Below, in pieces: positions 1-64,000 of a stretch of 64,000 nt of DNA. Below the pieces are notes generated by a model that saw only the letters and a program-made list of their open reading frames with translations, was not told where the DNA came from and made no database searches. The position numbers and the translations under genes are program-made. Source of the DNA: Stieleria varia (lineage in GTDB: Bacteria > Planctomycetota > Planctomycetia > Pirellulales > Pirellulaceae); NCBI RefSeq assembly GCF_038443385.1, contig NZ_CP151726.1, positions 6,138,001 through 6,202,000 of the forward strand. The letters are read 5' to 3'. Each line of letters starts with the position of its first letter. The first letter of the stretch is position 1.

Positions 1-231
1 TCCAACGATAACGCCGAGAGCAAAGCACCAGCACACCGCCACGTCCGGCTTCTCATGAGCGTACTGTTGCAATTGCCCGAGAAGGTTTTTTGCGGGCGTA
101 GCTATAAAATGCTCGGCGGCAGCCTGGCCGTGGCGGCTCAGTGCTTCGCCGACGCTTCGATCAGAAGACTCATTGTCGGATTTCGGCGTGGAGGTCTTCG
201 GACCGCGCGACTGAGATGGTGCATTGGACAT
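1..231 (-). CDS. DUF883/ElaB-like membrane-anchored protein, N-terminal part
   Basis: The reverse strand opens with an ATG at 231 and stays open for 77 codons to the window edge, so the stop is outside. The N-terminal half is Ser/Pro/Lys rich and hydrophilic. It is followed by an amphipathic stretch and then 'YAHEKPDVAVCW' leading into a hydrophobic 'CFALGVIVG' segment. The E-K-P-D-V-A motif just before a C-terminal membrane span is the hallmark I associate with short planctomycete proteins related to ElaB/YqjD (DUF883), which tether ribosomes or stress factors to the membrane in E. coli. A GGAAA lies about 9 nt upstream of the ATG. It runs in the same direction as the CsbD-like and DUF2892-like genes upstream of it, suggesting a small envelope-stress cluster. 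Family assignment is from motif memory; the C-terminus is unseen. Confidence 0.65.
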   Translation of the reverse strand, partial: MSNAPSQSRGPKTSTPKSDNESSDRSVGEALSRHGQAAAEHFIATPAKNLLGQLQQYAHEKPDVAVCWCFALGVIVG

Positions 232-275
232 AATGGTGTTTCCAGTAATGCGATGGTGTGAGCAGTTAAGTTCGC

Positions 276-749
276 CTATCGTCGCCCAGCGTTGGGGAGG
301 CAGGATTGCAGTAACGATTCTTTCTGCTGAGAACGAAAGTAGGCCGCAGTGGCAAGCACGCCCCACGCCACGCCTGTGACGAAAATCAGACCGCCGACAA
401 CGCCAGGCCGTTCGTCGACTTCGTATCGGACACGTTCAATGGCTGATTGAACCGGTGGAACAATGTGCTGGCTGACTTGTTCACCTAAGTGACCTGCACG
501 TTGCAACACTGACGGTGCTGGAGCAAACTCCCGCACCACGGCTTGAATTTCCTCAGCGGATGTTTCGGTAGCCACTCTCAGAAAGTGTTCGATCTCGAAG
601 ACATCACAGCGGAGCGATTCGACATCACGTTGATCGAGATGCGGCCACCGCTCGGTGATTGCTGCCTTGACTCGAGCCCAAGGTTCTTCCGACCAGTGAG
701 AATCACTGGGAAGCTTCTTCGCCACGTTGGTTTCAGTCTTTGGATTCAC
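276..749 (-). CDS. CsbD-like protein with a C-terminal membrane span
   Basis: This is a 157-residue protein. I chose the GTG at 749 over the longer frame because AGGAG sits 8 nt upstream and the extra 28 residues are His/Arg rich and unlike protein. The N-terminal part, 'WARVKAAITERWPHLDQRD' and the next helix, matches the W-x2-[VI]-K-x3-[IK]-x2-x-W-x2-L-x3-D pattern of CsbD general-stress proteins. The middle is amphipathic helix (residues about 60-120), and residues about 125-147 ('GGLIFVTGVAWGVLATAA') form one membrane helix. A soluble CsbD-like head on a membrane anchor suggests a role at the inner membrane under stress. It lies between two other small membrane-associated genes on the same strand. 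Confidence 0.7.
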   Translation of the reverse strand: MNPKTETNVAKKLPSDSHWSEEPWARVKAAITERWPHLDQRDVESLRCDVFEIEHFLRVATETSAEEIQAVVREFAPAPSVLQRAGHLGEQVSQHIVPPVQSAIERVRYEVDERPGVVGGLIFVTGVAWGVLATAAYFRSQQKESLLQSCLPNAGRR

Positions 750-910
750 ATCTGCACTCCTGTGCAAAAGTTTGTTAGGGGAAACGCATCCGCGATGCCA
801 ACGATGCGAATGGCAACAACGGTGTCCGTCCAAAAACGTGTCGGAGACACTGCAACTTTTCGGCTCCGCAAATGGCGAGAGTGCGTGACGTACTGGTGAA
901 GTGGGCAGGG

Positions 911-1369
911 CTACTGCTCGGCACCAACAAACGCGGCTTCGGCATCCGCATGGACGCCATCACGCGAAATGATTCGTTCGAAGTCACCTCGCAACGCTTT
1001 CAGCGCGTAGCGTTCCTCATTGATCTCGGCTGATGTGCGGAACCCCATTCGTCGCAGGATCGGCAGTGGGGGACACCAACCTTGCAGTGCATGTTGAAAC
1101 AGGAATCCGGTCACCAAACCGGGAAGTAGAAGCCATCGTTTGTCGACTGTCGCCGACAACACCACTCCAGAAAAGGCGAGTGCCGAGGCATTGCATTCAA
1201 GCGCCCGCTCGATGTCCCATTCGTGATCGAGTTCCAGAAGACGGTCGCTCACTTCCTGCGGCGACCTCGTCGAATAGAATGCAATTCGCTCACGCGTCTG
1301 CTCAGCGATTTGCCGATTGGTGGCATCGCAAGTATGCAACTCAACGCGTTGATTCGTCGCTGGTATCAT
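911..1369 (-). CDS. DUF2892 (YgaP-like) membrane protein
   Basis: This is a 152-residue protein. The ATG at 1369 is preceded by GGAG with 6-nt spacing, so I prefer it to the start 20 codons upstream. Residues 1-70 are hydrophilic and helical. Residues about 70-110 hold two adjacent hydrophobic stretches ('LAFSGVVLSATV' and 'LLLPGLVTGFLFQHALQGWC'), followed by 'PPLPILRRMGFRTSAEINEE'. The W-C-P-P-[LV]-P-x-[FL]-R-R-[LM]-G-F-R-T ending is the conserved tail of the inner-membrane DUF2892 domain known from YgaP, here without the rhodanese domain. It is first in a minus-strand run with the CsbD-like and DUF883-like genes. Its biochemical role is unknown. Confidence 0.7.
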   Translation of the reverse strand: MIPATNQRVELHTCDATNRQIAEQTRERIAFYSTRSPQEVSDRLLELDHEWDIERALECNASALAFSGVVLSATVDKRWLLLPGLVTGFLFQHALQGWCPPLPILRRMGFRTSAEINEERYALKALRGDFERIISRDGVHADAEAAFVGAEQ

Positions 1370-1672
1370 CGGTTTCTCCACTTTCGGGTTTGAAAAAGCT
1401 CCAGTTGCCGCTTCTCGATTGTTGAGCATACGTTGTTACGGTCCATAGATTTGCGGTTTCAGGAACGCAACTGATTCGCCGAAGCGTGTCCGGGCTTTTG
1501 GAAAGACTATCTGGCCAGCAAATAACGCAAAAACTGTTCCGCTCATTTGCTGTGGAGGCTCAAGTCGGATCGGAACATCTTTTGCACGCCCACCGTTTTC
1601 AACGGCATTGCGACTTTTCCAACAACGATTGGATCAGTCAATTCAAATCAACCTTCACAGGAGTCGGTTTTA

Positions 1673-2017
1673 GTGCCCAAGCAGCCTACAAAACGAATTC
1701 GGAGAACTGATCCTGACGTAGTGGACGCGAAACTTCCACTGAATGATCAGCTAACGGTCGAGATGCTCGGAACTACGTCACAGATGAACTCGGGACCCGA
1801 AAACGGCGAGCTGTTGCTTCGTGGCACTGAAAGAATGAATGGATCGTCGACACGGGGCAACGGTGTTGACAACGCGGTCAATTGGAACGGTGCGATCTGC
1901 TTTGACCGCAATGCGGCGGACGACGCGACCAACCATTTGTCCGAGAGCGGCGACGCCCTGCGCACCGAAGATCCGGTGCCTTTAGACGTCTGGCTCGCCA
2001 GGCCTGAAGACGGCTAA
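1673..2017 (+). CDS. Hypothetical protein, 114 residues
   Basis: A GTG at 1673 has a good ribosome-binding site (CAGGAG, 1658-1663, about 9 nt away) and opens a 114-codon frame. The product begins 'VPKQPTKRIRRTDPDVVDAK' (initiator Val read as Met), is strongly hydrophilic, has no signal peptide or membrane segment, and is rich in Asn, Asp and Gly. I recognise no domain. The frame is open further upstream, but that part looks non-coding. It sits in front of the Rho-N/SAP-like gene on the same strand with a 90-nt gap. Because it lacks recognisable homology it could be a chance frame; the ribosome-binding site is the main support. Confidence 0.4.
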   Translation: MPKQPTKRIRRTDPDVVDAKLPLNDQLTVEMLGTTSQMNSGPENGELLLRGTERMNGSSTRGNGVDNAVNWNGAICFDRNAADDATNHLSESGDALRTEDPVPLDVWLARPEDG

Positions 2018-2108
2018 GTCAAAACAGAAGCGTTCCGATGCACTGCTAAGAGCACAATGCCGATTTCCACGCTTACCCTACATTGATTCCCTTCTTGGAG
2101 ATAACGTC

Positions 2109-2405
2109 ATGGCTGAGTGGACTGATAAAGATGAACGGCAGTACGAGCACATCAAAGACAGCCAACTTGAGCGAGGCAAACCGGAAGATGATGCGAAAGA
2201 GGTCGCTGCCCGAACAGTGAATAAACAGCGGCGAGAGGACGGACGAACTCCGAACCAAACGACGCAGGGCACCGGGAATCCTAACACGCCGCTGGAAGAT
2301 CGCACGGTCGATGAACTTCGCAATCGAGCCGCCGAGTTAAACATCAAAGGTCGTAGCAAAATGAGAAAGTCAGAACTCATCGAGGCAATTCGCAACGCCA
2401 GCTAA
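2109..2405 (+). CDS. Small Rho N-terminal (SAP-like) domain protein
   Basis: This is a 98-residue hydrophilic protein with a well placed ribosome-binding site (GGAG about 9 nt before the ATG). Residues 1-45 are highly charged ('DKDERQYEHIKDSQLERG'), and the middle carries a 'RTPNQTTQGTGNPNTPLEDR' linker. The C-terminal 35 residues, 'TVDELRNRAAELNIKGRS' then 'MRKSELIEAIRN', fit the Rho-N / SAP helix-extended loop-helix fold that binds nucleic acid. Similar small proteins with the same 'ARTVNKQRR' core occur widely in soil and marine bacteria and are usually annotated as Rho termination factor N-terminal domain proteins or plasmid-stabilisation-like proteins. Regulatory or nucleoid role is inference. 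The next gene is convergent. Confidence 0.75.
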   Translation: MAEWTDKDERQYEHIKDSQLERGKPEDDAKEVAARTVNKQRREDGRTPNQTTQGTGNPNTPLEDRTVDELRNRAAELNIKGRSKMRKSELIEAIRNAS

Positions 2406-2563
2406 GGTTGATTTCTCGGTAATGAGTGTATCATCCCTTGACCCGTTTACGGATTTGCTCGTCAACAGCTGTGTCGGCTCGGGCCGGCATCTATTCGGCA
2501 ATCACAGACGATGCTGACCCTCGCCGTTTTCGACGCGTTGACAGCTGACATCGCGATAGACAC

Positions 2564-5500
2564 TCAGTCCGCACGTGCTGGAAAACTTGAATTCCTCGGC
2601 ATTTCCCAGCGGCGAATTGCGTGGTCGCTACCCGCCTCATTTCCAAAGCTCGCTCCGCCCTTTCCTCCGCCGCCCGACAGCAGATATCGACCATCTGGGG
2701 AGACGGTAATTGCCCAGGCAATCTCATGATGATCGCTTAAACGATACAGTTCGTCACCTGACTGAGCATCCCATATACGCACCGTTCCATCACCAAGTGC
2801 TCCAATGACTTGCATTCCATCTTGGGAAAACTTAACACCAAAAACTCTAACGCCATTGGTCGCGATGCGACACCGCGACTGTCCCGCAGCGACATCCCAA
2901 ACAATTGCCTCGCTGCCGCCACAACTGGCCGCGAACTGTCCGTCAGCCGAAAAGGAAATGTCCTCAACTGGACTGGAGTGGCCAGAGAGCATGTGAATCC
3001 GTTTCCGTTGGGCAACGTCGTACAAGTACAGCAGCTCAGCTGACGCAGCAAGGACATGCTGAGAAGTAGGTGAGATTGCGACGGCGAGAACACGATCTGG
3101 CAGACGATCCAAATCCTCAAGTTTTTCGCTCGCTTCAATGTCCCATAGACGGATCTTCGCATCGTCACCACCGGATACAGCCAAATGCCCCCCAGGACTG
3201 ATGGCCGTCTCGAGTACGCGTCCCTCGTGACTCGTCAATTTCTGAATCTCTTCTCCTGTTTCGATATTCCAAAGCCGCAACGTACCGTCGTGTCCAGAGG
3301 ATAAGAGTTTCGTGCCGTTGTCAGCAAAGTGAACACTTTGGACATCATCCGTATGTCCATCAAAGCGGCGTAACTCCTTGCCTAGATGCACATCCCATAG
3401 TCGAACCGTCTTGTCTCCCTTGGGCCATCCGCTGGCGGAAGCCGCTAGCTGGCCATCGGGTGAGAAAGCGAGATCGCGAATCGGGCCTTCATGGCCATGC
3501 ATCCAGTTGAGTGGGGTGATCGAATGTCGATACGCCGTGCGGTCGCTCGATTCCCAAAGCGTGACTGCGAGCCCTTCGCCACCGGCCGCAACGACGTCAC
3601 CACCAGGACTCATCGCCAGTGTTCGGGGCAGTACGTCGGGCGTATCTAATGCCAGTACTTGTTCCCCCGTTGCCATATCCCATAGTTTGACAGTACGGTC
3701 TTCCGAGCAAGTAAGAAGCCGTTTGCCGTCAGGACTGATGGCCATGTCAGCAATGTTTCGGTTGTGAGCCGTGAACGTTTTCAGCGGCTTACCGGACTTT
3801 AGTTCGATCAGATGTACCGATTGATGGACAGCACACGCCAACATTTCATCGTTGGATACAAAGACGGCGTTTGCGGTGCCAATTTGAGGGAACTCCATCA
3901 CCAGCAACCCCGTTTCGCTTTCCCAGACTTTGCTCCCGAGACTTGAGGCGGCCGCCAGTAGACGACCGTCAGAACTGTAAGTTAGCGACTTGATTTCTTC
4001 TCCGCTTCCAGCGAGCGTATGGATTTCCTGCCTCGTTTTCGAGTCCCACACCTGCACCGTGTTGTCGACAGTCCCCGTAACGAGAAAGCGACCATCTGGG
4101 CTGAACTCTACTGCGCGAAGCGGACTTTTGCTTTTCAAAAAAGTGTTGATTCTTGATCCGGTCGCTACGTCCCATATCATGACGGTCCGATCTTCACTTG
4201 CCGTAGCAATTGAAATGCCATCGGGGCTGAAGGCGAAACTGTTTACCGCACCGGTGTGCCCGGTTAGCCGATGCGATTTGGCGAGAGTCGTCGTGTTCCA
4301 AAACTGTACGGCTCCCGGATCGCCAACATTCCACACCGCGGTGTCGACACAAGCCAGCCAACGTTGATCGGGACTAAACTTCATATCGGAAACGGTTTTT
4401 TGCTGCCCAGAAAGCAGAATGCTTTCTTGGCTGCTGCTCGCATCCCAGATCTTGATCATGCGATTTCTCGCACACGAAATGATGCGAGCGTCGTCAGGAT
4501 GAACCACTATGCTGGCCACATCATGAGTGTGTCCCTTGAACACACGCAGCAGTTTGCCCGAGTTCGTATCCCATACGTGCACCGCTTGATCGTTGCCACC
4601 ACTTACAAGCCGCTGGCCATCACGTTGAAATGCAACGCTAAGAATCTGACCGGCACCTTTCAGAACGATGAGTTCTTTTCCAGTCCCCGTATCGCAGATC
4701 TGAATGTCGGTACTCCAACCACTGCAAGCCAGTCGTTTACTATCAGGGCTGAATGCCAGTGCTGTTACTGCACTATAGTTGGAACGCCAATGGGCAGTCG
4801 CTTCGCCTGTTTGGTAGTTCCAAAATTCGACATGTCCTCCACGCCTGCCGGTTGCCAGTAAATGACCATCAGGACTAAATCGGATCGCAAGCACCCCGGA
4901 TTTCGCTTGGGGCTTAACAGATAGTTGCTTCGCCGCATCGATGTCCCACAGACAAATCTCACCGAGTTCGGAATTTTCAAAATCTCCTCCCGCTGATGCG
5001 AGTAACTTGCCGTTGGGATGAAAAGACAAAGACTCGATCGGATGCTGATGATCCTGAAGAGAAGTGAGCAGGCGACCGGATTTCACATCCCAAACTCGAA
5101 CTATCCTATCGGCACCACCACTTGCCAATCTCTTACCATCAGGACTGAACGCAACGCTCAACGTATGACCAGTGACTCCATTGAGCCGAGCAATGTTTTT
5201 TCCCGTTTCAATGTCCCATAAATGGAGTTGATTGCCCGCGCTGGCAATGATTGTGCCGTCGGGACTAATGGCCACATCATTCAGCCATGAGTCATGCGAA
5301 TCAATCGTGAGCAAGTCGCTATGACAAGCGTTCCACCAATAGTGCCATTCAAAGCCCCGTAGATCTTCATCGTCATCAGTCACGGGCTGTTGCGAGTTCA
5401 ACATCTCTACTGTACGACCAACGTTGTCGTTTTTCCATGCGTTCTGGGCCAAGTTCATTTGCGACACATAGAGGTGTCGGGCCATCGTACGCTGGGAACG

Positions 5501-6889
5501 GCGTGCCTCGTCAGCGGCCTGTTCGGCTTGCTCCCTATGACTGTCGGCAAGCTCTCTGGCGGCTTGCTCGTTGACCGCGAAATAGGATGAAACAATCGTT
5601 CCAATCATCAAGACGACGGCGACAAGTGCCATTAGGCTGGCGACACCTGGATTGCGAGCACACCATCGATACGTCCGCTCCAGGCGACCGACCGGACGAG
5701 CCAGTATTGGTTCGCCCCTCACAAAGCGACCGAGTTCATCGGCTAGCGCGTCGGCTGATTCGTAACGCTTCTTCGGTTCCTTTTGCAAACATTTTAGACA
5801 GATTGTCTCTAGATCTAGCGGGACTTGAGGATTGAGTTGACGTGGTGGAACCGCGTCTTGCTCAAGCACTTGCAGGAGCGTGTCGACGACGTTTGCAGAC
5901 TGAAAAGGAGGGCGACCGACAAGTGCTGAGTACAAGACTGCCCCCAACGAGTAGACGTCAGCCGCAGGTCCGATTTCCTTCAGCTTTGCGGACGCTTGTT
6001 CAGGAGGCATATAGCTAGGTGTACCAAGGATCTGCCCCGTCCCTGTCAACTCGCTCGTGTCAGCGGTGTGTTTCGCTAATCCAAAGTCAGTAACCAAGGG
6101 CTCATACCAACCAGCACGTTGCGGACATTCAGACGTCGGTCCTAATAGGACCGTACTCTTGCTACTACCAGAACTACGAGAATCAGGCCGGGACATAAGA
6201 ATGTTTGCTGGTTTCAGGTCGCGATGGATTACTCCACGTGAGTGTGCATAGCCAATCGTTTCTGCCACTTGTCGGACAATCCCAGCAGCCTCCCGAGGCG
6301 TTAACGGTCCGTCGATCAAAACTTGAGCTAAACTAGGTCCGTCGACAAACGCCATGGAAAAGAAGTGTTGTCCATTGTGTTCGCCGACTTCATAGATCGG
6401 AACAATTCCAGGATGCTGCAAATTCGCGGAAGCTTCGGCCTCATGGTAGAAACGCCGTACGTCGCAATCAGAGGCGAGTTGTCCGGTCAATATCATCTTG
6501 ATCGCAACGATTCGATCAAGGTTGACTTGCCGCGCTTTGTACACGACACCCATCCCGCCACGGGCGATTTCAGATAGTAACTCGTAGTCTCCGAAATAAG
6601 CGATCGGCTGTCGGTGGGCTCCAACGGATCGATTCGGATTTACAAACCCTTCCATCGTGGGCTCAACAGTGTTTTGGTCACGGATGGCTGTGAGAGGCGC
6701 GATGGTGACATCATCCATGAAGTTTCTTAAGTCTTCGTCGGCATCAATAGCGGAACGTACCGAATCTGCATGATCAGGATTCTCGTCAAGCAGACTGTTT
6801 GCCTGCGAAAACCTTCCCGCTTTGACCAGCTCGATGTACTCCGCCAATACACTTTCAAACTCTCTACGATCCATACGGGAATCACTCAT
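2564..6889 (-). CDS. Membrane Ser/Thr protein kinase with 21 WD40 repeats
   Basis: This is a 1441-residue Hanks-type kinase. Residues 1-95 form a helical N-terminal region typical of planctomycete kinases. The kinase domain covers about 100-400: glycine loop 'ARGGMGVVYKAR' (109-120), catalytic Lys131, HRD at 222-224 ('HRDLKPANIL') and DFG at 268-270. The stretch between the HRDLKPAN motif and DFG carries an unusual insertion of roughly 30 residues rich in Ser. One membrane helix lies at about 415-438, followed by a short Ala/Glu/Gln coiled coil ('EQAARELADSHREQAEQA'). The rest is WD40: I count 21 repeats by their 'SPDG...VWD' cores, enough for three seven-bladed propellers. It probably phosphorylates cytoplasmic targets in response to ligand or protein binding by the propellers on the far side of the membrane; the ligand is unknown. 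Confidence 0.93.
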   Translation of the reverse strand: MSDSRMDRREFESVLAEYIELVKAGRFSQANSLLDENPDHADSVRSAIDADEDLRNFMDDVTIAPLTAIRDQNTVEPTMEGFVNPNRSVGAHRQPIAYFGDYELLSEIARGGMGVVYKARQVNLDRIVAIKMILTGQLASDCDVRRFYHEAEASANLQHPGIVPIYEVGEHNGQHFFSMAFVDGPSLAQVLIDGPLTPREAAGIVRQVAETIGYAHSRGVIHRDLKPANILMSRPDSRSSGSSKSTVLLGPTSECPQRAGWYEPLVTDFGLAKHTADTSELTGTGQILGTPSYMPPEQASAKLKEIGPAADVYSLGAVLYSALVGRPPFQSANVVDTLLQVLEQDAVPPRQLNPQVPLDLETICLKCLQKEPKKRYESADALADELGRFVRGEPILARPVGRLERTYRWCARNPGVASLMALVAVVLMIGTIVSSYFAVNEQAARELADSHREQAEQAADEARRSQRTMARHLYVSQMNLAQNAWKNDNVGRTVEMLNSQQPVTDDDEDLRGFEWHYWWNACHSDLLTIDSHDSWLNDVAISPDGTIIASAGNQLHLWDIETGKNIARLNGVTGHTLSVAFSPDGKRLASGGADRIVRVWDVKSGRLLTSLQDHQHPIESLSFHPNGKLLASAGGDFENSELGEICLWDIDAAKQLSVKPQAKSGVLAIRFSPDGHLLATGRRGGHVEFWNYQTGEATAHWRSNYSAVTALAFSPDSKRLACSGWSTDIQICDTGTGKELIVLKGAGQILSVAFQRDGQRLVSGGNDQAVHVWDTNSGKLLRVFKGHTHDVASIVVHPDDARIISCARNRMIKIWDASSSQESILLSGQQKTVSDMKFSPDQRWLACVDTAVWNVGDPGAVQFWNTTTLAKSHRLTGHTGAVNSFAFSPDGISIATASEDRTVMIWDVATGSRINTFLKSKSPLRAVEFSPDGRFLVTGTVDNTVQVWDSKTRQEIHTLAGSGEEIKSLTYSSDGRLLAAASSLGSKVWESETGLLVMEFPQIGTANAVFVSNDEMLACAVHQSVHLIELKSGKPLKTFTAHNRNIADMAISPDGKRLLTCSEDRTVKLWDMATGEQVLALDTPDVLPRTLAMSPGGDVVAAGGEGLAVTLWESSDRTAYRHSITPLNWMHGHEGPIRDLAFSPDGQLAASASGWPKGDKTVRLWDVHLGKELRRFDGHTDDVQSVHFADNGTKLLSSGHDGTLRLWNIETGEEIQKLTSHEGRVLETAISPGGHLAVSGGDDAKIRLWDIEASEKLEDLDRLPDRVLAVAISPTSQHVLAASAELLYLYDVAQRKRIHMLSGHSSPVEDISFSADGQFAASCGGSEAIVWDVAAGQSRCRIATNGVRVFGVKFSQDGMQVIGALGDGTVRIWDAQSGDELYRLSDHHEIAWAITVSPDGRYLLSGGGGKGGASFGNEAGSDHAIRRWEMPRNSSFPARAD

Positions 6890-7104
6890 TCTTGTGCGAC
6901 CTAAACGAAACCTGATCTGAACGACTGCTGGTTAAACGCAGCAACGACGCGTTTTGGCGATTTACAAACCGAAACGTCATGTGACGAATTAGCGCTTTCG
7001 TGTTTAGTTTGTGGCTATTCCTTCGAATTGATCATGGCAGTGAACTCCGTCTATGAGCTTTTCAAGCCTTTTCGCTCTTCTCAAGTCGTAGACCAGTTGT
7101 CCGT

Positions 7105-7497
7105 TTACCTATCCATCTCAGATGTTTTATTGTCCGTCACTCGATTCTTTGCCAATCCGGTAGGTCCTAGAAAGGCGGCCACGGGCAGACCGACGCAGGC
7201 TCCGTACATTCCACCCTTAAGAAACCACTCGATGCTGCCTGGCGGCAATACTTCCGCTGCGGATGCAGCGAAGAAACAAGCGAGCATCGCTCCAAAGCCG
7301 CTGGCGAAGACCGACACTGGCCAATTCAAGCGCATCGACAACAGTTGGGCGAAGCACCCTGCCGTGGTCAGTCCAATGCCCATGAGCGTGACGCCGCCAC
7401 CCGGCGGCCACCAGAGCATCCCAAAAACCATCGCGCTGACCAGTCCCAGCAGTGCCGCAAGGGCTGATGCCGCACAACTAACAAATAGTCTGTTCAT
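7105..7497 (-). CDS. Small polytopic membrane protein, unknown function
   Basis: This is a 130-residue protein that is almost entirely hydrophobic, with about four predicted membrane helices: residues 5-28 ('SALAALLGLVSAMVFGMLWW'), 34-50, 60-85 ('VFASGFGAMLACFFAAS') and 95-112. It ends in a short charged tail, 'KNRVTDNKTSEMDR'. I recognise no family signature. It lies on the minus strand between the ECF sigma gene upstream and the WD40 kinase downstream, with gaps of about 300 and 215 nt, so it is probably transcribed alone. A plus-strand frame crossing it is longer but has no ribosome-binding site and lacks plausible protein composition. Confidence 0.6.
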   Translation of the reverse strand: MNRLFVSCAASALAALLGLVSAMVFGMLWWPPGGGVTLMGIGLTTAGCFAQLLSMRLNWPVSVFASGFGAMLACFFAASAAEVLPPGSIEWFLKGGMYGACVGLPVAAFLGPTGLAKNRVTDNKTSEMDR

Positions 7498-7801
7498 GTT
7501 CTCATCTAGAATTGCAGGGATTCGTAAGGGGTTTGGGCTCGACGAAATTGGATTTTTCTACTTTGCAGAGCCTGTCCATGCTCCAGATGAATCTGAAATT
7601 CCCGCAGACACGTCGTTTCAAGGCTTTTTTCCTCAGTTATCGAACTGGCTATCTGTTCCGTGTGACAATCGATACTCGACAGAGTGATCGCTTGACGAAT
7701 CCACCTACTCCGAGAATCAGTGCTGAGTGTCGAGTCTTGAGATGCTGCCCGTTTCAAACCTCTCCTTCCCCGCCGATGGCGGACTTGACCAGCAGCAGAA
7801 A
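7498..7801. other. Intergenic region, no gene seen
   Basis: These 304 bases separate the small membrane protein from the ECF sigma gene. Open frames on either strand that cross it run into the neighbouring genes and have arginine/serine-rich, non-protein-like composition. I see no strong hairpin and no RNA gene signature. It may hold the sigma gene terminator or the membrane-protein promoter, but nothing specific is visible. Confidence 0.5.
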
Positions 7802-8395
7802 TCAATGCTCTCCGATCATGCTGCGAAGTTCCGAAAGCGCTCTCAACCACAGCATGCGGACCGCTCCGACACTGCGCTTCATTCGCTGAGCGACCTCTTC
7901 GTGCGATAAGTCATGCAGATTGCGCAGTACAATGACTTCGCGATAATCCTCCGGCAATTCTTCCAAGACTTTGGCCAAAACAAGACTCCGTTCGTTTGCG
8001 ATCGCTTGTCCGCTGGGGGATGATTGTTGGGCCGCAAGGAAGTTTTCGATTCGTACGGAAGACTGAGCTAACGAAGCTTCGATGGAGGTCTCTCGCGAAA
8101 CATTGCGTTTTTGCGTTCCCGCGAAATGTCTCGCCAATTTCGCTAGTTGATGTGCAAGGATCTGTCGCAACCAAGCACGACGCTGAGCCTCACTGTCGCC
8201 CCGAAACTGGTCCCAATCCTGCCAAGCCGCGAGCATTGTTTGTTGAACGGCGTCTGACGCTGAGAATTTGCCTTGAAAACGACTGTCGATCTCCATCCGC
8301 GCAAGGCAACGCAGCCACGACTGGTAGCGAGTGAGTTGTTCGGATCGATGATCGTCCCTATTCAGTTCTGTCATGTCGATGTTTGCCGACCTCAT
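7802..8395 (-). CDS. ECF-type RNA polymerase sigma factor
   Basis: This is a 197-residue sigma-70 family protein. Region 2 covers about 25-95 ('SASDAVQQTMLAAWQDWDQF' holds the D-[AV]-V-Q-[QE]-x2-L region 2.2/2.3 core). Region 4 covers about 140-192 ('LPEDYREVIVLRNLHDLSHE' followed by 'EVAQRMKRSVGAVRMLWLRA'), a helix-turn-helix that should bind the -35 element. The N-terminal helix pair and the 'RSVGAVRMLWLRAL' ending match the ECF sigma group that is common in Pirellulaceae. Its 5' end overlaps the 3' end of the preceding gene by up to 38 nt (or 17 nt if Met8 is used), so translation is probably coupled. No anti-sigma gene is adjacent; the kinases nearby are candidate regulators. Confidence 0.88.
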   Translation of the reverse strand: MRSANIDMTELNRDDHRSEQLTRYQSWLRCLARMEIDSRFQGKFSASDAVQQTMLAAWQDWDQFRGDSEAQRRAWLRQILAHQLAKLARHFAGTQKRNVSRETSIEASLAQSSVRIENFLAAQQSSPSGQAIANERSLVLAKVLEELPEDYREVIVLRNLHDLSHEEVAQRMKRSVGAVRMLWLRALSELRSMIGEH

Positions 8396-8939
8396 TCATT
8401 CCGCGTTTCAGCAATCGTAGAATCTCGCCCTGGCTACGCCGCGTGTCAAACGCAAGCTGATCGATGCTGGTTCCTAGCAAGTAATGCTCGATGAAAACAC
8501 GTTGAATCTCGGATTCCAGCGAAGCAATCGCGTTTCCCAGTTGCGACAGTTGTGACAACGTGACGGCTTGCTGTGACTGCGACGGCAGATGATGCCGCAA
8601 AAAGTTTTCCATGGAATCGGAGATTGAGTTCAATTTCGCCTGCGCCACAGACACTTGCACATCCGTACGTCTGGCTAAAGACTCGCCAAGCAAGATGCGC
8701 AATTGGTGTGTGACTAACTCCTCCGCCCTATCGCTCCATTCAATTTCACCAGATTCCGCATCCCGAAGCACTTCCTCCACAACCCACCACATCTCACCGC
8801 GCCCCGGCAGTGACCAGTGCCAGAAATCATCAGCAAGAAACATCAAATAACCACGAGCATCTTCTTTGCGGGTTGCTCCGGACATCATTCGCCTCTCTCT
8901 CGACTCGCTCAATCGATCTTCCAAGCGCTGCCCGATCAT
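8358..8939 (-). CDS. Putative sigma-region-4-like HTH protein in a coupled cluster
   Basis: This is a 193-residue soluble protein. The N-terminal two thirds are helical and charged with a Trp-rich patch ('FWHWSLPGRGEMWWVVEEVL'). The last 50 residues ('LESEIQRVFIEHYLLGTSID' then 'QLAFDTRRSQGEILRLLKRG') resemble sigma region 4: a helix, an x-x-G-x-[ST]-x-x-x-[IL]-A turn and a recognition helix. The usual region 2 is not recognisable, so it may be a degenerate sigma factor or a separate DNA-binding regulator. It starts inside the stop codon of the ankyrin gene (TAATG) and its 3' end overlaps the ECF sigma gene, so all three genes are likely co-translated. The sigma-like reading is inference. Confidence 0.65.
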   Translation of the reverse strand: MIGQRLEDRLSESRERRMMSGATRKEDARGYLMFLADDFWHWSLPGRGEMWWVVEEVLRDAESGEIEWSDRAEELVTHQLRILLGESLARRTDVQVSVAQAKLNSISDSMENFLRHHLPSQSQQAVTLSQLSQLGNAIASLESEIQRVFIEHYLLGTSIDQLAFDTRRSQGEILRLLKRGMNEVGKHRHDRTE

Positions 8940-9745
8940 TACAAAGGTTCACGTTTGCTAGATCCATCGATGTATAAAACGTCCACCCAGTTCTGATCTT
9001 CGGATATCTTCACGGACATCACGCCACGAACTGTCTGTTCGTTTCCGTTAGCATCCTTCTCAATCAACGCGGTGTAACGTCTCGTGCCGCTGAGGAAGGG
9101 CCATTTATCGGTTCCAACCTGAGAATTTCTTGCTATCTGATAGATCCGATTGTATGGCAGATTGTTGTCGTCTAATTCGACAATATCTTTCCCATCAAAT
9201 TGAACAGCAACGGTATCGATTCTCCAAAAACCAGGTGGATAGACATCGCTGGTGAGCAGTTGCACGATATCCTCTCGGCCAGCATCGATTGCATAATCGA
9301 CGACACGTTTACCGTCGGCACCCGTGGCTCGGTGATCGGCACCCGCTCGGTAGAGCATCTCAACAATGTCCCAATGGTCTTCGTCCGCCGCGTAGACGAT
9401 CGCCGTGAAACCGTCTTTCTCCATGTAGTTTGCGTTCGCGCCATTTGCAATCAGATGGCGTGCCAGACTCAAGTGGCCTCGCCATGCAGCATCCTGGAGC
9501 GGTGACCAATTGTACCCAAAGTTCTTCTTGATACCGTCGTTGGGATCGGCTCCCAGCCAAAGGTAGAAATGAATCGCAAACGTTCGATCGTCCTTCATTG
9601 CGCGATATAGCCGACGGTTCAGATCCGGCCCAGTCGCAATCTGAAAGACAACAAGGCACAATCCCGACACAACGGTCAACAACAACAAACTGCGAATGGA
9701 GAACCGCAGGCGAAATCTTCGGAACTTTGTGGGCTTGGTGTTCAT
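8939..9745 (-). CDS. Membrane-anchored ankyrin-repeat protein
   Basis: This is a 268-residue protein. It begins with a basic stretch and 'RFSIRSLLLLTVVSGLCLV', the N-terminal anchor (arginine/phenylalanine patch then one membrane helix, residues about 12-38) that recurs on many planctomycete exported proteins. Residues about 55-170 contain three to four ankyrin repeats, seen as 'WSPLQDAAWRGHLSLARHLI' followed by 'GANANYMEKDGFTAIVYAAD' and 'DHWDIVEMLYRAGAD'. The C-terminal 95 residues are a beta-rich region of unknown family. Ankyrin repeats imply protein binding, probably on the outer face of the inner membrane. The TAA stop shares one base with the ATG of the next gene, followed by the sigma gene, so it may act as the sensor or regulator of that sigma factor. 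Confidence 0.85.
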   Translation of the reverse strand: MNTKPTKFRRFRLRFSIRSLLLLTVVSGLCLVVFQIATGPDLNRRLYRAMKDDRTFAIHFYLWLGADPNDGIKKNFGYNWSPLQDAAWRGHLSLARHLIANGANANYMEKDGFTAIVYAADEDHWDIVEMLYRAGADHRATGADGKRVVDYAIDAGREDIVQLLTSDVYPPGFWRIDTVAVQFDGKDIVELDDNNLPYNRIYQIARNSQVGTDKWPFLSGTRRYTALIEKDANGNEQTVRGVMSVKISEDQNWVDVLYIDGSSKREPL

Positions 9746-9911
9746 TGCTTGATCGTACCATTTGATGTTTCGATGAGGTTGCGAACGTCCACCAGCGATC
9801 GAAGTTTCAAATCTCGGTCGATTTGTCGGTTACTCCGACATTCCGCGGGATGATCTTGCATTGCATCCTCATCATGATAGGACCGCTCTGCGAGAAACCG
9901 TTTACGGTCTC

Positions 9912-12900
9912 TCATAGTCGCACCAACGACTTTCCGCTGCGAATCCCATGAAAGAACAACCGCCAAAACGTTCGCAGTGTCAAAAACAGAATCACCGCTA
10001 GACAGGGCATCAGAAACATCCAATACGCTACTGGTGCCAGGCCATAGTACCAGCCGCTCCAGTCGTAGCGTTCGCCCGGTTGCAGCAATCCGGTTCGGTA
10101 GCGATCCAGCCACACTGCGTACATTCCTAAGCTGATCGAAACGAACGCAACCACAAGCATTGAAATCGCAATCCGTCGCCGCTTGCCTTCTCGCCACCAG
10201 CGAGTGAACAAGACCAATGTGAACAGAATAGGCAAGGCCATTACGGCTCCTAACAACTTGATATCCCAGGCAGCAAATTCGAAGTTGCTGGGTTGTGTCA
10301 GCATTCCGATCATGGCGATCGCGGTAACGATGGGCAACAACATCATCGACTTCAATCCCCATCGCCTGCGGGAGACGCACCAGTAGAAGAATGCCGCTGG
10401 CACAAATCCCATCGTTAGTCCGTAAAGGCCAATCCACAAAAACGCTTTGCGTGCTTCGGCGATCTCAAAATCCTGAGGCACCCAGGGCAAAGGGCGCAGC
10501 AACCGCGAGTCAAAACTTTGTGGCGTTGTTCTGGCTGGTTCGGCTGAAATACCAGTCCAGTCCGCAAACCGAGTTTGTGTTGAAGAACCTCGCCGGACCA
10601 TTGCTTGACCATCGTGTTGAAATAAGGCGAACGGAGGTACTTCGACCGATGGAGTGCTCAGCATCTCCGCTGCGATCTGCCGATCCACTGCCGGACCAAC
10701 GCAAGTCCAATCCGTTTGACCTGTCAGTGGATCGAGTCCACGGAGCGAGCCGTCGAGCGTTCCGCCCTGAATGACAATCCTCCCAGGAGTATTCTCGTCG
10801 GGCAATATCCCGACAATTTCATCCATGTCGGACATCACTCTTTGACGCGTCCAAATCGGCTGATCCAAGTGATCGATCGGCCGCACCGAGATTTCTAATC
10901 GGTTGATTATCAACAATTCGTCTGCACCGTCTTGATCGGCATCAATCACAAAGGGGCGTTCGCCACTGTCGAAGAAAGAATCGACGACGATCCGTTGAGT
11001 TGTCGCTTCACCTAAATGGTTGATCACATGGATATCACGTCCGTCGTTCCACAATAAAAAGGCGACGGCAGAAGTACCATCGGTGCGATTTGCCAGTAAG
11101 GGACGCAGCCGGTCTTGAATTCGATCGCGACGACGCTCAACTTGGTTTTGATCACGCGAGGCTATCGTTTCCCACTGCCACAAACGACGACCATCACTGC
11201 CGCCATGTGCTGAAACATGCAATTGCTCAGGTTGCCCATGCTGATTTCGATTTCGGCCAAATGCCATTACGATCACTTCCGGAGTTCCATCGCCATCGAG
11301 ATCGCCGCTGGCGGCGGGAATCGCGTTACCGAAGGCTTCCTCTGGTTGATCAAAGGCCGGCAGCGGCACGCCCCAAAACGTCTGCCCGTCACGACCGTTG
11401 ATCGCCAGCATGTCCAAAGTGCTTGCTCCGTCAGACGACTGTGCAGGCAACACTAAGTCCAGCACACCGTCTTGATTCAAGTCGTCGTAGCATGGCTCAA
11501 TAAACGTTTCTTTGATGTCGAACTGTCGATTGCCATCAACCTGAATACCGCAAAGTGGTTTGGACCAACGGATGCTTCCATCATTTCCGGAAATAACCGC
11601 AAGCCATAGCTGCCGATCATTTCCTGTCATATGGGTCGAGCTGCCGAGGTGTTGCGGAACGTTTGTTGGCTGGTCAAAATCGCAGGCCACCACCATGATG
11701 ATTTCCGCTTGAGCATCTCCGTCCAGGTCTCGACAATCTAACGCCGACATATACTCAAGCGACTCGACTACGAACTGTGAGTTCCACAATCGTTGACCGT
11801 CGATCCCTGAAACAGCAATCAGCACCGATCTGGAATCGCCGCGTGAGAGTCTCCAATCTCTCACCAACAGGATGTCAGGCACGCCATCACCATTGAGATC
11901 ATGGTGATGACCACCAATCTCGTGCCGAGTGTCTCTCTGAGCTGTTGAATGAACAAAGTAACGCCGTGAAGCTTTGTCGACCGCACTTTGCCAAAGGATT
12001 TTTCCACTCGCTCCCGAACGCGCAACCAGTTCGTGAACGAGATTGTCTTGCACGGAATCGGCAACCCCATCATGGTCTAAGTCGCCGACGACCCGCTGCG
12101 GCGGCAGGAAACGATGCCACGCTTCGCGAGCCACGCCGTGTATCGCCTGAAGTGTCACGCTCGCGTGCATGTCGTCTTTGTTTGCCTGCTTCCCATACAG
12201 CAAGTCTTCCGTGCCGTCAGCGTCTAAGTCGGCAATCTTTGGATGGGAGGCGTCTAAGGCGATGTGCGTCAGCTTTCCCCTTCCAGCAGACACGAAAACG
12301 ATTCGATCGCTTGCCCCCGCGTTGACTTCCCAAGTCTCGTCGTACTGCATCGGGATCATCAACTGTGGCCACCCATCGTCCGTGGCCTCAAACCATTGTA
12401 GCCGACCCACACGAAACTCGCCGCCTTCGTGATCGCCCATCAGCAGTGGTTGCTCCAAACGCCAAAGCGACCTGCCGTCTTTTCCAGAAAGACAATCGAC
12501 GAATAAGTCCAAGTCGATTCCCCATTGCGACGCGATAAATAGATCGTTCACACCATCGGCGTCGACATCCGGTCCAACGATAAACGAGTCGATTTGCTGG
12601 TCACCACTGAAGAACTGCCGTTCCCAGCGAGGCTTGCCCGTTTCGCCATCGATCACTTGCACCTTTCCCCAAGGTCGCCCCCAGGCGCGAGGTGCTGTTG
12701 CTTCGCTTGGCACGATCACTTCGCATGTTCCATCACCATCCGAATCGACGACCTGCGGCCAGTCGGGGACTGGCAGATCGATTTCAGCCTGTCGCGGCAA
12801 ATGGGCTTCAATCACCTTTTCCCAAAGCATGGTTCCATTTTTCACAGACATCGCCACCAGTCGCTGTTGTGGCATGTTGTATTGCCCGCCGACAGTGATC

Positions 12901-15371
12901 GGTTCGACCAACAACAAGTCGTCTTCACCATCTCCGTCCAAGTCGCCATATTTCGGCAGTACGGCCGTGCGCGTCTTTAAATCAATCGAATCATCAGTAG
13001 TTGGCTGTCCGGTGCGAAGATCAAGTTGAATCAACTGCGTGCCGCAAACCGTCAAGCCGGCGCTGCGATCGGTGTTCAATTTCAGCGGCGTCTGTGCATA
13101 TTCGTGGTCTCCGCTGCGTGAATGATTTCCCGCATCTCGGGTACGGAAATAGCTGTGTCGATTGCTACCTGAATTCCCTGAACTTCCACCCCCTCCAGTG
13201 ATCCACTGTAGCGCCAGCGGAATTTCTTCATTCGCCGAGAGCTGGAAGTACCTTGCAGGAATTTCGTATTTCCAAAGGCTTTCACCCGTTCTGCCAGATA
13301 ACAGCTCGACCCACCGCTGCGTTTCAGTTCGCTTGCTCGGCGCGAAGATAAACGATACGACAACGTCAGCAACTCCATCATCATCAACATCGGGAACCAA
13401 TTGTGGCGGCCCGACGGTGGTGCTCGTCAACTGGTACTGTTGCTTCGGTTTCTCTCCTTGAGTTGTTTCGCCCCTGGCCGCAATCCATAGCGGTTTCCCG
13501 TCGCGGCCATTGATCGCAATGATCCACGCCTGATGTCGTGCGGCCAACAGCAGATCGCTGTGGCCATCGTCATTCAGATCAGTATTTTCCTTGGTCTCGG
13601 CAGCATCGCTTTGCTCATTAGGAATGATCCAGGGTCGCTGATCCCAGAGACCTAATCCTCGGGAATAGCTTCCCCCGTGAAACTGATTCCAGGGCCAAAT
13701 CAATTGCGGCACCGCTTTGAGGGCATCCTGTTCGGGTGTTTGTAGATTTAGGTCCCAGCGGGCGTAACCGCTCAGTCCGCCGATGCAACGGATCCCCTGT
13801 TCGCCCAGTTCGATGATGTCGACACCGCGCGTCCCGCCATTGTCGTCCATTCGTGACGCCAACCGAAAACCGCCCGAAAGCTCGACGTCCTTCCACAGCA
13901 ATCGCGAATCAAGATCTAGTTCGTGATCGATCTCACTTCCTGGTTGCAAGCTCATGCCAATCGTTTGGCTCAAGCGACCATGACCAGCGACCCGCACTTG
14001 ATAGTCGCCGGCTTCGATCTCCAATCGCTGTTGCGTTGGCACAGCGATCAACGGAACCGCACGCGTATCGCCATCCAACAATTCAGCAACCAGTGGCTGA
14101 TGTTTCGCACGCAGCATCACACTTGCCAAACGTGATCGCTGGTAGGCATAGCTGATTCCAACAACCAGTAAGGTCAGCAACAACGTGGCTGCTACCGCAC
14201 CGCCAGCCAGTGCAACGCTACGACGTTGACGTTTCACCCAACGCGAGGCTCGTTCTGTAAAGCCAACTCGTCGCGCCGAGATCGGACGCCCTTCTTGAAA
14301 CGCTCGCAGATCGCTAGCCAAATCATTGGCCGAATGGTATCGCTGCGAGGCGTCTTTCGACAAGCATTTCACCAGGATCGTGTCGAGATCGCGTGGCAAA
14401 GAAGGACGGTGTACGTGTGGTGCGATCGGCTCGCTGGCAATGATTTGACTGATCACATCGTGCGGCGAGTTCCCGACGAAAACTGGCTGACCCGTCGCCA
14501 GTTCGTACAACGTCGCGCCGAGTGAATAGATATCGGTCCGATGATCCAGCTTGTGATGCGCCGCTGCGGCTTGCTCGGGGCTCATGTAACGCGGCGTCCC
14601 CAGCAGCGCTCCTGTCATGCTGAGCGTCACATCGTCGAGTCGTTTTGCCAAGCCAAAATCAGTCAGCCAGACGCGTCCTTCGTCATCATCGATCAGCAGG
14701 TTCGACGGCTTGACATCGCGATGAATGACGCCGCGAGCGTGCGCGTGCGCAAGCGCCTCGGCAGCCTGCAATCCCCACCCCGCGACCGTGTCCGGCGCAA
14801 TCGGCACCTTTCGGTCGGCATGTTCACGCAGAACTTGATCCAAGCCGCGACCTTCGATGAACTGCATCGCAAAGTAGTTGACACTGTGTTCACTACCGAC
14901 GGCAAAGATGGGCACGATGTTCGTATGATGCAAACTGGCGACGGTTTGCGCTTCGCGCTGAAATCGCTGTACTGCGTCCGGATCGCTGACGCCCCCAAAC
15001 CTCAGAATCTTCAGCGCCACGCGCCGCCCGAGCGAAATCTGGCGGGCTTCATAAACCGCGCCCATCCCACCGCGACCGACCTCACGCAGAATCTGGAAAT
15101 CGCCAAGTCGCCGCTGCGAGTGGTCCATATCGCTCGTTGAATGAATGAACTCCAGACCAGCTAGACAAGCTTCAAGCTGGCTGGCCAGCTCTGGGTGCTC
15201 GGACAACAACTGATTCCGATCCGGTAGTTCTCCGGCTTTCAATTTCGCCAGATACTCGTCCAGTACCTCGACCACTCGCAGCACCTGCGACTCGCCGGGC
15301 GCATTGACGCGGATGATCGCCTCCGTTTCGGCTGGTTCGGGGTCTGATTTTTCACGGAATTCGTCGGGCAT
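9912..15371 (-). CDS. Giant Ser/Thr kinase with FG-GAP/VCBS repeats and C-terminal membrane domain
   Basis: This is a 1819-residue protein. Residues 30-80 form the helical pre-kinase region ('VLDEYLAKLKAGELPDRNQL'). The kinase domain is about 92-370: 'GRGGMGAVYEAR' at 99-110, Lys121, HRD 217-219, DFG 238-240. A membrane helix lies at about 393-417 ('VALAGGAVAATLLLTLLVVG'). From about 500 to 1540 there are many FG-GAP/VCBS units with acidic Ca-binding-like loops ('DLDGDGEDDLLLVE', 'DVDADGVNDLFIAS') interspersed with PQQ-propeller-like 'GRDGKPLW' motifs. The last 220 residues contain five further hydrophobic segments ending 'TLRTFWRLFFHGIR'. An N-terminal cytoplasmic kinase, a huge external propeller region and a C-terminal membrane bundle is an unusual layout. 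Substrate and ligand are unknown. It lies 166 nt upstream of the ankyrin/sigma cluster on the same strand. Confidence 0.93.
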   Translation of the reverse strand: MPDEFREKSDPEPAETEAIIRVNAPGESQVLRVVEVLDEYLAKLKAGELPDRNQLLSEHPELASQLEACLAGLEFIHSTSDMDHSQRRLGDFQILREVGRGGMGAVYEARQISLGRRVALKILRFGGVSDPDAVQRFQREAQTVASLHHTNIVPIFAVGSEHSVNYFAMQFIEGRGLDQVLREHADRKVPIAPDTVAGWGLQAAEALAHAHARGVIHRDVKPSNLLIDDDEGRVWLTDFGLAKRLDDVTLSMTGALLGTPRYMSPEQAAAAHHKLDHRTDIYSLGATLYELATGQPVFVGNSPHDVISQIIASEPIAPHVHRPSLPRDLDTILVKCLSKDASQRYHSANDLASDLRAFQEGRPISARRVGFTERASRWVKRQRRSVALAGGAVAATLLLTLLVVGISYAYQRSRLASVMLRAKHQPLVAELLDGDTRAVPLIAVPTQQRLEIEAGDYQVRVAGHGRLSQTIGMSLQPGSEIDHELDLDSRLLWKDVELSGGFRLASRMDDNGGTRGVDIIELGEQGIRCIGGLSGYARWDLNLQTPEQDALKAVPQLIWPWNQFHGGSYSRGLGLWDQRPWIIPNEQSDAAETKENTDLNDDGHSDLLLAARHQAWIIAINGRDGKPLWIAARGETTQGEKPKQQYQLTSTTVGPPQLVPDVDDDGVADVVVSFIFAPSKRTETQRWVELLSGRTGESLWKYEIPARYFQLSANEEIPLALQWITGGGGSSGNSGSNRHSYFRTRDAGNHSRSGDHEYAQTPLKLNTDRSAGLTVCGTQLIQLDLRTGQPTTDDSIDLKTRTAVLPKYGDLDGDGEDDLLLVEPITVGGQYNMPQQRLVAMSVKNGTMLWEKVIEAHLPRQAEIDLPVPDWPQVVDSDGDGTCEVIVPSEATAPRAWGRPWGKVQVIDGETGKPRWERQFFSGDQQIDSFIVGPDVDADGVNDLFIASQWGIDLDLFVDCLSGKDGRSLWRLEQPLLMGDHEGGEFRVGRLQWFEATDDGWPQLMIPMQYDETWEVNAGASDRIVFVSAGRGKLTHIALDASHPKIADLDADGTEDLLYGKQANKDDMHASVTLQAIHGVAREAWHRFLPPQRVVGDLDHDGVADSVQDNLVHELVARSGASGKILWQSAVDKASRRYFVHSTAQRDTRHEIGGHHHDLNGDGVPDILLVRDWRLSRGDSRSVLIAVSGIDGQRLWNSQFVVESLEYMSALDCRDLDGDAQAEIIMVVACDFDQPTNVPQHLGSSTHMTGNDRQLWLAVISGNDGSIRWSKPLCGIQVDGNRQFDIKETFIEPCYDDLNQDGVLDLVLPAQSSDGASTLDMLAINGRDGQTFWGVPLPAFDQPEEAFGNAIPAASGDLDGDGTPEVIVMAFGRNRNQHGQPEQLHVSAHGGSDGRRLWQWETIASRDQNQVERRRDRIQDRLRPLLANRTDGTSAVAFLLWNDGRDIHVINHLGEATTQRIVVDSFFDSGERPFVIDADQDGADELLIINRLEISVRPIDHLDQPIWTRQRVMSDMDEIVGILPDENTPGRIVIQGGTLDGSLRGLDPLTGQTDWTCVGPAVDRQIAAEMLSTPSVEVPPFALFQHDGQAMVRRGSSTQTRFADWTGISAEPARTTPQSFDSRLLRPLPWVPQDFEIAEARKAFLWIGLYGLTMGFVPAAFFYWCVSRRRWGLKSMMLLPIVTAIAMIGMLTQPSNFEFAAWDIKLLGAVMALPILFTLVLFTRWWREGKRRRIAISMLVVAFVSISLGMYAVWLDRYRTGLLQPGERYDWSGWYYGLAPVAYWMFLMPCLAVILFLTLRTFWRLFFHGIRSGKSLVRL

Positions 15372-15867
15372 ATCGTAACTCTGGATCTCACTATCCGTTC
15401 ATGATTCTGGTCCCTGATGACTCAGTACCGAAAACAGGCGTCGTGTCACGCGAAAAACTTAATGATTCGTCCGCATCCAGTTTGCCTACTTTCTTCAGGT
15501 TGAAAAATGCTGAATACAGGACCTCGCTGCCGAGCACGAAATCCGCCGCATCAAATGGCCTCCGCACAAGGAGAAGAAGCAAAACGCCAACGAGGTAACA
15601 CCCTTTTCCCGAAAATGGGTGTTTTCCAGGTTACGTACTAGTGCTGCGAAAACGAAATCATGTGTCTTGAAAATTTCCTAACCCGATGCGTAAGCGAGGG
15701 ATAACGGAAAAAAATCCCTCGCTTACGCGTCGGGTTAGGAAGCAAGTTCGATTCGTTCTCGCAGCACAAGCTCTTGCTCGCATCGACGAAATTTCTTGGT
15801 TACCTTTCCCCTGCTTTGCTTCTGTTCTTGGTAGCGACGACAATATCAGTCTACCAGGAACCGACTC
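15372..15867. other. Divergent intergenic region between two kinase genes
   Basis: These 496 bases lie between the divergent giant kinase and the zinc-ribbon kinase and should hold both promoters. Short open frames on both strands have no ribosome-binding site and no recognisable product. Visible structures are a hairpin 'AACACCC...GGGTGTT' near 15597-15625 and a 27-bp inverted repeat at 15676-15740, annotated separately. I could not pick out sigma-70 promoter boxes with confidence. Confidence 0.6.
15676..15740. repeat. 27-bp inverted repeat (dispersed palindrome type)
   Basis: The left arm 15676-15702 and right arm 15714-15740 are reverse complements with a single T/G mismatch, separated by an 11-nt A-rich loop. 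The sequence 'CCCTCGCTTACGCGTCGGG' is of the same style as the other GC-rich palindromes in this window, and I associate it with repeats found many times in Rhodopirellula genomes. On the plus strand no U-tract follows, so it is not a classical terminator. It sits about 130 nt before the kinase start at 15868, where it could affect transcription or mRNA stability. Confidence 0.75.
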
Positions 15868-18027
15868 ATGAGCAGCGAATCCCATCAACCGACACAACCG
15901 CATCGCTGTCCACAGTGTGGCAGTCATTTGCCATTCACATCGTCTGAGCGAACGCCCTGTCCTGTCTGTTTGATGAAGCTGGGACTGGAAAGCTGTGCCG
16001 ATCCAACCAGTGATGCCGCAGCCAATGGAGGTCCGGCCGAGACAATCGCAAGCAACGGTGGGTTTGAAGCTCCCGAAATCGACCAACTGCAACCCCACTT
16101 CGCACAGTTCCAATTCATCAGGCTGCTCGGAAAAGGCGGTATGGGAGCGGTCTATGAAGCGAAGCAAACGACCCTTGATCGCACGGTCGCGGTGAAGATC
16201 ATTCATCCGGCCGCTGCCGCCGATAAGAACTTTGCCGAACGGTTTCAGCGTGAAGCTCGTTCACTCGCCAAACTTAGCCATCCGAACATCGTTACCGTTC
16301 ATGACTTTGGCGAGGTGAGTATCCAAGGGAAAAGTGGCGAAGCGAGGAAGCTGTACTTCATCGTAATGGAACACGTCGATGGTGCCAACTTACGTGAGCT
16401 GATGCGGACGAAGGAGTTGACACAGGCGGAATCGCTTCGAATCGTTCCAGCGATTTGTGACGCATTGCAATACGCTCACGACAGCGGCATCGTGCATCGA
16501 GACATCAAACCCGAAAACATTTTGGTGGATCGAACGGGTCGTGTGAAGATCGCCGATTTTGGTTTGGCAAAACTTGTGGGCGGTCTGCAGAAGGACCGCA
16601 CGTTGACAGGCGAGTTCCAAGCAATGGGCACGATGCACTACATGGCACCCGAGCAGCTTGAAAAACCGCTTGAGGTGGATCATCGCGCTGATATCTATGC
16701 GTTGGGCGTGACGCTGTACGAATTGCTCACCGGCGAGTTGCCATTGGGTCGATTCCTGCCGCCATCGCAGCGGGTGCAAGTGGATGTGAGACTGGATGAA
16801 ATTGTCCTCAAGTCGATGGATCGTGAGCCCGGTCGACGGTATCAACATGTCAGCGACGTCAAGACGGATGTTGAACACGTTTCGGCATCTACCGCTACAC
16901 AAACTGAAAATCAAGATGCGCCAACCATCCAACGCAAAACCTATTTGAGCTCGATAGCTGCGACTTGGGTTGGTCTGCCAGATTTTCTTCGCTTTATCGG
17001 CCACCTCATTCTTAGCTTCGGCATCCTCTTCTGCTTGATACGATTCCTCGGTTTCCAGCTTGATCCGTCAAACGGCGAAGTTCATTTCCGCTTCGGTGGA
17101 CCTCAACCGTGGATGACGATTGACATGACGCCGACCAGCAGTTCCGTTCACTGGCATCTAACCCTATCAGCATTGGTGGGTCTGGCTGCATACGGTCTAT
17201 TCAAGTTGGATAGCTGGCTAACGACCATTGAAGGTAAATCCTATCCGTCCGAGATATGGCTCGGATTCGGTATCGGCTTGTTTTACTATTGGTTCCTCGG
17301 CATTTGCTCAATAGGATTGGGAAATAATGCCAGGTTGGCACCCGAAGGCTCGCCGCTCTCGATGCTCCACCTCGGTGCTCAAGGAATGGCACGCTTGATT
17401 TCCGCGATTGGATTTTTGATCATGATTGGCTGCCTCGTGCGAATTTCGTGGGAGGCAAAACAGAATGCGATCGCTCAAAATGGAAAATCTCACACGCCAA
17501 GACTGTTCCATTCCAAAGAAGGTTTGATCGCGATAGGAATTGCCGTCGCAACGTCGCTGGCGTTGATTGCGTTTGTGGTTATCAACATGCGCGCGATCCC
17601 AGTCGCCGAACGCAACCAAGCTGACTGGGAGACAATGCTCCTCGGCGACTGGACCGCGTCGAACGATACCGATGGGGGGCCAAAGCATACGCTCCTGTTT
17701 CTGGAAAGCGGCGAGTTCATGGAATTCGGACGGATGGAAATCTCACTGGGAGATAGTCCAAAGATTGCGGTAACCAAAGACTTAGACGATGATGGCAAAG
17801 AAGACTTCGTACCGGTACGGTTTACGGGCTGGTGGAAACGAAAAGGCGATCAGCTCGTGACACAGATCACTAGCAGCACGATTCATACATTCAACGAAGA
17901 ATCACCCTCCGGACGGCGTTTGTTCGACATCAAAGAACTGACGCCTCACAAGTTATCGCTGGCAATGATCGATGATGCTAAACTAGAAATTGAGCGTTGG
18001 ACTTTCTTTCGGCCCAAAGACCATTAG
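15868..18027 (+). CDS. Ser/Thr kinase with N-terminal zinc ribbon and five membrane spans
   Basis: This is a 719-residue protein; AGGA lies about 9 nt before the ATG. Cys14, Cys17, Cys31 and Cys34 ('CPQC' and 'CPVC') make a zinc ribbon that begins this kinase class in planctomycetes. The kinase domain is about 81-340: 'LGKGGMGAVYEAK', Lys110, HRD 210-212, DFG 230-232, 'GTMHYMAPEQ' activation segment. Hydrophobic helices follow at about 375-397, 430-448, 462-485, 500-523 and 550-573. The C-terminal 140 residues are a soluble beta-rich domain with 'WTASNDTDGG' and a D-x-D-x-D-x-K-x-D loop, resembling lipocalin-like stress domains only vaguely. An ECF sigma gene follows after 14 nt, so the two are almost certainly co-transcribed and functionally linked. 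Confidence 0.92.
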   Translation: MSSESHQPTQPHRCPQCGSHLPFTSSERTPCPVCLMKLGLESCADPTSDAAANGGPAETIASNGGFEAPEIDQLQPHFAQFQFIRLLGKGGMGAVYEAKQTTLDRTVAVKIIHPAAAADKNFAERFQREARSLAKLSHPNIVTVHDFGEVSIQGKSGEARKLYFIVMEHVDGANLRELMRTKELTQAESLRIVPAICDALQYAHDSGIVHRDIKPENILVDRTGRVKIADFGLAKLVGGLQKDRTLTGEFQAMGTMHYMAPEQLEKPLEVDHRADIYALGVTLYELLTGELPLGRFLPPSQRVQVDVRLDEIVLKSMDREPGRRYQHVSDVKTDVEHVSASTATQTENQDAPTIQRKTYLSSIAATWVGLPDFLRFIGHLILSFGILFCLIRFLGFQLDPSNGEVHFRFGGPQPWMTIDMTPTSSSVHWHLTLSALVGLAAYGLFKLDSWLTTIEGKSYPSEIWLGFGIGLFYYWFLGICSIGLGNNARLAPEGSPLSMLHLGAQGMARLISAIGFLIMIGCLVRISWEAKQNAIAQNGKSHTPRLFHSKEGLIAIGIAVATSLALIAFVVINMRAIPVAERNQADWETMLLGDWTASNDTDGGPKHTLLFLESGEFMEFGRMEISLGDSPKIAVTKDLDDDGKEDFVPVRFTGWWKRKGDQLVTQITSSTIHTFNEESPSGRRLFDIKELTPHKLSLAMIDDAKLEIERWTFFRPKDH

Positions 18028-18041
18028 GCTGATGTATACGC

Positions 18042-18773
18042 ATGAACGACAAAGCCGACTCCCACCACAGGTTTCAAACGACACGCTGGAGCATGGTGCG
18101 AGGAGCGGCTTGCCAGTCAGGTTCCGATCAATCGAAACATGCATTGGCCGAACTGTGTGAGTTGTACTGGCCACCGCTGTACGCCTATCTGCGGCGATGT
18201 GGTTTGTCGCCTGCCGACAGCGAAGACATGGTACAAGGTTTTTTTGCGCGGTTGCTCGAGCGGGAAGACTTTGGTTCGTTGTCACCGGAGAAAGGACGCT
18301 TTCGATCTTTTCTTCTGGCGTCACTAAAGCACTTCCTCAGCAACGAGCGTGACCGAGCGAGAACGATCAAACGTGGCGGTAAGGCACGCACAATCTCGCT
18401 GGAATGCGACGAAGCCGAGCGAAATTTCACTCTCTACGCCGCTCAAAATGAAACGGCGGAAGTCGTTTTTGAGAGGCAATGGGCACTCACGATGCTCCAT
18501 ACGGCAAAGAACCGGCTGATCGAAGAACAGGGGGCGCAAGACCAGAAACTGAGTCATGCATTGATTGCTTACCTCACTCCGGATGCCAGTTTGCCAACCT
18601 ACGCGGACGTCGCCAAGGAGTTCGCGGTATCGGAAGGCAGCGTCAAAATGGCGATCAGCCGCATGCGGAAGCGTTATCGTGAAATCCTGCGTTCGGAAAT
18701 CGCGCAAACCGTGTCGTCACCCCAGGAGATCGAAGAAGAGCTGCAACATCTGATTTCTGCGTTGCAATCATGA
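18042..18773 (+). CDS. ECF sigma factor paired with the upstream kinase
   Basis: This is a 243-residue sigma-70 family protein. It begins 'MNDKADSHHRFQTTRWSMV', the start seen in planctomycete sigma factors encoded next to zinc-ribbon kinases. Region 2 is about 30-95 ('LCELYWPPLYAYLRR' and 'DSEDMVQGFFARLLEREDFG'). Region 4 is about 175-235 ('PTYADVAKEFAVSEGSVKMA' and 'ISRMRKRYREILRSEIAQTV'). It lies 14 nt after the kinase stop in the same operon. The arrangement suggests that kinase signalling controls this sigma factor, possibly by phosphorylation, since no anti-sigma gene is adjacent. That link is inference from synteny. Confidence 0.9.
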   Translation: MNDKADSHHRFQTTRWSMVRGAACQSGSDQSKHALAELCELYWPPLYAYLRRCGLSPADSEDMVQGFFARLLEREDFGSLSPEKGRFRSFLLASLKHFLSNERDRARTIKRGGKARTISLECDEAERNFTLYAAQNETAEVVFERQWALTMLHTAKNRLIEEQGAQDQKLSHALIAYLTPDASLPTYADVAKEFAVSEGSVKMAISRMRKRYREILRSEIAQTVSSPQEIEEELQHLISALQS

Positions 18774-18980
18774 AAAAGCTCTTCCCTATCATCCGTCTGG
18801 TCAACCGGCGAACCCATCATCCAGAGTTTCAAAATACAGAGGATTTCTCACATCTATGAAATCGAATGGGCAGTTCGCTGAATTGCCCTGGAGTAAGACT
18901 CCGCAAATCCGGAAACACTATGCTGCACGGTGTGACTGAAATCTTTCACAAGTAATCGTATCGAATTTAGAAAGACACGT

Positions 18981-20369
18981 ATGAAACGAGAACGCATTTT
19001 CCTTTTTTTGATCGTCGTCCTCTGGATGCTGATTGAAACGTCGGCAAGGATGCTTGCGGAGGAACCGAAACTGACGCCGCAGACGCTTGATCGGCTTGCC
19101 GAACCCTATGTTGACGGTGGGATCGTTCAGGCGATGTCGGTGGGCGTGATCGATGGTGCGCGTACCTGGACACGGCACTATGGAAAATTGGGTAAAGACA
19201 ATTCCATGCCACCGACCGACCAGACCGTCTACGAAATCGGGTCCATCACCAAAGTCTTCACCGGCGTGCTACTAGCTGACGCAGTGGTTCAAAAGCGACT
19301 GAGCTTGGATGATCCCTTAAGCAAGGTACTGCCCGAACTGGGCAAGCAAAACCCTGAGCTTGCCGAGCGAATCACGCTGCTCAACCTTTCGACGCACACC
19401 TCTGCATTGCCTCGATTGCCCGGCAATTGGATCCCCAAGGACTTCAATGATCCGTATGCCGACTACAACCGCTCTCAATTGGATCAATTTCTGGCCGGTT
19501 ACCGACTGCTGCATACACCGGGAAAGTACCGAGAGTACTCCAATTTAGGTGTCGGCTTGTTGGGTGACATTCTGGTACGCAAAAGCGAACTTGAGTACGA
19601 AGCGTTGGTGCGTCAAACCATCTTTGAGCCATTGAAGATGTCTGACAGCCACTGCCTCGCAAACGCCGCAGCGGACGTTGCGCCCCCGCACAACGTTGCC
19701 AACGCTCCCGATCATCAATGGAGCTTCAACGTCCTGGCTCCCTGTGGAGCGATCCGCAGCAATACAGCCGACATGCTGAAGTTTGCTCAAGCGTGTTTGG
19801 TACCACCGGACAGCGATCTTGGAAAAGCGATCGATCTGGGCTGGAAACAACACTTGCCGGCAGACAAATCAGCGTTTGCGATGGGACTCGGTTGGCACAT
19901 CGCACGAGATGGTGAAACTCGATGGCACAATGGTCAAACGGGCGGATATCACACCATGTTGATGGTCAATCGTAAGTTGAATGCAGCCGTGATTGTGATG
20001 TGCAACACGGCGACAGAGAAGATCGACGCGGTGGCAGAGCAAGCCATCCAAACGATTGCAGGGATGAAGGTAGAACCGATGTCCGTGCCAAAGACAGTGA
20101 AGGTATCGACCGATGCGATGAACGCGTTGGCGGGAAACTACCGGCTTAGTCCATTGGTCACCATCAGCGTGCGGGTCGACGACGACGTATTGCGGGTTCG
20201 CTTGACCGGCCAACCCGAGCTGCCGGTTTATCCATCAAGTGAAACGAATTGGGAGTACCGAGCCGTCAAAGCAACCCTTGTGTTTGAACTTGACGATAGT
20301 GGCAAAGCAAAATCACTGACGCTGCACCAAAACGGAATGAAGCTCCCTGCGCCGAGGATCTCCCCATAG
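18981..20369 (+). CDS. Secreted serine hydrolase, beta-lactamase class C / peptidase S12 family
   Basis: This is a 462-residue protein. A basic start and hydrophobic core ('IFLFLIVVLWMLIETSARML') give a signal peptide or anchor. The catalytic serine motif S-x-x-K is 'SITK' at residues 88-91. The second motif Y-x-N appears as 'YSN' in 'KYREYSNLGVGLLGD'. The third, H/K-x-G, is 'HNGQTGG'. All three are intact, so an active penicillin-binding or esterase-type hydrolase is expected in the periplasm, acting on peptidoglycan peptides, D-amino acid peptides or small esters. The C-terminal 100 residues are the lipocalin-like domain often attached to this family. It stands alone, with about 200 nt before and 160 nt after. 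Confidence 0.9.
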   Translation: MKRERIFLFLIVVLWMLIETSARMLAEEPKLTPQTLDRLAEPYVDGGIVQAMSVGVIDGARTWTRHYGKLGKDNSMPPTDQTVYEIGSITKVFTGVLLADAVVQKRLSLDDPLSKVLPELGKQNPELAERITLLNLSTHTSALPRLPGNWIPKDFNDPYADYNRSQLDQFLAGYRLLHTPGKYREYSNLGVGLLGDILVRKSELEYEALVRQTIFEPLKMSDSHCLANAAADVAPPHNVANAPDHQWSFNVLAPCGAIRSNTADMLKFAQACLVPPDSDLGKAIDLGWKQHLPADKSAFAMGLGWHIARDGETRWHNGQTGGYHTMLMVNRKLNAAVIVMCNTATEKIDAVAEQAIQTIAGMKVEPMSVPKTVKVSTDAMNALAGNYRLSPLVTISVRVDDDVLRVRLTGQPELPVYPSSETNWEYRAVKATLVFELDDSGKAKSLTLHQNGMKLPAPRISP

Positions 20370-20528
20370 CCTCATGAAGACATTCCACTCTCAATCTGAC
20401 TGAATGGATGACGTAAAACGTACCGGAAAAATTGATTTCAAATCTACCTTATCTGGTGGCACGGGGATTGGGGACTAGCTCACAGCGTCCACGGAGTCCC
20501 GCGCCGCATTGATTTCTTATCCAAGTGA

Positions 20529-21095
20529 GTGACCGTGCCCACTAGCCAACACATCGCCCTTCGCCCGCTGATCCGCTACCTCGGTCTGCTCATACCGCTT
20601 CTTATTGGCGTGCCCTACGCAATCGGAACGCTGTACTTTGTCCTGAACCCTGACGTCGCGGTCAAGGAATGGCCCGGCGTTTTGATGTCAGTGTTCTTTG
20701 CGACCCTTGGACTGGTCAGTGGGTGGAGATGGTGGCGGATCGGTGCCGAGATCGGTCAAGACGAAATCGCAATGCGAGGCTTGCTTTTTAGTGTCTATGT
20801 TCCTATCGATGGCTTTGATCGAGTCAACAAGGTGTGGATAGAAACCAACCATCATGAGCAAGGAAAGGGCAAGACGTATCAGTATCGTTTCGTTGACGCT
20901 AATGAATCCGTCGTGGGAAAGATTCCCGCCAGCGTCGAAATGTGCGTTGATTTCCAGTCGTTTCTTTCGAAGCTGGAGCAAATCGCGGCAGGCAACCGAA
21001 AAACCTCAGCCGGTTCGTCAAGCCGGCAACTCTCCAGTAAACCAGTCGATGAGTGGACGATTCAAGACATTGAACGGTACGAACAGGAGAACTAA
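20529..21095 (+). CDS. Membrane protein of unknown function
   Basis: This is a 188-residue protein. I used the GTG at 20529; a second GTG two codons on is equally possible. Two hydrophobic helices, residues about 17-40 ('LGLLIPLLIGVPYAIGTLYF') and 48-68 ('PGVLMSVFFATLGLVSGWRW'), are followed by a soluble domain of about 110 residues. The layout of two N-terminal helices then a beta-rich 'EIAMRGLLFSVYVPIDGFDR' stretch resembles PH-like or DUF-type bacterial membrane proteins, but I do not recognise the family. The C-terminal 'WTIQDIERYEQEN' tail is charged. It stands alone on the plus strand and converges with the DUF3592 gene. Confidence 0.6.
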   Translation: MTVPTSQHIALRPLIRYLGLLIPLLIGVPYAIGTLYFVLNPDVAVKEWPGVLMSVFFATLGLVSGWRWWRIGAEIGQDEIAMRGLLFSVYVPIDGFDRVNKVWIETNHHEQGKGKTYQYRFVDANESVVGKIPASVEMCVDFQSFLSKLEQIAAGNRKTSAGSSSRQLSSKPVDEWTIQDIERYEQEN

Positions 21096-21332
21096 TTGTG
21101 ACAGGCCGCCTGAGCTTTGACTACGCTCAAAGTTCTCCGGTCGTGACTAGATCGCCCAGCGAAACGTCATCATCCAATAACTCGATCTGGCTCACTGCCG
21201 GCCGAGAGCTGAGCTTGGCCAATTGAGCGTTCACTACCATCTCCGATTTCACCTGAGCGTCAATGCATGATTTGATCTCGTGTGACCGCAAACCGTTTTC
21301 GCGACGATGCAATCAAGAACTCCATTGATGCC

Positions 21333-21803
21333 TCATTGTTTAGTCGTCGTGCCTCGATGACTCATCATCAGATCCCTGGACAGTCGAAAAGTTTCTCCTA
21401 GAAAACAGAAGAACAAGAATGCCGAGGCAGCCGGCCATCCCCAAAGGGAGATCCATCGATCCGCCAACACTTGATCCGTGCGAGTCGGATCGTAAAGGAC
21501 ATTGATCGTGTCGCCCACTTTGACTCGTGAAAAAGAAGCGTCGATCGTCGCTTGTCTTGACTGTCCATTGGCTGTCGGAAATTTCACGTGCCAGATGGGA
21601 GAATCCAAGTTGTCCGTTCCGACCTTTACTGTTTCGATCTTGGTAACGGTGGCTGTTGCCCTTTCACCACGGCTGACGAGAATCCATGAGTGATAGGTGG
21701 TGTAGATACAAGCACCTAACGAGATCGTTACCGTCAAAAAACAGGTAATGATTCGGTACCACCCAGGACGTCCCGGGGTCGTGTCTTGATCGGATAGTGA
21801 CAT
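21333..21803 (-). CDS. DUF3592 domain membrane protein
   Basis: This is a 156-residue protein. I chose the ATG at 21803 because GAGG lies 9 nt upstream; an ATG five codons earlier has no ribosome-binding site. A membrane helix at about 15-38 ('IITCFLTVTISLGACIYTTY') is followed by 'ATATVTKIETVKVG' and 'VGDTINVLYDPTRTDQVL', the beta-barrel core of DUF3592 (G-x-x-V-x-V-x-Y-[DN]-P). A second helix is at about 120-140 ('LWGWPAASAFLFFCFLG'). Two spans bracketing a periplasmic DUF3592 loop is the usual form. Function is unknown. A 510-bp repeat element begins 25-40 nt upstream of its start and may have displaced or altered its promoter. Confidence 0.8.
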   Translation of the reverse strand: MSLSDQDTTPGRPGWYRIITCFLTVTISLGACIYTTYHSWILVSRGERATATVTKIETVKVGTDNLDSPIWHVKFPTANGQSRQATIDASFSRVKVGDTINVLYDPTRTDQVLADRWISLWGWPAASAFLFFCFLGETFRLSRDLMMSHRGTTTKQ

Positions 21804-21828
21804 CGCATTGAACCTCATTCGGTGTGTT

Positions 21829-22362
21829 GGCTAAAACTGGGCTGTTCAAAATTTGGAGTTGACTTGATGTTTCGGCGTTTTTCTTGGAGCCGTTTCTTGT
21901 CCACTGCCACCTCCCCCAAGGAACTTGGGGGAGGTCGAGCAGAGCCGTTTAGGCGAATGCGAGGGAGGGGGCATTGCGAGCCGGTTGGGCATTAGAGCAC
22001 GGTTTGCCCAGCGTAGGCCCTCTTCCGGATCTTGCTTCGCTCGATCCGACCTCCCCCAGCTGCGGAGACTGCTGATTTAGTCGTGTTGCATTGTGACTGT
22101 GAGCCGATGGCGCTAGCCACGGGCCTCGAACGGTTCCGTCAACACCATTAGGCCCGCGGCTAGTGGCCTGTTGATTTAATCGAAATTGGGAACGCAAGGG
22201 TGAGCCGTGGGCCGTAAGGCACCGGGCAATGCGGTAGGCCCGGCCGCTTACGCGTCGCGGCTCACTAAATCAGCAGTCTCCTGCGCCGGGAGAGGTGACA
22301 GAAACTTGCGGAGCGCCACAGTGCTACAACCCCAAATCTTGAACAGCCCAGGCTAAAACTGG
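21829..22362. mobile_element. MITE-like repeat element with terminal inverted repeats
   Basis: The 12-mer GGCTAAAACTGG occurs at 21829-21840 and again at 22351-22362. Just inside are inverted ends: 'GCTGTTCAAAATTTGGAGTT' on the left and its near reverse complement 'AACCCCAAATCTTGAACAGC' on the right (two mismatches in the compared stretch). No transposase frame is present in the 510 bp between. Inside are nested palindromes: CCTCCCCCAAG...CTTGGGGGAGG near 21909-21932, an 18-bp perfect inverted repeat at 22064-22081 / 22264-22281, and the 'GTGAGCCG...GCGGCCGGG' module. Parts of it recur at 34046-34133, 40999-41078 and 49514-49830. The direct repeat is consistent with target duplication, though it overlaps the inverted ends by a few bases. 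Confidence 0.65.
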
Positions 22363-22373
22363 TTGCGGCATCA

Positions 22374-23100
22374 CTATGGACGACGACCGGCAGCGTTTGG
22401 CCTAGCAAATGACGGCTTGATTCCATTGGGGTTTCTCAACAGCTCCAATGCTGCTTGTCGGGCTTCGTAGGACATCCGGCCGCCAGTCGACGTTCCGGCC
22501 TTTTGTTGGCCCAACGCTGGTTCCGTTGCGGCAGGCCGGTTAGTAGATGCGGTTGAACCAGGGCTGGAAAGTTGGTACGCGCCCCCAGATTGTGGAGCCG
22601 AACTCCAGTGCGTGTGAATTCCTTGAAAGCGGATTTCGCGAGACTTGGAGACCAAACCGACGTAGGTAAGACTTTTCCAAAAAGCGTGGTGGCGTATGAG
22701 CTCCTCGACCCCAGTGGCATGAAAATCGACTTGACCAAACACGGAGTACATCGCCGTCCCGTCACGCCACCGTTTGTTGCGAAGTTTCGCGAATCCCGAG
22801 CATAAGAAAATAAAACTGACCTCGACTTGCGTCATTCGCTGTATCCACGGAGGTCTCCGAAAGAAGTGCACATCATCCTGATGCGGTGACTTCGGTTCGA
22901 TCTGCCAGCCCAATCGATTGGTTCTAGGCGCCAACATGAAAAACAAGAAGGTGCTTCGCGCAACTGAACACCAATGGTGTTGCGTTCGTGGAACGACGCA
23001 AAGATCGTGTACCGCCCAACACATGTCCCTCGCAGAGCGCATCCGGCGATGAATAGCAATGCTGCCTGCACTCCCAACTAAGAAATGCAGATCACGCCGA
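22374..23100 (-). pseudogene. Decayed HTTM (gamma-carboxylase-like) membrane protein gene
   Basis: Recognisable pieces of an HTTM-type (vitamin K-dependent gamma-carboxylase-like) protein lie in different minus-strand frames. One frame near 22700-22830 reads 'QVEVSFIFLCSGFAKL' then 'RWRDGTAMYSVFG', the Q-x-x-[LV]...[FY]-x-x-[SA]-G-x-[AS]-K-L...W-x-D-G-[ST]-A-[LM] signature. A second frame near 22880-23077 carries 'GRYTIFASFHERNTIGVQL', the S-x-x-x-R-N part that should precede it. Frame changes between them and the loss of the rest point to a dead gene. The 3' end is 12 nt from the repeat element at 21829-22362. Assignment rests on motif recall and the fragments are diverged. Confidence 0.5.
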
Positions 23101-24122
23101 CGTATCCGTCGATCCAAAGAAGAATGCTGTCGCGTCGTCTTCCCCATCGAGTCGACTGATTGCTTGCAGTCGCATCAGATCACCGAGCAAATGATCATCG
23201 GCTTGTTGCTCAGAGGGAATCTCCTTGATCACCTCTCGATGCGTTTCTTCATCTGCTGTTGATGCAGGTCTGGAATGCAACCTTCCAAGTCCGAATCCAA
23301 CGCTTGCAATTCTCATTGCGTTTGCTCACCTTGCCGGGACAACCTTTCTGAAAAGCTCCGAGAAACGAATGGCACGTATCGGGTAAAAAAAAACCGCGGC
23401 CCGAATTTGAATCCTTCAAATTCAGACCGCGGTCTTGCCGCGACTTGCGCACTGGGCACTGCAATCCTTTGCTGTGTCAAGTCTCAAGCGTCATTGCGGC
23501 AAACGAAAATTGGGGAGTGACTTCCTTTGTCGCAAGCCCGGGGTAAGACTTGCTGGCAGAGTCCGTTTGGCCAACTCCCAATGTGACAATTGCGTCCTTG
23601 CTCAGGTCCGCGATGAGCCAATTCGTTCAGCTCATGCGAGGTCGGTTGATGATCGTTCCGTTGTGTGCCAGTGTGCTGCGTCAGGTCTCGATGCAGACTG
23701 GCGTGAACGATCCGTGTTGATCAGGAATGGCAGTCGGTGGTGTGATGATCCGAAGGGACTCGCAAGTCGTTGGTGACATAATTCTGAGCAAGACTCGGAA
23801 CTCGCATGGGTCACGCACTCCGGTGATTTGAAAAGTTGTTTCAAAAGTAACACTCGTTGCAGCCGTTGTTGCTGGCGGCGATTTGTGTCACTCACGATGG
23901 GCCAGAATTTGGCGTTCTCGCTTAGCTGTGTCAACAACAAAGTTCGATTACTTTTTCATGTTCATTTCACCGATGACGTTTTTTTTCGCAAATCGTTTGG
24001 CAAAACGATTTAAAAAACTTTTCGTTTTTCAATTCGCGCACACCCATGCAACTGCATCTGGTAAAACGGTGCGTTCTTGAGGGTTCGAAATGAGCGACGA
24101 GGTAACTGTCAACGATTTCTAG
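23101..24122. other. Long intergenic region with gene debris and one terminator
   Basis: About 1 kb without an intact gene. A minus-strand open frame at 23477-23625 ends 'SYPGLATKEVTPQFSFAAMT...' and has protein-like composition, but its upstream side is closed by a stop and no start codon is convincing; it looks like the 3' end of a lost gene. A strong minus-strand terminator follows at 23385-23433. The last 180 bases before 24123 are AT-rich with a small palindrome (AAATCGTTT-GGC-AAAACGATTT near 23990-24012) and probably contain the promoter of the glycosyltransferase gene. Confidence 0.5.
23385..23433 (-). terminator. Rho-independent terminator on the minus strand
   Basis: Positions 23393-23411 and 23415-23433 form a 19-bp stem with two mismatches and a 3-nt loop (ACCGCGG...CCGCGGT). 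On the minus strand the stem is followed at once by nine T residues (A-tract 23385-23393 on the plus strand). This is the clearest intrinsic terminator in the window. No intact gene precedes it on the minus strand, only a roughly 48-codon gene remnant ending at 23477, so it either outlived its gene or ends an unrecognised small RNA. Confidence 0.8.
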
Positions 24123-24923
24123 ATGTCCAACGCCGCACATTATTGGTCACGCGATTACGTCGCGCAAATGCAAGCTTTGCTGGGACCGGATGCTTGCCGA
24201 AAACTTGCGATCTACGAGTTGCCCGATTCGTTTTTGCTGTCCGTCATTGTCCCCGTCTACAACGAACGTGACACGGTCGCTGGTGTCGTTGAGCGGCTTG
24301 CATCCACTGGCATTCCCATGCAGGTCATTCTTGTCGATGACGGCAGTCAAGATGGCACAGGAGACGTCCTGGAGGGCTTGGCAGATGGACAAGGTGTCCT
24401 TGCTTGTCGTCATGAAAGGAATCTCGGTAAAGGTGCAGCGATCCGTACCGCGTTGGGTTCTGTGAAGGGTGACTTGGTGGTGATCCAAGACGCAGATCGT
24501 GAATATGATCCGTCGGACTTCCGTTACTTGATTCAACCGCTGCTATCAGGCGAAGCAGATGTCGCATATGGGACACGCTACGGCCACTACGACCGCCAGC
24601 TTTCTCCGTGGTGGCATCAAGCCGTCAACGGGCTGATCACTTGGCTGGCGAGCATCGCCATCGGCATCCGGCTGAGCGATGTCGAAACCTGCTACAAGAT
24701 GGTTCCACGCGAGCATCTCGCCGCGATCGAGAGCGATCTGCGCGAGAACCGATTCGGCATTGAGATCGAATTGACCGCGCGTTTGGCGAGACGCGGGCTG
24801 CGGTTTACCGAACGACCGATTCGTTACCAGCACAGGTGGTATGGCGAAGGAAAAAAGATCGGCTGGAAAGACGGCGTGGGCGCCCTTTGGTGCATTCTGA
24901 AATACGGACTGCTGAGACGCTGA
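24123..24923 (+). CDS. Family 2 glycosyltransferase, dolichyl-phosphate mannose synthase-like
   Basis: This is a 266-residue GT-A fold protein. After a 38-residue lead it shows 'LSVIVPVYNERDTVAGVVER', then 'VILVDDGSQDGT', 'RHERNLGKGAAIRTAL' and the metal-binding 'VIQDADREYDPSD'. Later 'ETCYKMVPREHLAAI' and 'RFGIEIELTARLARRGLRF' match DPM1/bacterial polyprenyl-phosphate glycosyltransferases (K-M-[FV] and E-[IV]-E-x-[TL] motifs). There are no C-terminal membrane helices, only the internal 'LITWLASIAIGIRL' stretch. It likely transfers a sugar from a nucleotide donor to polyprenyl phosphate on the inner leaflet. It stands alone, and the next gene is convergent. Confidence 0.9.
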   Translation: MSNAAHYWSRDYVAQMQALLGPDACRKLAIYELPDSFLLSVIVPVYNERDTVAGVVERLASTGIPMQVILVDDGSQDGTGDVLEGLADGQGVLACRHERNLGKGAAIRTALGSVKGDLVVIQDADREYDPSDFRYLIQPLLSGEADVAYGTRYGHYDRQLSPWWHQAVNGLITWLASIAIGIRLSDVETCYKMVPREHLAAIESDLRENRFGIEIELTARLARRGLRFTERPIRYQHRWYGEGKKIGWKDGVGALWCILKYGLLRR

Positions 24924-24954
24924 GTTGCTGCCGGCGATTGACCAGGTTTCGACG

Positions 24955-25932
24955 CTACAGGCCCGCGCTGATGCGGCTGAACTCGACGCAAAGCGTGGAA
25001 AGATTCAACACGAAATGAATCAGGATCGGGATCGCAAGCCGCCCCGTTTGGCGGTACACATAGCCGAGTCCGATCGAGAACACGAACAGCGGGATCGGCG
25101 CGGCACCTTGACCCAAATGCATCAACGCAAAGAAAACGCTCGAAGCAAGAATGGGTGCCCAGCTCGTGAAGATCATGACCGAGCGAGGTTTTGGATCCGA
25201 ATGATTCGAGAGCATGCGATTTGCCAATGTCTGTAAGCCGCCTTGCAGGAGCATTCGGAACGCGAGTTCCTCGGCGACCGGCGTCACAATCACCGCGGAA
25301 ACGAGCAGCAGTGCAAATGAGTCCCAGGTGGGGTCGCTTGCCATCGTATCGAGCAGCAGATGCCGATACGGGACCAGCCAGGAAACCAACGAACTGATCA
25401 GCAGCACAGGAGAAAGAATCCAGACGGCCGCAATCAACCCACGTCGAACATCAGCGAAGGTCACGCCCAAGCCGAAAGCCGACAAAGGTCGCCGATAGGA
25501 GGCTTGAAGCCAGACGAGCGTGAGCAAGATGGCAGAAAAACTGGCGAAGGTGTGAAGGACGATGGCGCGACGGTACTGATTTCGTTGCTTCGTCGAATCG
25601 ACAGCGTGTTCGGATTGCTTTGCGAGGACTGCGTCGATTTCCGGTTTCGCCACTTGTTCCGCCGGAACACTTTGCCGCAACGAATTCGGCGACGGGGTGC
25701 CGGCAAACGCGTAGGCGGCAAGCACGTACGCGATGATGAAGCTGCCGATCATGATCAGAAAGTCCGACCACTCCCAAAAGGGTTTGGCCTCAGGGTCGGA
25801 TTCGAGCAGTGGAGTTCGCCGACCGAGCGCAAACCATTTGACCGCCCAGAGTAGCCAGAGAACGACACCTGCAACGACACCGATCCAGACGAGGATGTTC
25901 AGTGTCCAGAAGACAAGCGTCGCAGGCTCCAT
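24955..25932 (-). CDS. CPBP family intramembrane metalloprotease (CAAX/Abi type)
   Basis: This is a 325-residue polytopic protein. I start at the ATG at 25932, two bases after the pgsA stop codon; the longer frame runs into pgsA in another frame. About eight hydrophobic helices are visible. The catalytic motifs of the Rce1/CPBP family are intact: 'VAEELAFRMLLQGG' (E-E-x3-R), 'FALMHLGQG' (F-x3-H) and 'LIHFVLNLS' (H-x3-N). These glutamate/histidine proteases cleave within membranes; in bacteria they process peptides, anti-sigma factors or act in immunity, and the substrate here is unknown. Translation is probably coupled to pgsA. Confidence 0.87.
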   Translation of the reverse strand: MEPATLVFWTLNILVWIGVVAGVVLWLLWAVKWFALGRRTPLLESDPEAKPFWEWSDFLIMIGSFIIAYVLAAYAFAGTPSPNSLRQSVPAEQVAKPEIDAVLAKQSEHAVDSTKQRNQYRRAIVLHTFASFSAILLTLVWLQASYRRPLSAFGLGVTFADVRRGLIAAVWILSPVLLISSLVSWLVPYRHLLLDTMASDPTWDSFALLLVSAVIVTPVAEELAFRMLLQGGLQTLANRMLSNHSDPKPRSVMIFTSWAPILASSVFFALMHLGQGAAPIPLFVFSIGLGYVYRQTGRLAIPILIHFVLNLSTLCVEFSRISAGL

Positions 25933-25934
25933 GA

Positions 25935-26537
25935 TCACTGGTCCGTTGAATCTTGGCTCATCACGCGAGCGGCAGCGATGCTGTAGTCGTACCCGGAGTA
26001 GATGGTCAGCGCAATCGATCCCCACAGCAGGACTTGGGTCACCACGATCAGCCATGCCGCTGGAGTCTCAACAATCAGTGTCAAGAGGACGGCAATGATC
26101 GCGGCGCACTGGAGGACCATTTTCCACTTGCCGAGCCAACTGGCGGAAAAGTCACCCCCGGCGCCCTCAATCATTCCTCGCAAACTGGTCACCAGCAGCT
26201 CGCGGCCGACCACCGCAGTTGCCATCCAAGCAGCAACGCCGCTGGATGCAACGCTGACCAATGAGATGAACGAGCCACAAATGATGATTTTGTCCACAAA
26301 TGGGTCAAAAATGCGGCCGAACTTGGTCACTTGGCCGTATTTTCGGGCCCAGTAGCCATCCATCCAGTCCGTGGACGCAGCAACCACAAAAACAGTCAGG
26401 GCAGATTTGTAGTAGGTCAGCGGGATCAGAACCATGACGGCAATAGCCAGCCCGAACCGGACACTCGTCAGAGCGTTGGGAACGTTGTAGATCGAGACTG
26501 GTTTCGTCGCACTCATCACAGTACACATGATGATCAC
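25935..26537 (-). CDS. pgsA: CDP-diacylglycerol-glycerol-3-phosphate 3-phosphatidyltransferase
   Basis: This is a 200-residue membrane enzyme of phosphatidylglycerol synthesis: CDP-diacylglycerol plus sn-glycerol 3-phosphate gives phosphatidylglycerophosphate and CMP. It begins 'NVPNALTSVRFGLAIAVMVL', the usual N-terminal helix. The CDP-alcohol phosphotransferase signature D-G-x2-A-R-x8-G-x3-D-x3-D is complete in 'MDGYWARKYGQVTKFGRIFD' and the following 'PFVDK'. Four or five membrane helices follow. The start could also be Met8 (26516); neither has a clear ribosome-binding site. It precedes the CPBP protease gene by 2 nt. PgsA is favoured over PssA by the N-P-N-x-L-T-x-x-R start and the length. 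Confidence 0.88.
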   Translation of the reverse strand: MIIMCTVMSATKPVSIYNVPNALTSVRFGLAIAVMVLIPLTYYKSALTVFVVAASTDWMDGYWARKYGQVTKFGRIFDPFVDKIIICGSFISLVSVASSGVAAWMATAVVGRELLVTSLRGMIEGAGGDFSASWLGKWKMVLQCAAIIAVLLTLIVETPAAWLIVVTQVLLWGSIALTIYSGYDYSIAAARVMSQDSTDQ

Positions 26538-26777
26538 CGTCGGGAAGCGTGGAAAGGGGAGTAGGAATCTGAGCCCGGGCCCCCTATGGAGGTGACAACG
26601 TCTCCATCAACCAGAGCCCGCCGAACGTCGGACGCGGCGCGGCGGTACATCACGGTTCATAAATCAAAAGTCTGTCGCAATGTGTTCACCGACCCTGATT
26701 GAGGGGAGTTCAAGGCGAACGGTAGATAAATCTGCACCCGCCGTAGTGGACGAGGTCATTGTTCATCTGCCTCTCGC

Positions 26778-29700
26778 TCAGTGAGTTGAACCATGCTGCC
26801 TTAGCACGCTGGGTAGTGTTTCCCCTTCCACCAAAAGGTAGTCGAACCCACCCCGCATCTCGCCGATCGAGATGGGAGCAGCCCCCGGCCACTGCACCGT
26901 CACATCGGCAGCCGAAGGATGGCCCCCCAGACCGATGCTGATGACCCGTTCGTTGGCGCACTGATAGCCATCGCCCGCGGTCAATTGAGCAATACGACGC
27001 TGATTGCCCACGGTCGCTGTGATGGTGGTACCGATCGCATCTCGATGGACGCTACGTCCCTTGAGGAACAAACGGACGGAGGTGTGATCAGTGGGCGTAC
27101 GATTGACCAATGCGGCAACGGGATCAAACAGATGCGTAACCACCGCGTCCTGTCGGCCATCGCCATCGATATCGGTCGTGACCAGGGCGCGACCGACGAC
27201 TTGTTTGGAAAAGTATTCTCCGAGCGCAGAGTGATCGGGCTCGGACCACTGCCCGTATTGATCTCTGGCAAAGAACTGCGCCGACATTCTTAGTGGATGT
27301 CCGTTGTGCGAGAAATCGTCCACGTTTCCGTTGGCGACCAACAACTCTTGATTGCCGTCGTTGTCGGCATCTAGCCATTCGGTGCCGAAAGCCAGCATGG
27401 GGAGCGTCGGTTTGAGCAATCCCACTGATGACGTCTTATCGAACCAAGTCCCCGGTCGAATCTGCTGATACAGCGTGTTGTAGTCTGCGGTGAAATGGGT
27501 GACGTAGAGATCCAAGTCGCCATCGGCATCCGCGTCACCCAAGGCAATTCCCATGGAGGCTTGCGCGCGAGAACGGGCATCGACCGCGATGCCTCTCACC
27601 GTCGCTTGCTCAGAGAATGAAAACCCGTCGTCTCCATGCTGGGAAGACCAAAACTGGTTAGAGCTTTCATCATTGGCAACGTACAGATCCAGGCCGGGCG
27701 TCTCATCGATCTCTCCGATCACTAAGCCCAAGCCGTGCCCTGGCGACTGATTCACCAACCAAGTGTCAGAGACGTCTACAAACGTGCCGTCACCGACTCC
27801 CTGATACAAATGATCGGCCTCTGCAGGAAAGACCAGCGGGCTGCAACCACGTGGCTCGCCGACTTGGTCAGACATACAGTCTTGTGAATAAACCTCATCG
27901 CCACCGCAGTAGTTGATCTCGACGAGGTCACCGTGTCCGTCTCCGTTCAAATCTGCGATTGCCAGTGACGATGTCCAGCGTTCGCCGGCGATCCCCGACT
28001 CAGCGGTCACGTCGGTAAACGTACCGTCTCCATTGTTTCGGTACAGGCGGTTCTGCCCGATGTTTCCCGACAAGAGGTCTGGAAAGCCGTCTGAATTGAA
28101 ATCGCCAACCGTTAATCCTTGTGTGAAACCTCGGTCATCCAACGAAGTAAACGGAGTTACGTTCTCAAAGTTGCCATCGAGATTGCGGTACAACTGATTT
28201 GCCCCCGAGTCTTGCTGCATCGGCTTCCCATCGACGATCGTCAGATAGATGTCCGGCCAACCATCCAGATCAAAATCCGTGACCGCAGCGCCGCCGGCGT
28301 TGGACTGATAGATCGCAAACGATGATTCCTTTGTGAGACTGGTCCTGCAGACATGATCCAGTCCACGCTGCTGGGCTTCGTCGGCAAACCGATACTCTGC
28401 GTTTGCAATCGTGTCCGATGAGGGCTCTCGCAAAGTGGGAGCGGGCGTTCCACGGTCATCGTCCCAGCGAAATTCAGCTAAGTCGGAGAGATCGAGTCGC
28501 AGAGTAAGCGTCTTCTCTGGCAGTTGCCACGGTGTCTCCGCCTGCAAGACGGTTCGCATTGCACGATGCGTTTCCTTGACCGCCGGATCCATTTTTTGCG
28601 TCATCGGAAACGACGCCCTGGCCCACGCTTCGGCCTCCCAGGGCCGACCCAACTGCTGCGCTGCGCGAGCGACCCGCAAGCAATCCTCTTGTGAGTTCTT
28701 TCTCCAGGATAAGAATCCTTCGACAGCCAAGTGCATCGCAGCTACGTCGGCCGCGCGTTGTGCAACCAGCTTTGCTTCCTCGGCGCGACCGATTTGACCG
28801 AGATTGGCTGCCAAGTGTGATAACGCTTCGCCGTGTGAGTCATCGATCTGTACGACTTTCCAAAACGCAGACGCTGCCATTTCGGGTGCATCTGAATTCT
28901 CCGCCCAGAATCCGGCTGCCATCCAATAGTTCGGCCAAGCATCGACGTCGTGAGGAGCCTGCTGTCGCCAAGTCAACAGTTCCGCGTTCAAGTTTTGCTG
29001 GGCCAATGCTCGTCCATAAAGAGCCCATGCTGGTGCAAAATCAGGATGCTTTGCCGTTACTTCGGCCAAATTCTCGGCGACCTTTTGCCATTTGCCTTCG
29101 TATGCGGGTGCGATCATCAACGCATACAAAGGGCGAAGATCCTCGGGTTGCTTCTCGATTGCAAAGCGACATGTGGCCTCGTCCGTCTGAGGTTTATTGA
29201 GGTCGGCCAACATGATCAACTCTTCCATACCGCCTTTGCCGCGACGCAGCAGCCAACGCAAGTGGTCCGAGACGGTTAGCGACATTCCTAGCGAAGCGAT
29301 CAGTCCTGCATAGTCTGCTCGTGCCCGCGGGTTGTCTGGATACGCTTGGACTAACGCTCTCAATTGGTCCGCTGCCTGATAGACGCGACCTGTGTTCATC
29401 AACAACCGCGCGTATTTGTCCATCAAAGCCGCCGAAGCAGGCTTCGATAAATCCACTGCGGACCGATAATACTCGATCGCTTCATCCGCCTCGCCAAAGT
29501 GCACGGCGAGGTCACCCGCAAGTTCCAATACATCAGGATCGTTAGGGTCCAGGATCATTTGCTGATGGACCGCATGTTTGGCCTGGACGACCTTGCCCAT
29601 GTTCAACAAACGATGGATCTCGGCCTTGGAAACGGCCTGCTTGGCTGCATCGCTCGTCCCGTCCACAGTCGTCGGCGTTGATACGGATGACGAATCGGAC

Positions 29701-29900
29701 CGAGATCCACAGCCCAACACGACAATCCCCGCAATCAAGATGACGCAGCAAAGACTCGGTCTGTTCTCATAACGTCGTAGGAACGCCTCACATCCACTTC
29801 GCCTGTCGCCCCCACCACTCGCGGTGGCCCAGTGAGCCGCGGGATGCGTATTCGCCGAAGGACACTTCGGCGTTCGTTTCGAGAGTAGGTCTTGTTCCAC
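26778..29900 (-). CDS. TPR / FG-GAP / ASPIC-UnbV (CRTAC1-like) lipoprotein
   Basis: This is a 1040-residue exported protein. The GTG at 29900 gives a 49-residue lead before 'CCVILIAGIVVLGC', a lipoprotein signal with lipobox ending at Cys64; no better in-frame start exists, so the N-terminus is uncertain. Residues about 90-450 are tetratricopeptide-like helices ('LELAGDLAVHFGEADEAIEY'). Residues about 520-900 hold FG-GAP/VCBS repeats ('NAGGAAVTDFDLDGWPDIYL', 'TVGDFNSDGFPDLLSGNIGQ'). The last 110 residues are an ASPIC/UnbV domain with 'RDAIGTTITATVGNQRRIAQ' and 'VTVQWPG'. This TPR-VCBS-ASPIC layout is abundant in planctomycetes and Verrucomicrobia; the function is unknown, probably outer-surface binding. 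Confidence 0.88.
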   Translation of the reverse strand: MEQDLLSKRTPKCPSANTHPAAHWATASGGGDRRSGCEAFLRRYENRPSLCCVILIAGIVVLGCGSRSDSSSVSTPTTVDGTSDAAKQAVSKAEIHRLLNMGKVVQAKHAVHQQMILDPNDPDVLELAGDLAVHFGEADEAIEYYRSAVDLSKPASAALMDKYARLLMNTGRVYQAADQLRALVQAYPDNPRARADYAGLIASLGMSLTVSDHLRWLLRRGKGGMEELIMLADLNKPQTDEATCRFAIEKQPEDLRPLYALMIAPAYEGKWQKVAENLAEVTAKHPDFAPAWALYGRALAQQNLNAELLTWRQQAPHDVDAWPNYWMAAGFWAENSDAPEMAASAFWKVVQIDDSHGEALSHLAANLGQIGRAEEAKLVAQRAADVAAMHLAVEGFLSWRKNSQEDCLRVARAAQQLGRPWEAEAWARASFPMTQKMDPAVKETHRAMRTVLQAETPWQLPEKTLTLRLDLSDLAEFRWDDDRGTPAPTLREPSSDTIANAEYRFADEAQQRGLDHVCRTSLTKESSFAIYQSNAGGAAVTDFDLDGWPDIYLTIVDGKPMQQDSGANQLYRNLDGNFENVTPFTSLDDRGFTQGLTVGDFNSDGFPDLLSGNIGQNRLYRNNGDGTFTDVTAESGIAGERWTSSLAIADLNGDGHGDLVEINYCGGDEVYSQDCMSDQVGEPRGCSPLVFPAEADHLYQGVGDGTFVDVSDTWLVNQSPGHGLGLVIGEIDETPGLDLYVANDESSNQFWSSQHGDDGFSFSEQATVRGIAVDARSRAQASMGIALGDADADGDLDLYVTHFTADYNTLYQQIRPGTWFDKTSSVGLLKPTLPMLAFGTEWLDADNDGNQELLVANGNVDDFSHNGHPLRMSAQFFARDQYGQWSEPDHSALGEYFSKQVVGRALVTTDIDGDGRQDAVVTHLFDPVAALVNRTPTDHTSVRLFLKGRSVHRDAIGTTITATVGNQRRIAQLTAGDGYQCANERVISIGLGGHPSAADVTVQWPGAAPISIGEMRGGFDYLLVEGETLPSVLRQHGSTH

Positions 29901-30736
29901 CCCGCTGATTGTATCTTATGGTGTGGCACGACACCATCGAATTGCCGGTCACAGATTCTTGCTTGCAACGGTTTCGTGTGACATGGCAATCAAAATCGCA
30001 TGGAAAGCCTGTCCATCAAGCGATCTGGTGTGCAGCGTGTCAGCCTGGAAAGTCTGTCGTACACGCTGGCAGGCATGCGGCCCCGGGTGTCGTCCACGCG
30101 GCTCTTTCAATGCCAACCTTGGTCACCAAAGTCACCGCCATTGGCAAAGAACCGATCTACCCCGTGGAATCCGCACAGTAGGTCCGGGATCTGGTCGTCA
30201 TCCACGGTGGCGCCCATGATTTGAACCGGTACTTGACCCGGTCGACTGGCCCCAACGCCGTCTTTGGCCCCCACGCCGTCACTTGAATCGCTGGCTCTGT
30301 TCGCCCGGTGTTGCCCCAGTGAGCCCAAGAATCGCAACAAATTCATGGACATCGCGCGTTGCCCCGTTTGTGTATTGAGAAAGTAATGAAAAGGTTTACC
30401 TCATCACCCGAAAGAGTTACACCTGGCTGAATGGCGATGCACTCGTCTCCCAATAACCGGCCGGACCAAAATATAGCCATTGCTAACGATGCGGAGATTG
30501 CCCGAATGCTCCGATTGGTGGATGGATGTCAACCGTTACAATTCGCAGCGTCGATGCGATACGTGAACAATCCCCATGAAATCGACCAGACTCATAGGCG
30601 ATATCCGGGGCGCTGAATCCCGTCATCGCCTGCCGTCCAATGGCCCTTGCTCACCTCACCTAATCTTCCGTTTGCGGATTTTCGTGCGGCGCGTTCCAAT
30701 GCTGGGCGACCACGTTCTATTTGGCAGAAACAAAAC
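29901..30736. other. 836-bp intergenic region, no convincing gene
   Basis: This gap separates the ASPIC lipoprotein (minus) from rimO (plus), so promoters for both should be here. Several frames of 60-98 codons exist on both strands, but none has a good ribosome-binding site or recognisable product. Near 30040 the 'GTCAGCCTGGAAAGTCTG' stretch resembles the short 'CGTCAGYCTTTCC' repeats seen around 33.8-34.2 kb in reverse orientation. No tRNA-like fold was found. Confidence 0.5.
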
Positions 30737-32167
30737 ATGCAACTTCCCGTCGTTGACGCTCAATCGCCCGCATCCCCTAAGCCCGGCAGCTCAGCCACCC
30801 CCCCAGGGTCCGCAAGGGGGCAGTACGCCGTTGTCTCGCTTGGGTGTCCCAAGAACCTAGTGGACACGGAGCAAATGCTGGGACGTCTGGACCAAGACGG
30901 CTATCGCATGGTGTCCGATGTCGAGTCCGCTGATTTTGTCGTCGTCAACACGTGCGGCTTCATCGACTCCGCGCGAGAAGAATCGCTCGGCGCGATCGAC
31001 GAGATGCTGGAGCTGAAACGCCAGGGCAAGATCCGTGGCGTCGTCGTCACCGGATGTTTGGCCGAGCGACAGCAGGGCAAATTGTTGGCGGCACGTCCTG
31101 AGATCGACGCGATGGTCGGCGTCTTTGGTCGCAATGATATTGTGTCGGTGGTGGACCGATTCCAATCCGGGATCACGGAACAGCAACAAGTGTTCCGCCC
31201 GGCGCCGATCCGACCGCTCAGCGATGCGGTGCGAACCGCGGTCACTCCGAGACATTTTGCCTACCTGAAAATCAGTGAAGGATGTGACCGACTGTGTACG
31301 TTTTGCGCAATCCCCAAAATGCGAGGCAAGCACTACAGCAAGCCGATCGAGCAAGTGGTCGACGAAGCCAAACGGTTGGGCGAGAGCGGTGTACGCGAAA
31401 TCGTCGTCGTTGCCCAGGACACGACTTACTATGGCAAGGATCTGTACGGCCAACCGCGTCTGAGTGATCTGTTGTTGCAGCTTGACCAGATCGAAACGGT
31501 TGATTGGATCCGTTTGATGTATTTTTATCCGATGTACATCGATGACAAACTGATCGATACGCTGGCCGGTGCACAACGTATTGTGCCTTACATCGATATG
31601 CCGTTGCAGCACGCCAGCGATACCATGTTGAAACGGATGTCTCGAAAGACCACGCGTTCATCACAGGAGGAAATCCTGGGACGGCTTCGAGAGCGGATCG
31701 ACTCGCTTGTCATGCGAACGACGATGATCACGGGATTCCCCGGCGAAACCGACGATGATTTTCAGCAATTGCTTGAGTTCACCCAGCAACAACGCTTCGA
31801 ACACTTGGGCGTGTTCACGTATAGTGTGGAAGACGACACGCCGGCGGCGAAGTTGCCCGACCGAGTTCCACCAGAGATCGCGCAAGAGCGAATGGGCGAG
31901 TTGATGGCCGTCCAACAGGAGATCGCATTTGATTGGGCGGAGAGCAGAGTCGGCACCGTCGATGACGTGATCATCGACGCACCGCTGCCCGAGCAAGACG
32001 GCGTGTGGATCGGACGGACGCGAGCGGAAGCGCCGGACATCGATGGCGTCGTTTACGTTTCGGGTGTTGACCCCGACGAACCATTAACGGTCGGCAGCAT
32101 CGTTCCCTGCGAGATCGTTACGGCCAACGGATACGATTTGGTCGCCGCGCCACTTTCTGATTCGTGA
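30737..32167 (+). CDS. rimO: Ribosomal protein S12 methylthiotransferase
   Basis: This is a 476-residue radical SAM enzyme that methylthiolates Asp88 of ribosomal protein S12. The ATG at 30737 leads into a Pro/Ser-rich 30-residue extension before the conserved '[16 protein letters not shown]', which together with '[14 protein letters not shown]' and '[10 protein letters not shown]' gives the three cysteines of the auxiliary 4Fe-4S cluster. '[19 protein letters not shown]' is the radical SAM C-x3-C-x2-C motif. '[13 protein letters not shown]' and a C-terminal TRAM region complete the family layout. The '[10 protein letters not shown]' start separates RimO from MiaB. The Ppx/GppA gene follows by 42 nt and is probably in the same operon. 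Confidence 0.95.
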
Positions 32168-32209
32168 ACTGTCTGATTCGTGAAACAACATCTCTGCTGA
32201 TATCCGCTA

Positions 32210-33793
32210 ATGCCGCAACGTTCGCCACGAACCAGTGCCCCCGCTGTTCACCGACCGCCAAGACCCGTCGCCGTGATCGACATCGGTGCTTCGGCGATCC
32301 GGATGGCCATTGCCGAGATCCGCGACGCGGGAGAAGTCCGTACGTTGGACACACTGGTTCAACCGGTGAGTCTGGGGCGTGAAGCGTTTGAAACACGCCG
32401 CTTGTCACGAAAAAACATCGAACGTGCAGCGGAAATCCTAAAGCAGTACCAGCGCGTGCTGCGTGAATATGGGATCACCGATCCAGCCAACGTCCGCGTC
32501 GTTGCCACCTCCGCCGTGCGCGAAGCGGCGAATCGACTAGCGTTCACCGACAGGATCTTTGTCGTCACGGGGCTGAGCGTCGAGCCGATCGACGAAGCCG
32601 AAGTGAATCGCATCACTTACATGGGCATTACACCGCAACTGCGAGCCCACAACATCTTGGACAACGGACGCACGGTGGTATTGGAAGTCGGCGGGGGCAG
32701 CACAGAACTGCTGGTCGTGCGAAGCGGAAACGTGCTCAGCAGCGATTCCTACCGTCTCGGCTCGTTGAGAATGCTGAAGACCCTGGAGACGGCGCGCACG
32801 GGAGCCGTCCGGCGACGTCCGATCTTAGAAAATCACATCCGCCGCGCATTGACGCTCGTTTCCGAAGCGGTCAGCAGCGATGGCGGGCTGAACATGGTGG
32901 CGATCGGCGGCGACATCCGCATCGCCACCCGATTGTTGCTGGGCGATGACTGGGAAGGAGGCGAGTTGGCGGAGATCGATGTCAAAGCACTTTCCAAGCT
33001 GACCGATGAAATCGTTGTGCTCGACGATGACACCATCGTCAAACGCTACGGAGTCAGCTTCATCGAAGCCGAGACGCTCGGACCAGCGTTGCTTTCTTAC
33101 AGCATGTTGGCAAACCACTTCGGATTGAAGAAAATATTCGTCAGCGATACCAACCTGCGAGATGGTTTGCTGCATGACATGGCCGTCGGTGGCAGTTGGA
33201 CGGCTGAGTTTCGCAACCAAATCGTGCGTTCTGCGTTATCATTGGGGCGTAAGTTTCATTTCGACGAGATGCACACTCGAAATGTCGCCGAGTTGTCCCG
33301 CAAATTGTTTGATCAACTGCATTCGGCCCATCAATTGGACAGCCGTCACGAAGTCCTCTTGTACGTCGCCGCACTGCTGCACGAGATTGGCACGCTGATC
33401 AATGTGCGTAGTCATCACAAGCACGCGTTGTACATCATCAAGAACAGCGAACTGTTTGGACTCTCCAAAGGCGAACTGTTGCAAGTCGGCTTGGTGGCGC
33501 GTTACTATCGCCGCGCCGCGCCGCAGCCATCACACGTGGACTACATGTCGCTCTCGCGTGACGAACGAGTCGTGGTCTCAAAATTGGCCGCAATCCTGCG
33601 AATCGCATCGGCATTGGACGACACCCGCAGCGGCCGAATCCGCGAGATCGAGTGTGTCCGTGAAGGAGACCGGTTGGTGATCAACGTTCCTGGCGTTTCA
33701 GACGTATCGCTGGAGCGAATCGCCTTGCAACAAAAATCGTCCTTGTTCCGCGACATCTACGGCATGTCCGTCCTCCTCCGCGCCGGCAACTGA
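32210..33793 (+). CDS. Ppx/GppA family phosphatase (exopolyphosphatase / pppGpp phosphohydrolase)
   Basis: This is a 527-residue protein. The ASKHA-fold half shows 'AVIDIGASAIRMAIAEIRDA' (phosphate 1), 'VRVVATSAVREAANR' and 'VVLEVGGGSTELLVV' (phosphate 2), the conserved elements of Ppx/GppA. The C-terminal half is HD-like: 'EVLLYVAALLHEIGTLINVR' then 'SHHKHALYIIKNSELFGLSK', as in E. coli Ppx, with the usual His-Glu in place of His-Asp. It should hydrolyse polyphosphate or guanosine pentaphosphate in the cytoplasm; sequence alone does not tell which. It is co-directional with rimO. A short repeat starts 3 nt after its stop codon. Confidence 0.88.
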   Translation: MPQRSPRTSAPAVHRPPRPVAVIDIGASAIRMAIAEIRDAGEVRTLDTLVQPVSLGREAFETRRLSRKNIERAAEILKQYQRVLREYGITDPANVRVVATSAVREAANRLAFTDRIFVVTGLSVEPIDEAEVNRITYMGITPQLRAHNILDNGRTVVLEVGGGSTELLVVRSGNVLSSDSYRLGSLRMLKTLETARTGAVRRRPILENHIRRALTLVSEAVSSDGGLNMVAIGGDIRIATRLLLGDDWEGGELAEIDVKALSKLTDEIVVLDDDTIVKRYGVSFIEAETLGPALLSYSMLANHFGLKKIFVSDTNLRDGLLHDMAVGGSWTAEFRNQIVRSALSLGRKFHFDEMHTRNVAELSRKLFDQLHSAHQLDSRHEVLLYVAALLHEIGTLINVRSHHKHALYIIKNSELFGLSKGELLQVGLVARYYRRAAPQPSHVDYMSLSRDERVVVSKLAAILRIASALDDTRSGRIREIECVREGDRLVINVPGVSDVSLERIALQQKSSLFRDIYGMSVLLRAGN

Positions 33794-34203
33794 GCACGTC
33801 AGTCTTTCCAGGCGGACATGCCCACACGTACGTCAGCCTTTCCAGGCTGACACGGAATCCAGTTTCGCAATTTTAGGGGGGGGTAACAGTTGCGAAGCAC
33901 GGCACAAGGCGTCTGGCTTGTGTTTGGGCGGATGGTGGTGTTCGTTTTCGACTTGGAAGGTCGAACGACAATCGTCGCTCGACTTTCCAAGTCGATAGCG
34001 TGCCCTGTCAAGCGTTTTGCCATTCCCAACCATTGACTTGAGCAGACAAGCCCCCTCCCTCGCATTCGCCTAAACGGCTCATAAAAAAACGCCGAAACAT
34101 CAAGTCAACGCCAAGTTTTGAGCAGCCCGGGCGAACCCCAGATTCAAGACAGGATGTCAGTCTAGAAAGACTGACGTACTAGAAAGACTGACGTACTTGG
34201 TGG
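33794..34203. repeat. Repeat-rich intergenic region after the Ppx/GppA gene
   Basis: No gene is seen in these 410 bases, which separate convergent genes. They hold: two direct copies of ACGTCAG[TC]CTTTCCAGGC at 33796 and 33830; an inverted repeat with 16-bp arms (CGACTTGGAAGGTCGA and its partner) across 33949-33995, whose first 40 nt recur at 59621-59660; a reverse-orientation fragment of the 21.8-kb element at 34046-34133; a hairpin GTCAGTCT-AGAA-AGACTGAC at 34156-34175; and the 17-mer TAGAAAGACTGACGTAC twice in tandem at 34163-34196. It looks like a landing site for several repeat families. Confidence 0.75.
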
Positions 34204-35145
34204 CTAACTTTCTTGTCCTGCGTATCGCAGGGCCCGCACGATGGCTGCCTTGGCGGTCACTTCATCTACCCCGCAAGCGACTTCCATGTTGCGCTGCCAC
34301 TGAGGTCGCAAACGTTGATCAAAGACGGTCATGCCGCGTGTTAACTCACCGCTCGTCTCGACCTTGCCCGCCATTTCCTGCCATTGAAACAGCTCCGGCT
34401 CCGTCACCGACAATAACGCCGTCGCGTCATGAAAGGGAATCAGTTCGCGGCCTAATTTCTGGTGCGCCGTGCGAAACGCAAACGACAGCATCTTGTGCAA
34501 CAATTGGCCCGCACGTGTGTACTTGGCCGGCAATTGCTCCAAGATCTCGAGCCCAAAGGAGACTTGATCGGTCACGTCCAGCGGCATCAAGCTTTTGGTG
34601 GTGGGCGACGCAAAGACTGCGTTGGCCGATGCTGCGTCAAAATACATGTTGCGTTCCGCAACCGCAGTTGCATTTCCCGGGCTGGTGACTGCCCCTCCGC
34701 TGATCACGATCTTGTCGATCATTCTCATCACACCCGGATCGCGCTCGCACAATCTCGCCAAATTGGTCAACGGCCCCAGGCAAACCAGGGTGATTTCGCC
34801 GGGATACTTGCGCAGCAGCTCCGCGATGACTTTTTCGCTCGGCGTGGAATGTTGGCGATCGGTGGTTTCCAGGCAGCAGCCGGCCAAGCCGTCTGGACCG
34901 TTGAGATGAATGTCGTCTGAAATCGCCACCCGATCCGACTCGGTTGCTTTGCCGAATCGAGGATAACGCGGCGGGTCCAAAGCTCCGACGATCGACGCCA
35001 CATTGGACGTCGCCTGATCGGCGGCGACGGTCCCGGCGGTCGCCGTGATCGCTAGGACTTCCAGACGCGGGTCAAACAACGCCATGCAGAGTGCGACCGC
35101 GTCGTCGATCCCGGGGTCGCAATCGAGGATGATTTTTCTTGTCAT
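34204..35145 (-). CDS. Inosine/uridine-preferring nucleoside hydrolase
   Basis: This is a 313-residue protein of the IUNH family, which hydrolyses the N-glycosidic bond of ribonucleosides to ribose and base in salvage. The N-terminal 'IILDCDPGIDDAVALCMALF' is the D-x-D-x-G-x-D-D calcium-binding signature. 'ITLVCLGPLTNLARL' and 'VISGGAVTSPGNAT' are also family motifs, with the Asn and Asp residues near 'AERNMYFDAASANAVF' placed to bind ribose. 'PFHDATALLSV' supplies the late His-Asp pair. Length is typical. Its start lies close to the divergent trpD gene (about 100 nt between start codons), so they share a promoter region. Confidence 0.93.
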   Translation of the reverse strand: MTRKIILDCDPGIDDAVALCMALFDPRLEVLAITATAGTVAADQATSNVASIVGALDPPRYPRFGKATESDRVAISDDIHLNGPDGLAGCCLETTDRQHSTPSEKVIAELLRKYPGEITLVCLGPLTNLARLCERDPGVMRMIDKIVISGGAVTSPGNATAVAERNMYFDAASANAVFASPTTKSLMPLDVTDQVSFGLEILEQLPAKYTRAGQLLHKMLSFAFRTAHQKLGRELIPFHDATALLSVTEPELFQWQEMAGKVETSGELTRGMTVFDQRLRPQWQRNMEVACGVDEVTAKAAIVRALRYAGQES

Positions 35146-35245
35146 AATCCAAAGTGTATTAACCTTGGCGTCGCAAAACGAGACCGATGCGTTAAGTTAT
35201 TGGCACATTCTGACCCCATTTTTTCGCCGACGATCTCGACACCCG

Positions 35246-36253
35246 ATGACAGACTTTGCCGACGCGATCGATCAAGTCCAGCATGGACATGACTTGCCAG
35301 CCGAACAGACCAGCGATCTGATCGACCTGATGCTGCAGGGCAACGCAGACGAAAAGCAAGTCTCAGACTTGCTGCTGGCCTTGCGAGATAAAGGTGAAGC
35401 GGTCAGTGAACTGGTCGGCGCGGCCCGTGCGATGCGTCGTCATATGACTCGCATCCCACACGGACACGGCACCCTGCTGGATACCTGCGGCACCGGTGGC
35501 AGCCACAGCGGAACATTCAACATCAGCACGGCGATCGCGATCGTCGCCGCGGCAGCGGGAGTTCCGGTCGCCAAGCACGGCAATCGCAAGGCGACCAGTT
35601 TGACCGGCTCTGCGGATGTCTTGGAGGAGTTGGGAGTCCCGATCGAATCGGAACCTGATGCGGTGGCCCAGCGTTTGAACGAACAAGGAATCTGCTTCTG
35701 TTTCGCGGTCAAGCTGCATCCTGCGATGCGGCACGTGGTCGGAATTCGTCGAAAACTGGGCGTCAAAACCCTGTTCAACTTACTCGGCCCCTTGTGTAAC
35801 CCCGCCGGTGCGACGCACCAATTGCTGGGCACTTCATCTTGCGACGCACAAACTAAGATTGCGGATGCGATCTCGCAGTTGGGGACCGTGCGATCGTTCG
35901 TGGTCCATGGTCGCGACGGTCAGGACGAAGTCTCCTTGGACGGCTACACCGATGCGATCGACGTTACCACGGGCGGCCAATCTCAACAGCGATGGGTGCC
36001 CGAAGATTTTGGATTGGCACCGACCACCATGGAATCGCTGTCCGCAGCCAATCCTGCACAAAGCGCTCAGATCATCCGCGAGATCTTTGACGGCCACTCA
36101 AGCCCCAGAGCAGACACCGTTCTAGCGGGCACCGCCGCCGCTTTGTTGTTGGTGGGTGAAGTCGACTCGTTGAGGGATGGGGTCAGCAAAGCACGCGAGA
36201 CGATCCAAAGCGGCGCGGCGAAAGCAAAACTGCAAGAGCTGGTCGCCAGCTAG
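35246..36253 (+). CDS. trpD: Anthranilate phosphoribosyltransferase
   Basis: This is a 335-residue enzyme that transfers phosphoribose from PRPP to anthranilate in tryptophan synthesis. The ATG at 35246 matches the family N-terminus ('FADAIDQVQHGHDLPAEQTS'); the frame is open 67 codons further but that part overlaps the divergent gene promoter. 'LDTCGTGGSHSGTFNISTA' is the PRPP/Mg loop, in which the usual G-T-G-G-D has Ser for Asp. 'KHGNRKATSLTGSADVLEEL' binds anthranilate and PRPP, and 'FNLLGPLCNPAGATHQLLG' follows. No other trp gene adjoins; a trpG/pabA gene lies 3.3 kb on. The stop codon TAG is the first three bases of a dispersed repeat (36251-36376). Confidence 0.94.
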   Translation: MTDFADAIDQVQHGHDLPAEQTSDLIDLMLQGNADEKQVSDLLLALRDKGEAVSELVGAARAMRRHMTRIPHGHGTLLDTCGTGGSHSGTFNISTAIAIVAAAAGVPVAKHGNRKATSLTGSADVLEELGVPIESEPDAVAQRLNEQGICFCFAVKLHPAMRHVVGIRRKLGVKTLFNLLGPLCNPAGATHQLLGTSSCDAQTKIADAISQLGTVRSFVVHGRDGQDEVSLDGYTDAIDVTTGGQSQQRWVPEDFGLAPTTMESLSAANPAQSAQIIREIFDGHSSPRADTVLAGTAAALLLVGEVDSLRDGVSKARETIQSGAAKAKLQELVAS

Positions 36254-36376
36254 CCCGGATTGTTCACACGAATCACTCCAGTCATCGCAACACGTTTGCG
36301 TTAAACGGCTTGCGCGGATTGGTAGGAAACACTGCGCAGATCAGCCGAGCTATCGCGCTGCGGCTGATGAATAATC
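36251..36376. repeat. Dispersed repeat family 2, deletion copy, starting at the trpD stop codon
   Basis: The stretch matches, in reverse complement, the 182-bp element at 46695-46876. A 44-nt core (36279-36322, holding 'AAACGGCTTGCGCGGATTGG') differs from the other copy by one base. The left end 'TAGCCCGGATTGTTCA' corresponds to the inverted end of the other copy with two mismatches, and 'CGGCTGATGAATAATCC' marks the right side. The internal hairpin of the other copy is reduced here to about 13 nt. The first three bases are the trpD stop codon. Confidence 0.8.
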
Positions 36377-36603
36377 CGCGCCGAGGAAACACGAACGCGC
36401 TCTCTCAAAGCAATCCAGCGCAACCGTCACAACCGAATCCTTCTGTCGCCCAGTGTCATATCGACAACAAGATTGGTGCGACAAAAATGACCGGAGCGTT
36501 TCCGCGACGGATGCTCGATGCAGGGGGGCGTTCATTGCCTCCCGTCCTCTCTGCCCATATTCCGACAGAGAGATTCCCCGGATTCATCTCCCGTTCTCAG
36601 CCC

Positions 36604-37707
36604 ATGTCTCAAGAACTTTCCGCTCCACCGAGTTTTCTGAAGCCGCACAAGCGGATTTATGAATTGGACGGATTGCGTGCGTTGGCAGCGATCAATCTGG
36701 TGCTGTTTCATTTCACGCATGTTTACAGCGTCAAATTTGGATACAGCACTCCGCTTGGGTTTGAGTGGCCGTACGGAGCGTACGGCACGGAGATGTTTTT
36801 TATCCTCAGTGGTTTCGTCAACAGCATGTCGTTGCTCCGCCGCGGCAAGCCGGTTGACTTTGTCGCGGCCAGAATGATTCGCATCATGCCGGTGTTTTTC
36901 ATGATGATCCTCGCCAACCTGTGGATCATGCAGTACGCGCCGTTGAACTCACAACCGGTAACCACCGGGCAATTTGCGGCCAACATGACCTTACTGCCTC
37001 GCGTCTTGGGCTACGAATGCTTGGACCCGGTGATGTGGACATTGCAGATTGAGATGATGTTCTACTTCACTCTCGTCACCATGTTCCGCTTCGGCGCTCT
37101 GCGGCGATACTTCGTCGGCTGGGGCAGCCTGCTGGTCCTGTCCTACTTTGTCTGCCCAACGCTTGATGGCGTTGCGGCCGAGAATCAGAGCACGACTTGG
37201 TTTGCCGCAGCGACAGCGCTCAGACGTTTGATGCTGCTTGATTTCGTGCCGCTCTTTGCCATCGGTTTTTTGTTGTACATGATCAAAACGGACGTCGGCA
37301 AGAAGTGGCACAACCTAGTCGGTATCGTGCTGGCCGCCTTTGTGTTCCACAGCATCGATCACGGCAAGCACAACCCGGCTGCCACCGCACTGATCGTGGG
37401 CTTGGTCGCAGCCAGCGCTTATGGCATCGTTCCTCTGCTGCGGATTCGCCCGCTGGTTTTCATCAGCACGATCTCGTACGCAATCTACCTGTGCCACAAC
37501 AATCTTGGCTGCGTCCTGATCCGTCGATTCGATTCGATCGGGTATCCACCTGTCGTCTGTTTCCTGCTGACAATCGTCTTTTCCGTTTGCGTCGCAGTCT
37601 TGGTCACCAATTGGATCGAAGGCCCGATTACGAAACTGCTACGAACGGGTTGGGAACGATACCGACGCAAAGAAAGCAGCGCATCGGTTCAGCCAGCCGT
37701 TGAATAA
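36604..37707 (+). CDS. Membrane acyltransferase, OafA/YrhL family (acyltransferase 3)
   Basis: This is a 367-residue polytopic protein. I start at the ATG at 36604, because upstream codons lie in a dispersed repeat and read as non-protein. The N-terminal 'YELDGLRALAAINLVLFHFT' is the R/K...D-G-L-R-[AG]-[LI]-A...H signature of acyltransferase 3, with the catalytic His in the first helix. 'YGTEMFFILSGFVNSMSLLR' is the second conserved block (F-F-[VI]-[LI]-S-G-[FY]). About ten membrane helices are visible, and the end is a basic tail. Such enzymes O-acetylate or succinylate cell-surface sugars. It stands alone; the next gene is convergent. Confidence 0.88.
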   Translation: MSQELSAPPSFLKPHKRIYELDGLRALAAINLVLFHFTHVYSVKFGYSTPLGFEWPYGAYGTEMFFILSGFVNSMSLLRRGKPVDFVAARMIRIMPVFFMMILANLWIMQYAPLNSQPVTTGQFAANMTLLPRVLGYECLDPVMWTLQIEMMFYFTLVTMFRFGALRRYFVGWGSLLVLSYFVCPTLDGVAAENQSTTWFAAATALRRLMLLDFVPLFAIGFLLYMIKTDVGKKWHNLVGIVLAAFVFHSIDHGKHNPAATALIVGLVAASAYGIVPLLRIRPLVFISTISYAIYLCHNNLGCVLIRRFDSIGYPPVVCFLLTIVFSVCVAVLVTNWIEGPITKLLRTGWERYRRKESSASVQPAVE

Positions 37708-37734
37708 CGGTTGCTGAATAACGGTTGTTTTGGA

Positions 37735-38541
37735 TCACAACAGAGCCGATGCGACCAAAACCTTATCGCACCCTGCGGTGAGATAGGACTCCACATCCTC
37801 GTCGCTGCGTACTCCGCCACCACTGACGATCCGTGTGGAGGATTGTTTGGCAACCTCTTTTAGACCGCGACACAGTTCGACTCCGCGCGCGGATTGCCCA
37901 GTTCCGACGGTCGAAACATCCAGCGGCAAAATCCATCCCAGTGAATTTCGTTGGCATGCGGCAAGCCAATCGGCTTGGTTGCCTGAGCGCGAAACGAACT
38001 GGCCGTTGCGAAAATCCATGCTCAAGCAAATCCGTGAGGGCGAAATCTGACTGACGAATCGCTCCAGGCAGCCGATGCCAGCAACACATTCGGTCGCGAT
38101 GATGGGTATCAAACAAGCAAATTGCGTTGTCCAAGTCACGATCGATTCCAATGCCTGCCCGCTGCGCCATCCTGAATCCCAAAAAAGCGCTGTCGGACTC
38201 CAGTCAATCTCACTGAGCAATCGCTCGACGCAGTCGGTTTGTGGCTTGCCCGATGTGATGCCATCCAGGTCCGCGAGATAGAGTTGGCGAATGCCAAGTC
38301 TACCATAGAGACTGGCCAGAGCGACAAAATCGCCGTCGATGATTTCGCCACGAGCGATGGCGATTGGACGATAGTCGTCACGCTTGCCCGCTACCGCATG
38401 CACGGCTTGACCGGACTTGAGATCGATCACTCCGACCAGTTTGCCGATGGTCTCCGGTCGGAATGGAGCGGCAGAATCATCGGGCACGCGAGAAGTTGAT
38501 TCTGGGAAATCTGAGTCGCGATGCTCACGCTTACTGGACAC
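37735..38541 (-). CDS. HisA-like TIM-barrel protein (H4MPT-associated type suspected)
   Basis: This is a 268-residue (beta/alpha)8 protein. 'VGVIDLKSGQAVHAVAGKRD' corresponds to the HisA start with the first catalytic Asp, 'LYLADLDGITSG' to the second strand, 'CLSMDFRNGQF' keeps the second catalytic Asp, and 'RIVSGGGVRSDEDVES' is the phosphate-binding loop. The 'A-V-H-A-V-x-G-x-R' phrase differs from true HisA ('C-V-R-L') and matches the HisA-like proteins I associate with archaea and with tetrahydromethanopterin C1 genes in methylotrophs and planctomycetes. So either a histidine biosynthesis isomerase or an H4MPT-linked enzyme is possible; I favour the latter. The DUF2617 gene starts upstream on the same strand and ends at its first base. 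Confidence 0.75.
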   Translation of the reverse strand: MSSKREHRDSDFPESTSRVPDDSAAPFRPETIGKLVGVIDLKSGQAVHAVAGKRDDYRPIAIARGEIIDGDFVALASLYGRLGIRQLYLADLDGITSGKPQTDCVERLLSEIDWSPTALFWDSGWRSGQALESIVTWTTQFACLIPIIATECVAGIGCLERFVSQISPSRICLSMDFRNGQFVSRSGNQADWLAACQRNSLGWILPLDVSTVGTGQSARGVELCRGLKEVAKQSSTRIVSGGGVRSDEDVESYLTAGCDKVLVASALL

Positions 38542-39327
38542 TTACTCTGGCAACGAGAACAACGACTCGACTTTGACGATCGCATAGTCGTCGGGAAAGG
38601 TATGGATCGCTTGCACGAGCATCGATTTTCGTCGCGTCTCGATGTTGATGTAGCTCAACGCCCCCATCGCCATTCGTCCGCTGGCGTCAAAGTTATGCAG
38701 CAGGCCTTCGGTGGGTTGCTTGCCCAATTGCTGTTGAACCATGAAAAACAGGTCCGGCTCGACCGGTTCCAACTGAAAATGCGTCCGGTAGGTGACTCCG
38801 CCGCGGCACGTCTTTCTTTCCGTGCGACTGCCCTTGAGGGCTTGCTTGACCAAACAACGGCGTTTGGGCAAGGGCTGGTGGACTCCGGTGGCGACTTCGC
38901 ACAAAGTCACCGAACCTGCCCCCGTATCAATGTCCTCTGAATCCGTGTCGCAAAGCGCCTCGATGTCGAAAAGACCGGCATGCTTGGACAGCGGAGAAAG
39001 CCCCTTGAGGTCCGCTTGGATCGATTTCGCGTCCTTGGGGCCGGAACTGGGAGCATCAAAACTTCGTCCTGTGGTCTTCCAAGTGATAACATGACCGCAG
39101 TTGGTGATGTCGATTTTGGCGTGATACTCACTTCGCTCGATCCGCCGGGTTTGGTGGATGGAGTAAAGTTCTGGGTGGAGGGGCCGGCTAAAAACGTGAA
39201 ACGCTAGCTCAGCAACTTTGGGGCGAACCGACAGCACAGGAGGATTTCCGAAAAGCGAATATATTGATCGAGAGGGCCGCTTGTGAGCCGTATGACCCAC
39301 ATTCAGTCCCATCGGTGTGAAGGACAA
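38542..39327 (-). CDS. DUF2617 family protein
   Basis: This is a protein of up to 261 residues. The conserved part begins 'AELAFHVFSRPLHPELYSIH' and goes on 'RIERSEYHAKIDITNCGHVI', the start of DUF2617, a family of unknown function seen in planctomycetes and some other bacteria. 'YRTHFQLEPVEPDLFFMVQQ' and 'LLHNFDASGRMAMGALSYIN' near the C-terminus are further conserved blocks. The true start is unclear: the frame opens with a TTG at 39327, an ATG at 39312 and a GTG near residue 31 just before the conserved part are alternatives. Its stop codon directly abuts the start of the HisA-like gene, so the two are co-transcribed. No enzymatic motif is visible. Confidence 0.78.
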   Translation of the reverse strand: MSFTPMGLNVGHTAHKRPSRSIYSLFGNPPVLSVRPKVAELAFHVFSRPLHPELYSIHQTRRIERSEYHAKIDITNCGHVITWKTTGRSFDAPSSGPKDAKSIQADLKGLSPLSKHAGLFDIEALCDTDSEDIDTGAGSVTLCEVATGVHQPLPKRRCLVKQALKGSRTERKTCRGGVTYRTHFQLEPVEPDLFFMVQQQLGKQPTEGLLHNFDASGRMAMGALSYINIETRRKSMLVQAIHTFPDDYAIVKVESLFSLPE

Positions 39328-39328
39328 C

Positions 39329-39425
39329 GTACCGCAACAGGCAAGGTAACAGGCAAGGTACCGTAACAGGCAAGTTACCGTAGTAAGTAAGGTACTGTAG
39401 CAAGCAAGTTACTGTAGCAAGCAAG
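39329..39425. repeat. 17-bp tandem repeat, five full units and one short unit
   Basis: Units start at 39329, 39346 (12 nt, internal deletion), 39358, 39375, 39392 and 39409. Consensus is [GT]TAC[CT]GTA[AG]CAGGCAAG. Early units have 'AACAGGCAAG' and later ones 'AGCAAGCAAG', so the array has drifted from one end to the other. It lies between the divergent DUF2617 and trpG/pabA genes. There are no spacers, so this is not a CRISPR array. Unit number could vary between strains and alter expression of either gene. Confidence 0.85.
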
Positions 39426-39591
39426 TACATGGCCGACGCCTCCTTTGGGCACTCGGCAAATCACCGCACGCATGCCATTATACGCTCTGAGACGGAACAG
39501 ACTAAAGAGCGTTTGTATCCGCAATGCGAAAGAAAATTTAATTGTTCTACAGCCCCTAATTCCCATTGACATCGCTCGTTTGATTTGCCCC

Positions 39592-40170
39592 ATGGTCATC
39601 GTCATCGATAACTACGATTCGTTCACTTACAACCTGGTTCAACGCTTGGGTGAGATCGATGCGGACGCGGACATCCGCGTTTTTCGTAACGATCAAGTCA
39701 CGCTGAGCGAACTGGATGCGTTGAATCCGTCGCGTCTGATCGTCTCGCCAGGACCATGCACGCCCAATGAAGCGGGTATCAGTGTCGACTGCATCAAACA
39801 CTTCACGGGCCGCATTCCGATGCTGGGCGTTTGCCTGGGACATCAATCCATCGGCCAAGCGTTCGGTGGCAAGATCATTCGTGCACCACAGTTGATGCAC
39901 GGCAAGACGGATGAAATCTTTCACGACAACCAGGGCCTGTTCGCCGGCTCCGAAATGCCATTCGTTGCGACACGTTATCACTCGCTGGTCATCGATCCCG
40001 ATACGTTGCCCGATGAACTCGTCGTTTCCGCGTGGACCGATACCGGCGGCGTTCGGCAAATCATGGGCGTGCGACATCGCCGGCACGCGCTCGAAGGCTG
40101 GCAGTTTCACCCCGAGAGCTTTCTCACTCAGCCCGGCATCGCACTGCTAACCCGATTCTTGAAATGGTAA
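39592..40170 (+). CDS. trpG: Glutamine amidotransferase subunit of anthranilate / aminodeoxychorismate synthase
   Basis: This is a 192-residue class I glutamine amidotransferase. The ATG at 39592 gives the standard start 'MVIVIDNYDSFTYNLVQRLG'. 'RLIVSPGPCTPNEAG' and the nucleophile loop 'LGVCLGHQSIGQAFGGKI' are intact, with the catalytic His-Glu in 'WQFHPESFLT'. It releases ammonia from glutamine for TrpE (anthranilate) or PabB (aminodeoxychorismate); as in many bacteria one TrpG/PabA may serve both. No trpE or pabB is adjacent. The 3.3-kb distance from trpD shows dispersed trp genes. A 17-bp tandem repeat lies about 170 nt upstream. Confidence 0.9.
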   Translation: MVIVIDNYDSFTYNLVQRLGEIDADADIRVFRNDQVTLSELDALNPSRLIVSPGPCTPNEAGISVDCIKHFTGRIPMLGVCLGHQSIGQAFGGKIIRAPQLMHGKTDEIFHDNQGLFAGSEMPFVATRYHSLVIDPDTLPDELVVSAWTDTGGVRQIMGVRHRRHALEGWQFHPESFLTQPGIALLTRFLKW

Positions 40171-40204
40171 GCCCGCCCAGGTCTCTGACGACGGAACTTT
40201 GCTC

Positions 40205-41002
40205 ATGAGGGCACGACTTTGCACCCAGCTGGCAACTTCAAAATCGGCAGTCGGGCTACTGGTCGTGTCATGCATGCTGATCTCCTGTTGTCGCTCGTTG
40301 ATCGCTCAAGACACAGCGGTGGTGGAGCCCAAGCGAACGACTGCTCAGGAGTTCAACGCCAGCCGAGACCCGGAGAACAAACTCGTTGAACTGGCTTCGC
40401 TGCCTGAGCCGCCTGAGTCCATCGCACAACTGCTGCGCGATGCGAAGGTCCAAATCGTGACAGGCGGCAAATCCATGTCAGAGAAAACAAAGTTCGAATC
40501 AGCAAGAATGAAACTCGGAGCCGAAACCCGATTTCAGTTGAAGCACCATTATCGCGCCCGTTCTTCATGGCGAATTCGGAACTCGGGTTCCAATGCAGAA
40601 CTTGTGATCACCGCCCGATTCCTACGGGCCAATCTGATGAAGACCCATGAGGTTTGGTTTCGCATGATGCCTGGGTCGGATGGTTTTTGGGAAAATCCCT
40701 TGGTGTTGCACGAACTGGACCACGTTAAGCTTTCCAGCGACAAACGAATCGAAAAATTCTTTGCCGAACAACTCGATCAGAACAAGCTCATCGTGCGTCG
40801 TCTCAACGAAGTCGCACCGAATGGCCAACGCGTCAACGATCAACTGATTCAGAGGTTGATCGATGAAGTCGTCCAGGAAGCGTTTGACCAAACCGTTTCG
40901 TTGGTCGAAGTTCGCTACAAAGAGCTGGATCGATTGACCAGCCACGGAATCAAACCCGTGCCGGCTGAATCAGACGTTTCCGCTTGGCTAGCCGCAGAGT
41001 GA
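40205..41002 (+). CDS. Secreted protein with an HExxH motif (possible zinc protease)
   Basis: This is a 265-residue protein; the ATG at 40205 has GGAA about 8 nt upstream. A signal sequence is evident ('SAVGLLVVSCMLISCCRSLIAQ'), with cysteines that could act as a lipobox. The middle is beta-rich ('FQLKHHYRARSSWRIRNSG'), then 'FWENPLVLHELDHVKLSSDK' contains H-E-L-D-H, an HExxH zinc-binding motif, followed by a helical C-terminus. The order of a beta region, W-x-N-P-[LV]-V and HExxH resembles DUF922 putative zinc proteases, but I am not sure. Its stop codon TGA lies inside the first bases of a dispersed repeat copy (40999-41078). Confidence 0.7.
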   Translation: MRARLCTQLATSKSAVGLLVVSCMLISCCRSLIAQDTAVVEPKRTTAQEFNASRDPENKLVELASLPEPPESIAQLLRDAKVQIVTGGKSMSEKTKFESARMKLGAETRFQLKHHYRARSSWRIRNSGSNAELVITARFLRANLMKTHEVWFRMMPGSDGFWENPLVLHELDHVKLSSDKRIEKFFAEQLDQNKLIVRRLNEVAPNGQRVNDQLIQRLIDEVVQEAFDQTVSLVEVRYKELDRLTSHGIKPVPAESDVSAWLAAE

Positions 41003-41078
41003 GCCACGACACGTAAGCGGCCGGGCCTGCCGCGTTGCCAGGTGCCTTGCGGCCCATGGCTCACCCTTGCGTTGCCAA
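40999..41078. repeat. Partial copy of repeat family 1 (inverted relative to 22187-22266)
   Basis: From GTGAGCC at 40999 to 'CTCACCCTTGCGTT' the sequence matches the reverse complement of 22187-22266 at high identity, including 'GTAAGCGGCCGGGCCT' and the closing 'GGCTCACCCTTGCGTT'. It forms a large palindrome (GTGAGCC...GGCTCAC). The TGA stop of the HExxH gene is within its first four bases. The rest of the gap to 41299 holds further palindromic repeat pieces of the 'TCGAGCGACAGTCGCT' type (41157-41200, 41281-41303) and no gene. Confidence 0.8.
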
Positions 41079-41299
41079 ATTAGAGCGACTCGGCAGCCTC
41101 CAAGTTCCTTGGGTGGGTGCAGCCTTTTTTGACAGCCCAACGCCTTCGATCGCGTTTTCAGCGCGGAGAGTCGAACCACAGTCGCTCGGCTCTCCGGACG
41201 TGGAAAACTAATACCGATGGATTCTGCTGCGAACTCGTAAGGCGTTAGCGAGCGAAACGGCTCCGCCCGCTAACGACGTGGAACGTCGAGCGACAGTCG

Positions 41300-42388
41300 C
41301 TACGACTCCATTTTCAACACAGGCAACCGGCCCCGTGTATCGATTTGGTCACGAATCGACTGCGGCGTGTTGTCAGCCGGACGTGGTCGCATGCAGGGCG
41401 GCACCTTCGGCGGACGATAGCGACTGCCTTGACGTGTTCCTCGACGCTGGAACTCTTGTTCAATCTCAAGACGCAGGGCAGACTTCTCCAAGCACCACTT
41501 CGGCTCGATCAAGTAGTTCGGCGGCGCGTCGCCGCTGACTCGCTCCACAATCGTCTCGGGTGACATCCGTTCCAGGAAATCCACGACGGTTTGCACGTAT
41601 GCATCGCGCTCCATCATCTGGATCGTCCCCGCTAACACTTCCTCGCCCAACGGGGTGCCTTTGACCGAGTACAGATTGTGCAGCTTGATCGCATCGAATC
41701 CCAACCGTGCGACTTCATCCGCCGTCTGCATCATCATCTCATGAGATTCACCGGGGATGCCCAAGATGATATGGACACAGCACTCGAACCCGCGCCCCCG
41801 TGCTCGATCAATCGCGTTGATCATGTGCTCGTGACTGTGTGCACGATTCATCCACTGCAACCCAGCGTCGTGCATCGTTTGCATGCCGAATTCCAGCGAC
41901 ACATGATGCCGCAATGCAAGTTCTGACATCAGGTCCAAGACACTGTCGGGAACACAGTCTGGACGTGTCCCGATTGCCAAGCCGACCACATCGTCGCTTC
42001 GCCCCAACGCCAACTGATAAACCTCACGCAACTGATCGACAGGAGCGTAAGTGTTTGTCGCCGGCTGAAAGTAAGCGATGAAACCGGCGACGCGATCGTA
42101 TCGGCGACGTACGCTCTGCATCCCCAGATCCAATTGCTCGCTGACCTGCTGCAGACGAACGCGCCGCGAGGGGCTGAACGATCGGTTGTCGCAAAAATTG
42201 CACCCGCCCCGGGCGACCGCACCGTCCACATTGGGACACGTGAACCCGGCGTCGATGCTGACTCGCTGAATGCGTCCCCCAAAACGACGGCGGAGCGAAG
42301 CACCAAAAGAATTCATCAACAAGCCTTCATCCTGCCACGCGAGCCGAGAATAAGGGGGCGATCGGTCGTTAGATTCGGAACTGGACAC
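41300..42388 (-). CDS. Radical SAM protein, TIGR01212 / YhcC type
   Basis: This is a protein of about 362 residues from the GTG at 42388; the frame is open 64 codons further but that part reads as non-protein. 'RIQRVSIDAGFTCPNVDGAV' and 'GGCNFCDN' hold the unusual radical SAM cysteine cluster of the YhcC family (C-P-N-x-D-G ... G-G-C-x-[FY]-C). 'AYFQPATNTYAP' and 'VGLAIGTRPDCVPD' and 'HHVSLEFGMQTMHD' are the next family blocks. YhcC-like proteins are of unknown substrate, with links to RNA modification. The C-terminus is basic and Pro-rich. Divergent from the FHA gene across 221 nt. No ribosome-binding site is seen at any candidate start. Confidence 0.85.
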   Translation of the reverse strand: MSSSESNDRSPPYSRLAWQDEGLLMNSFGASLRRRFGGRIQRVSIDAGFTCPNVDGAVARGGCNFCDNRSFSPSRRVRLQQVSEQLDLGMQSVRRRYDRVAGFIAYFQPATNTYAPVDQLREVYQLALGRSDDVVGLAIGTRPDCVPDSVLDLMSELALRHHVSLEFGMQTMHDAGLQWMNRAHSHEHMINAIDRARGRGFECCVHIILGIPGESHEMMMQTADEVARLGFDAIKLHNLYSVKGTPLGEEVLAGTIQMMERDAYVQTVVDFLERMSPETIVERVSGDAPPNYLIEPKWCLEKSALRLEIEQEFQRRGTRQGSRYRPPKVPPCMRPRPADNTPQSIRDQIDTRGRLPVLKMES

Positions 42389-42609
42389 TTTTGTGTGTTG
42401 CCAAATGATCGGGGGAGGGCAAAATAGGTAGCAATGCGTCACGCTCGGTGGTCGGTCAAGCTTAACCTGTTGAGCAGGATCCTCGCAGAGGTTGCCTAGC
42501 TGTGGGTTTCGTGGATTTCCTTGCTGGGCCGTCGCTGTTCTGGCTGCCGCTTTTCTGGCCGTCACACTTCTGGCCGCCAACCCCTTTGATAATGATGGTT
42601 TGAAATTCC

Positions 42610-43071
42610 GTGAACATACCTGATCCGAACAACGAACTAGAATTCGCCGGCAAATACGGTCAATTGACTCCCACGGGTGGTGGCGACCCGATTCCGCTGC
42701 TCAAAGATCGACTGTTGGTCGGTCGTCGAGGCGAAGCCGACATTCAACTGAAGTTCAACAATGTGTCGGGTCAGCATTGTCGCTTGACTTTGGAATACGG
42801 GTATTGGTTCGTCCGCGATCTGAATAGCCGTAACGGCATCAAGGTGGACGGGCGTCCCGTCATTCGCAAACGATTGGATCCACACTGCACGATTTCGATC
42901 GCCAAACACGAGTACACGGTCGACTACGATCCGCAATCCTTGGGCGCCTACGGACCGCCGCCCGCGGATGATGATTACATCGACGAGTTGATGCGAAGTT
43001 CGTTGATGGACCGTGCGGGTTTGAGCAAGCGGGACAGCAAGTCCGGCAAGAATCGACGCACAGAGCTTTGA
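42610..43071 (+). CDS. FHA domain protein
   Basis: This is a 153-residue protein starting at a GTG. Residues about 12-110 form a forkhead-associated domain, which binds phosphothreonine: 'LLVGRRGEADIQLKFNNVSG' (G-R-x-x-x-x-[DI]), 'QHCRLTLEYGYWFVRDLNSR' and 'NGIKVDG' give the G-R, S-x-x-H and N-G motifs with S-G-Q-H in the usual S-x-x-H place. The C-terminal 40 residues are acidic then basic and unstructured. In an organism with many Ser/Thr kinases it is a likely reader of kinase output. The stop codon lies in the 13-mer CTTTGAGCGGACC that recurs 160 nt on. Confidence 0.9.
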   Translation: MNIPDPNNELEFAGKYGQLTPTGGGDPIPLLKDRLLVGRRGEADIQLKFNNVSGQHCRLTLEYGYWFVRDLNSRNGIKVDGRPVIRKRLDPHCTISIAKHEYTVDYDPQSLGAYGPPPADDDYIDELMRSSLMDRAGLSKRDSKSGKNRRTEL

Positions 43072-43245
43072 GCGGACCCGCTAGCTGCCGACGCAGCGGG
43101 TGGCCCCAGTGAGCCTCAGGCGCTAGCCGTGGGCCTGAGGCGGATTGTGGTGCCGGCCCACGGCTAGCGCCTGAGGCTCACTTTGATTGCGATGCATGGA
43201 CTGAAAAAACAATGTCAACCCTAAACTTTGAGCGGACCGGATAGC
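43066..43245. repeat. Palindromic repeat block flanked by direct repeats after the FHA gene
   Basis: CTTTGAGCGGACC occurs at 43066-43078 and 43226-43238, with 'TAGC' a few bases after each. Between them a perfect 28-bp inverted repeat (arms 43108-43135 and 43155-43182, loop 19 nt, 'AGTGAGCCTCAGGCGCTAGC...') forms a very stable hairpin without a U-tract. 'GTCAACCCTAAACTTTGAGC' resembles the end of the 21.8-kb element. The FHA stop codon TGA is part of the first direct repeat. Confidence 0.8.
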
Positions 43246-43326
43246 CTATGTGTCCAATCAATAGCTGATTTTTTTTCGGATGATTTCTCTCATCCGAGGG
43301 GACGCTACACTACATGTCCCTGGCGG

Positions 43327-43578
43327 CTATCGCGGCAACTCGATCGCTTGATCAGCCGTTAAAGTCGGAATGTCGCCGCGGACGGGGTAGACACGCCGTC
43401 CGTCGACCGTCACCAAGCCTTCATCCAGCTGCTGCGTTACCTTCTGATCAGACGCATCGCGTAGCGTGCCGTTTTCAATCGCGGTATTGAGCTCTGCTAT
43501 CAATGACGGCTCTGCGAGTCGAAGTTCGATGCTGTCAATCGGGCACTGCAGCATGCCGATGAGTTTCGGGTCAATCAT
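43327..43578 (-). CDS. Trm112-like small protein
   Basis: This is an 83-residue protein from the ATG at 43578. 'MIDPKLIGMLQCPIDSIELR' resembles the start of the Trm112/UPF0434 (YcaR) family (L-L-x-x-L-x-C-P), and 'VTVDGRRVYPVRGDIPTLTA' is the usual end (Y-P-[VI]-x-x-G-I-P). The middle has an insertion and only one cysteine (in 'CPID') remains, so the zinc site of classical Trm112 proteins is absent. Such proteins help fold or activate methyltransferases. Alternatively it may be a stand-alone peptide of unknown role. It is divergent from the secreted proline-rich protein gene. Confidence 0.75.
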   Translation of the reverse strand: MIDPKLIGMLQCPIDSIELRLAEPSLIAELNTAIENGTLRDASDQKVTQQLDEGLVTVDGRRVYPVRGDIPTLTADQAIELPR

Positions 43579-43658
43579 TGGGTTTGGTTTAGATTTGGGG
43601 ACGGCTGGGCCGATGAAGAGGCAGAGCGACAAAACCATCACTATGGCGAGGTCAGTAC

Positions 43659-44546
43659 ATGGACGCACGCAATCGTTTGATCACGTGGACAAGCGGAATT
43701 TCAGCGATTGGGTGGCGGCAACACAATGCCCGCCGCTCTTCTCATAGTCTACGCGGCATTTCGCTAGCGTGCTTGGCATCCGCTTTCGCAACCAGTGTCA
43801 TCGCAACCAGCGTCGCGGCCCAAGAACCCTCCGCCGGATTCATGCAAGATCCCGCGACGGGAATCACCTACGCCAAGACGATTCAAACGATCGAGCGACC
43901 GGTCGTCGAAACGGTGGTCGAAAACCAAGAACAACTTGTCTACCGACCTGAAACGGTGACCGAAATCAAACCAGAAGTCCAGACGGTGTATGCGCCGGTG
44001 ACCGAAGTGAAATGGCGACCGTACATGGAAGGACGCTGGAATCCGTTTCGGCAGCCCACCGTTGCTTATCGACCGGTCGCCGAAACCTACTGGCAACGTA
44101 GTAATCAAGTGGTTAATCGAACGACGTCAACGACGAAGTTCGTGCCGGAGAAGCGAACTGTACAGGTTGCTCGTCAAGTGCCAAAGATGAAACGCGAGCA
44201 GGTCATCGCTTATCAACCGGTCGGTCGTGTCGATCCAACACCGACGCGTCCTCAGATCACCGGCATCAGTGAAGCCGTTGCCGCAAGACTGCAACCGATC
44301 TCGGCACCATCCGCGGTCGCCGCACCTTCAACCGCGCCAATGGCTGCCCCCAACGGAATGGGCAATGCGACGCAAATCGCGTCCACGTCCATGGGACGCA
44401 CGATGAGTGACCCGCCACGTCGCTCCATCACGCAGCGTGGGATGCGGGCCAATGACTTGCGGCCCGAATCCAGCGGTTACGCTCAGCCGTTGCCCCCATC
44501 GAGCAACAGCACCGGCATCGCCGGCTTGCCCGTGCTCTGGCGATAG
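43659..44546 (+). CDS. Secreted YTV-like repeat protein, planctomycete type
   Basis: This is a 295-residue protein. After a 35-residue basic lead a signal-like segment follows ('ISLACLASAFATSVIATSVA') with A-Q cleavage. The body shows repeating Val/Glu/Pro/Tyr units: 'RPVVETVVENQEQLVYRPET', 'VTEIKPEVQTVYAPVTEVKW', 'RPYMEGRWNPFRQPTVAYRP'. This V-[YP]-x-P-V-[TV]-E style matches proline/valine-rich structural proteins such as the YTV proteins described for Rhodopirellula cell envelopes, although I could not confirm the match. The C-terminal 100 residues are Ala/Pro/Ser rich and disordered. It likely lies at the cell surface. Confidence 0.65.
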   Translation: MDARNRLITWTSGISAIGWRQHNARRSSHSLRGISLACLASAFATSVIATSVAAQEPSAGFMQDPATGITYAKTIQTIERPVVETVVENQEQLVYRPETVTEIKPEVQTVYAPVTEVKWRPYMEGRWNPFRQPTVAYRPVAETYWQRSNQVVNRTTSTTKFVPEKRTVQVARQVPKMKREQVIAYQPVGRVDPTPTRPQITGISEAVAARLQPISAPSAVAAPSTAPMAAPNGMGNATQIASTSMGRTMSDPPRRSITQRGMRANDLRPESSGYAQPLPPSSNSTGIAGLPVLWR

Positions 44547-44564
44547 GACGCTTGACGGCAGCCT

Positions 44565-45470
44565 TTACTGTCCAGCGAGCCTCGCAAGGTACTCTTTGAT
44601 CGCGATCGACATTGTCTTTCCGGCACCGGCCGACGGAATGAATTCGCGCGGGGAGAATGCTCCAGGAGCTTGACCCGCGAACGCACATGGCAAAGGCTCC
44701 AGCTCCAGGCCTTCTGACTCGGCCAGACGCATCGCACGCGGCAAGTGAAACGCGCTTGTGATCAATCCGATTCGCGGCTCGGCATTTGCTTGTTTCAGAC
44801 CATTTGAACCTGCTTGATTCAAAAGGGCCTTCAGGTTCTTCATCTCACCGGCCGTGTTCTCACCCTCGATCTCAATGATCACATCAGCTGGAACACCGAT
44901 ACTCTCCAGAATCGTTCGGCTGATTTCCGACGGCGGCATGTCATCGGTCGGCGAGGAACCGGTGCAAATGATTTTCTTTGCCACCCCGGCGTGCCATAGC
45001 TGAGCCGCCAGCAGCAACCGCTGTCCGTCGCCACCGAGTTCCGGCACCCCGAATCGATTGGCCGCTGCACTGCCACCCAATGTCACGACTGCGTCCAATT
45101 CCAACTTGACTCCCGAATCAAGCGTCAGCAAGTCGGGTTGAGGCGGGTACTCCAGACTCTGCATCACGGCGCTCGCAAACCGAACGTTGAACAATAAGCT
45201 GAAAAACAACGTGATCAGCAAGGCGAATCCGGCAGACTTTCTGAAACCGGATCGCCAAAGTCCAACCGTCACAGCAATGAAAAACAGCCACAGCAGCCCA
45301 ACCGGCAACGCCAGATCGGTTGCGGTCCTTACCGCCATACCCCGCCCATTGATCGACCAAGTTGCCCCGACGATCAGAGCGGCAACGATCCCAGCGACCA
45401 ACAAGCCTGAGACCACCGACCCGACGGCGGAAACCCCACTGCTGGACTCTGATGCGGACGGCTGGTTCAT
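44565..45470 (-). CDS. YdcF/SanA family (DUF218) membrane protein
   Basis: This is a 301-residue protein. Three N-terminal hydrophobic helices (about 15-38, 48-70 and 76-100, e.g. 'ALPVGLLWLFFIAVTVGLW') precede a DUF218 domain from about 120. Family motifs are 'LDAVVTLGGSAAANRFGVPE', 'IICTGSSPTDD', 'NTAGEMKNLKALL' and 'IGLITSAFHLPRAMRLAESE'. YdcF-like proteins bind S-adenosylmethionine and SanA/ElyC relatives affect peptidoglycan and envelope precursors. It ends close to the convergent secreted protein gene (18 nt). Function is envelope-related by inference. Confidence 0.87.
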   Translation of the reverse strand: MNQPSASESSSGVSAVGSVVSGLLVAGIVAALIVGATWSINGRGMAVRTATDLALPVGLLWLFFIAVTVGLWRSGFRKSAGFALLITLFFSLLFNVRFASAVMQSLEYPPQPDLLTLDSGVKLELDAVVTLGGSAAANRFGVPELGGDGQRLLLAAQLWHAGVAKKIICTGSSPTDDMPPSEISRTILESIGVPADVIIEIEGENTAGEMKNLKALLNQAGSNGLKQANAEPRIGLITSAFHLPRAMRLAESEGLELEPLPCAFAGQAPGAFSPREFIPSAGAGKTMSIAIKEYLARLAGQ

Positions 45471-45656
45471 TCTTGCTCAGCGTGTTTGGCGAGGTGAAAG
45501 TGGAGAAGATCAATAGTTGACGAATCCGCCGTTGACTGATTGCCGGCCCCAAAATGACGGAACCAATTCAGACGCAGTACTAGCGAAGTCGAGGCTGAGC
45601 CCACCATAATACTGACTGCAGGGGCATTACTAAAGAATCGATTAAGGGGATTGGCG

Positions 45657-46517
45657 ATGCGTTGGCGAGGCAGACGACAAAGTGAAAACGTGGAAGACCG
45701 GCGGATGTCCGGTGGCGGTGTTGCTGCTGTGGGCGGCGGCATGGGGCTGATGATCATCGCTTTGATTGCGGCATTGTTCGGTATCAATCCACAACGATTC
45801 ATCCAACAAGCCAATCAACAGCGTGCTGCACAGCAAGCAGGCGCGGGTGGCGCTGTCGAATTGACGCAGCAGCAGATCGAAGAAGGCGAGTTTGCAAAGA
45901 CCGTTTTAGCCGATACCGAAGACGTGTGGACGAGGCTCTTCGCCGAAAGCGGATACGAGTACCAAAAACCCACGCTGGTACTCTTCTCTCAGCGCGTCGA
46001 ATCCGCCTGCGGGCTGGCTTCCGCCGCCAGTGGTCCGTTCTATTGTCCGGCCGACAGCAAGGTCTACTTGGACACCTCTTTCTTTTCACAGTTGTCGCAA
46101 CAACTCGGTGCCCCCGGTGACTTTGCCCAAGCCTACGTGATCGCTCACGAAGTCGGTCATCACGTCCAGAACTTGCTCGGCTATACGGACAAGGTCGAGC
46201 AGGTGCGGCGGACGCAGAGTAAGGAGGCAGCAAACGAGGCATCGGTGCGACTGGAGCTGCAAGCCGACTTCTTGGCCGGTGTGATGTTGCATCACGCGCA
46301 AAAAATGCGAAACATCATCGAACCGGGTGACATCGAGGAAGCGCTCAATGCGGCCACCGCGATCGGTGACGACCGATTGCAAAAACAAAGCCAAGGATAC
46401 GTGGTCCCCGAGTCGTTCACTCACGGCACCAGCGAACAACGCCTCCGCTGGTTCATGAAAGGCCTGGAGTCAGGCGACCTTTCCAAAGGCGACACCTTTA
46501 CAGTCAATCAACTATAA
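45657..46517 (+). CDS. Neutral zinc metallopeptidase, YpfJ family
   Basis: This is a 286-residue protein starting at the ATG at 45657 ('MRWRGRRQSENVEDRR', the exact style of YpfJ N-termini). One membrane helix at about 22-42 ('VGGGMGLMIIALIAALFGIN') anchors it. 'CGLASAASGPFYCPADSKVY' and 'QAYVIAHEVGHHVQNLLGYT' are signature motifs; H-E-V-G-H is the zinc-binding HExxH site. A further 'RLELQADFLAGVMLHH' supplies the downstream zinc ligand region. Proteolysis in the periplasm is expected but substrates of YpfJ proteins are unknown. Stands alone on the plus strand. Confidence 0.92.
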   Translation: MRWRGRRQSENVEDRRMSGGGVAAVGGGMGLMIIALIAALFGINPQRFIQQANQQRAAQQAGAGGAVELTQQQIEEGEFAKTVLADTEDVWTRLFAESGYEYQKPTLVLFSQRVESACGLASAASGPFYCPADSKVYLDTSFFSQLSQQLGAPGDFAQAYVIAHEVGHHVQNLLGYTDKVEQVRRTQSKEAANEASVRLELQADFLAGVMLHHAQKMRNIIEPGDIEEALNAATAIGDDRLQKQSQGYVVPESFTHGTSEQRLRWFMKGLESGDLSKGDTFTVNQL

Positions 46518-46576
46518 GACCGTCTTCACGTAACTGAATCTTCACGTAGCCGCGTCTCTCCGAGACGCGAATCCCA

Positions 46577-46675
46577 CGTAATGAAATTCGCCAGAATTCC
46601 CCACCACACACGCAATGGAATTCGCCAGAATTCCCAAGACCCAGGCAGTGGATCTCGCCAGAACACCTCCTTGCT
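46577..46675. repeat. 33-34-bp tandem repeat, three copies, each with a small palindrome
   Basis: Copies start at 46577, 46611 and 46644. The shared core is AATG[AG]AATTCGCCAGAATTCCC; in the middle copy GGAATTC-GCCA-GAATTCC is a perfect 7-bp inverted repeat, and the third copy is degraded (GGATCTCGCCAGAACACC). The array lies 60 nt after the YpfJ-like gene. It could be an array of binding sites or a decayed repeat; the region to 46898 holds no gene, only this array and the 46695-46876 element. Confidence 0.75.
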
Positions 46676-46694
46676 CCACTCGCCAATCAACCCC

Positions 46695-46876
46695 TAGCCT
46701 GGATCATTCATCAGCCGCTGACGCGATAGCGTCCGCTTCTCGAGTATAGGTGTAAGAACCGGACGCTATCGCGTGGCGGCTGATATGCGCAGACTGTTTT
46801 CGTGCCAATCCGCGCAAGCCGTTTCACGCAAACGTGTTGCGATGACTGTATCGAGTCGCGTGAATAATCCAGGCTA
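46695..46876. mobile_element. 182-bp MITE-like element with 16-bp terminal inverted repeats
   Basis: Ends are TAGCCTGGATCATTCA at 46695-46710 and TGAATAATCCAGGCTA at 46861-46876, reverse complements with one mismatch. Inside is a hairpin (ACGCGATAGCGTCCG ... CGGACGCTATCGCGT, near 46721-46773) and a 44-nt core at 46805-46848 shared with 36279-36322. No open frame of note. A second copy at 36251-36376 lacks most of the hairpin. This looks like a non-autonomous mobile repeat. Confidence 0.75.
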
Positions 46877-46898
46877 GCCGATTAACTGTCAATCCGCA

Positions 46899-48131
46899 TC
46901 AGCGATCCAAAACTTTGCGATAAACTCGCATCGTCCGCTTCGCCATGGCTCGATCCGAGAAATCCCGACCATGGCGTTCAAACGCTGCTTCGGCCATCTC
47001 GGTCCAATCGTATTGACCAGTCACGAGTTGACGGATCTTGTCGGCCAAACTTTCCGGGTCTCGCGGCTCCGCCAACAGTCCTTCCACGCCATCGGTCACG
47101 GCCTCTGGTGTGCCCTCGACACGTGTCGCAATCACGGGCAAACCCGCCGCCATGGCTTCCAAGACCACCATCGGTAGGCCTTCACCGAACAAGCTCGGTA
47201 GAACCATCGCGCTCAACTTGGCCAATTCGGCAGGAACATCGCGTGTGAAGCCGACACGTTGGATACGATCGCCGATTCCAAGTTCATCAATGCGTTGATT
47301 GATCTCCGCTTCGTACGCTTCCGTTTCAAACGGTCCGATACAGCGCAGCACAATGTCATGGTCCTGGAGCTTCGCAAGTGCTTCCAAAACAATCTCCAAC
47401 CCTTTGCGTGGACGCATCAGGGCGACCATTCCCAGAACCCAACGCCCACCCACTATCGGGACGGTCTCACGTGGCGGCCTGATCGCCGGAACACCGTTGT
47501 GGACGACGGAGACGTTGTCTTCATGGCAGCCGCGGCGGATGCAGTCCAATCGCAAACTTTCTGAGACCGTGATCAAGTGCTGACAAGTTCGCAGAGATTG
47601 CTTTTCAATCCAAGCGTTCAACTCGTTGGAGAATCGTTTCTCGGAGTCCCGCGCCGCCGGCGAGTGAACGTGATAGATCCAAGGCACACGGGCCAGACTC
47701 GCTGCAATCGCTGCGATCATCGCGGTTCGAGGCGTGTGCGCGTGCAACAAGTCGTACTTGTTTTCACGCACGAGGTCGCGAACACGAACTGCGGCACGGA
47801 GGTCAAACCGGTTTTTCATGCCGACATCAAAGCCACGGCCCCATTGGCCATCTTGCTCGCCGATCATCTGATGGAACTTGCCAGGTTTAACGGACGCAAA
47901 GTCGGCCGTCACCCCGAACTCGGGCAGACAACGTCCCAAGTGCGATTGCACACGCTCGGCACCCGAGAAATGCTCACCGTTGACGATGTGCAAGACGCGC
48001 GCCTCCAACCTCTCAGCAGCCTCCCCGCCGCCCCGTTCATCGCCCGGATCAGGGCTCTGCGAAACCGGCATCACGATCGGCGTCGGAAAACCGAGACTGC
48101 TGGAGGTGGGATTCAGAGCGTTGAAATTCAT
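46899..48131 (-). CDS. Glycosyltransferase family 4 protein
   Basis: This is a 410-residue GT-B protein. The N-terminal 45 residues are a non-conserved, Pro/Gly-rich lead, so the start is uncertain. 'VLHIVNGEHFSGAERVQSHL' is the nucleotide-sugar acceptor half start ('G-G-A-E-R' type loop), and 'YDLLHAHTPRTAMIAAIAAS' the next block. The C-terminal half shows 'WVLGMVALMRPRKGLEIVLE' and the catalytic E-x7-E region 'FGEGLPMVVLEAMAAGLPVI' followed by 'EGTPEAVTDGVEGLL'. It transfers a hexose to a lipid- or polysaccharide acceptor. It is divergent from leuB across about 300 nt. No other polysaccharide genes adjoin. Confidence 0.92.
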   Translation of the reverse strand: MNFNALNPTSSSLGFPTPIVMPVSQSPDPGDERGGGEAAERLEARVLHIVNGEHFSGAERVQSHLGRCLPEFGVTADFASVKPGKFHQMIGEQDGQWGRGFDVGMKNRFDLRAAVRVRDLVRENKYDLLHAHTPRTAMIAAIAASLARVPWIYHVHSPAARDSEKRFSNELNAWIEKQSLRTCQHLITVSESLRLDCIRRGCHEDNVSVVHNGVPAIRPPRETVPIVGGRWVLGMVALMRPRKGLEIVLEALAKLQDHDIVLRCIGPFETEAYEAEINQRIDELGIGDRIQRVGFTRDVPAELAKLSAMVLPSLFGEGLPMVVLEAMAAGLPVIATRVEGTPEAVTDGVEGLLAEPRDPESLADKIRQLVTGQYDWTEMAEAAFERHGRDFSDRAMAKRTMRVYRKVLDR

Positions 48132-48429
48132 TTTGGTTCAGTAAAAAGTGTCACGGCAGCCTTCGAGGGATCGAATGCTGTACATCACGAGACTCACCGA
48201 CAACGTGCGTCCGAGCCGACCGACACGGAGTCCGGAAATCGCGTCTGACGAGGATTCTGCTGCCGGAGAAGCCTGCCCCAGAGCGATTGTCGGGAATGTT
48301 CCGCTTGTAGTGACCAGATACCGACTGGGGCAAACGGCCGCGAGCGACTAAATTGTGCGTCCTCGTTTTTGTCTGCTTGAGCCACAGCGGGTGGCCAGCA
48401 CCGCGTTTTACCATCCTCCAACACATCAC
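48132..48429. other. Divergent promoter region between GT4 and leuB
   Basis: These 298 bases lie between divergent genes and must contain both promoters. Open frames here are extensions of leuB or shadows and lack start signals. I see no strong hairpin, T-box or leader peptide with runs of leucine codons, so no attenuation of leuB is evident. Confidence 0.5.
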
Positions 48430-49509
48430 GTGACCTTGAAAGCCAACATTGTCTTGCTGCCCGGCGACGGAATCGGACCCGAAATCATTCAACAAGCCGA
48501 GTTGGTGCTCGGTCGTATCGCCGACATCTTTGGCCACGAGTTTGAGTTCGAATCGCACCTGATCGGTGGAATCGCGATCGACACCTGCGGTGATCCCTTG
48601 CCACAAGCAACCGTTGACGCCTGCCGAGCCAGCAACGCGATTCTGCTGGGCGCCGTGGGCGGTCCCAAATGGGACGACCCGAGCGCAAAGACTCGCCCCG
48701 AAGCCGGCTTGTTGCGCATCCGCAAAGAACTCGGCCTGTTCGCCAACCTGCGGCCCATTCGATTGTTCAGCCAGCTCGTCGATGCATCGCCGCTGAAGCG
48801 TGAGATCATCGAAGGCACCGATATCCTGTTCTTGCGTGAACTCACGGGCGGAATCTATTTCGGTGCCTCCGGTCGCGACGACAACAACGGAGACGAGAGC
48901 GCCTATCAACAAATGGTCTACAGTGTCAGCGAAGTGGAACGGATCGTGCGACTGGCGGCCAAGGCAGCCCAAGGTCGTGACAACCGCTTGACGAGTGTGG
49001 ACAAAGCGAACGTGCTGGAACCCAGTCGCTTGTGGCGTCAGGTTGCCGCAAGAGTGATGACAGAAGAATTTCCGGATGTTCAGTATGACGTGGTGCTCGT
49101 CGATGCGATGGCGATGCACTTGATCAACCGACCGCGTGACTTCGACGTCGTCGTGACCGGAAACATGTTCGGCGACATCTTGACCGACGAAGCGTCGATG
49201 TTGCCAGGTTCACTTGGCATGCTACCCAGCGCGTCATTGGGCAGCGATGGACCTGGTTTGTACGAGCCCATTCACGGTTCGGCACCCGACATCGCCGGCA
49301 AAGGAATCGCGAACCCGCTGGCCACCATCTTGGCCGCCGCCATGATGCTGCGTCACTCACTGGATTTGCCCGCCGAAGCCGATGCGATCGAAGCCGCAGT
49401 GGAAGCCGTCTTGGCCGACGGTTTGCGTACCGCCGACATCGCGCGGGGCGCAGAGTCGATCGGCACCGAAGCCATGGGCAACGCAGTGCTGCAACGCTTG
49501 ACCCAATAG
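48430..49509 (+). CDS. leuB: 3-isopropylmalate dehydrogenase
   Basis: This is a 359-residue enzyme that oxidises and decarboxylates 3-isopropylmalate with NAD in leucine synthesis. I start at the GTG at 48430, just before '[20 protein letters not shown]', which fits the family length; the frame opens 25 codons earlier. '[14 protein letters not shown]', '[18 protein letters not shown]' (the [10 protein letters not shown] of LeuB rather than isocitrate dehydrogenase) and '[20 protein letters not shown]' with '[20 protein letters not shown]' are all intact, giving substrate, Mg and NAD sites. No other leu gene is adjacent. A repeat starts 4 nt after the stop codon. Confidence 0.95.
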
Positions 49510-49997
49510 TGTTGGAGACTGCTGACTTAGCCGTGTTGCGTTCTATCTGTGAGCCGATGGCGCTATCAAACGCCGTGAGCCGCGACGCGTGAGCGGCCGG
49601 GTCTTACACGTACCAAGCATCCATTTCAGTGCGTAAAACCCGTGGCCTGACGGCCAGCGGCGCAGGGCGCATGACACCACCCAGCGTTTGATAGCACAAC
49701 CATGCTAAGCGGGACGCCAAGGCGAATGACGGCTCTAACCCTGGGCGATGTTGTTAAACGCCTTCGGCGCAGGGAGAAAAGTTGCGCATGCCAATCCCCG
49801 TACAACCCCAAACTTTGATCAGCCTAAGCTAAGAACGCGAGTTGAGCTAAGATACCAGCACGACGCGCAAGCGAGTGATTCACGGCGTTTTGTTCACGCG
49901 CTTGCGCTTCGTGCAGGTATCTGCAGGTGGACTGAAACACGGGCGCCCCACGATGCTATCCTACACGTTTCTTCAGCCATTTCATTCGGGATTCACG
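49510..49997. repeat. Degenerate family 1 repeat and flanking palindromes after leuB
   Basis: From 49514 'GGAGACTGCTGACTTAG' and 'TGTGAGCCGATGGCGCT' match the 22064-22120 part of the 21.8-kb element, and 'CAACCCCAAACTTTGATCAG' near 49804 matches its right end, so a rearranged 300-bp copy lies here. It also contains 'GTGAGCCGCGACGCGTGAGCG'-type pieces split over 49574-49600. Further on, 'ACGCGCAAGCGAGTGATTCA' and 'TTCACGCGCTTGCGCTTCGT' (49863-49911) form another loose inverted repeat. No gene is evident until 49998. Confidence 0.7.
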
Positions 49998-50387
49998 ATG
50001 CTAACGCTCATGTTTGCTTCAGCACGAACCATAACCTTGAACGCGATTGAATCGATCGTGGCTCAATCTCACGACTGTGCTCAACACACAGCAGGAGGCA
50101 TGGAAACTTTACGAATCATGGATTCAGGATCCCTGTTCATGGATTTTTATGTTGGGGATGAGGATGAGCAAAATGACACGATGGATGACTTCAAAGGCGT
50201 CTCCGAACCACCAGAGTTCGCTGCACTGTTGAAGAGCCGATCGCTATGCTTTGTTATCGTAAACTGCAGTGAAGCACATGCGGCAGCGGTGAATTCGATT
50301 CTTGATCGCCTGCGAACGAACGGCATCATTGACTTTGATGCGACGGACGACGTAAGTGTATTGGACGGATCTCCGATTCTCTCCTGA
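49998..50387 (+). CDS. Hypothetical protein, 129 residues
   Basis: The ATG at 49998 has GGGA 7 nt upstream; the frame is open 41 codons further but that part is in repeat sequence. The product begins 'MLTLMFASARTITLNAIESI', has no signal peptide or membrane span, and alternates beta and helical segments: 'LRIMDSGSLFMDFYVGDEDE', 'SLCFVIVNCSEAHAAAVNSI'. The acidic middle and alpha/beta pattern look like a folded small domain but I recognise no family. It stands between leuB and the convergent secreted propeller-like gene. Could be a lineage-specific gene. Confidence 0.55.
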   Translation: MLTLMFASARTITLNAIESIVAQSHDCAQHTAGGMETLRIMDSGSLFMDFYVGDEDEQNDTMDDFKGVSEPPEFAALLKSRSLCFVIVNCSEAHAAAVNSILDRLRTNGIIDFDATDDVSVLDGSPILS

Positions 50388-50481
50388 AACTTGAGCGTGA
50401 CGGCACGCCCGGTAGATCCAAGACGGTTGATGAAAAGCGACTCATTGTTCGATTCATGAGTGTCAAACACTTACGAACGAT

Positions 50482-51654
50482 TTAATCCAAATGCCAAAGC
50501 AAGGTTGATTCGGATACCTTCCTACCCGCGGACGTGACCACACGACTACCATCGTGAGACACTGCGAGGACATGAACAAACCTCGCGCGACCTGTTGGCA
50601 GCACCGCGATGGGATGACCTGAGCGAGTGAAAACGCTGACTCCTGTCAGGCTTGGATTCGGCGAGTAATCCGCCCCACCGATAAACAAAAGCTCACTGTC
50701 GCCGCTCCATCGCGCCATCAGATTTCCCCCGTGCAGCACTTTAAAGAAGATCCGATGAATCGGCTTTGGCGGCACGATCGCCTCACCAATCACGCTGGAA
50801 TTCCACTGCAAACTCCCCAACGTCGAGATAAGCCATCCCGAGTTCGGTGCGTGTAATCTTCCCGTTTCAGACGTGTACTCCTTCAAGTCAGGTGATATCG
50901 AGACAGGAGCGTCTGGCAAGTAGCCTTCCGCTTCGACCGTCACACTGCCGTATCCGCGATCATTCCAATGGATCTTCAGCCTCTGCGTCTTGTGGGGCTC
51001 TGGTTGCCAAAAACGTCGGGCCGGCTTGCCGATCAGCGAGGAGCGAATGGCGTACACGGATTCATCATTCGGGCGTAGAGCCAAAGCAGCATTGCCGCCC
51101 AGGTCAACAGGCGGCCCCACGAACGTTTGAAGTTCGCGATCGTAGAGCAGCAATTTCGTGCATTTCCGAACGCTATGACTCCCACGTGTGAACACGAGTC
51201 TCCCGTCGGCGAGGTTCCCGTAAAAGCTCATGTCGAAGGCTGAGTTGGAGAACGAGCGATTTTCCGGATCCGGTGGCACCTCGATGACTTCCCATTGATC
51301 GTCAGGATCGTCGGGTTCGTCGGGATCGTCGGGCCGAGCTTCAAGATCAAGGATCAGAAAGCGACTGTCAGGGCGAATCAAAACGAGTTCGCTCTCATCG
51401 GCGGTCAGTCCAAACGTTTGCCAGGAAATCGTTTCCTGAGGTATTTGGTCGGCACCAGGAATCATGAATTCACGCAAAACCACTGCATCCCTTGTGCGAA
51501 TCTGTTGGATTCGATCGGTCAACAAGACAAACAAGTGATCGCCTGAGCGATCAAATTCGGCTTGCAGAATCGCCGTTTCAATTGGGAATGAACGCTGCGC
51601 AGCTCCAACGGAAACGCTGCCGAAAACCAACAGAAACACAATATAAAATCGCAT
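50482..51654 (-). CDS. Secreted protein, beta-propeller-like, unknown function
   Basis: This is a 390-residue protein; the ATG at 51654 has GGTGGA 5 nt upstream. It starts with a clear signal peptide ('MRFYIVFLLVFGSVSVGAAQ'). The rest is beta-rich, with units such as 'QAEFDRSGDHLFVLLTDR', 'RWSGDSELLFIGGADYSPNP' and 'LAVSHDGSRVVTSAGRKVSE', which resemble degenerate WD40-type blades ('S-x-D-G-x-x-[LV]'), ending 'TLLWHLD'. An acidic repeat 'PDDPDEPDDPDDQ' sits at about 135-150. It is the last gene of the minus-strand run that starts with the ECF sigma gene at 59.4 kb, so it may belong to that module. Confidence 0.72.
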   Translation of the reverse strand: MRFYIVFLLVFGSVSVGAAQRSFPIETAILQAEFDRSGDHLFVLLTDRIQQIRTRDAVVLREFMIPGADQIPQETISWQTFGLTADESELVLIRPDSRFLILDLEARPDDPDEPDDPDDQWEVIEVPPDPENRSFSNSAFDMSFYGNLADGRLVFTRGSHSVRKCTKLLLYDRELQTFVGPPVDLGGNAALALRPNDESVYAIRSSLIGKPARRFWQPEPHKTQRLKIHWNDRGYGSVTVEAEGYLPDAPVSISPDLKEYTSETGRLHAPNSGWLISTLGSLQWNSSVIGEAIVPPKPIHRIFFKVLHGGNLMARWSGDSELLFIGGADYSPNPSLTGVSVFTRSGHPIAVLPTGRARFVHVLAVSHDGSRVVTSAGRKVSESTLLWHLD

Positions 51655-51760
51655 CAATCCACCTTCGATCAGTTGCTCTCTATTCTCTAGTGCGTCGATG
51701 GGCTTCAAGGGCGCGCGAAATCTCACCATTTTCTTGCTACTTCATCACCATTTAGTTTTC

Positions 51761-52483
51761 TCACTTGGCGAACGGGTCCTTTTGCGGTGCCGTGATGTCA
51801 CCACGCAAACGGGGCTCGTTCGACGATCGGATCTCGTGCATCCGCCGCATTCTTTCCAACGTCATCATGGATGCGGTATGCACTTCCCGGTTTGCATTGA
51901 TGGTCAGCAGGCCATCGCCTGCCGATGCAGAATATTCGCCTCCGTTTTGAGTCCATTGATTCGGGCTGATGGATTTCAACAAATAGTCAACGATTCGCGA
52001 TTCCTTTCCTTCAGTAAACCCCGGAAGTTTGTAGACACGTACGTATTGATATGTCTTTGCGTTTTCGATGGAAGTGATCTGAATCGCCTCATCGCGGATG
52101 ATGTAGGACATCCCAAGGGGCGGGAGCATCAAATCAAGGGCACTGCGCAGTGTGAACCCCTTGGCATCTATCGTAACCGGAACCTCGAGGTCGGGCTGGG
52201 CGGCCTCCATCCATTCTTGGTCGACAATGATTCGAACATTATGTTTGTCTGCCAGCAAAGGGATGATGTCGATCAGTGGCGACTGGATCGCATAAAGGGA
52301 AGTTCGCTCGCCAAGCACTTCCTCCAGTCGTGCTTCTGCTTGCACCGAATTAGTGAAGGAGCTCGTATTGACCACTGACGCCTGACTCGGCGAGGTCTGT
52401 GGTTCGTCGCCGTGGGTTACCGCAGTCATCATTAGCAAGACGAGCAACCCATTCAGGACAACATTGGAAACGCTAGATGGCAT
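51761..52483 (-). CDS. Secreted STN-like domain protein, paralogue of the 53.3-kb domain
   Basis: This is a 240-residue protein. It has a signal peptide ('VLNGLLVLLMMTAVTHGDE') and a domain from about 60 to 160 with 'PLIDIIPLLADKHNVRIIVD', 'FTLRSALDLMLPPLGMSYII' and 'RDEAIQITSIENAKTYQYVR'. This order (L-x-D-[IV]-[IL]-x-x-[LF]-[AS] ... [IV]-x-[IV]-D ... L-x-x-[AS]-L-[DN]-x-[ML]-L ... G-[ML]-[ST]-[YW]) is that of the secretin and TonB short N-terminal (STN) fold common in planctomycete exported proteins. The C-terminal part 'DGLLTINANREVHTASMMTL' aligns with 'DGWLTISANREVHEAAAALL' of the domain at 53289-54065, so the two are paralogues by duplication. Confidence 0.8.
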   Translation of the reverse strand: MPSSVSNVVLNGLLVLLMMTAVTHGDEPQTSPSQASVVNTSSFTNSVQAEARLEEVLGERTSLYAIQSPLIDIIPLLADKHNVRIIVDQEWMEAAQPDLEVPVTIDAKGFTLRSALDLMLPPLGMSYIIRDEAIQITSIENAKTYQYVRVYKLPGFTEGKESRIVDYLLKSISPNQWTQNGGEYSASAGDGLLTINANREVHTASMMTLERMRRMHEIRSSNEPRLRGDITAPQKDPFAK

Positions 52484-52539
52484 GACATTCTCTCCGGAAA
52501 ATTGAGTGGTGGTGTCCGCAAGTATCTGATGTTTGCGGG

Positions 52540-53082
52540 CTACGGTGACTTCGCGTCTTCATTTGTCTTCTCCGCCTTGAAACGCTCGTCGACGATGGGC
52601 GTATTGGCTGGCAGTTGAATTCGATTCAGGTCAATGATTTGTCCGTCAACGACCAATTCGATGTAGTTGGTCCATTGCCAGCGCGATCGGGATTCAGCGG
52701 GGTAACCTTCGATGGGCGCTTCGGGCGTCTTTGGGTTGTCCCACTGTCCTTTGGGAGGACAATGAACGACAACGCCCGCATGGTCTTTGCCTAGAAAGAA
52801 GTTGGGCGATTGCACCAGAAAGATGGGGGCCCCTTCGCTCTTGACTTTCAGGATGAACGGCCAGGCGGCCTCAAACTCTTCTCGAGTCTTGAAGCGCATT
52901 GCGAAATGCTGTGCCTCCAACGTCGGGCCGACCAAAGTACGTGATTGCTTGCGCAGTGGTTCCAGTTCACTCGGCCACTCTTTCGGCCAATCTCCCGTCT
53001 CGGAAACCGAATAGAGCGCGAAAGCGGTGGAACTCAACGCCAAAAAGGCGAGGACGACAATTGAAACTCTTGTATTGCACAT
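52540..53082 (-). CDS. Secreted protein of unknown function in the sigma/kinase cluster
   Basis: This is a 180-residue protein; the ATG at 53082 has GGAG 9 nt upstream. A signal sequence is present ('MCNTRVSIVVLAFLALSSTA'). The mature part begins 'WPKEWPSELEPLRKQSRTLV' and goes on 'MRFKTREEFEAAWPFILKVK', 'EGAPIFLVQSPNFFLGKDHA' and 'WQWTNYIELVVDGQIIDLNR'. No known family is recognised; the W-P-x-E-W-P-x-E-L-E-P-L phrase recurs in small planctomycete exported proteins by recollection. It lies between the two STN-like genes on the same strand, 56 nt before the second. Two hairpins occupy the 206-nt gap upstream. Confidence 0.7.
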   Translation of the reverse strand: MCNTRVSIVVLAFLALSSTAFALYSVSETGDWPKEWPSELEPLRKQSRTLVGPTLEAQHFAMRFKTREEFEAAWPFILKVKSEGAPIFLVQSPNFFLGKDHAGVVVHCPPKGQWDNPKTPEAPIEGYPAESRSRWQWTNYIELVVDGQIIDLNRIQLPANTPIVDERFKAEKTNEDAKSP

Positions 53083-53170
53083 GATGGATACTCCAAATTG
53101 GGATCTTGAATTGGTTTGCGAAATCAAGTCGGCTGCTGTTAGTAGGTCTGTCACGGCTTAGTTTTAGGGT

Positions 53171-53228
53171 AGCAAAACTCGCCAAGAGTTTCGGCAGTAA
53201 ATCACCGAAAGTCTTGACGACTTTCGCT
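53171..53228. repeat. Two adjacent small hairpins
   Basis: AAACTC-GCCAA-GAGTTT (53171-53195 region) and CGAAAGTC-TTGAC-GACTTTCG (53207-53226) are short perfect palindromes with 5-nt loops, in similar sequence contexts ('AGCGAAAGTCGTCAAGACTT' and 'GCCGAAACTCTTGGCGAGTT' on the minus strand). They are between the frame-shifted kinase tail and the next gene and may process or partly terminate the transcript. No U-tract. Confidence 0.6.
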
Positions 53229-53288
53229 ACGGCCTCAACCCGAACATTCAGTTGTCACGGACCTCAATAAATCTTTTGCAGTTCCCCG

Positions 53289-54065
53289 CTATTCGTCTTG
53301 GCTTGATGGGACGCCTAACTCCGGCAATGATCGTTGTTGCTTCGGTGTCTGCCATTCCTCCAACAAAGCGGCGGCTGCTTCGTGAACCTCCCGATTCGCA
53401 CTGATGGTCAACCAACCGTCGGTTGCCGAGGCAACATATTCACCTCCAACAAGCCACCAGCTTTCTGGAGTGATTTTCGTCGTCAAGGCCTGAATGACCT
53501 GCTCCTCCTGCCCTTTCAATGGCGGCGGCAATTCATGGACTCGTTCGTATTGGTAGGCCTCCGCCCTGTCGATCGAAGTGATGCGGATTTCGTCGTCGCG
53601 GACGATGTAGGACATTCCCAGCGGTTCCAGGATGAAGTCGAGTGCCGCTCCCAGCGAAAGGTCGCCCAGGTCTGTGCTGACTGGCTGATTCAAATCCGGC
53701 GTTTCATCCTCCAGCCACAACGGGTCGATATCGATTTTTACATCGTGGAATCTGGCAAACTGTTCGGCAACTTCAGCAAGCGGCAACTTCTTGATGGATT
53801 TTAACGTTGGCTGCTGAAGCATCTTGTGAATCTTGTCTTCTACCTGTGTTCTTCGAGTCGCTCGGTAGGGGCGATATTTGTGAAGAGTTGCCTCGTCGGT
53901 CGGTGAACCCGCGTCCGAGACGCCCGCCGATGGCTGATAGGCTCGATCCAGTAGCTGCTCAAACTTGCTCTGTTCTCGTGGTAAACGCTCGTGTGAGGCG
54001 CCGAGTCCGCCAAGTCTCACGTTGTCAAAGTTCTTCATCATCTCCACCCTGATTTGTTCCCACAA
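53289..54065 (-). CDS. STN-like domain, likely the frame-shifted C-terminus of the upstream kinase
   Basis: This frame encodes 258 residues with an STN-like core ('LPLAEVAEQFARFHDVKIDI', 'LSLGAALDFILEPLGMSYIV', 'RDDEIRITSIDRAEAYQYER') and a C-terminus paralogous to the secreted gene at 51761. It has no signal peptide, and no real start: the frame can begin at a TTG at 54065 but stays open upstream to about 54315, reading 'NWIDQNKGNAGTRNELQEII' and 'GNVFDVWEIRFGDKDAVPWL', which is protein-like. The kinase frame over the same stretch is nonsense. A -1 shift near 54296-54301 joins the two into one polypeptide of about 1853 residues. I list it separately because the sequence as given needs a frameshift. 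Confidence 0.7.
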   Translation of the reverse strand: MWEQIRVEMMKNFDNVRLGGLGASHERLPREQSKFEQLLDRAYQPSAGVSDAGSPTDEATLHKYRPYRATRRTQVEDKIHKMLQQPTLKSIKKLPLAEVAEQFARFHDVKIDIDPLWLEDETPDLNQPVSTDLGDLSLGAALDFILEPLGMSYIVRDDEIRITSIDRAEAYQYERVHELPPPLKGQEEQVIQALTTKITPESWWLVGGEYVASATDGWLTISANREVHEAAAALLEEWQTPKQQRSLPELGVPSSQDE

Positions 54066-54118
54066 TTCCTGTTCATGAGGCGTTTTCGGACGCGAGGTAA
54101 GGAGAACGTCGCGAATCT

Positions 54119-57100
54119 TCAGCCATGGGACGGCGTCCTTGTCCCCGAAGCGGATTTCCCAGACATCAAATACGTTTCCCTCACTGATATAACGCGAGGA
54201 ATAGGACAGTTGATGTCCTGGCTGAAACGTTTGCGTGTCAATGATCTCCTGCAGCTCATTGCGTGTTCCTGCGTTACCCTTGTTCTGATCAATCCAATTT
54301 CGTAGCGAGCAACGACTTCATCAGTCGTGAGCTCCTGTTGCTTGCGTCCAACCTCGCTTTGACGTGCCATTCGATTGAATGCGGCGACTGCGTCATTAAC
54401 TGATGCGACTTGCTTTGCCGTAAGGAAACCGAATTGCCCGGTGATCCGTGATTCGAATTTTGCTGACCGGTTATCCTGTGAGGCGCCAGCGGAGGACAAC
54501 CGAGGCTCTCCCATCGTCGAGTTGTCCAGTCGCAATTGAAAGCCGTTTTTAAGCTCCGCATCGAGCTTCGCCTGTGGCTCATCCTGCGTCAGTGTATCTG
54601 CGGGAACCGGAGTGTGGCGATCTCCGATACGAAGGGTGCGGATGGGGTCGCTGTACCACAGCGACCCAATTAAGTATTCAGGTTTGCGCGGCACAAACAG
54701 TCGAGCGTCCCAGTAGTCGGATTCGTCACGTGCCACCAACTTATAGGAATCCAGCCGGCAATCATGGAGAACGCTTCGCAGCACTCGATTGACCGCGTTG
54801 GAATGATCGTCTTCCTTCATTACCCCGTCAGCCAGGATCGTCAGATGACGCTGGCCGAGAATCTGCTCCATCGCTGTCGCGGAATGCCACTCCACCTTCA
54901 GTGGAATCGTGACGTACTCGCCTTCTTCCTGTGGCACCGCCTGAACCCGCTCCACACCTCCGAGTTCAGCCTCTGCTGAAGCTGGCTTTTTTGGAGCATC
55001 GATTTCGTCCATCGCCGCTTGAATCTGCTCGGCGAGAGCCTTCGCGTCGATGTTTCCTGTGATCGTCAACTTGTTTCCGATCGGCGTAAGTACTCTGGGG
55101 GCGCTCAGGACCTTGCGGTCGAACGTGATCACCATGTATCCACTGGTTCCTTGCTCACTCAGTTTCGTTGTTGCCTCCAGAAAACGCGCACCGGCTTCTT
55201 CGGTCAACGTCATGGTAACGATGTCACCTCCGGACGGATTGTTCGGATCGGTGGTGGCGGTGACTTCGATGATGTCGGCTTCGGTCAACACCGATTCTTT
55301 GTCGGACTGAATCATTAACAATGGGCCGCCGGGAACCTGATAAGTCTCTGGTCCCGCGGCCACTTCTGGCTCGTCCTCAGGAACCGCGACGGCTCCATGA
55401 ATCCGCAATCGCCGGACCAGCAGCGGCTCGACGGGCTGGCCATCGGAGATCGTCAGCAGGTTGCGAATGGTCTGCTCGTCGTTATCGTTGGCGAGGAACT
55501 TGACCGTGCCATCAGCGAATGCAGCATGCACGCCTTGCTCGAACCAGCCACCGAACTTGGGCAGCGGTTGATCAGCCGAGTATTCGATGTCGTCGGGCTT
55601 CGTCCATGGGACGTCGCGTTTCGCTTCGATCACTGCGATGCAGTTGGACGTTCCGTCGAGCATGTCCCTGAAGGACGCCCCATGCTGTTTCCAGAATACG
55701 GTGGCTTCGGGCGTGTATTGTTCGAAGTGAGCTTGCAATGTGGCAGGATCATCATCACCAATGTATGCGCTCTCATCCAAGTCATTCGGACCGCCGTCCC
55801 GCTGGTCCCGCATTTCTTGAAGCTGTGCCGCCCGTTTGGAGATGTCGTCTGAAACGACTCCAAAGTAGGACGTGTTGGTCGAATCAGCTTTGTCCAGCGG
55901 CGAGCGATAAACGTCGGGCATCTTCGCGAGTAGTCCCTTGTTATGCTCGCTATTCCAGGGTTCATCGAAATGATACTGGTCATAAAGCTCCTGATGTCCC
56001 AACAGCGGCAACAGTTCGACTCGCCAGCTATGCGGCGGCCCACCCCTGCCGTCTTTGCCGCTGATCGTTCCCGGAGGAAGTTGCCCGTGCACTTCGTGAT
56101 AGTGATGCAGTGCATTGATGATGTGAGTCAGGTTGTTGACGGTTTCTCGGCGCAGGGAAACGGAGAATTGGTTCGCAGAAGGGGCAACGGCACCTCCGGC
56201 GGAATCAGTAACCTGCCCAGCCGAATCCTTTGGATTCGTCCCGCCGAGCGTCGCGGCAAAATCACCGTCTTGGAATTTTTCGTCGACGAAGTAGTCATCC
56301 AGCAGGATGATGTTCATGGCGGCGTCGAGCTTGGTTCCGCCGAAGCGATCGACTTTGCTTCGCCACGATGCAATGTCTTGTTTCGCAAGTTGGCTGAGTC
56401 GCTTTTGATACTTGATGGCCAGATCCTGCGCGATGGAAGATTCGGCCATGCCAGACGCAAGTGACAGATCGGTGGTTCCGCTTGACAGCTCGTGAATTTC
56501 ATCATCAAACAACGCGTCAACGGAAATCAAAACCAGTGGCACCGCATAGCTGGGGCCACCGTCGAACACTTCTCGATCATTCTGCCCGATTGTTTCCTTC
56601 ATCAAGGATTCAAACGCGTTCTTCCACGCCTCAACCTCCGATGGGTTCAATGACTGCAGTTGTTTGAACAATCGGCTCGCAGTATTCGTGTTCCAATCAC
56701 CGTCTTCGAACAGGACACCCATACGATTGACGATGTATGTCCGGCATGCCTGGCGTGCCATCTCGCCGTTCAGTTTGTCACCCGTGACCCGCTCTAACTC
56801 GACAAGCCACTTGTCCAGTTCCCCATCAGGTACTGCCTCCAAACGTCTTGTTAGTTCGGCGCCCATGGCAACGCTAATTGGATCGCCGGATGGAATAACA
56901 GGCGCGCCTCCGGGCGGTTTGATCTCTTGAAGATTCTTTCGCAGGCGTCCGTAGGGCCAATCGCCCAGGGCACTTGCTACCGGGGCAACTTTTACGATTC
57001 GGACAACATCGTTTCCACCTCGCTGCAACGTGACAGAGTCGTCGTCGAGCGCCAGCCCGTCGATCTGGCCGCCGATCTCGATTTTGTAATTCCCCGCCGC

Positions 57101-58849
57101 GATGCGAACGGACTTGCCAGATTTTGAGACAGTCAGTTCTTCGACAACGTCTTTGCCCTGGACAACGCGAATCGGAACGTCGTCGGCCTCGCTTTCAATG
57201 CGCAGCGTGCCCTTGTTCCACTGAAGGACGATCAGGACGCCGGCAAGTAGAAGAATCGGCAGAAAGCAAGTTGCAAGGAACTTGGACGACCAGCCACGCT
57301 TCGACCCACTTGAATTTGGTTCAGCGACCGACTGAGGGAGTCGATCTGCATAGCGTCGGACCGCCGCGTTTGCGGTCGTGACCGGAGTCAGTATTGACGA
57401 TAGGGGTGTTAGCAACTGGGTCCGCACTGTGTCTCCATCGCGATAGCGGATCGATAGAAAATCCATCCGCGCCGGATGCGTTAAACGTGAGTAATGTCCA
57501 ATCGAGACTTCTTCAATGCACAATAACGGGATCTTTTGATGCAGGCCGCTGTTGAACGTCCACTCGATTGAATCATTATTCAGACGCACCTTACCGCGTT
57601 CCAGGAACGGCCAGACGTGGCGACCGAAGAAGCTGCGCTGATGGTCCGGACTGGAGAATACGCACTTGGCCCATTGCGAAAGATCGGTTGTCACCACGCC
57701 GCTGGTATGATCTTCGGGTATCATCGGCAATTCAAACTGCAAGGGTTGCTGAACATGAGCCACGCATTTTTCGAGCAGCTCCGCGACTTCCTTGGCAGAA
57801 TCGAACCGATCATCGGCATCTTTGGCCATCAGTTTCTGAATGATCGCACACAACCAGTCGGGGATATCGGGATTGGTCTCGCGGATCGGTCGGGGATGCT
57901 TGTCGGTGATTAGACGCAGTACACTGAAGCTCGATTCGGCCCGAAACGGTGGGTGCCCTGTACACATCGCGTACAGAACGCTGCCCAGAGAGAACAAGTC
58001 ACTGCGATGATCGATCTTCTCGGCCCTCGCTTGCTCGGGCGACATGTATTGCGGCGTCCCGGCGATCACGCCGCTGCAAGTCATCGAGGCATCGTCAACG
58101 GCGCGGGCGAGCCCAAAGTCCGTGATGGTGACGCGTTCGACGCCTTGTTCCATCAGTATGTTGCCGGGCTTGATGTCACGGTGGACGAGGCCCTGATCAT
58201 GCGCGGCGGCCAAACCGGCGGCGACCTGAGCAGCGATACGCAGAATATCGACCAATGGCAAGGGACCTTCGGCGTCGATTCGTTTCTGTAGCGACTGGCC
58301 ACGCACATACGGCATCACCAAATAGGGCAACGCTTGTTCGTTGGAGACACCATGAATCGCGATCACGTTGGGATGCAGCACGGCAGCGGCCGCTTTCGCT
58401 TCCCTTGCAAAACGCTGGCGAGCCGATCCGCTGGCCGCCAGATGCGGAGCCATCACCTTGACCGCCACCACGCGATCGAGCGATTGATCGCGAGCCTTCA
58501 GCACGACGCCCATCCCACCGCTGCCGATTGCACCAGTGACTTCATAGCCGCCAATTCGACCGAGCGAGTCGGGGTCGTCGGTGGGCGAAAGCTGCGACAA
58601 GACCAACTCGATCTGCGCGTCGCGCGAGCGAGTGACTGAAAACTCGGCTTCATGTGCCTGAGCGACCGGTTCACCGAGAAAGACGCTGGCTTCGCGCCAT
58701 GCGGAGGCTTCAGCAACTTGCTGCTCAAGTGCTAGACCGCACGATTCGCATTCGTCCAGATGCGAAGTGAGTTCCCGCTCAGCCTGGTCGCTCAGTTCTC
58801 CACGCACAAACGACGAAAGTCGATTCGGATCACAAACTTGCTGATTCAT
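54119..58849 (-). CDS. Membrane Ser/Thr kinase with zf-HC2, DUF1559-like and SecD-head-like regions
   Basis: This is a 1576-residue protein as read. Residues 10-40 are a zf-HC2-type zinc finger (His30, Cys34, Cys37), an element known from anti-sigma factors. The kinase domain is about 100-365: 'GSGGMGVVLKAR', Lys131, HRD 223-225, DFG 244-246. One membrane helix lies at 524-544. The large external part holds a DUF1559-like region at about 897-1140 ('INALHHYHEVHGQLPPGTIS', 'HAAFADGTVKFLA') and a SecD P1-head-like region at about 1185-1285 ('GYMVITFDRKVLSAPRVL', 'LTITGNIDAKALAEQI'). The last 55 residues look frame-shifted. The start overlaps the sigma gene stop as ATGA. The zf-HC2 head next to an ECF sigma gene suggests direct control of that sigma factor. 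Confidence 0.88.
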   Translation of the reverse strand: MNQQVCDPNRLSSFVRGELSDQAERELTSHLDECESCGLALEQQVAEASAWREASVFLGEPVAQAHEAEFSVTRSRDAQIELVLSQLSPTDDPDSLGRIGGYEVTGAIGSGGMGVVLKARDQSLDRVVAVKVMAPHLAASGSARQRFAREAKAAAAVLHPNVIAIHGVSNEQALPYLVMPYVRGQSLQKRIDAEGPLPLVDILRIAAQVAAGLAAAHDQGLVHRDIKPGNILMEQGVERVTITDFGLARAVDDASMTCSGVIAGTPQYMSPEQARAEKIDHRSDLFSLGSVLYAMCTGHPPFRAESSFSVLRLITDKHPRPIRETNPDIPDWLCAIIQKLMAKDADDRFDSAKEVAELLEKCVAHVQQPLQFELPMIPEDHTSGVVTTDLSQWAKCVFSSPDHQRSFFGRHVWPFLERGKVRLNNDSIEWTFNSGLHQKIPLLCIEEVSIGHYSRLTHPARMDFLSIRYRDGDTVRTQLLTPLSSILTPVTTANAAVRRYADRLPQSVAEPNSSGSKRGWSSKFLATCFLPILLLAGVLIVLQWNKGTLRIESEADDVPIRVVQGKDVVEELTVSKSGKSVRIAAGNYKIEIGGQIDGLALDDDSVTLQRGGNDVVRIVKVAPVASALGDWPYGRLRKNLQEIKPPGGAPVIPSGDPISVAMGAELTRRLEAVPDGELDKWLVELERVTGDKLNGEMARQACRTYIVNRMGVLFEDGDWNTNTASRLFKQLQSLNPSEVEAWKNAFESLMKETIGQNDREVFDGGPSYAVPLVLISVDALFDDEIHELSSGTTDLSLASGMAESSIAQDLAIKYQKRLSQLAKQDIASWRSKVDRFGGTKLDAAMNIILLDDYFVDEKFQDGDFAATLGGTNPKDSAGQVTDSAGGAVAPSANQFSVSLRRETVNNLTHIINALHHYHEVHGQLPPGTISGKDGRGGPPHSWRVELLPLLGHQELYDQYHFDEPWNSEHNKGLLAKMPDVYRSPLDKADSTNTSYFGVVSDDISKRAAQLQEMRDQRDGGPNDLDESAYIGDDDPATLQAHFEQYTPEATVFWKQHGASFRDMLDGTSNCIAVIEAKRDVPWTKPDDIEYSADQPLPKFGGWFEQGVHAAFADGTVKFLANDNDEQTIRNLLTISDGQPVEPLLVRRLRIHGAVAVPEDEPEVAAGPETYQVPGGPLLMIQSDKESVLTEADIIEVTATTDPNNPSGGDIVTMTLTEEAGARFLEATTKLSEQGTSGYMVITFDRKVLSAPRVLTPIGNKLTITGNIDAKALAEQIQAAMDEIDAPKKPASAEAELGGVERVQAVPQEEGEYVTIPLKVEWHSATAMEQILGQRHLTILADGVMKEDDHSNAVNRVLRSVLHDCRLDSYKLVARDESDYWDARLFVPRKPEYLIGSLWYSDPIRTLRIGDRHTPVPADTLTQDEPQAKLDAELKNGFQLRLDNSTMGEPRLSSAGASQDNRSAKFESRITGQFGFLTAKQVASVNDAVAAFNRMARQSEVGRKQQELTTDEVVARYEIGLIRTRVTQEHAMSCRRSLTRKRFSQDINCPIPRVISVRETYLMSGKSASGTRTPSHG

Positions 58850-59445
58850 GCTTCTGATGCCTCCAGTTCGGCAATCACGTCACGCAGTCGCTGCATGATT
58901 CGGCAGCGAGCCGTGTAGATGGTTCCAAGAGATTTTCCGAGTTGATCTGCCGCCGCCCGATTGCTTTGCCCGTCGATGACGGTCAGCTCGAACGCACGCC
59001 AAGTGTCGGGCTGGACATCACTGCGAACGATCTTCGCGGCTTGCTGGTAAAGCTGGCGACGATATTCCCAATCGATCAGCGATTCCGTCTCCGGATCAGT
59101 CTGCTGAAACTGAGCCAACAATTGCTGAACCGACGACCCACCCGCTGCCGGGTCTTTTGGGCCACGAGACAACGCATTGACGATCGCATTGCGAGTGACT
59201 CTGGCCAGCCAATGACGAAATCGCGTGGCCCCGTCCCGCTTCTCCCAATCACCAATTGCCGAAGCCACCGCCAACAGGACCTGCTGTGCAAGATCCTGAG
59301 CATCAGCGTCCTGTAACCCGCGAGCGACGGCGGTGCGAAAGATCACCGGTCGATAAATCGAGACAAACTGCTCCCACGCCGCCCGGTCTTCCGGGTTCTT
59401 GACCTGAACAATCAGGCTTTCGCGTGTTTCTGGGAACTGTGTCAT
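58846..59445 (-). CDS. ECF sigma factor coupled to the zf-HC2 kinase
   Basis: This is a 199-residue sigma-70 family protein. I start at the ATG at 59445 ('MTQFPETRESLIVQVKNPED'), which fits the common planctomycete ECF start T-R-x-S-L-[IL]-x-[RQ]-[LV]-[KR]-[DN]; the frame opens 19 codons earlier. Region 2 is about 30-95 ('DADAQDLAQQVLLAVASAIG'), region 4 about 140-195 ('WRAFELTVIDGQSNRAAADQ', 'LGKSLGTIYTARCRIMQRLR'). Its TGA overlaps the kinase ATG by the ATGA arrangement, so translation is coupled. The kinase carries a zinc finger of the anti-sigma type, making it the likely regulator. Confidence 0.92.
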   Translation of the reverse strand: MTQFPETRESLIVQVKNPEDRAAWEQFVSIYRPVIFRTAVARGLQDADAQDLAQQVLLAVASAIGDWEKRDGATRFRHWLARVTRNAIVNALSRGPKDPAAGGSSVQQLLAQFQQTDPETESLIDWEYRRQLYQQAAKIVRSDVQPDTWRAFELTVIDGQSNRAAADQLGKSLGTIYTARCRIMQRLRDVIAELEASEA

Positions 59446-59620
59446 ACGGTGCGATCGGCTGCTGTGGCAAAGCGAACATTCTACCCGACAGCAGTTAAAC
59501 ACATGATTTCGCCATCCTTACACGAAAATGGCAAAGAAGTTTTCGCATCGTCGATCGACTGACTGAGTCCGGCTCGACGGTACAGCGTATTTTGTCATAC
59601 ACAGCATGACCTACGGTTCG

Positions 59621-59660
59621 TTCGTTTTCGACTTGGAAAGTCGAACGACAATCGTCGCTC
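59621..59660. repeat. 40-bp dispersed repeat copy
   Basis: Positions 59621-59660 match 33941-33980 with one mismatch in 40 ('TTCGTTTTCGACTTGGAA...ATCGTCGCTC'). In the 33.9-kb copy the sequence goes on to complete a palindrome (TCGACTTTCCAAGTCG); here that right arm is missing and the copy ends 6 nt before the stop codon of the cysteine desulfurase gene (minus strand). The rest of the gap to 59445 has no gene. Confidence 0.75.
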
Positions 59661-59665
59661 CTCAT

Positions 59666-60832
59666 TCAAGCCGGTTTGATGCGGCGGTAGGCATCGCAGA
59701 GTAAGCGAACGGCTTGTGTGATCTCCTCGTCGGTGGTGAACTTTCCGATCCCGAATCGAACGCTTCTGCGTGCCTCGGATTCCGTCAATCCGATCCCCGT
59801 CAACACGTGGCTTGGGTTCGCATCCACACTGCTGCACGCCGAGCCGCTGCTGAAACACACATCGGGCGCCGCAGCCATCCACGACTCGCCTTCCACATCC
59901 GGTAATCGCACATTCAAGTTCCCAGCCAAACGCTGCGGGGATTCCAGTGAGATGCCGTTGAGTACAAGCCCTTCAATACACTCCAACAACTTGCCACAAA
60001 AAACTTTGCGAAGCTGTCTGATTCGAGCGTCGGACTCGCTCATCTCCGACACAGCAATTTCCAAAGCAGTTGTCAACGCGACGATGGATGCCGGAGCAAG
60101 CGTTCCGCTACGCAGATTGCGTTGCTGACCACCACCCACGATCTGCGGACGCAAACGGACACGCCGATTCCCGTTTCCCACGACGAGAATTCCAATTCCC
60201 TTTGGCCCATAGAACTTGTGCGCCGAAGCGCTGAGCAAATCGACATCGACGGACTTCATGTCCACGGGCAAACGACCAACGGCTTGCGTGGCATCGCTGT
60301 GCAACAGGGCACCTGCTTGATGACACAAATGAGCGATCTGTTGCATCGGGCTGATCGTTCCGATCTCATTATTGGCCCACATCACCGAAACCAGCGCCGT
60401 GTCCTCATCGATTGCTCCAGCCAACGCATCCAGGTCCACACATCCGGCCAGCTCGTGATCCTGTGGATAGGCTGGTACGCGTGTGACACGCCATCCGTTT
60501 TGCTCGATCTCGGCAACCACATCCAGTACGGCGTGATGTTCTGTGAAGCAGGTGATCAGGTGACGACGTTTTTGCCGCGGGTGACCACAGATTCCACGGA
60601 TCGCCAGGTTGTTGCTCTCAGTCGCACCACTGGTCCACAGGATGGATTCAGCCGGGCACCCAAGATGCCTCGCCACACATGCTGCCGAACGCGCGACCAC
60701 GTCCGCCGCAACACGCCCCGCCGAATGCGACGTGCTGTGTGGGTTCCCGAACGACTGCGTCAACCAAGGCAGCATCGCGTCAACGACCCGTTGATCGCAA
60801 GGCGTCGTGGCATGGTGGTCCAGATAGATCAT
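59666..60832 (-). CDS. Cysteine desulfurase (NifS/IscS class V aminotransferase)
   Basis: This is a 388-residue PLP enzyme that takes sulfur from cysteine as a protein persulfide. I start at the ATG at 60832, one base after the Nudix gene stop; family start 'MIYLDHHATTPCDQRVVDAM' is then complete. 'FGNPHSTSHSAGR', 'WTSGATESNNLAIRG', 'HSDATQAVGRLPVD' and the PLP lysine motif 'LSASAHKFYGPKGIGIL' are all present. The catalytic Cys lies in 'CFSSGSACSSVDANPSHVL', in the extended-loop (IscS/NifS) style rather than SufS. No iscU or fdx is adjacent; tRNA thiolation or Fe-S assembly are both possible roles. Confidence 0.93.
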   Translation of the reverse strand: MIYLDHHATTPCDQRVVDAMLPWLTQSFGNPHSTSHSAGRVAADVVARSAACVARHLGCPAESILWTSGATESNNLAIRGICGHPRQKRRHLITCFTEHHAVLDVVAEIEQNGWRVTRVPAYPQDHELAGCVDLDALAGAIDEDTALVSVMWANNEIGTISPMQQIAHLCHQAGALLHSDATQAVGRLPVDMKSVDVDLLSASAHKFYGPKGIGILVVGNGNRRVRLRPQIVGGGQQRNLRSGTLAPASIVALTTALEIAVSEMSESDARIRQLRKVFCGKLLECIEGLVLNGISLESPQRLAGNLNVRLPDVEGESWMAAAPDVCFSSGSACSSVDANPSHVLTGIGLTESEARRSVRFGIGKFTTDEEITQAVRLLCDAYRRIKPA

Positions 60833-60833
60833 T

Positions 60834-61475
60834 TCACGAGTACAACGCGGCAACGGCCAGTTGGCTCCATGTCTCCAAACTCTCCGACTGGGATTTCAGT
60901 TCATCGACGGCGACGAAGCCACCTTCGGCCAAATCGGCTTCGTTGCTGGCCACGTGCGGAGCCGTCAAGACGAATCGATGCACCACACCCAAGTGAACTT
61001 TGCCGACATCGTTGGACGGATCGTAGATCAATCCTTCGACCGTGTGGGTGTACTCCGCATCCAACTGGATTTCTTCGGCCAGTTCGCGTTGCATTCCGGT
61101 TTCGTACGTGTCGCCTTCTCCTTCGGCGTCTTCGGCGCTGATGTGCCCGCCAATCCCGACACTTCGCTTCGCGTGCAACCGCTTCTCACCTGAACCGCCA
61201 CCACGTGTGTACGCAAAGAGATTCAATCTTCCTTGCTCATCGGTCCACTCCAACAACACGTAGGGAATCAACTGCTTGAAGGTCGGGTCCGTTTCCATCT
61301 TGCTGCGTGGCTGGAACGACAATTGGTCAGATTTCAGTATCGGGCCGAGATACTTAGCCGTATCGGCCTCGAATCCTTCGAAATACCCGATCTCGTTCAC
61401 CACCGATTCTGGCACGACCAACACGTGTTCTTCGTCTTTACTCACTTCGATTTCCCTGGGATTCAACGGGGGCAT
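60834..61475 (-). CDS. Nudix-fold phosphohydrolase-like protein
   Basis: This is a 213-residue protein. 'RSVGIGGHISAEDA' and 'YETGMQRELAEEIQLD' form the Nudix box (G-x5-E-x7-R-E-U-x-E-E-x-G-U) with an insertion between the first Gly and the R-E-L-x-E-E core. The N-terminal 'HVLVVPESVVNEIGYFEGF' and 'QLIPYVLLEWTDEQGRLNLF' are those of a Nudix-superfamily subgroup annotated as phosphoesterase in planctomycetes and other bacteria. Its substrate is not known. Its stop codon is one base from the start of the cysteine desulfurase gene, implying co-transcription. It follows the PQQ-propeller gene start-to-tail with no gap on the opposite side (61476). Confidence 0.85.
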   Translation of the reverse strand: MPPLNPREIEVSKDEEHVLVVPESVVNEIGYFEGFEADTAKYLGPILKSDQLSFQPRSKMETDPTFKQLIPYVLLEWTDEQGRLNLFAYTRGGGSGEKRLHAKRSVGIGGHISAEDAEGEGDTYETGMQRELAEEIQLDAEYTHTVEGLIYDPSNDVGKVHLGVVHRFVLTAPHVASNEADLAEGGFVAVDELKSQSESLETWSQLAVAALYS

Positions 61476-62909
61476 TTATCGCGTCGCCAATCTCAGGCAG
61501 ACAACGTACTGATCGCCACGAAGCAACAGTCTATCACCGATGACAATCGGTGCCGACCAGCAGGGGTAGCTTAGCGCGGGACGAATCTTGGCGTCCTTGT
61601 CGTCGCTTTGTTGCGCCGGTTCTGCCATGTCCCAAGCCGCGATCACGTCCAGCCCCTTCGGGTTCGGCTTGATCACTTGCAATTGTCCGCCCTCGTCCCA
61701 AACCAACAAATGGTCGTTCACTTGTGCAACCGACGATCGCGTCCGACGATTGTCAACCCACATGACTTCTCCGGTCGACCACTTTACGCATCGAAAATCG
61801 CTGTCGGGTCCATTGCGTCCGCTGCACCCGTACAGATACCCATCGATCAGTGCAGGTGTTGACCAATGACATCGCATCGATTGCAAACGGCGATTACGTT
61901 GCGGATCCTGCCAGACGACTTCGACGCCTGTCGGTTTCGCAGACAGCAAAACGCTGCCGATCTCGTAGCACTCACTGATGAAGACTTGAGCTCCATCGAC
62001 GACGGGCACCATCGCATTGACGCTTTCCAGAATTCTCGCGCGGTGGTAATGCGTCCACAGCACGCGACCGTCCGTTGGGTCCAGAGCCAAAAGATGGTCG
62101 CGAGCAAAGTACAGCACAACCGTTTTGCCATCGATTTGCATCGTTCGTGGACTACTGTAACTCGACAAGTCGCCACCGCTGGCCCAAAGTTGCTTTCCGT
62201 TGTTGCGGTCAAAGGCCACGAGGGCCGATCCGGCCGGTGAAACTCGGTCCAAACGTCCCGGCGCAATACTCGCGTCTTCTGGTGGACTACCACCGACCGG
62301 CACAATCAACGAGTCGCCGACGACAAGCGGCGAGCTGCCGACACCGAAAAAGTTTTGAACGACACTGAACCTTTTGTTCGTATCCACGCTCCATACCGTT
62401 TCACCGTCCGAGATTTTCCGACAGCACAAAATCCCCGTCACCCCAAACGTATAAACGTGTTCGCCCGCGAGCGTTGGGGTGCTTCGGGGACCGGCTTCGT
62501 ATCCCAGCATGTCTCGGTATTGAAACGGCGTCGAGGATTGCCAAAGGGTTTCGCCGGTATCCAAGTCGACGCAGCGGAGGCGTTCGACGGTTTCTCCCGA
62601 TTGAACATCAGCGTCAAATTGGTAATACCGATTGTCAGCGGCGGCCCCCATCCCGTAGCCTTCACCCACCGGCAGCGACCATAGAAATTCCGGCGTCTGG
62701 CTCCAATCATACTGTAGCCCGCCGGTCACGGCCGCATTGTCAAAATTGGCCCCCAAGAATCGAGGCCATGAGAGCTGCTGCGTGGGCTCCTCGGCGAATG
62801 CAGCAGGGGTAATCCCCGATACCGGGGACAACGCCAACCACAGCCAAATCGTGCTCGAAAACAAGAGAACCGGGCGTAATGAACTGAATGTGAAAGGATT
62901 CTGGGGCAT
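61476..62909 (-). CDS. Secreted PQQ-like beta-propeller protein
   Basis: This is a 477-residue protein from the ATG at 62909; the longer frame upstream is non-conserved. A signal peptide is present ('VLLFSSTIWLWLALSPVSGI') with A-x-A cleavage near 'AFAEEPTQQ'. The body is a PQQ/WD-like propeller similar to the BamB/quinoprotein fold: 'RFLGANFDNAAVTGGLQYDW', 'RCVDLDTGETLWQSSTPFQY', 'LVAFDRNNGKQLWASGGDLS', 'LLALDPTDGRVLWTHYHRAR'. W-P-[RQ]-[FW]-[LR]-G-x-x-[HF]-[DN] near the start is typical of the planctomycete PQQ-binding-like repeat family. It abuts the Nudix gene: its stop ends one base before. Enzymatic activity is unproven. Confidence 0.88.
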   Translation of the reverse strand: MPQNPFTFSSLRPVLLFSSTIWLWLALSPVSGITPAAFAEEPTQQLSWPRFLGANFDNAAVTGGLQYDWSQTPEFLWSLPVGEGYGMGAAADNRYYQFDADVQSGETVERLRCVDLDTGETLWQSSTPFQYRDMLGYEAGPRSTPTLAGEHVYTFGVTGILCCRKISDGETVWSVDTNKRFSVVQNFFGVGSSPLVVGDSLIVPVGGSPPEDASIAPGRLDRVSPAGSALVAFDRNNGKQLWASGGDLSSYSSPRTMQIDGKTVVLYFARDHLLALDPTDGRVLWTHYHRARILESVNAMVPVVDGAQVFISECYEIGSVLLSAKPTGVEVVWQDPQRNRRLQSMRCHWSTPALIDGYLYGCSGRNGPDSDFRCVKWSTGEVMWVDNRRTRSSVAQVNDHLLVWDEGGQLQVIKPNPKGLDVIAAWDMAEPAQQSDDKDAKIRPALSYPCWSAPIVIGDRLLLRGDQYVVCLRLATR

Positions 62910-63071
62910 GATCTCTGATAATGTGAACAACGGATTCCGCGACGCCGGCGTACGGTTTCTGTTGACTTGGTCTCCGCACACCAGTTGACCCCATGAATGT
63001 AACGCAACTTGGCCGACCACGTGATCCGTGGCCGTCCCTGCCCTTTGAAAGTGATCCACTGAGCCGATCCC

Positions 63072-63503
63072 ATGTCTGACCTACGCGTCAATGCACGACT
63101 GACGATCCCTGAGCGTGAAATCACGCTTTCTGCCGTCCGCAGTAGCGGTCCAGGAGGGCAAAACGTCAACAAAGTGAATTCAAAGGTGACGCTTCGCTGG
63201 TCGCCGGCGAACTGTGAATCCCTCAGCGGACCTTGGCGAGATCGGTTCGTCACCCGATTCGCGAACCGAATCAATCGCGAAGGCGAGCTGGTGCTGCACA
63301 GTGACAAGTATCGAGACCAACCGCGGAACATGGCGGACGTTCGCCAGAAGCTGGTCGAGATGTTGCTGGAGTGCCAGGCACCACCCAAATCCAGAAAACC
63401 CACCCGGCCGACTTTGGGGTCCAAGCGTCGAAAACGAGATGCGAAAGAGAAGCAATCGCAAAAGAAGCAAGCCCGCCGCACGGACTTCCGCCGAGACGGT
63501 TGA
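63072..63503 (+). CDS. arfB: Alternative ribosome-rescue factor / peptidyl-tRNA hydrolase
   Basis: This is a 143-residue class I release-factor-like protein of the ArfB (YaeJ/ICT1) family, which frees stalled ribosomes by hydrolysing peptidyl-tRNA. The G-G-Q motif is at residues 28-30 in 'VRSSGPGGQNVNKVNSKVTL'. The remainder is the domain 3-like fold, and the last 30 residues are a strongly basic tail ('SKRRKRDAKEKQSQKKQARR') that inserts into the empty mRNA channel. Length and the lack of other release-factor domains separate it from PrfA/PrfB. It is divergent from the PQQ-propeller gene. Confidence 0.94.
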   Translation: MSDLRVNARLTIPEREITLSAVRSSGPGGQNVNKVNSKVTLRWSPANCESLSGPWRDRFVTRFANRINREGELVLHSDKYRDQPRNMADVRQKLVEMLLECQAPPKSRKPTRPTLGSKRRKRDAKEKQSQKKQARRTDFRRDG

Positions 63504-63703
63504 CTCCTCAATCAGCCCCTCAGCTTGCCCGACAGCGATCCACTAATCGGACCAATCAGTCCATTCGTTGAATCCAGACCAAAAACCGTTTCAGGTTGAT
63601 CACACTCTTGGTTGCCTGTCGTTGTGGTTGAGCAAAGTTTCAGGCGACGTGAAGACCAGCGTCTCATGTCTGTCCAGCAACGCAATCGATTTGGCCGACC
63701 CAA

Positions 63704-64000
63704 ATGTCACTCACCACCGAGCTAATCAGCGATTCATCACAGCTTGATAAGGCGACGATTGATTGTTGGAACTCGCTTGCCGCCAACCCCTTGCAACGTT
63801 GGGAATGGCTCGGCAGTTGGTGGCACGCCTATCAAGGCCAACACACCCTGTACGTCCTGCTGGTCAAACGCGGAGACGAGATCGTTGGAATAGCTCCCTG
63901 GTGCATGGAAAACCGTATCAGCACCGGACGAACGGTCGTGTTTTTGGGTTCGGGCAAAGCCTGCACGGACCACCTGTCACTGCTGTGTCGCCCTGGCGAT
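63704..64000 (+). CDS. CelD/BcsL-type acetyltransferase (GNAT), N-terminal part
   Basis: An ATG at 63704 opens a frame of 99 codons that runs off the window. It begins 'MSLTTELISDSSQLDKATID', then 'NPLQRWEWLGSWWHAY' and 'VLLVKRGDEIVGIAPWCMEN', followed by 'VVFLGSGKACTDHLSLL'. This W-N-x-L-x-x-x-N-P-[LF]-x-x-[WP]-x-W ... W-x-[WR]...G-[EQ]-x-[VI]-G-[IV]-[AL]-P order, with '[LF]-G-[ST]-[GN]-x-x-[ACS]-x-D-[HY]', is the start of the CelD/FemAB-like acetyltransferase family of polysaccharide loci. The C-terminus is beyond the window. Confidence 0.75.
   Translation, partial: MSLTTELISDSSQLDKATIDCWNSLAANPLQRWEWLGSWWHAYQGQHTLYVLLVKRGDEIVGIAPWCMENRISTGRTVVFLGSGKACTDHLSLLCRPGD

What the first reader, a model, noticed from the sequence alone, without database searches (positions are those of the whole stretch)
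53289..58849. Kinase and STN-like domain appear to be one gene broken by a -1 frameshift
The kinase frame ends in 55 residues of implausible sequence, while the next frame is open back to about 54315 and reads like real protein ('NWIDQNKGNAGTRNELQEII') continuously into the STN-like domain, which itself has no proper start. Joining at 54296-54301 (GAAATT) yields a kinase of about 1853 residues ending in an STN-like domain. It is either a fresh mutation, a sequencing error, or a real recoding event.
Basis: seen in the sequence. Interest (0 to 1): 0.75.

Follow-up and report, generated by a model that had tools for sequence, protein, structure and literature searches.

The report
Planctomycete sensor kinase broken by frameshift
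A giant membrane kinase gene of a marine planctomycete, intact as one gene in its relatives, is one base short here, so its last 340 residues are cut off; this is an ordinary recent mutation or a sequencing slip, not a special decoding trick.

Summary
On the minus strand the kinase frame (54119-58849) and the STN-like frame (open 54317-53289) overlap. They are one frame in Stieleria sedimenti (2030 aa), a planctomycete MAG and two further family members (open frames 1956 and 2770 aa); eight weaker matches also cross the junction without a shift. The window is one base shorter than S. sedimenti and the MAG at 54309/54310, about ten bases upstream of the proposed join, inside a conserved module. 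The 62-residue kinase-frame tail is poorly conserved, the STN frame has no start codon before 54065, and there is no slippery heptamer. The cut-off part shows normal constraint, so the lesion is young or an assembly error. Frame-broken genes are rare in this genome, which favours a real mutation without proving it; reads would decide. The intact gene is a zinc-finger/Ser-Thr kinase/membrane sensor behind an ECF sigma factor, a known planctomycete arrangement. More interesting than the lesion: the locus is a mosaic, with blocks 94-100% identical to S. sedimenti beside blocks of 68-81%, while other long matches in three 20-kb probes were 65-76%, one of 81% apart.

The parts
58846..59502 (-). ECF-type sigma factor; its end overlaps the kinase start by 4 bases (ATGA)
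   Evidence: Pfam Sigma70_r2 1e-8 (above cut-off), Sigma70_r4_2 6.4e-5 (below cut-off); 84% identical to the S. sedimenti neighbour over 199 residues; coordinates
54119..58849 (-). Kinase frame, 1576 aa: 1514 residues in the relatives' frame, then 62 foreign residues
   Evidence: three blocks with the S. sedimenti 2030-aa protein at 81-86%
58739..58822 (-). Zinc-finger zf-HC2 (residues 10-37)
   Evidence: Pfam E 4.2e-5, above cut-off
57794..58546 (-). Ser/Thr kinase domain (residues 102-352)
   Evidence: Pfam PF00069 E 1.7e-49; HRD and DFG motifs seen in the translation (motif names recalled)
57218..57280 (-). Probable transmembrane helix (about residues 524-544)
   Evidence: hydrophobic stretch read in the translation; no predictor run
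55598..56137 (-). DUF1559 / SBP_bac_10 domain (residues 905-1084)
   Evidence: Pfam E 3.3e-29
55022..55306 (-). SecDF_P1_head-like domain (residues 1182-1276)
   Evidence: Pfam E 1.1e-10
54006..54457 (-). About 150-residue conserved module that spans the lesion (approximate limits)
   Evidence: single-frame homologues in S. sedimenti, MAG, G190, G078
54309..54310 (-). Place of the lesion: window one base shorter than S. sedimenti and the MAG
   Evidence: alignment A1 and 8-kb alignment
54119..54307 (-). Foreign tail of the kinase frame (62 residues) and its stop
   Evidence: 27 of 62 and 30 of 62 identical to the out-of-frame reading of the relatives, against 47 and 45 of 63 in the other frame
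53289..54317 (-). Cut-off C-terminal part in the -1 frame, no start codon before 54065
   Evidence: 78% to S. sedimenti over 336 residues
53577..53705 (-). STN-like stretch
   Evidence: Pfam STN E 0.0027, 17.9 bits, below its cut-off of 28.4
52540..53154 (-). Small gene that follows the kinase also in S. sedimenti and the MAG; no Pfam family at E 0.1
   Evidence: 93% and 80% identical
51761..52483 (-). Stand-alone STN-like gene, N-terminus looks like a signal peptide (by eye); relative of the kinase tail
   Evidence: 43% identical to tail residues 147-324; no Pfam family at E 0.1

Best explanation
The locus is an operon-like pair of an ECF sigma factor and a single very large transmembrane Ser/Thr kinase. 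In the sequenced strain the kinase gene lost one base at 54309/54310, recently. Shown: the one-frame gene in relatives, the one-base difference, the lack of a start for the cut-off part. Inferred: the strain makes a 1576-residue kinase whose cytoplasmic zinc finger, kinase, membrane helix and most outer modules are intact but whose last outer module and STN-like end are missing, replaced by 62 foreign residues. The kinase probably controls its neighbouring sigma factor, as in known ECF-kinase pairs, and may have lost or changed its signal sensing. The deletion is an ordinary loss mutation, not decoding by design.
For: One open frame across the junction in S. sedimenti and a MAG, in G190 and G078, and in eight weaker matches. 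Of six gaps between window and S. sedimenti in the gene, four belong to two swapped blocks (57741 and 57618; 54966 and 54947), one is three bases long, and one is the single base at 54310. In the model of the S. sedimenti end the break falls near residue 57, inside helix 51-63, local pLDDT about 82, though the whole model is weak (mean 62). The cut-off part evolved under constraint: dN/dS 0.18 to S. sedimenti and 0.24 to the MAG; my three-way split of those numbers gives about 0.18 on the window branch. No stop in 339 codons; under neutrality this has probability 0.07 at 0.05 and 0.005 at 0.1 changes per site, so the lesion is young. Frame-broken genes are rare here: 1 gene spread over different frames and 4 matches with internal stops among 377 family matches. 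Of 19 candidate junctions in a 662-kb coding scan this is the only one with no start codon found for the second frame. The only run of four or more bases in the scanned stretch is a GGGG about 160 bases from the lesion.
Against: No reads were available and no second genome of the species was found, so an assembly error is not excluded; a young lesion and an error look alike. The family controls see only breaks inside the profiled domain and would have missed this very lesion (its kinase counts as whole). A few truncated matches in those tables were not followed, and the sulfatase search scored 150 of 182 candidates. The 18 other junctions of the coding scan each have a start codon in reach but were not examined one by one. 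Two of the four stronger relatives are only about 40% identical in this module.
Confidence: 0.62

Rival explanations
1. The gene is intact in the organism and the assembly dropped one base.
For: The cut-off part shows no decay and no stop, exactly what an error predicts. A single base in a 9.72-Mb genome is within what long-read assemblies can miss (recalled).
Against: Not in a long homopolymer; frame breaks are rare in this assembly: 1 gene over different frames among 377 matches of four large families.
Confidence: 0.27
2. Programmed -1 frameshifting or transcriptional slippage makes the full-length and a short kinase from one gene.
For: The downstream frame is under constraint and in the -1 phase.
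Against: No X XXY YYZ heptamer in the kinase frame in the overlap, no run above four bases. Relatives read straight through, so no conserved shift site exists. The lesion lies inside a conserved module and a predicted helix.
Confidence: 0.03
3. The gene split into two working genes: a shorter kinase and a separate STN-like protein.
For: Both open frames persist; start codons exist at 54065-54038.
Against: No start near the beginning of the conserved part, about 84 codons of which would be lost; no signal peptide would precede a part that lies outside the membrane in the intact gene (inference); none of the relatives seen is parted here.
Confidence: 0.05
4. A sub-case of a real mutation: the break came with the recombination that brought in the divergent end from another donor.
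For: The gene is a mosaic; identity to S. sedimenti falls from 97% (54600-54501) to 76% (54400-54301).
Against: The fall starts some 150-250 bases before the lesion and the alignment is clean on both sides of it, so the lesion is inside the divergent block, not at its edge.
Confidence: 0.05

Closest known systems
ECF sigma factor / Ser-Thr kinase pairs (ECF43 EcfP-PknT and EcfK-PknS; planctomycete examples in groups ECF59, 61, 62, 217)
   Same: Sigma factor gene directly before a membrane Ser/Thr kinase gene, here with a 4-base overlap. Planctomycete examples are listed in a table of PMC8999054 (passages seen).
   Different: Group not assigned here. The ECF43 type lacks the acidic DAED motif of region 2 (PMC8103513, passage seen); by eye the window protein has DAQD at the likely place, closer to the other groups, which PMC8999054 says keep a DAED-like motif. 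This kinase has an outer part of about 1300 residues and a zf-HC2 finger.
Planctomycete Ser/Thr kinases with shuffled accessory domains
   Same: Expanded kinase family (127 Pkinase matches in this genome) with many partner domains; paralogization and domain shuffling described for the phylum in PMC8567305 (abstract and passages) and kinase expansion in PMC11032199 (passages).
   Different: Here the swaps are visible at DNA level between relatives, block by block. Word searches found no 'DUF1559' in the two texts and no 'domain shuffling' in PMC11032199.
Ordinary frameshifted genes (pseudogenes) of bacterial genomes
   Same: One-base length change, downstream frame still readable, relatives intact.
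   Different: Nothing beyond the size of the protein and the surviving kinase part.

Membership tests
ECF sigma / Ser-Thr kinase pair | ECF sigma gene (regions 2 and 4 only) beside a Ser/Thr kinase gene | tested here: met
   Sigma70_r2 above and r4_2 below its cut-off, 218 aa; kinase 1.7e-49; 4-base overlap
ECF sigma / Ser-Thr kinase pair | Region 2 acidic motif replaced by phosphorylatable residues (ECF43 type) | tested here: inconclusive
   DAQD seen by eye in the translation; not aligned to ECF43 members
ECF sigma / Ser-Thr kinase pair | Kinase phosphorylates the sigma factor | not testable with these tools
   needs biochemistry
Gene broken by frameshift | Relatives carry the same parts in one frame | tested here: met
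   11 of 11 other matching genomes (8 of them weak) and the MAG
Gene broken by frameshift | Lesion present in the DNA of the organism, not only in the assembly | not testable with these tools
   no reads; no second genome of the species found
Programmed -1 frameshift gene | Slippery heptamer in the upstream frame within the overlap | tested here: not met
   0 heptamers in the overlap
Programmed -1 frameshift gene | Shift conserved in relatives | tested here: not met
   none of the 11 other genomes nor the MAG needs a shift
STN (secretin/TonB short N-terminal) domain | Pfam PF07660 at its curated cut-off | tested here: not met
   17.9 bits against a cut-off of 28.4, E 0.0027

The most novel reading that the evidence does not exclude
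The STN-like end is an exchangeable part that the kinase locus needs only once, in either of two places. In the window the kinase's own end is cut off and the stand-alone STN-like gene next door (51761-52483) is whole; in S. sedimenti the kinase end is whole and the neighbour has lost about 380 bases; in the MAG the kinase end is whole and only a 57-residue match of the neighbour remains. So the frameshift would be a tolerated move from a built-in to a separate sensor part, in a kinase locus that recombines as a mosaic of modules between species.
Probability: 0.07. Interest if true: 0.5.

Novelty: new member of a known kind. Interest (0 to 1): 0.24.

Why it matters
By itself the lesion matters for annotation: the two open frames should be recorded as one broken gene, not as a kinase and a separate STN-like gene. 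The by-product is of wider use: two Stieleria genomes whose other long matches were 65-76% in the probes tried (one of 81% apart) share blocks of this kinase locus at 94-100%, next to blocks of 68-81% or modules that do not align. That shows sensor-module exchange between planctomycete kinases at a stage where breakpoints can still be mapped.

Tried and rejected
Recoding: scanned the overlap for slippery heptamers and runs; none found. Two separate genes: no start codon at the beginning of the conserved part and no parted relative among those seen. Break at a recombination edge: the identity drop starts 150-250 bases before the lesion; on re-reading that table I lowered this rival from 0.10 to 0.05. 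General assembly trouble: a home-made coding model over 662 kb gave 513 coding segments and 19 candidate junctions, this one alone with no start found for the second frame; the first listing of direct switches (7 of them) had missed it, because the model put 11 non-coding bases between the frames. Four families gave 377 matches, 1 gene (kinase at 1868634-1869306, three matches) spread over different frames and 4 matches with internal stops (adjacency judged by eye from the tables; truncated matches not followed). Rfam on the window: 0 matches at gathering scores. Structure: one model, mean pLDDT 62, too weak to trust a fold search; the one fold search asked for was not available. Papers with frameshift, Pirellulaceae, pseudogene and kinase together: 0 in one search.

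Full report
What was checked. The window is G000:C1:6138001-6202000 of a 9,719,866-base single-contig genome, of the same genus as G003. The species was not identified.

The two frames. The kinase frame runs from ATG 58849 to TGA 54121-54119, 1576 aa. The -1 frame is open from 54317, just behind two TGA codons, to the stop at 53289. It has no start codon before TTG 54065. Pfam finds a zinc finger (zf-HC2), a Ser/Thr kinase, a DUF1559 domain and a SecDF_P1_head-like domain in the first, and a sub-threshold STN match in the second.

Relatives. S. sedimenti has one 2030-residue protein that matches the kinase frame in three blocks (81-86%) and then the whole -1 frame, 78% over 336 residues. A planctomycete MAG has one open frame of 1357 residues, running off the contig start, with the same continuation at 74% over 328. 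A search of 241 genomes of the family with 211 S. sedimenti residues around the junction (the break falls at about query residue 52) found matches in 12 genomes. The window's own genome matches in two frames, residues 1-54 and 52-211. The other 11 match across residue 52 in one frame without a stop: S. sedimenti, G190 (open frame 1956 aa, 41%) and G078 (2770 aa, 40%) strongly, and eight weakly (E 3.6e-9 to 3.3e-4, 25-36% identity, open frames 178 to 1340 aa). The surroundings of those eight were not examined. G190 and G078 also carry the kinase at their N-terminus, and the module aligns across the break.

The lesion. In the alignment of window, S. sedimenti and MAG the window is one base shorter at 54309/54310. 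Of the six gaps between window and S. sedimenti in the gene, four belong to two swapped blocks (57741 and 57618; 54966 and 54947), one is three bases (57266) and one is the single base. Behind the lesion the -1 frame agrees with the relatives at 47 of 63 and 45 of 63 residues, the kinase-tail frame at 27 of 62 and 30 of 62. In a model of the S. sedimenti C-terminal end (mean pLDDT 62, so only a hint) the break lies near residue 57, within a helix from 51 to 63.

Age and cause. For the cut-off part, Nei-Gojobori dN/dS is 0.18 (window-S. sedimenti), 0.24 (window-MAG) and 0.31 (S. sedimenti-MAG); subtracting by hand gives dN 0.0975 and dS 0.54 on the window branch, ratio 0.18. No second frame break or stop has accumulated; under neutrality absence of a stop has probability 0.07 at 0.05 changes per site. 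So the break is young on this scale or is not in the organism. Controls on the assembly: 55 DUF1559, 127 kinase, 130 sulfatase and 65 PSD1 matches; one kinase gene (1868634-1869306) lies in different frames and four matches hold stops. These controls see only the profiled domains, and the sulfatase search scored 150 of 182 candidates. In a 662-kb coding scan this junction alone of 19 candidates had no start found for the second frame. Frame breaks are thus rare, which leans towards a real mutation; it cannot settle one base.

Not recoding. There is no heptamer of the X XXY YYZ type in the kinase frame within the overlap and no run above four bases, and no relative seen needs a shift.

How the intact gene likely works. 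The sigma factor gene ends four bases into the kinase gene. Reviews describe ECF sigma factors regulated by a neighbouring Ser/Thr kinase, with planctomycete examples in groups ECF59, 61, 62 and 217 among those proposed (PMC8999054 and PMC8103513, passages seen). By inference, the outer part of this kinase senses a condition at the cell surface and the inner kinase switches the sigma factor. The break removes the last outer module and the STN-like end; the kinase domain itself is untouched, so the result may be a kinase with altered sensing rather than a dead one. None of this was tested.

The mosaic. Against S. sedimenti, identity in 100-base steps swings between 94-100% (for example 56850-55650, 54950-54750, 53050-52600) and lower blocks (68-81% in 55350-54950, 74-77% in 54400-54100, 68-74% in 53850-53650). 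dS runs from 0.05 (codons 640-900) to 0.80 (STN block). Sites that group window with MAG outnumber those that group it with S. sedimenti 72 to 32 in 55450-55001, but are 6 to 70 in 53100-52580 and 3 to 46 in 56150-55850. The MAG's codons opposite window codons 640-900 do not align (dN about 1.08), S. sedimenti has about 306 more residues near window codon 1290, and the window has about 130 of its own behind the kinase domain. Elsewhere matches of 350 bases or more between the two genomes are 65-76% identical in two 20-kb probes; in the probe that holds the locus the matches outside it are 66-76%, apart from a second sigma-factor copy on C54 at 81%, and the genes beside the module match other S. 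sedimenti contigs. Each of these probes scored 40 candidates (of 120, 197 and 279), and matches were not proven to be orthologues. The simplest reading is repeated horizontal exchange and recombination of modules. The lesion itself lies inside a divergent block, not at an edge.

The neighbour. A stand-alone STN-like gene (51761-52483) is 43% identical to the kinase tail. In S. sedimenti it lacks about 380 bases and its frame is broken; in the MAG only a 57-residue match remains. Three loci are too few to call this compensation.

Verdict. A true observation and a mostly right reading: one gene, broken by one base. It is ordinary; the mosaic structure deserves a look of its own.

Noticed in passing
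window 51700-59530: Mosaic kinase locus: blocks 94-100% identical to S. sedimenti alternate with 68-81% blocks or blocks that do not align, while other long matches in three 20-kb probes were 65-76%, one of 81% apart.
   Followed up: partly
window 51761-52483; L039 reverse strand near 12965; L041 about 5136-5306: Stand-alone STN-like gene next to the kinase: whole in the window, about 380 bases lost in S. sedimenti, only a 57-residue match in the MAG.
   Followed up: partly
window 40999-41070, 22194-22265, partial near 49571-49604: Dispersed 72-bp repeat with a partly palindromic look: 8 full or nearly full copies (66-72 bp at 89-100%) and 2 short matches in 750 kb of this genome, and some three dozen matches in S. 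sedimenti, five of them about 208 bases apart in a row on one contig. No Rfam match in the window.
   Followed up: partly
G000:C1:1868634-1869306: Another kinase gene of this genome whose domain lies in three different open frames.
   Followed up: no
G000:C1:6571040-6571831: Kinase domain match with one in-frame TGA in an otherwise long frame.
   Followed up: no
window 2564-6889, 9912-15371, 15868-18027: Three further kinase genes in the same window (matches at G000 6143741, 6152331, 6154111).
   Followed up: no
G000:C1:1662000-1714000 (L077, L078): Cluster of paralogous sigma factor and kinase pairs, one kinase sharing the codon 468-884 region at 63%.
   Followed up: partly
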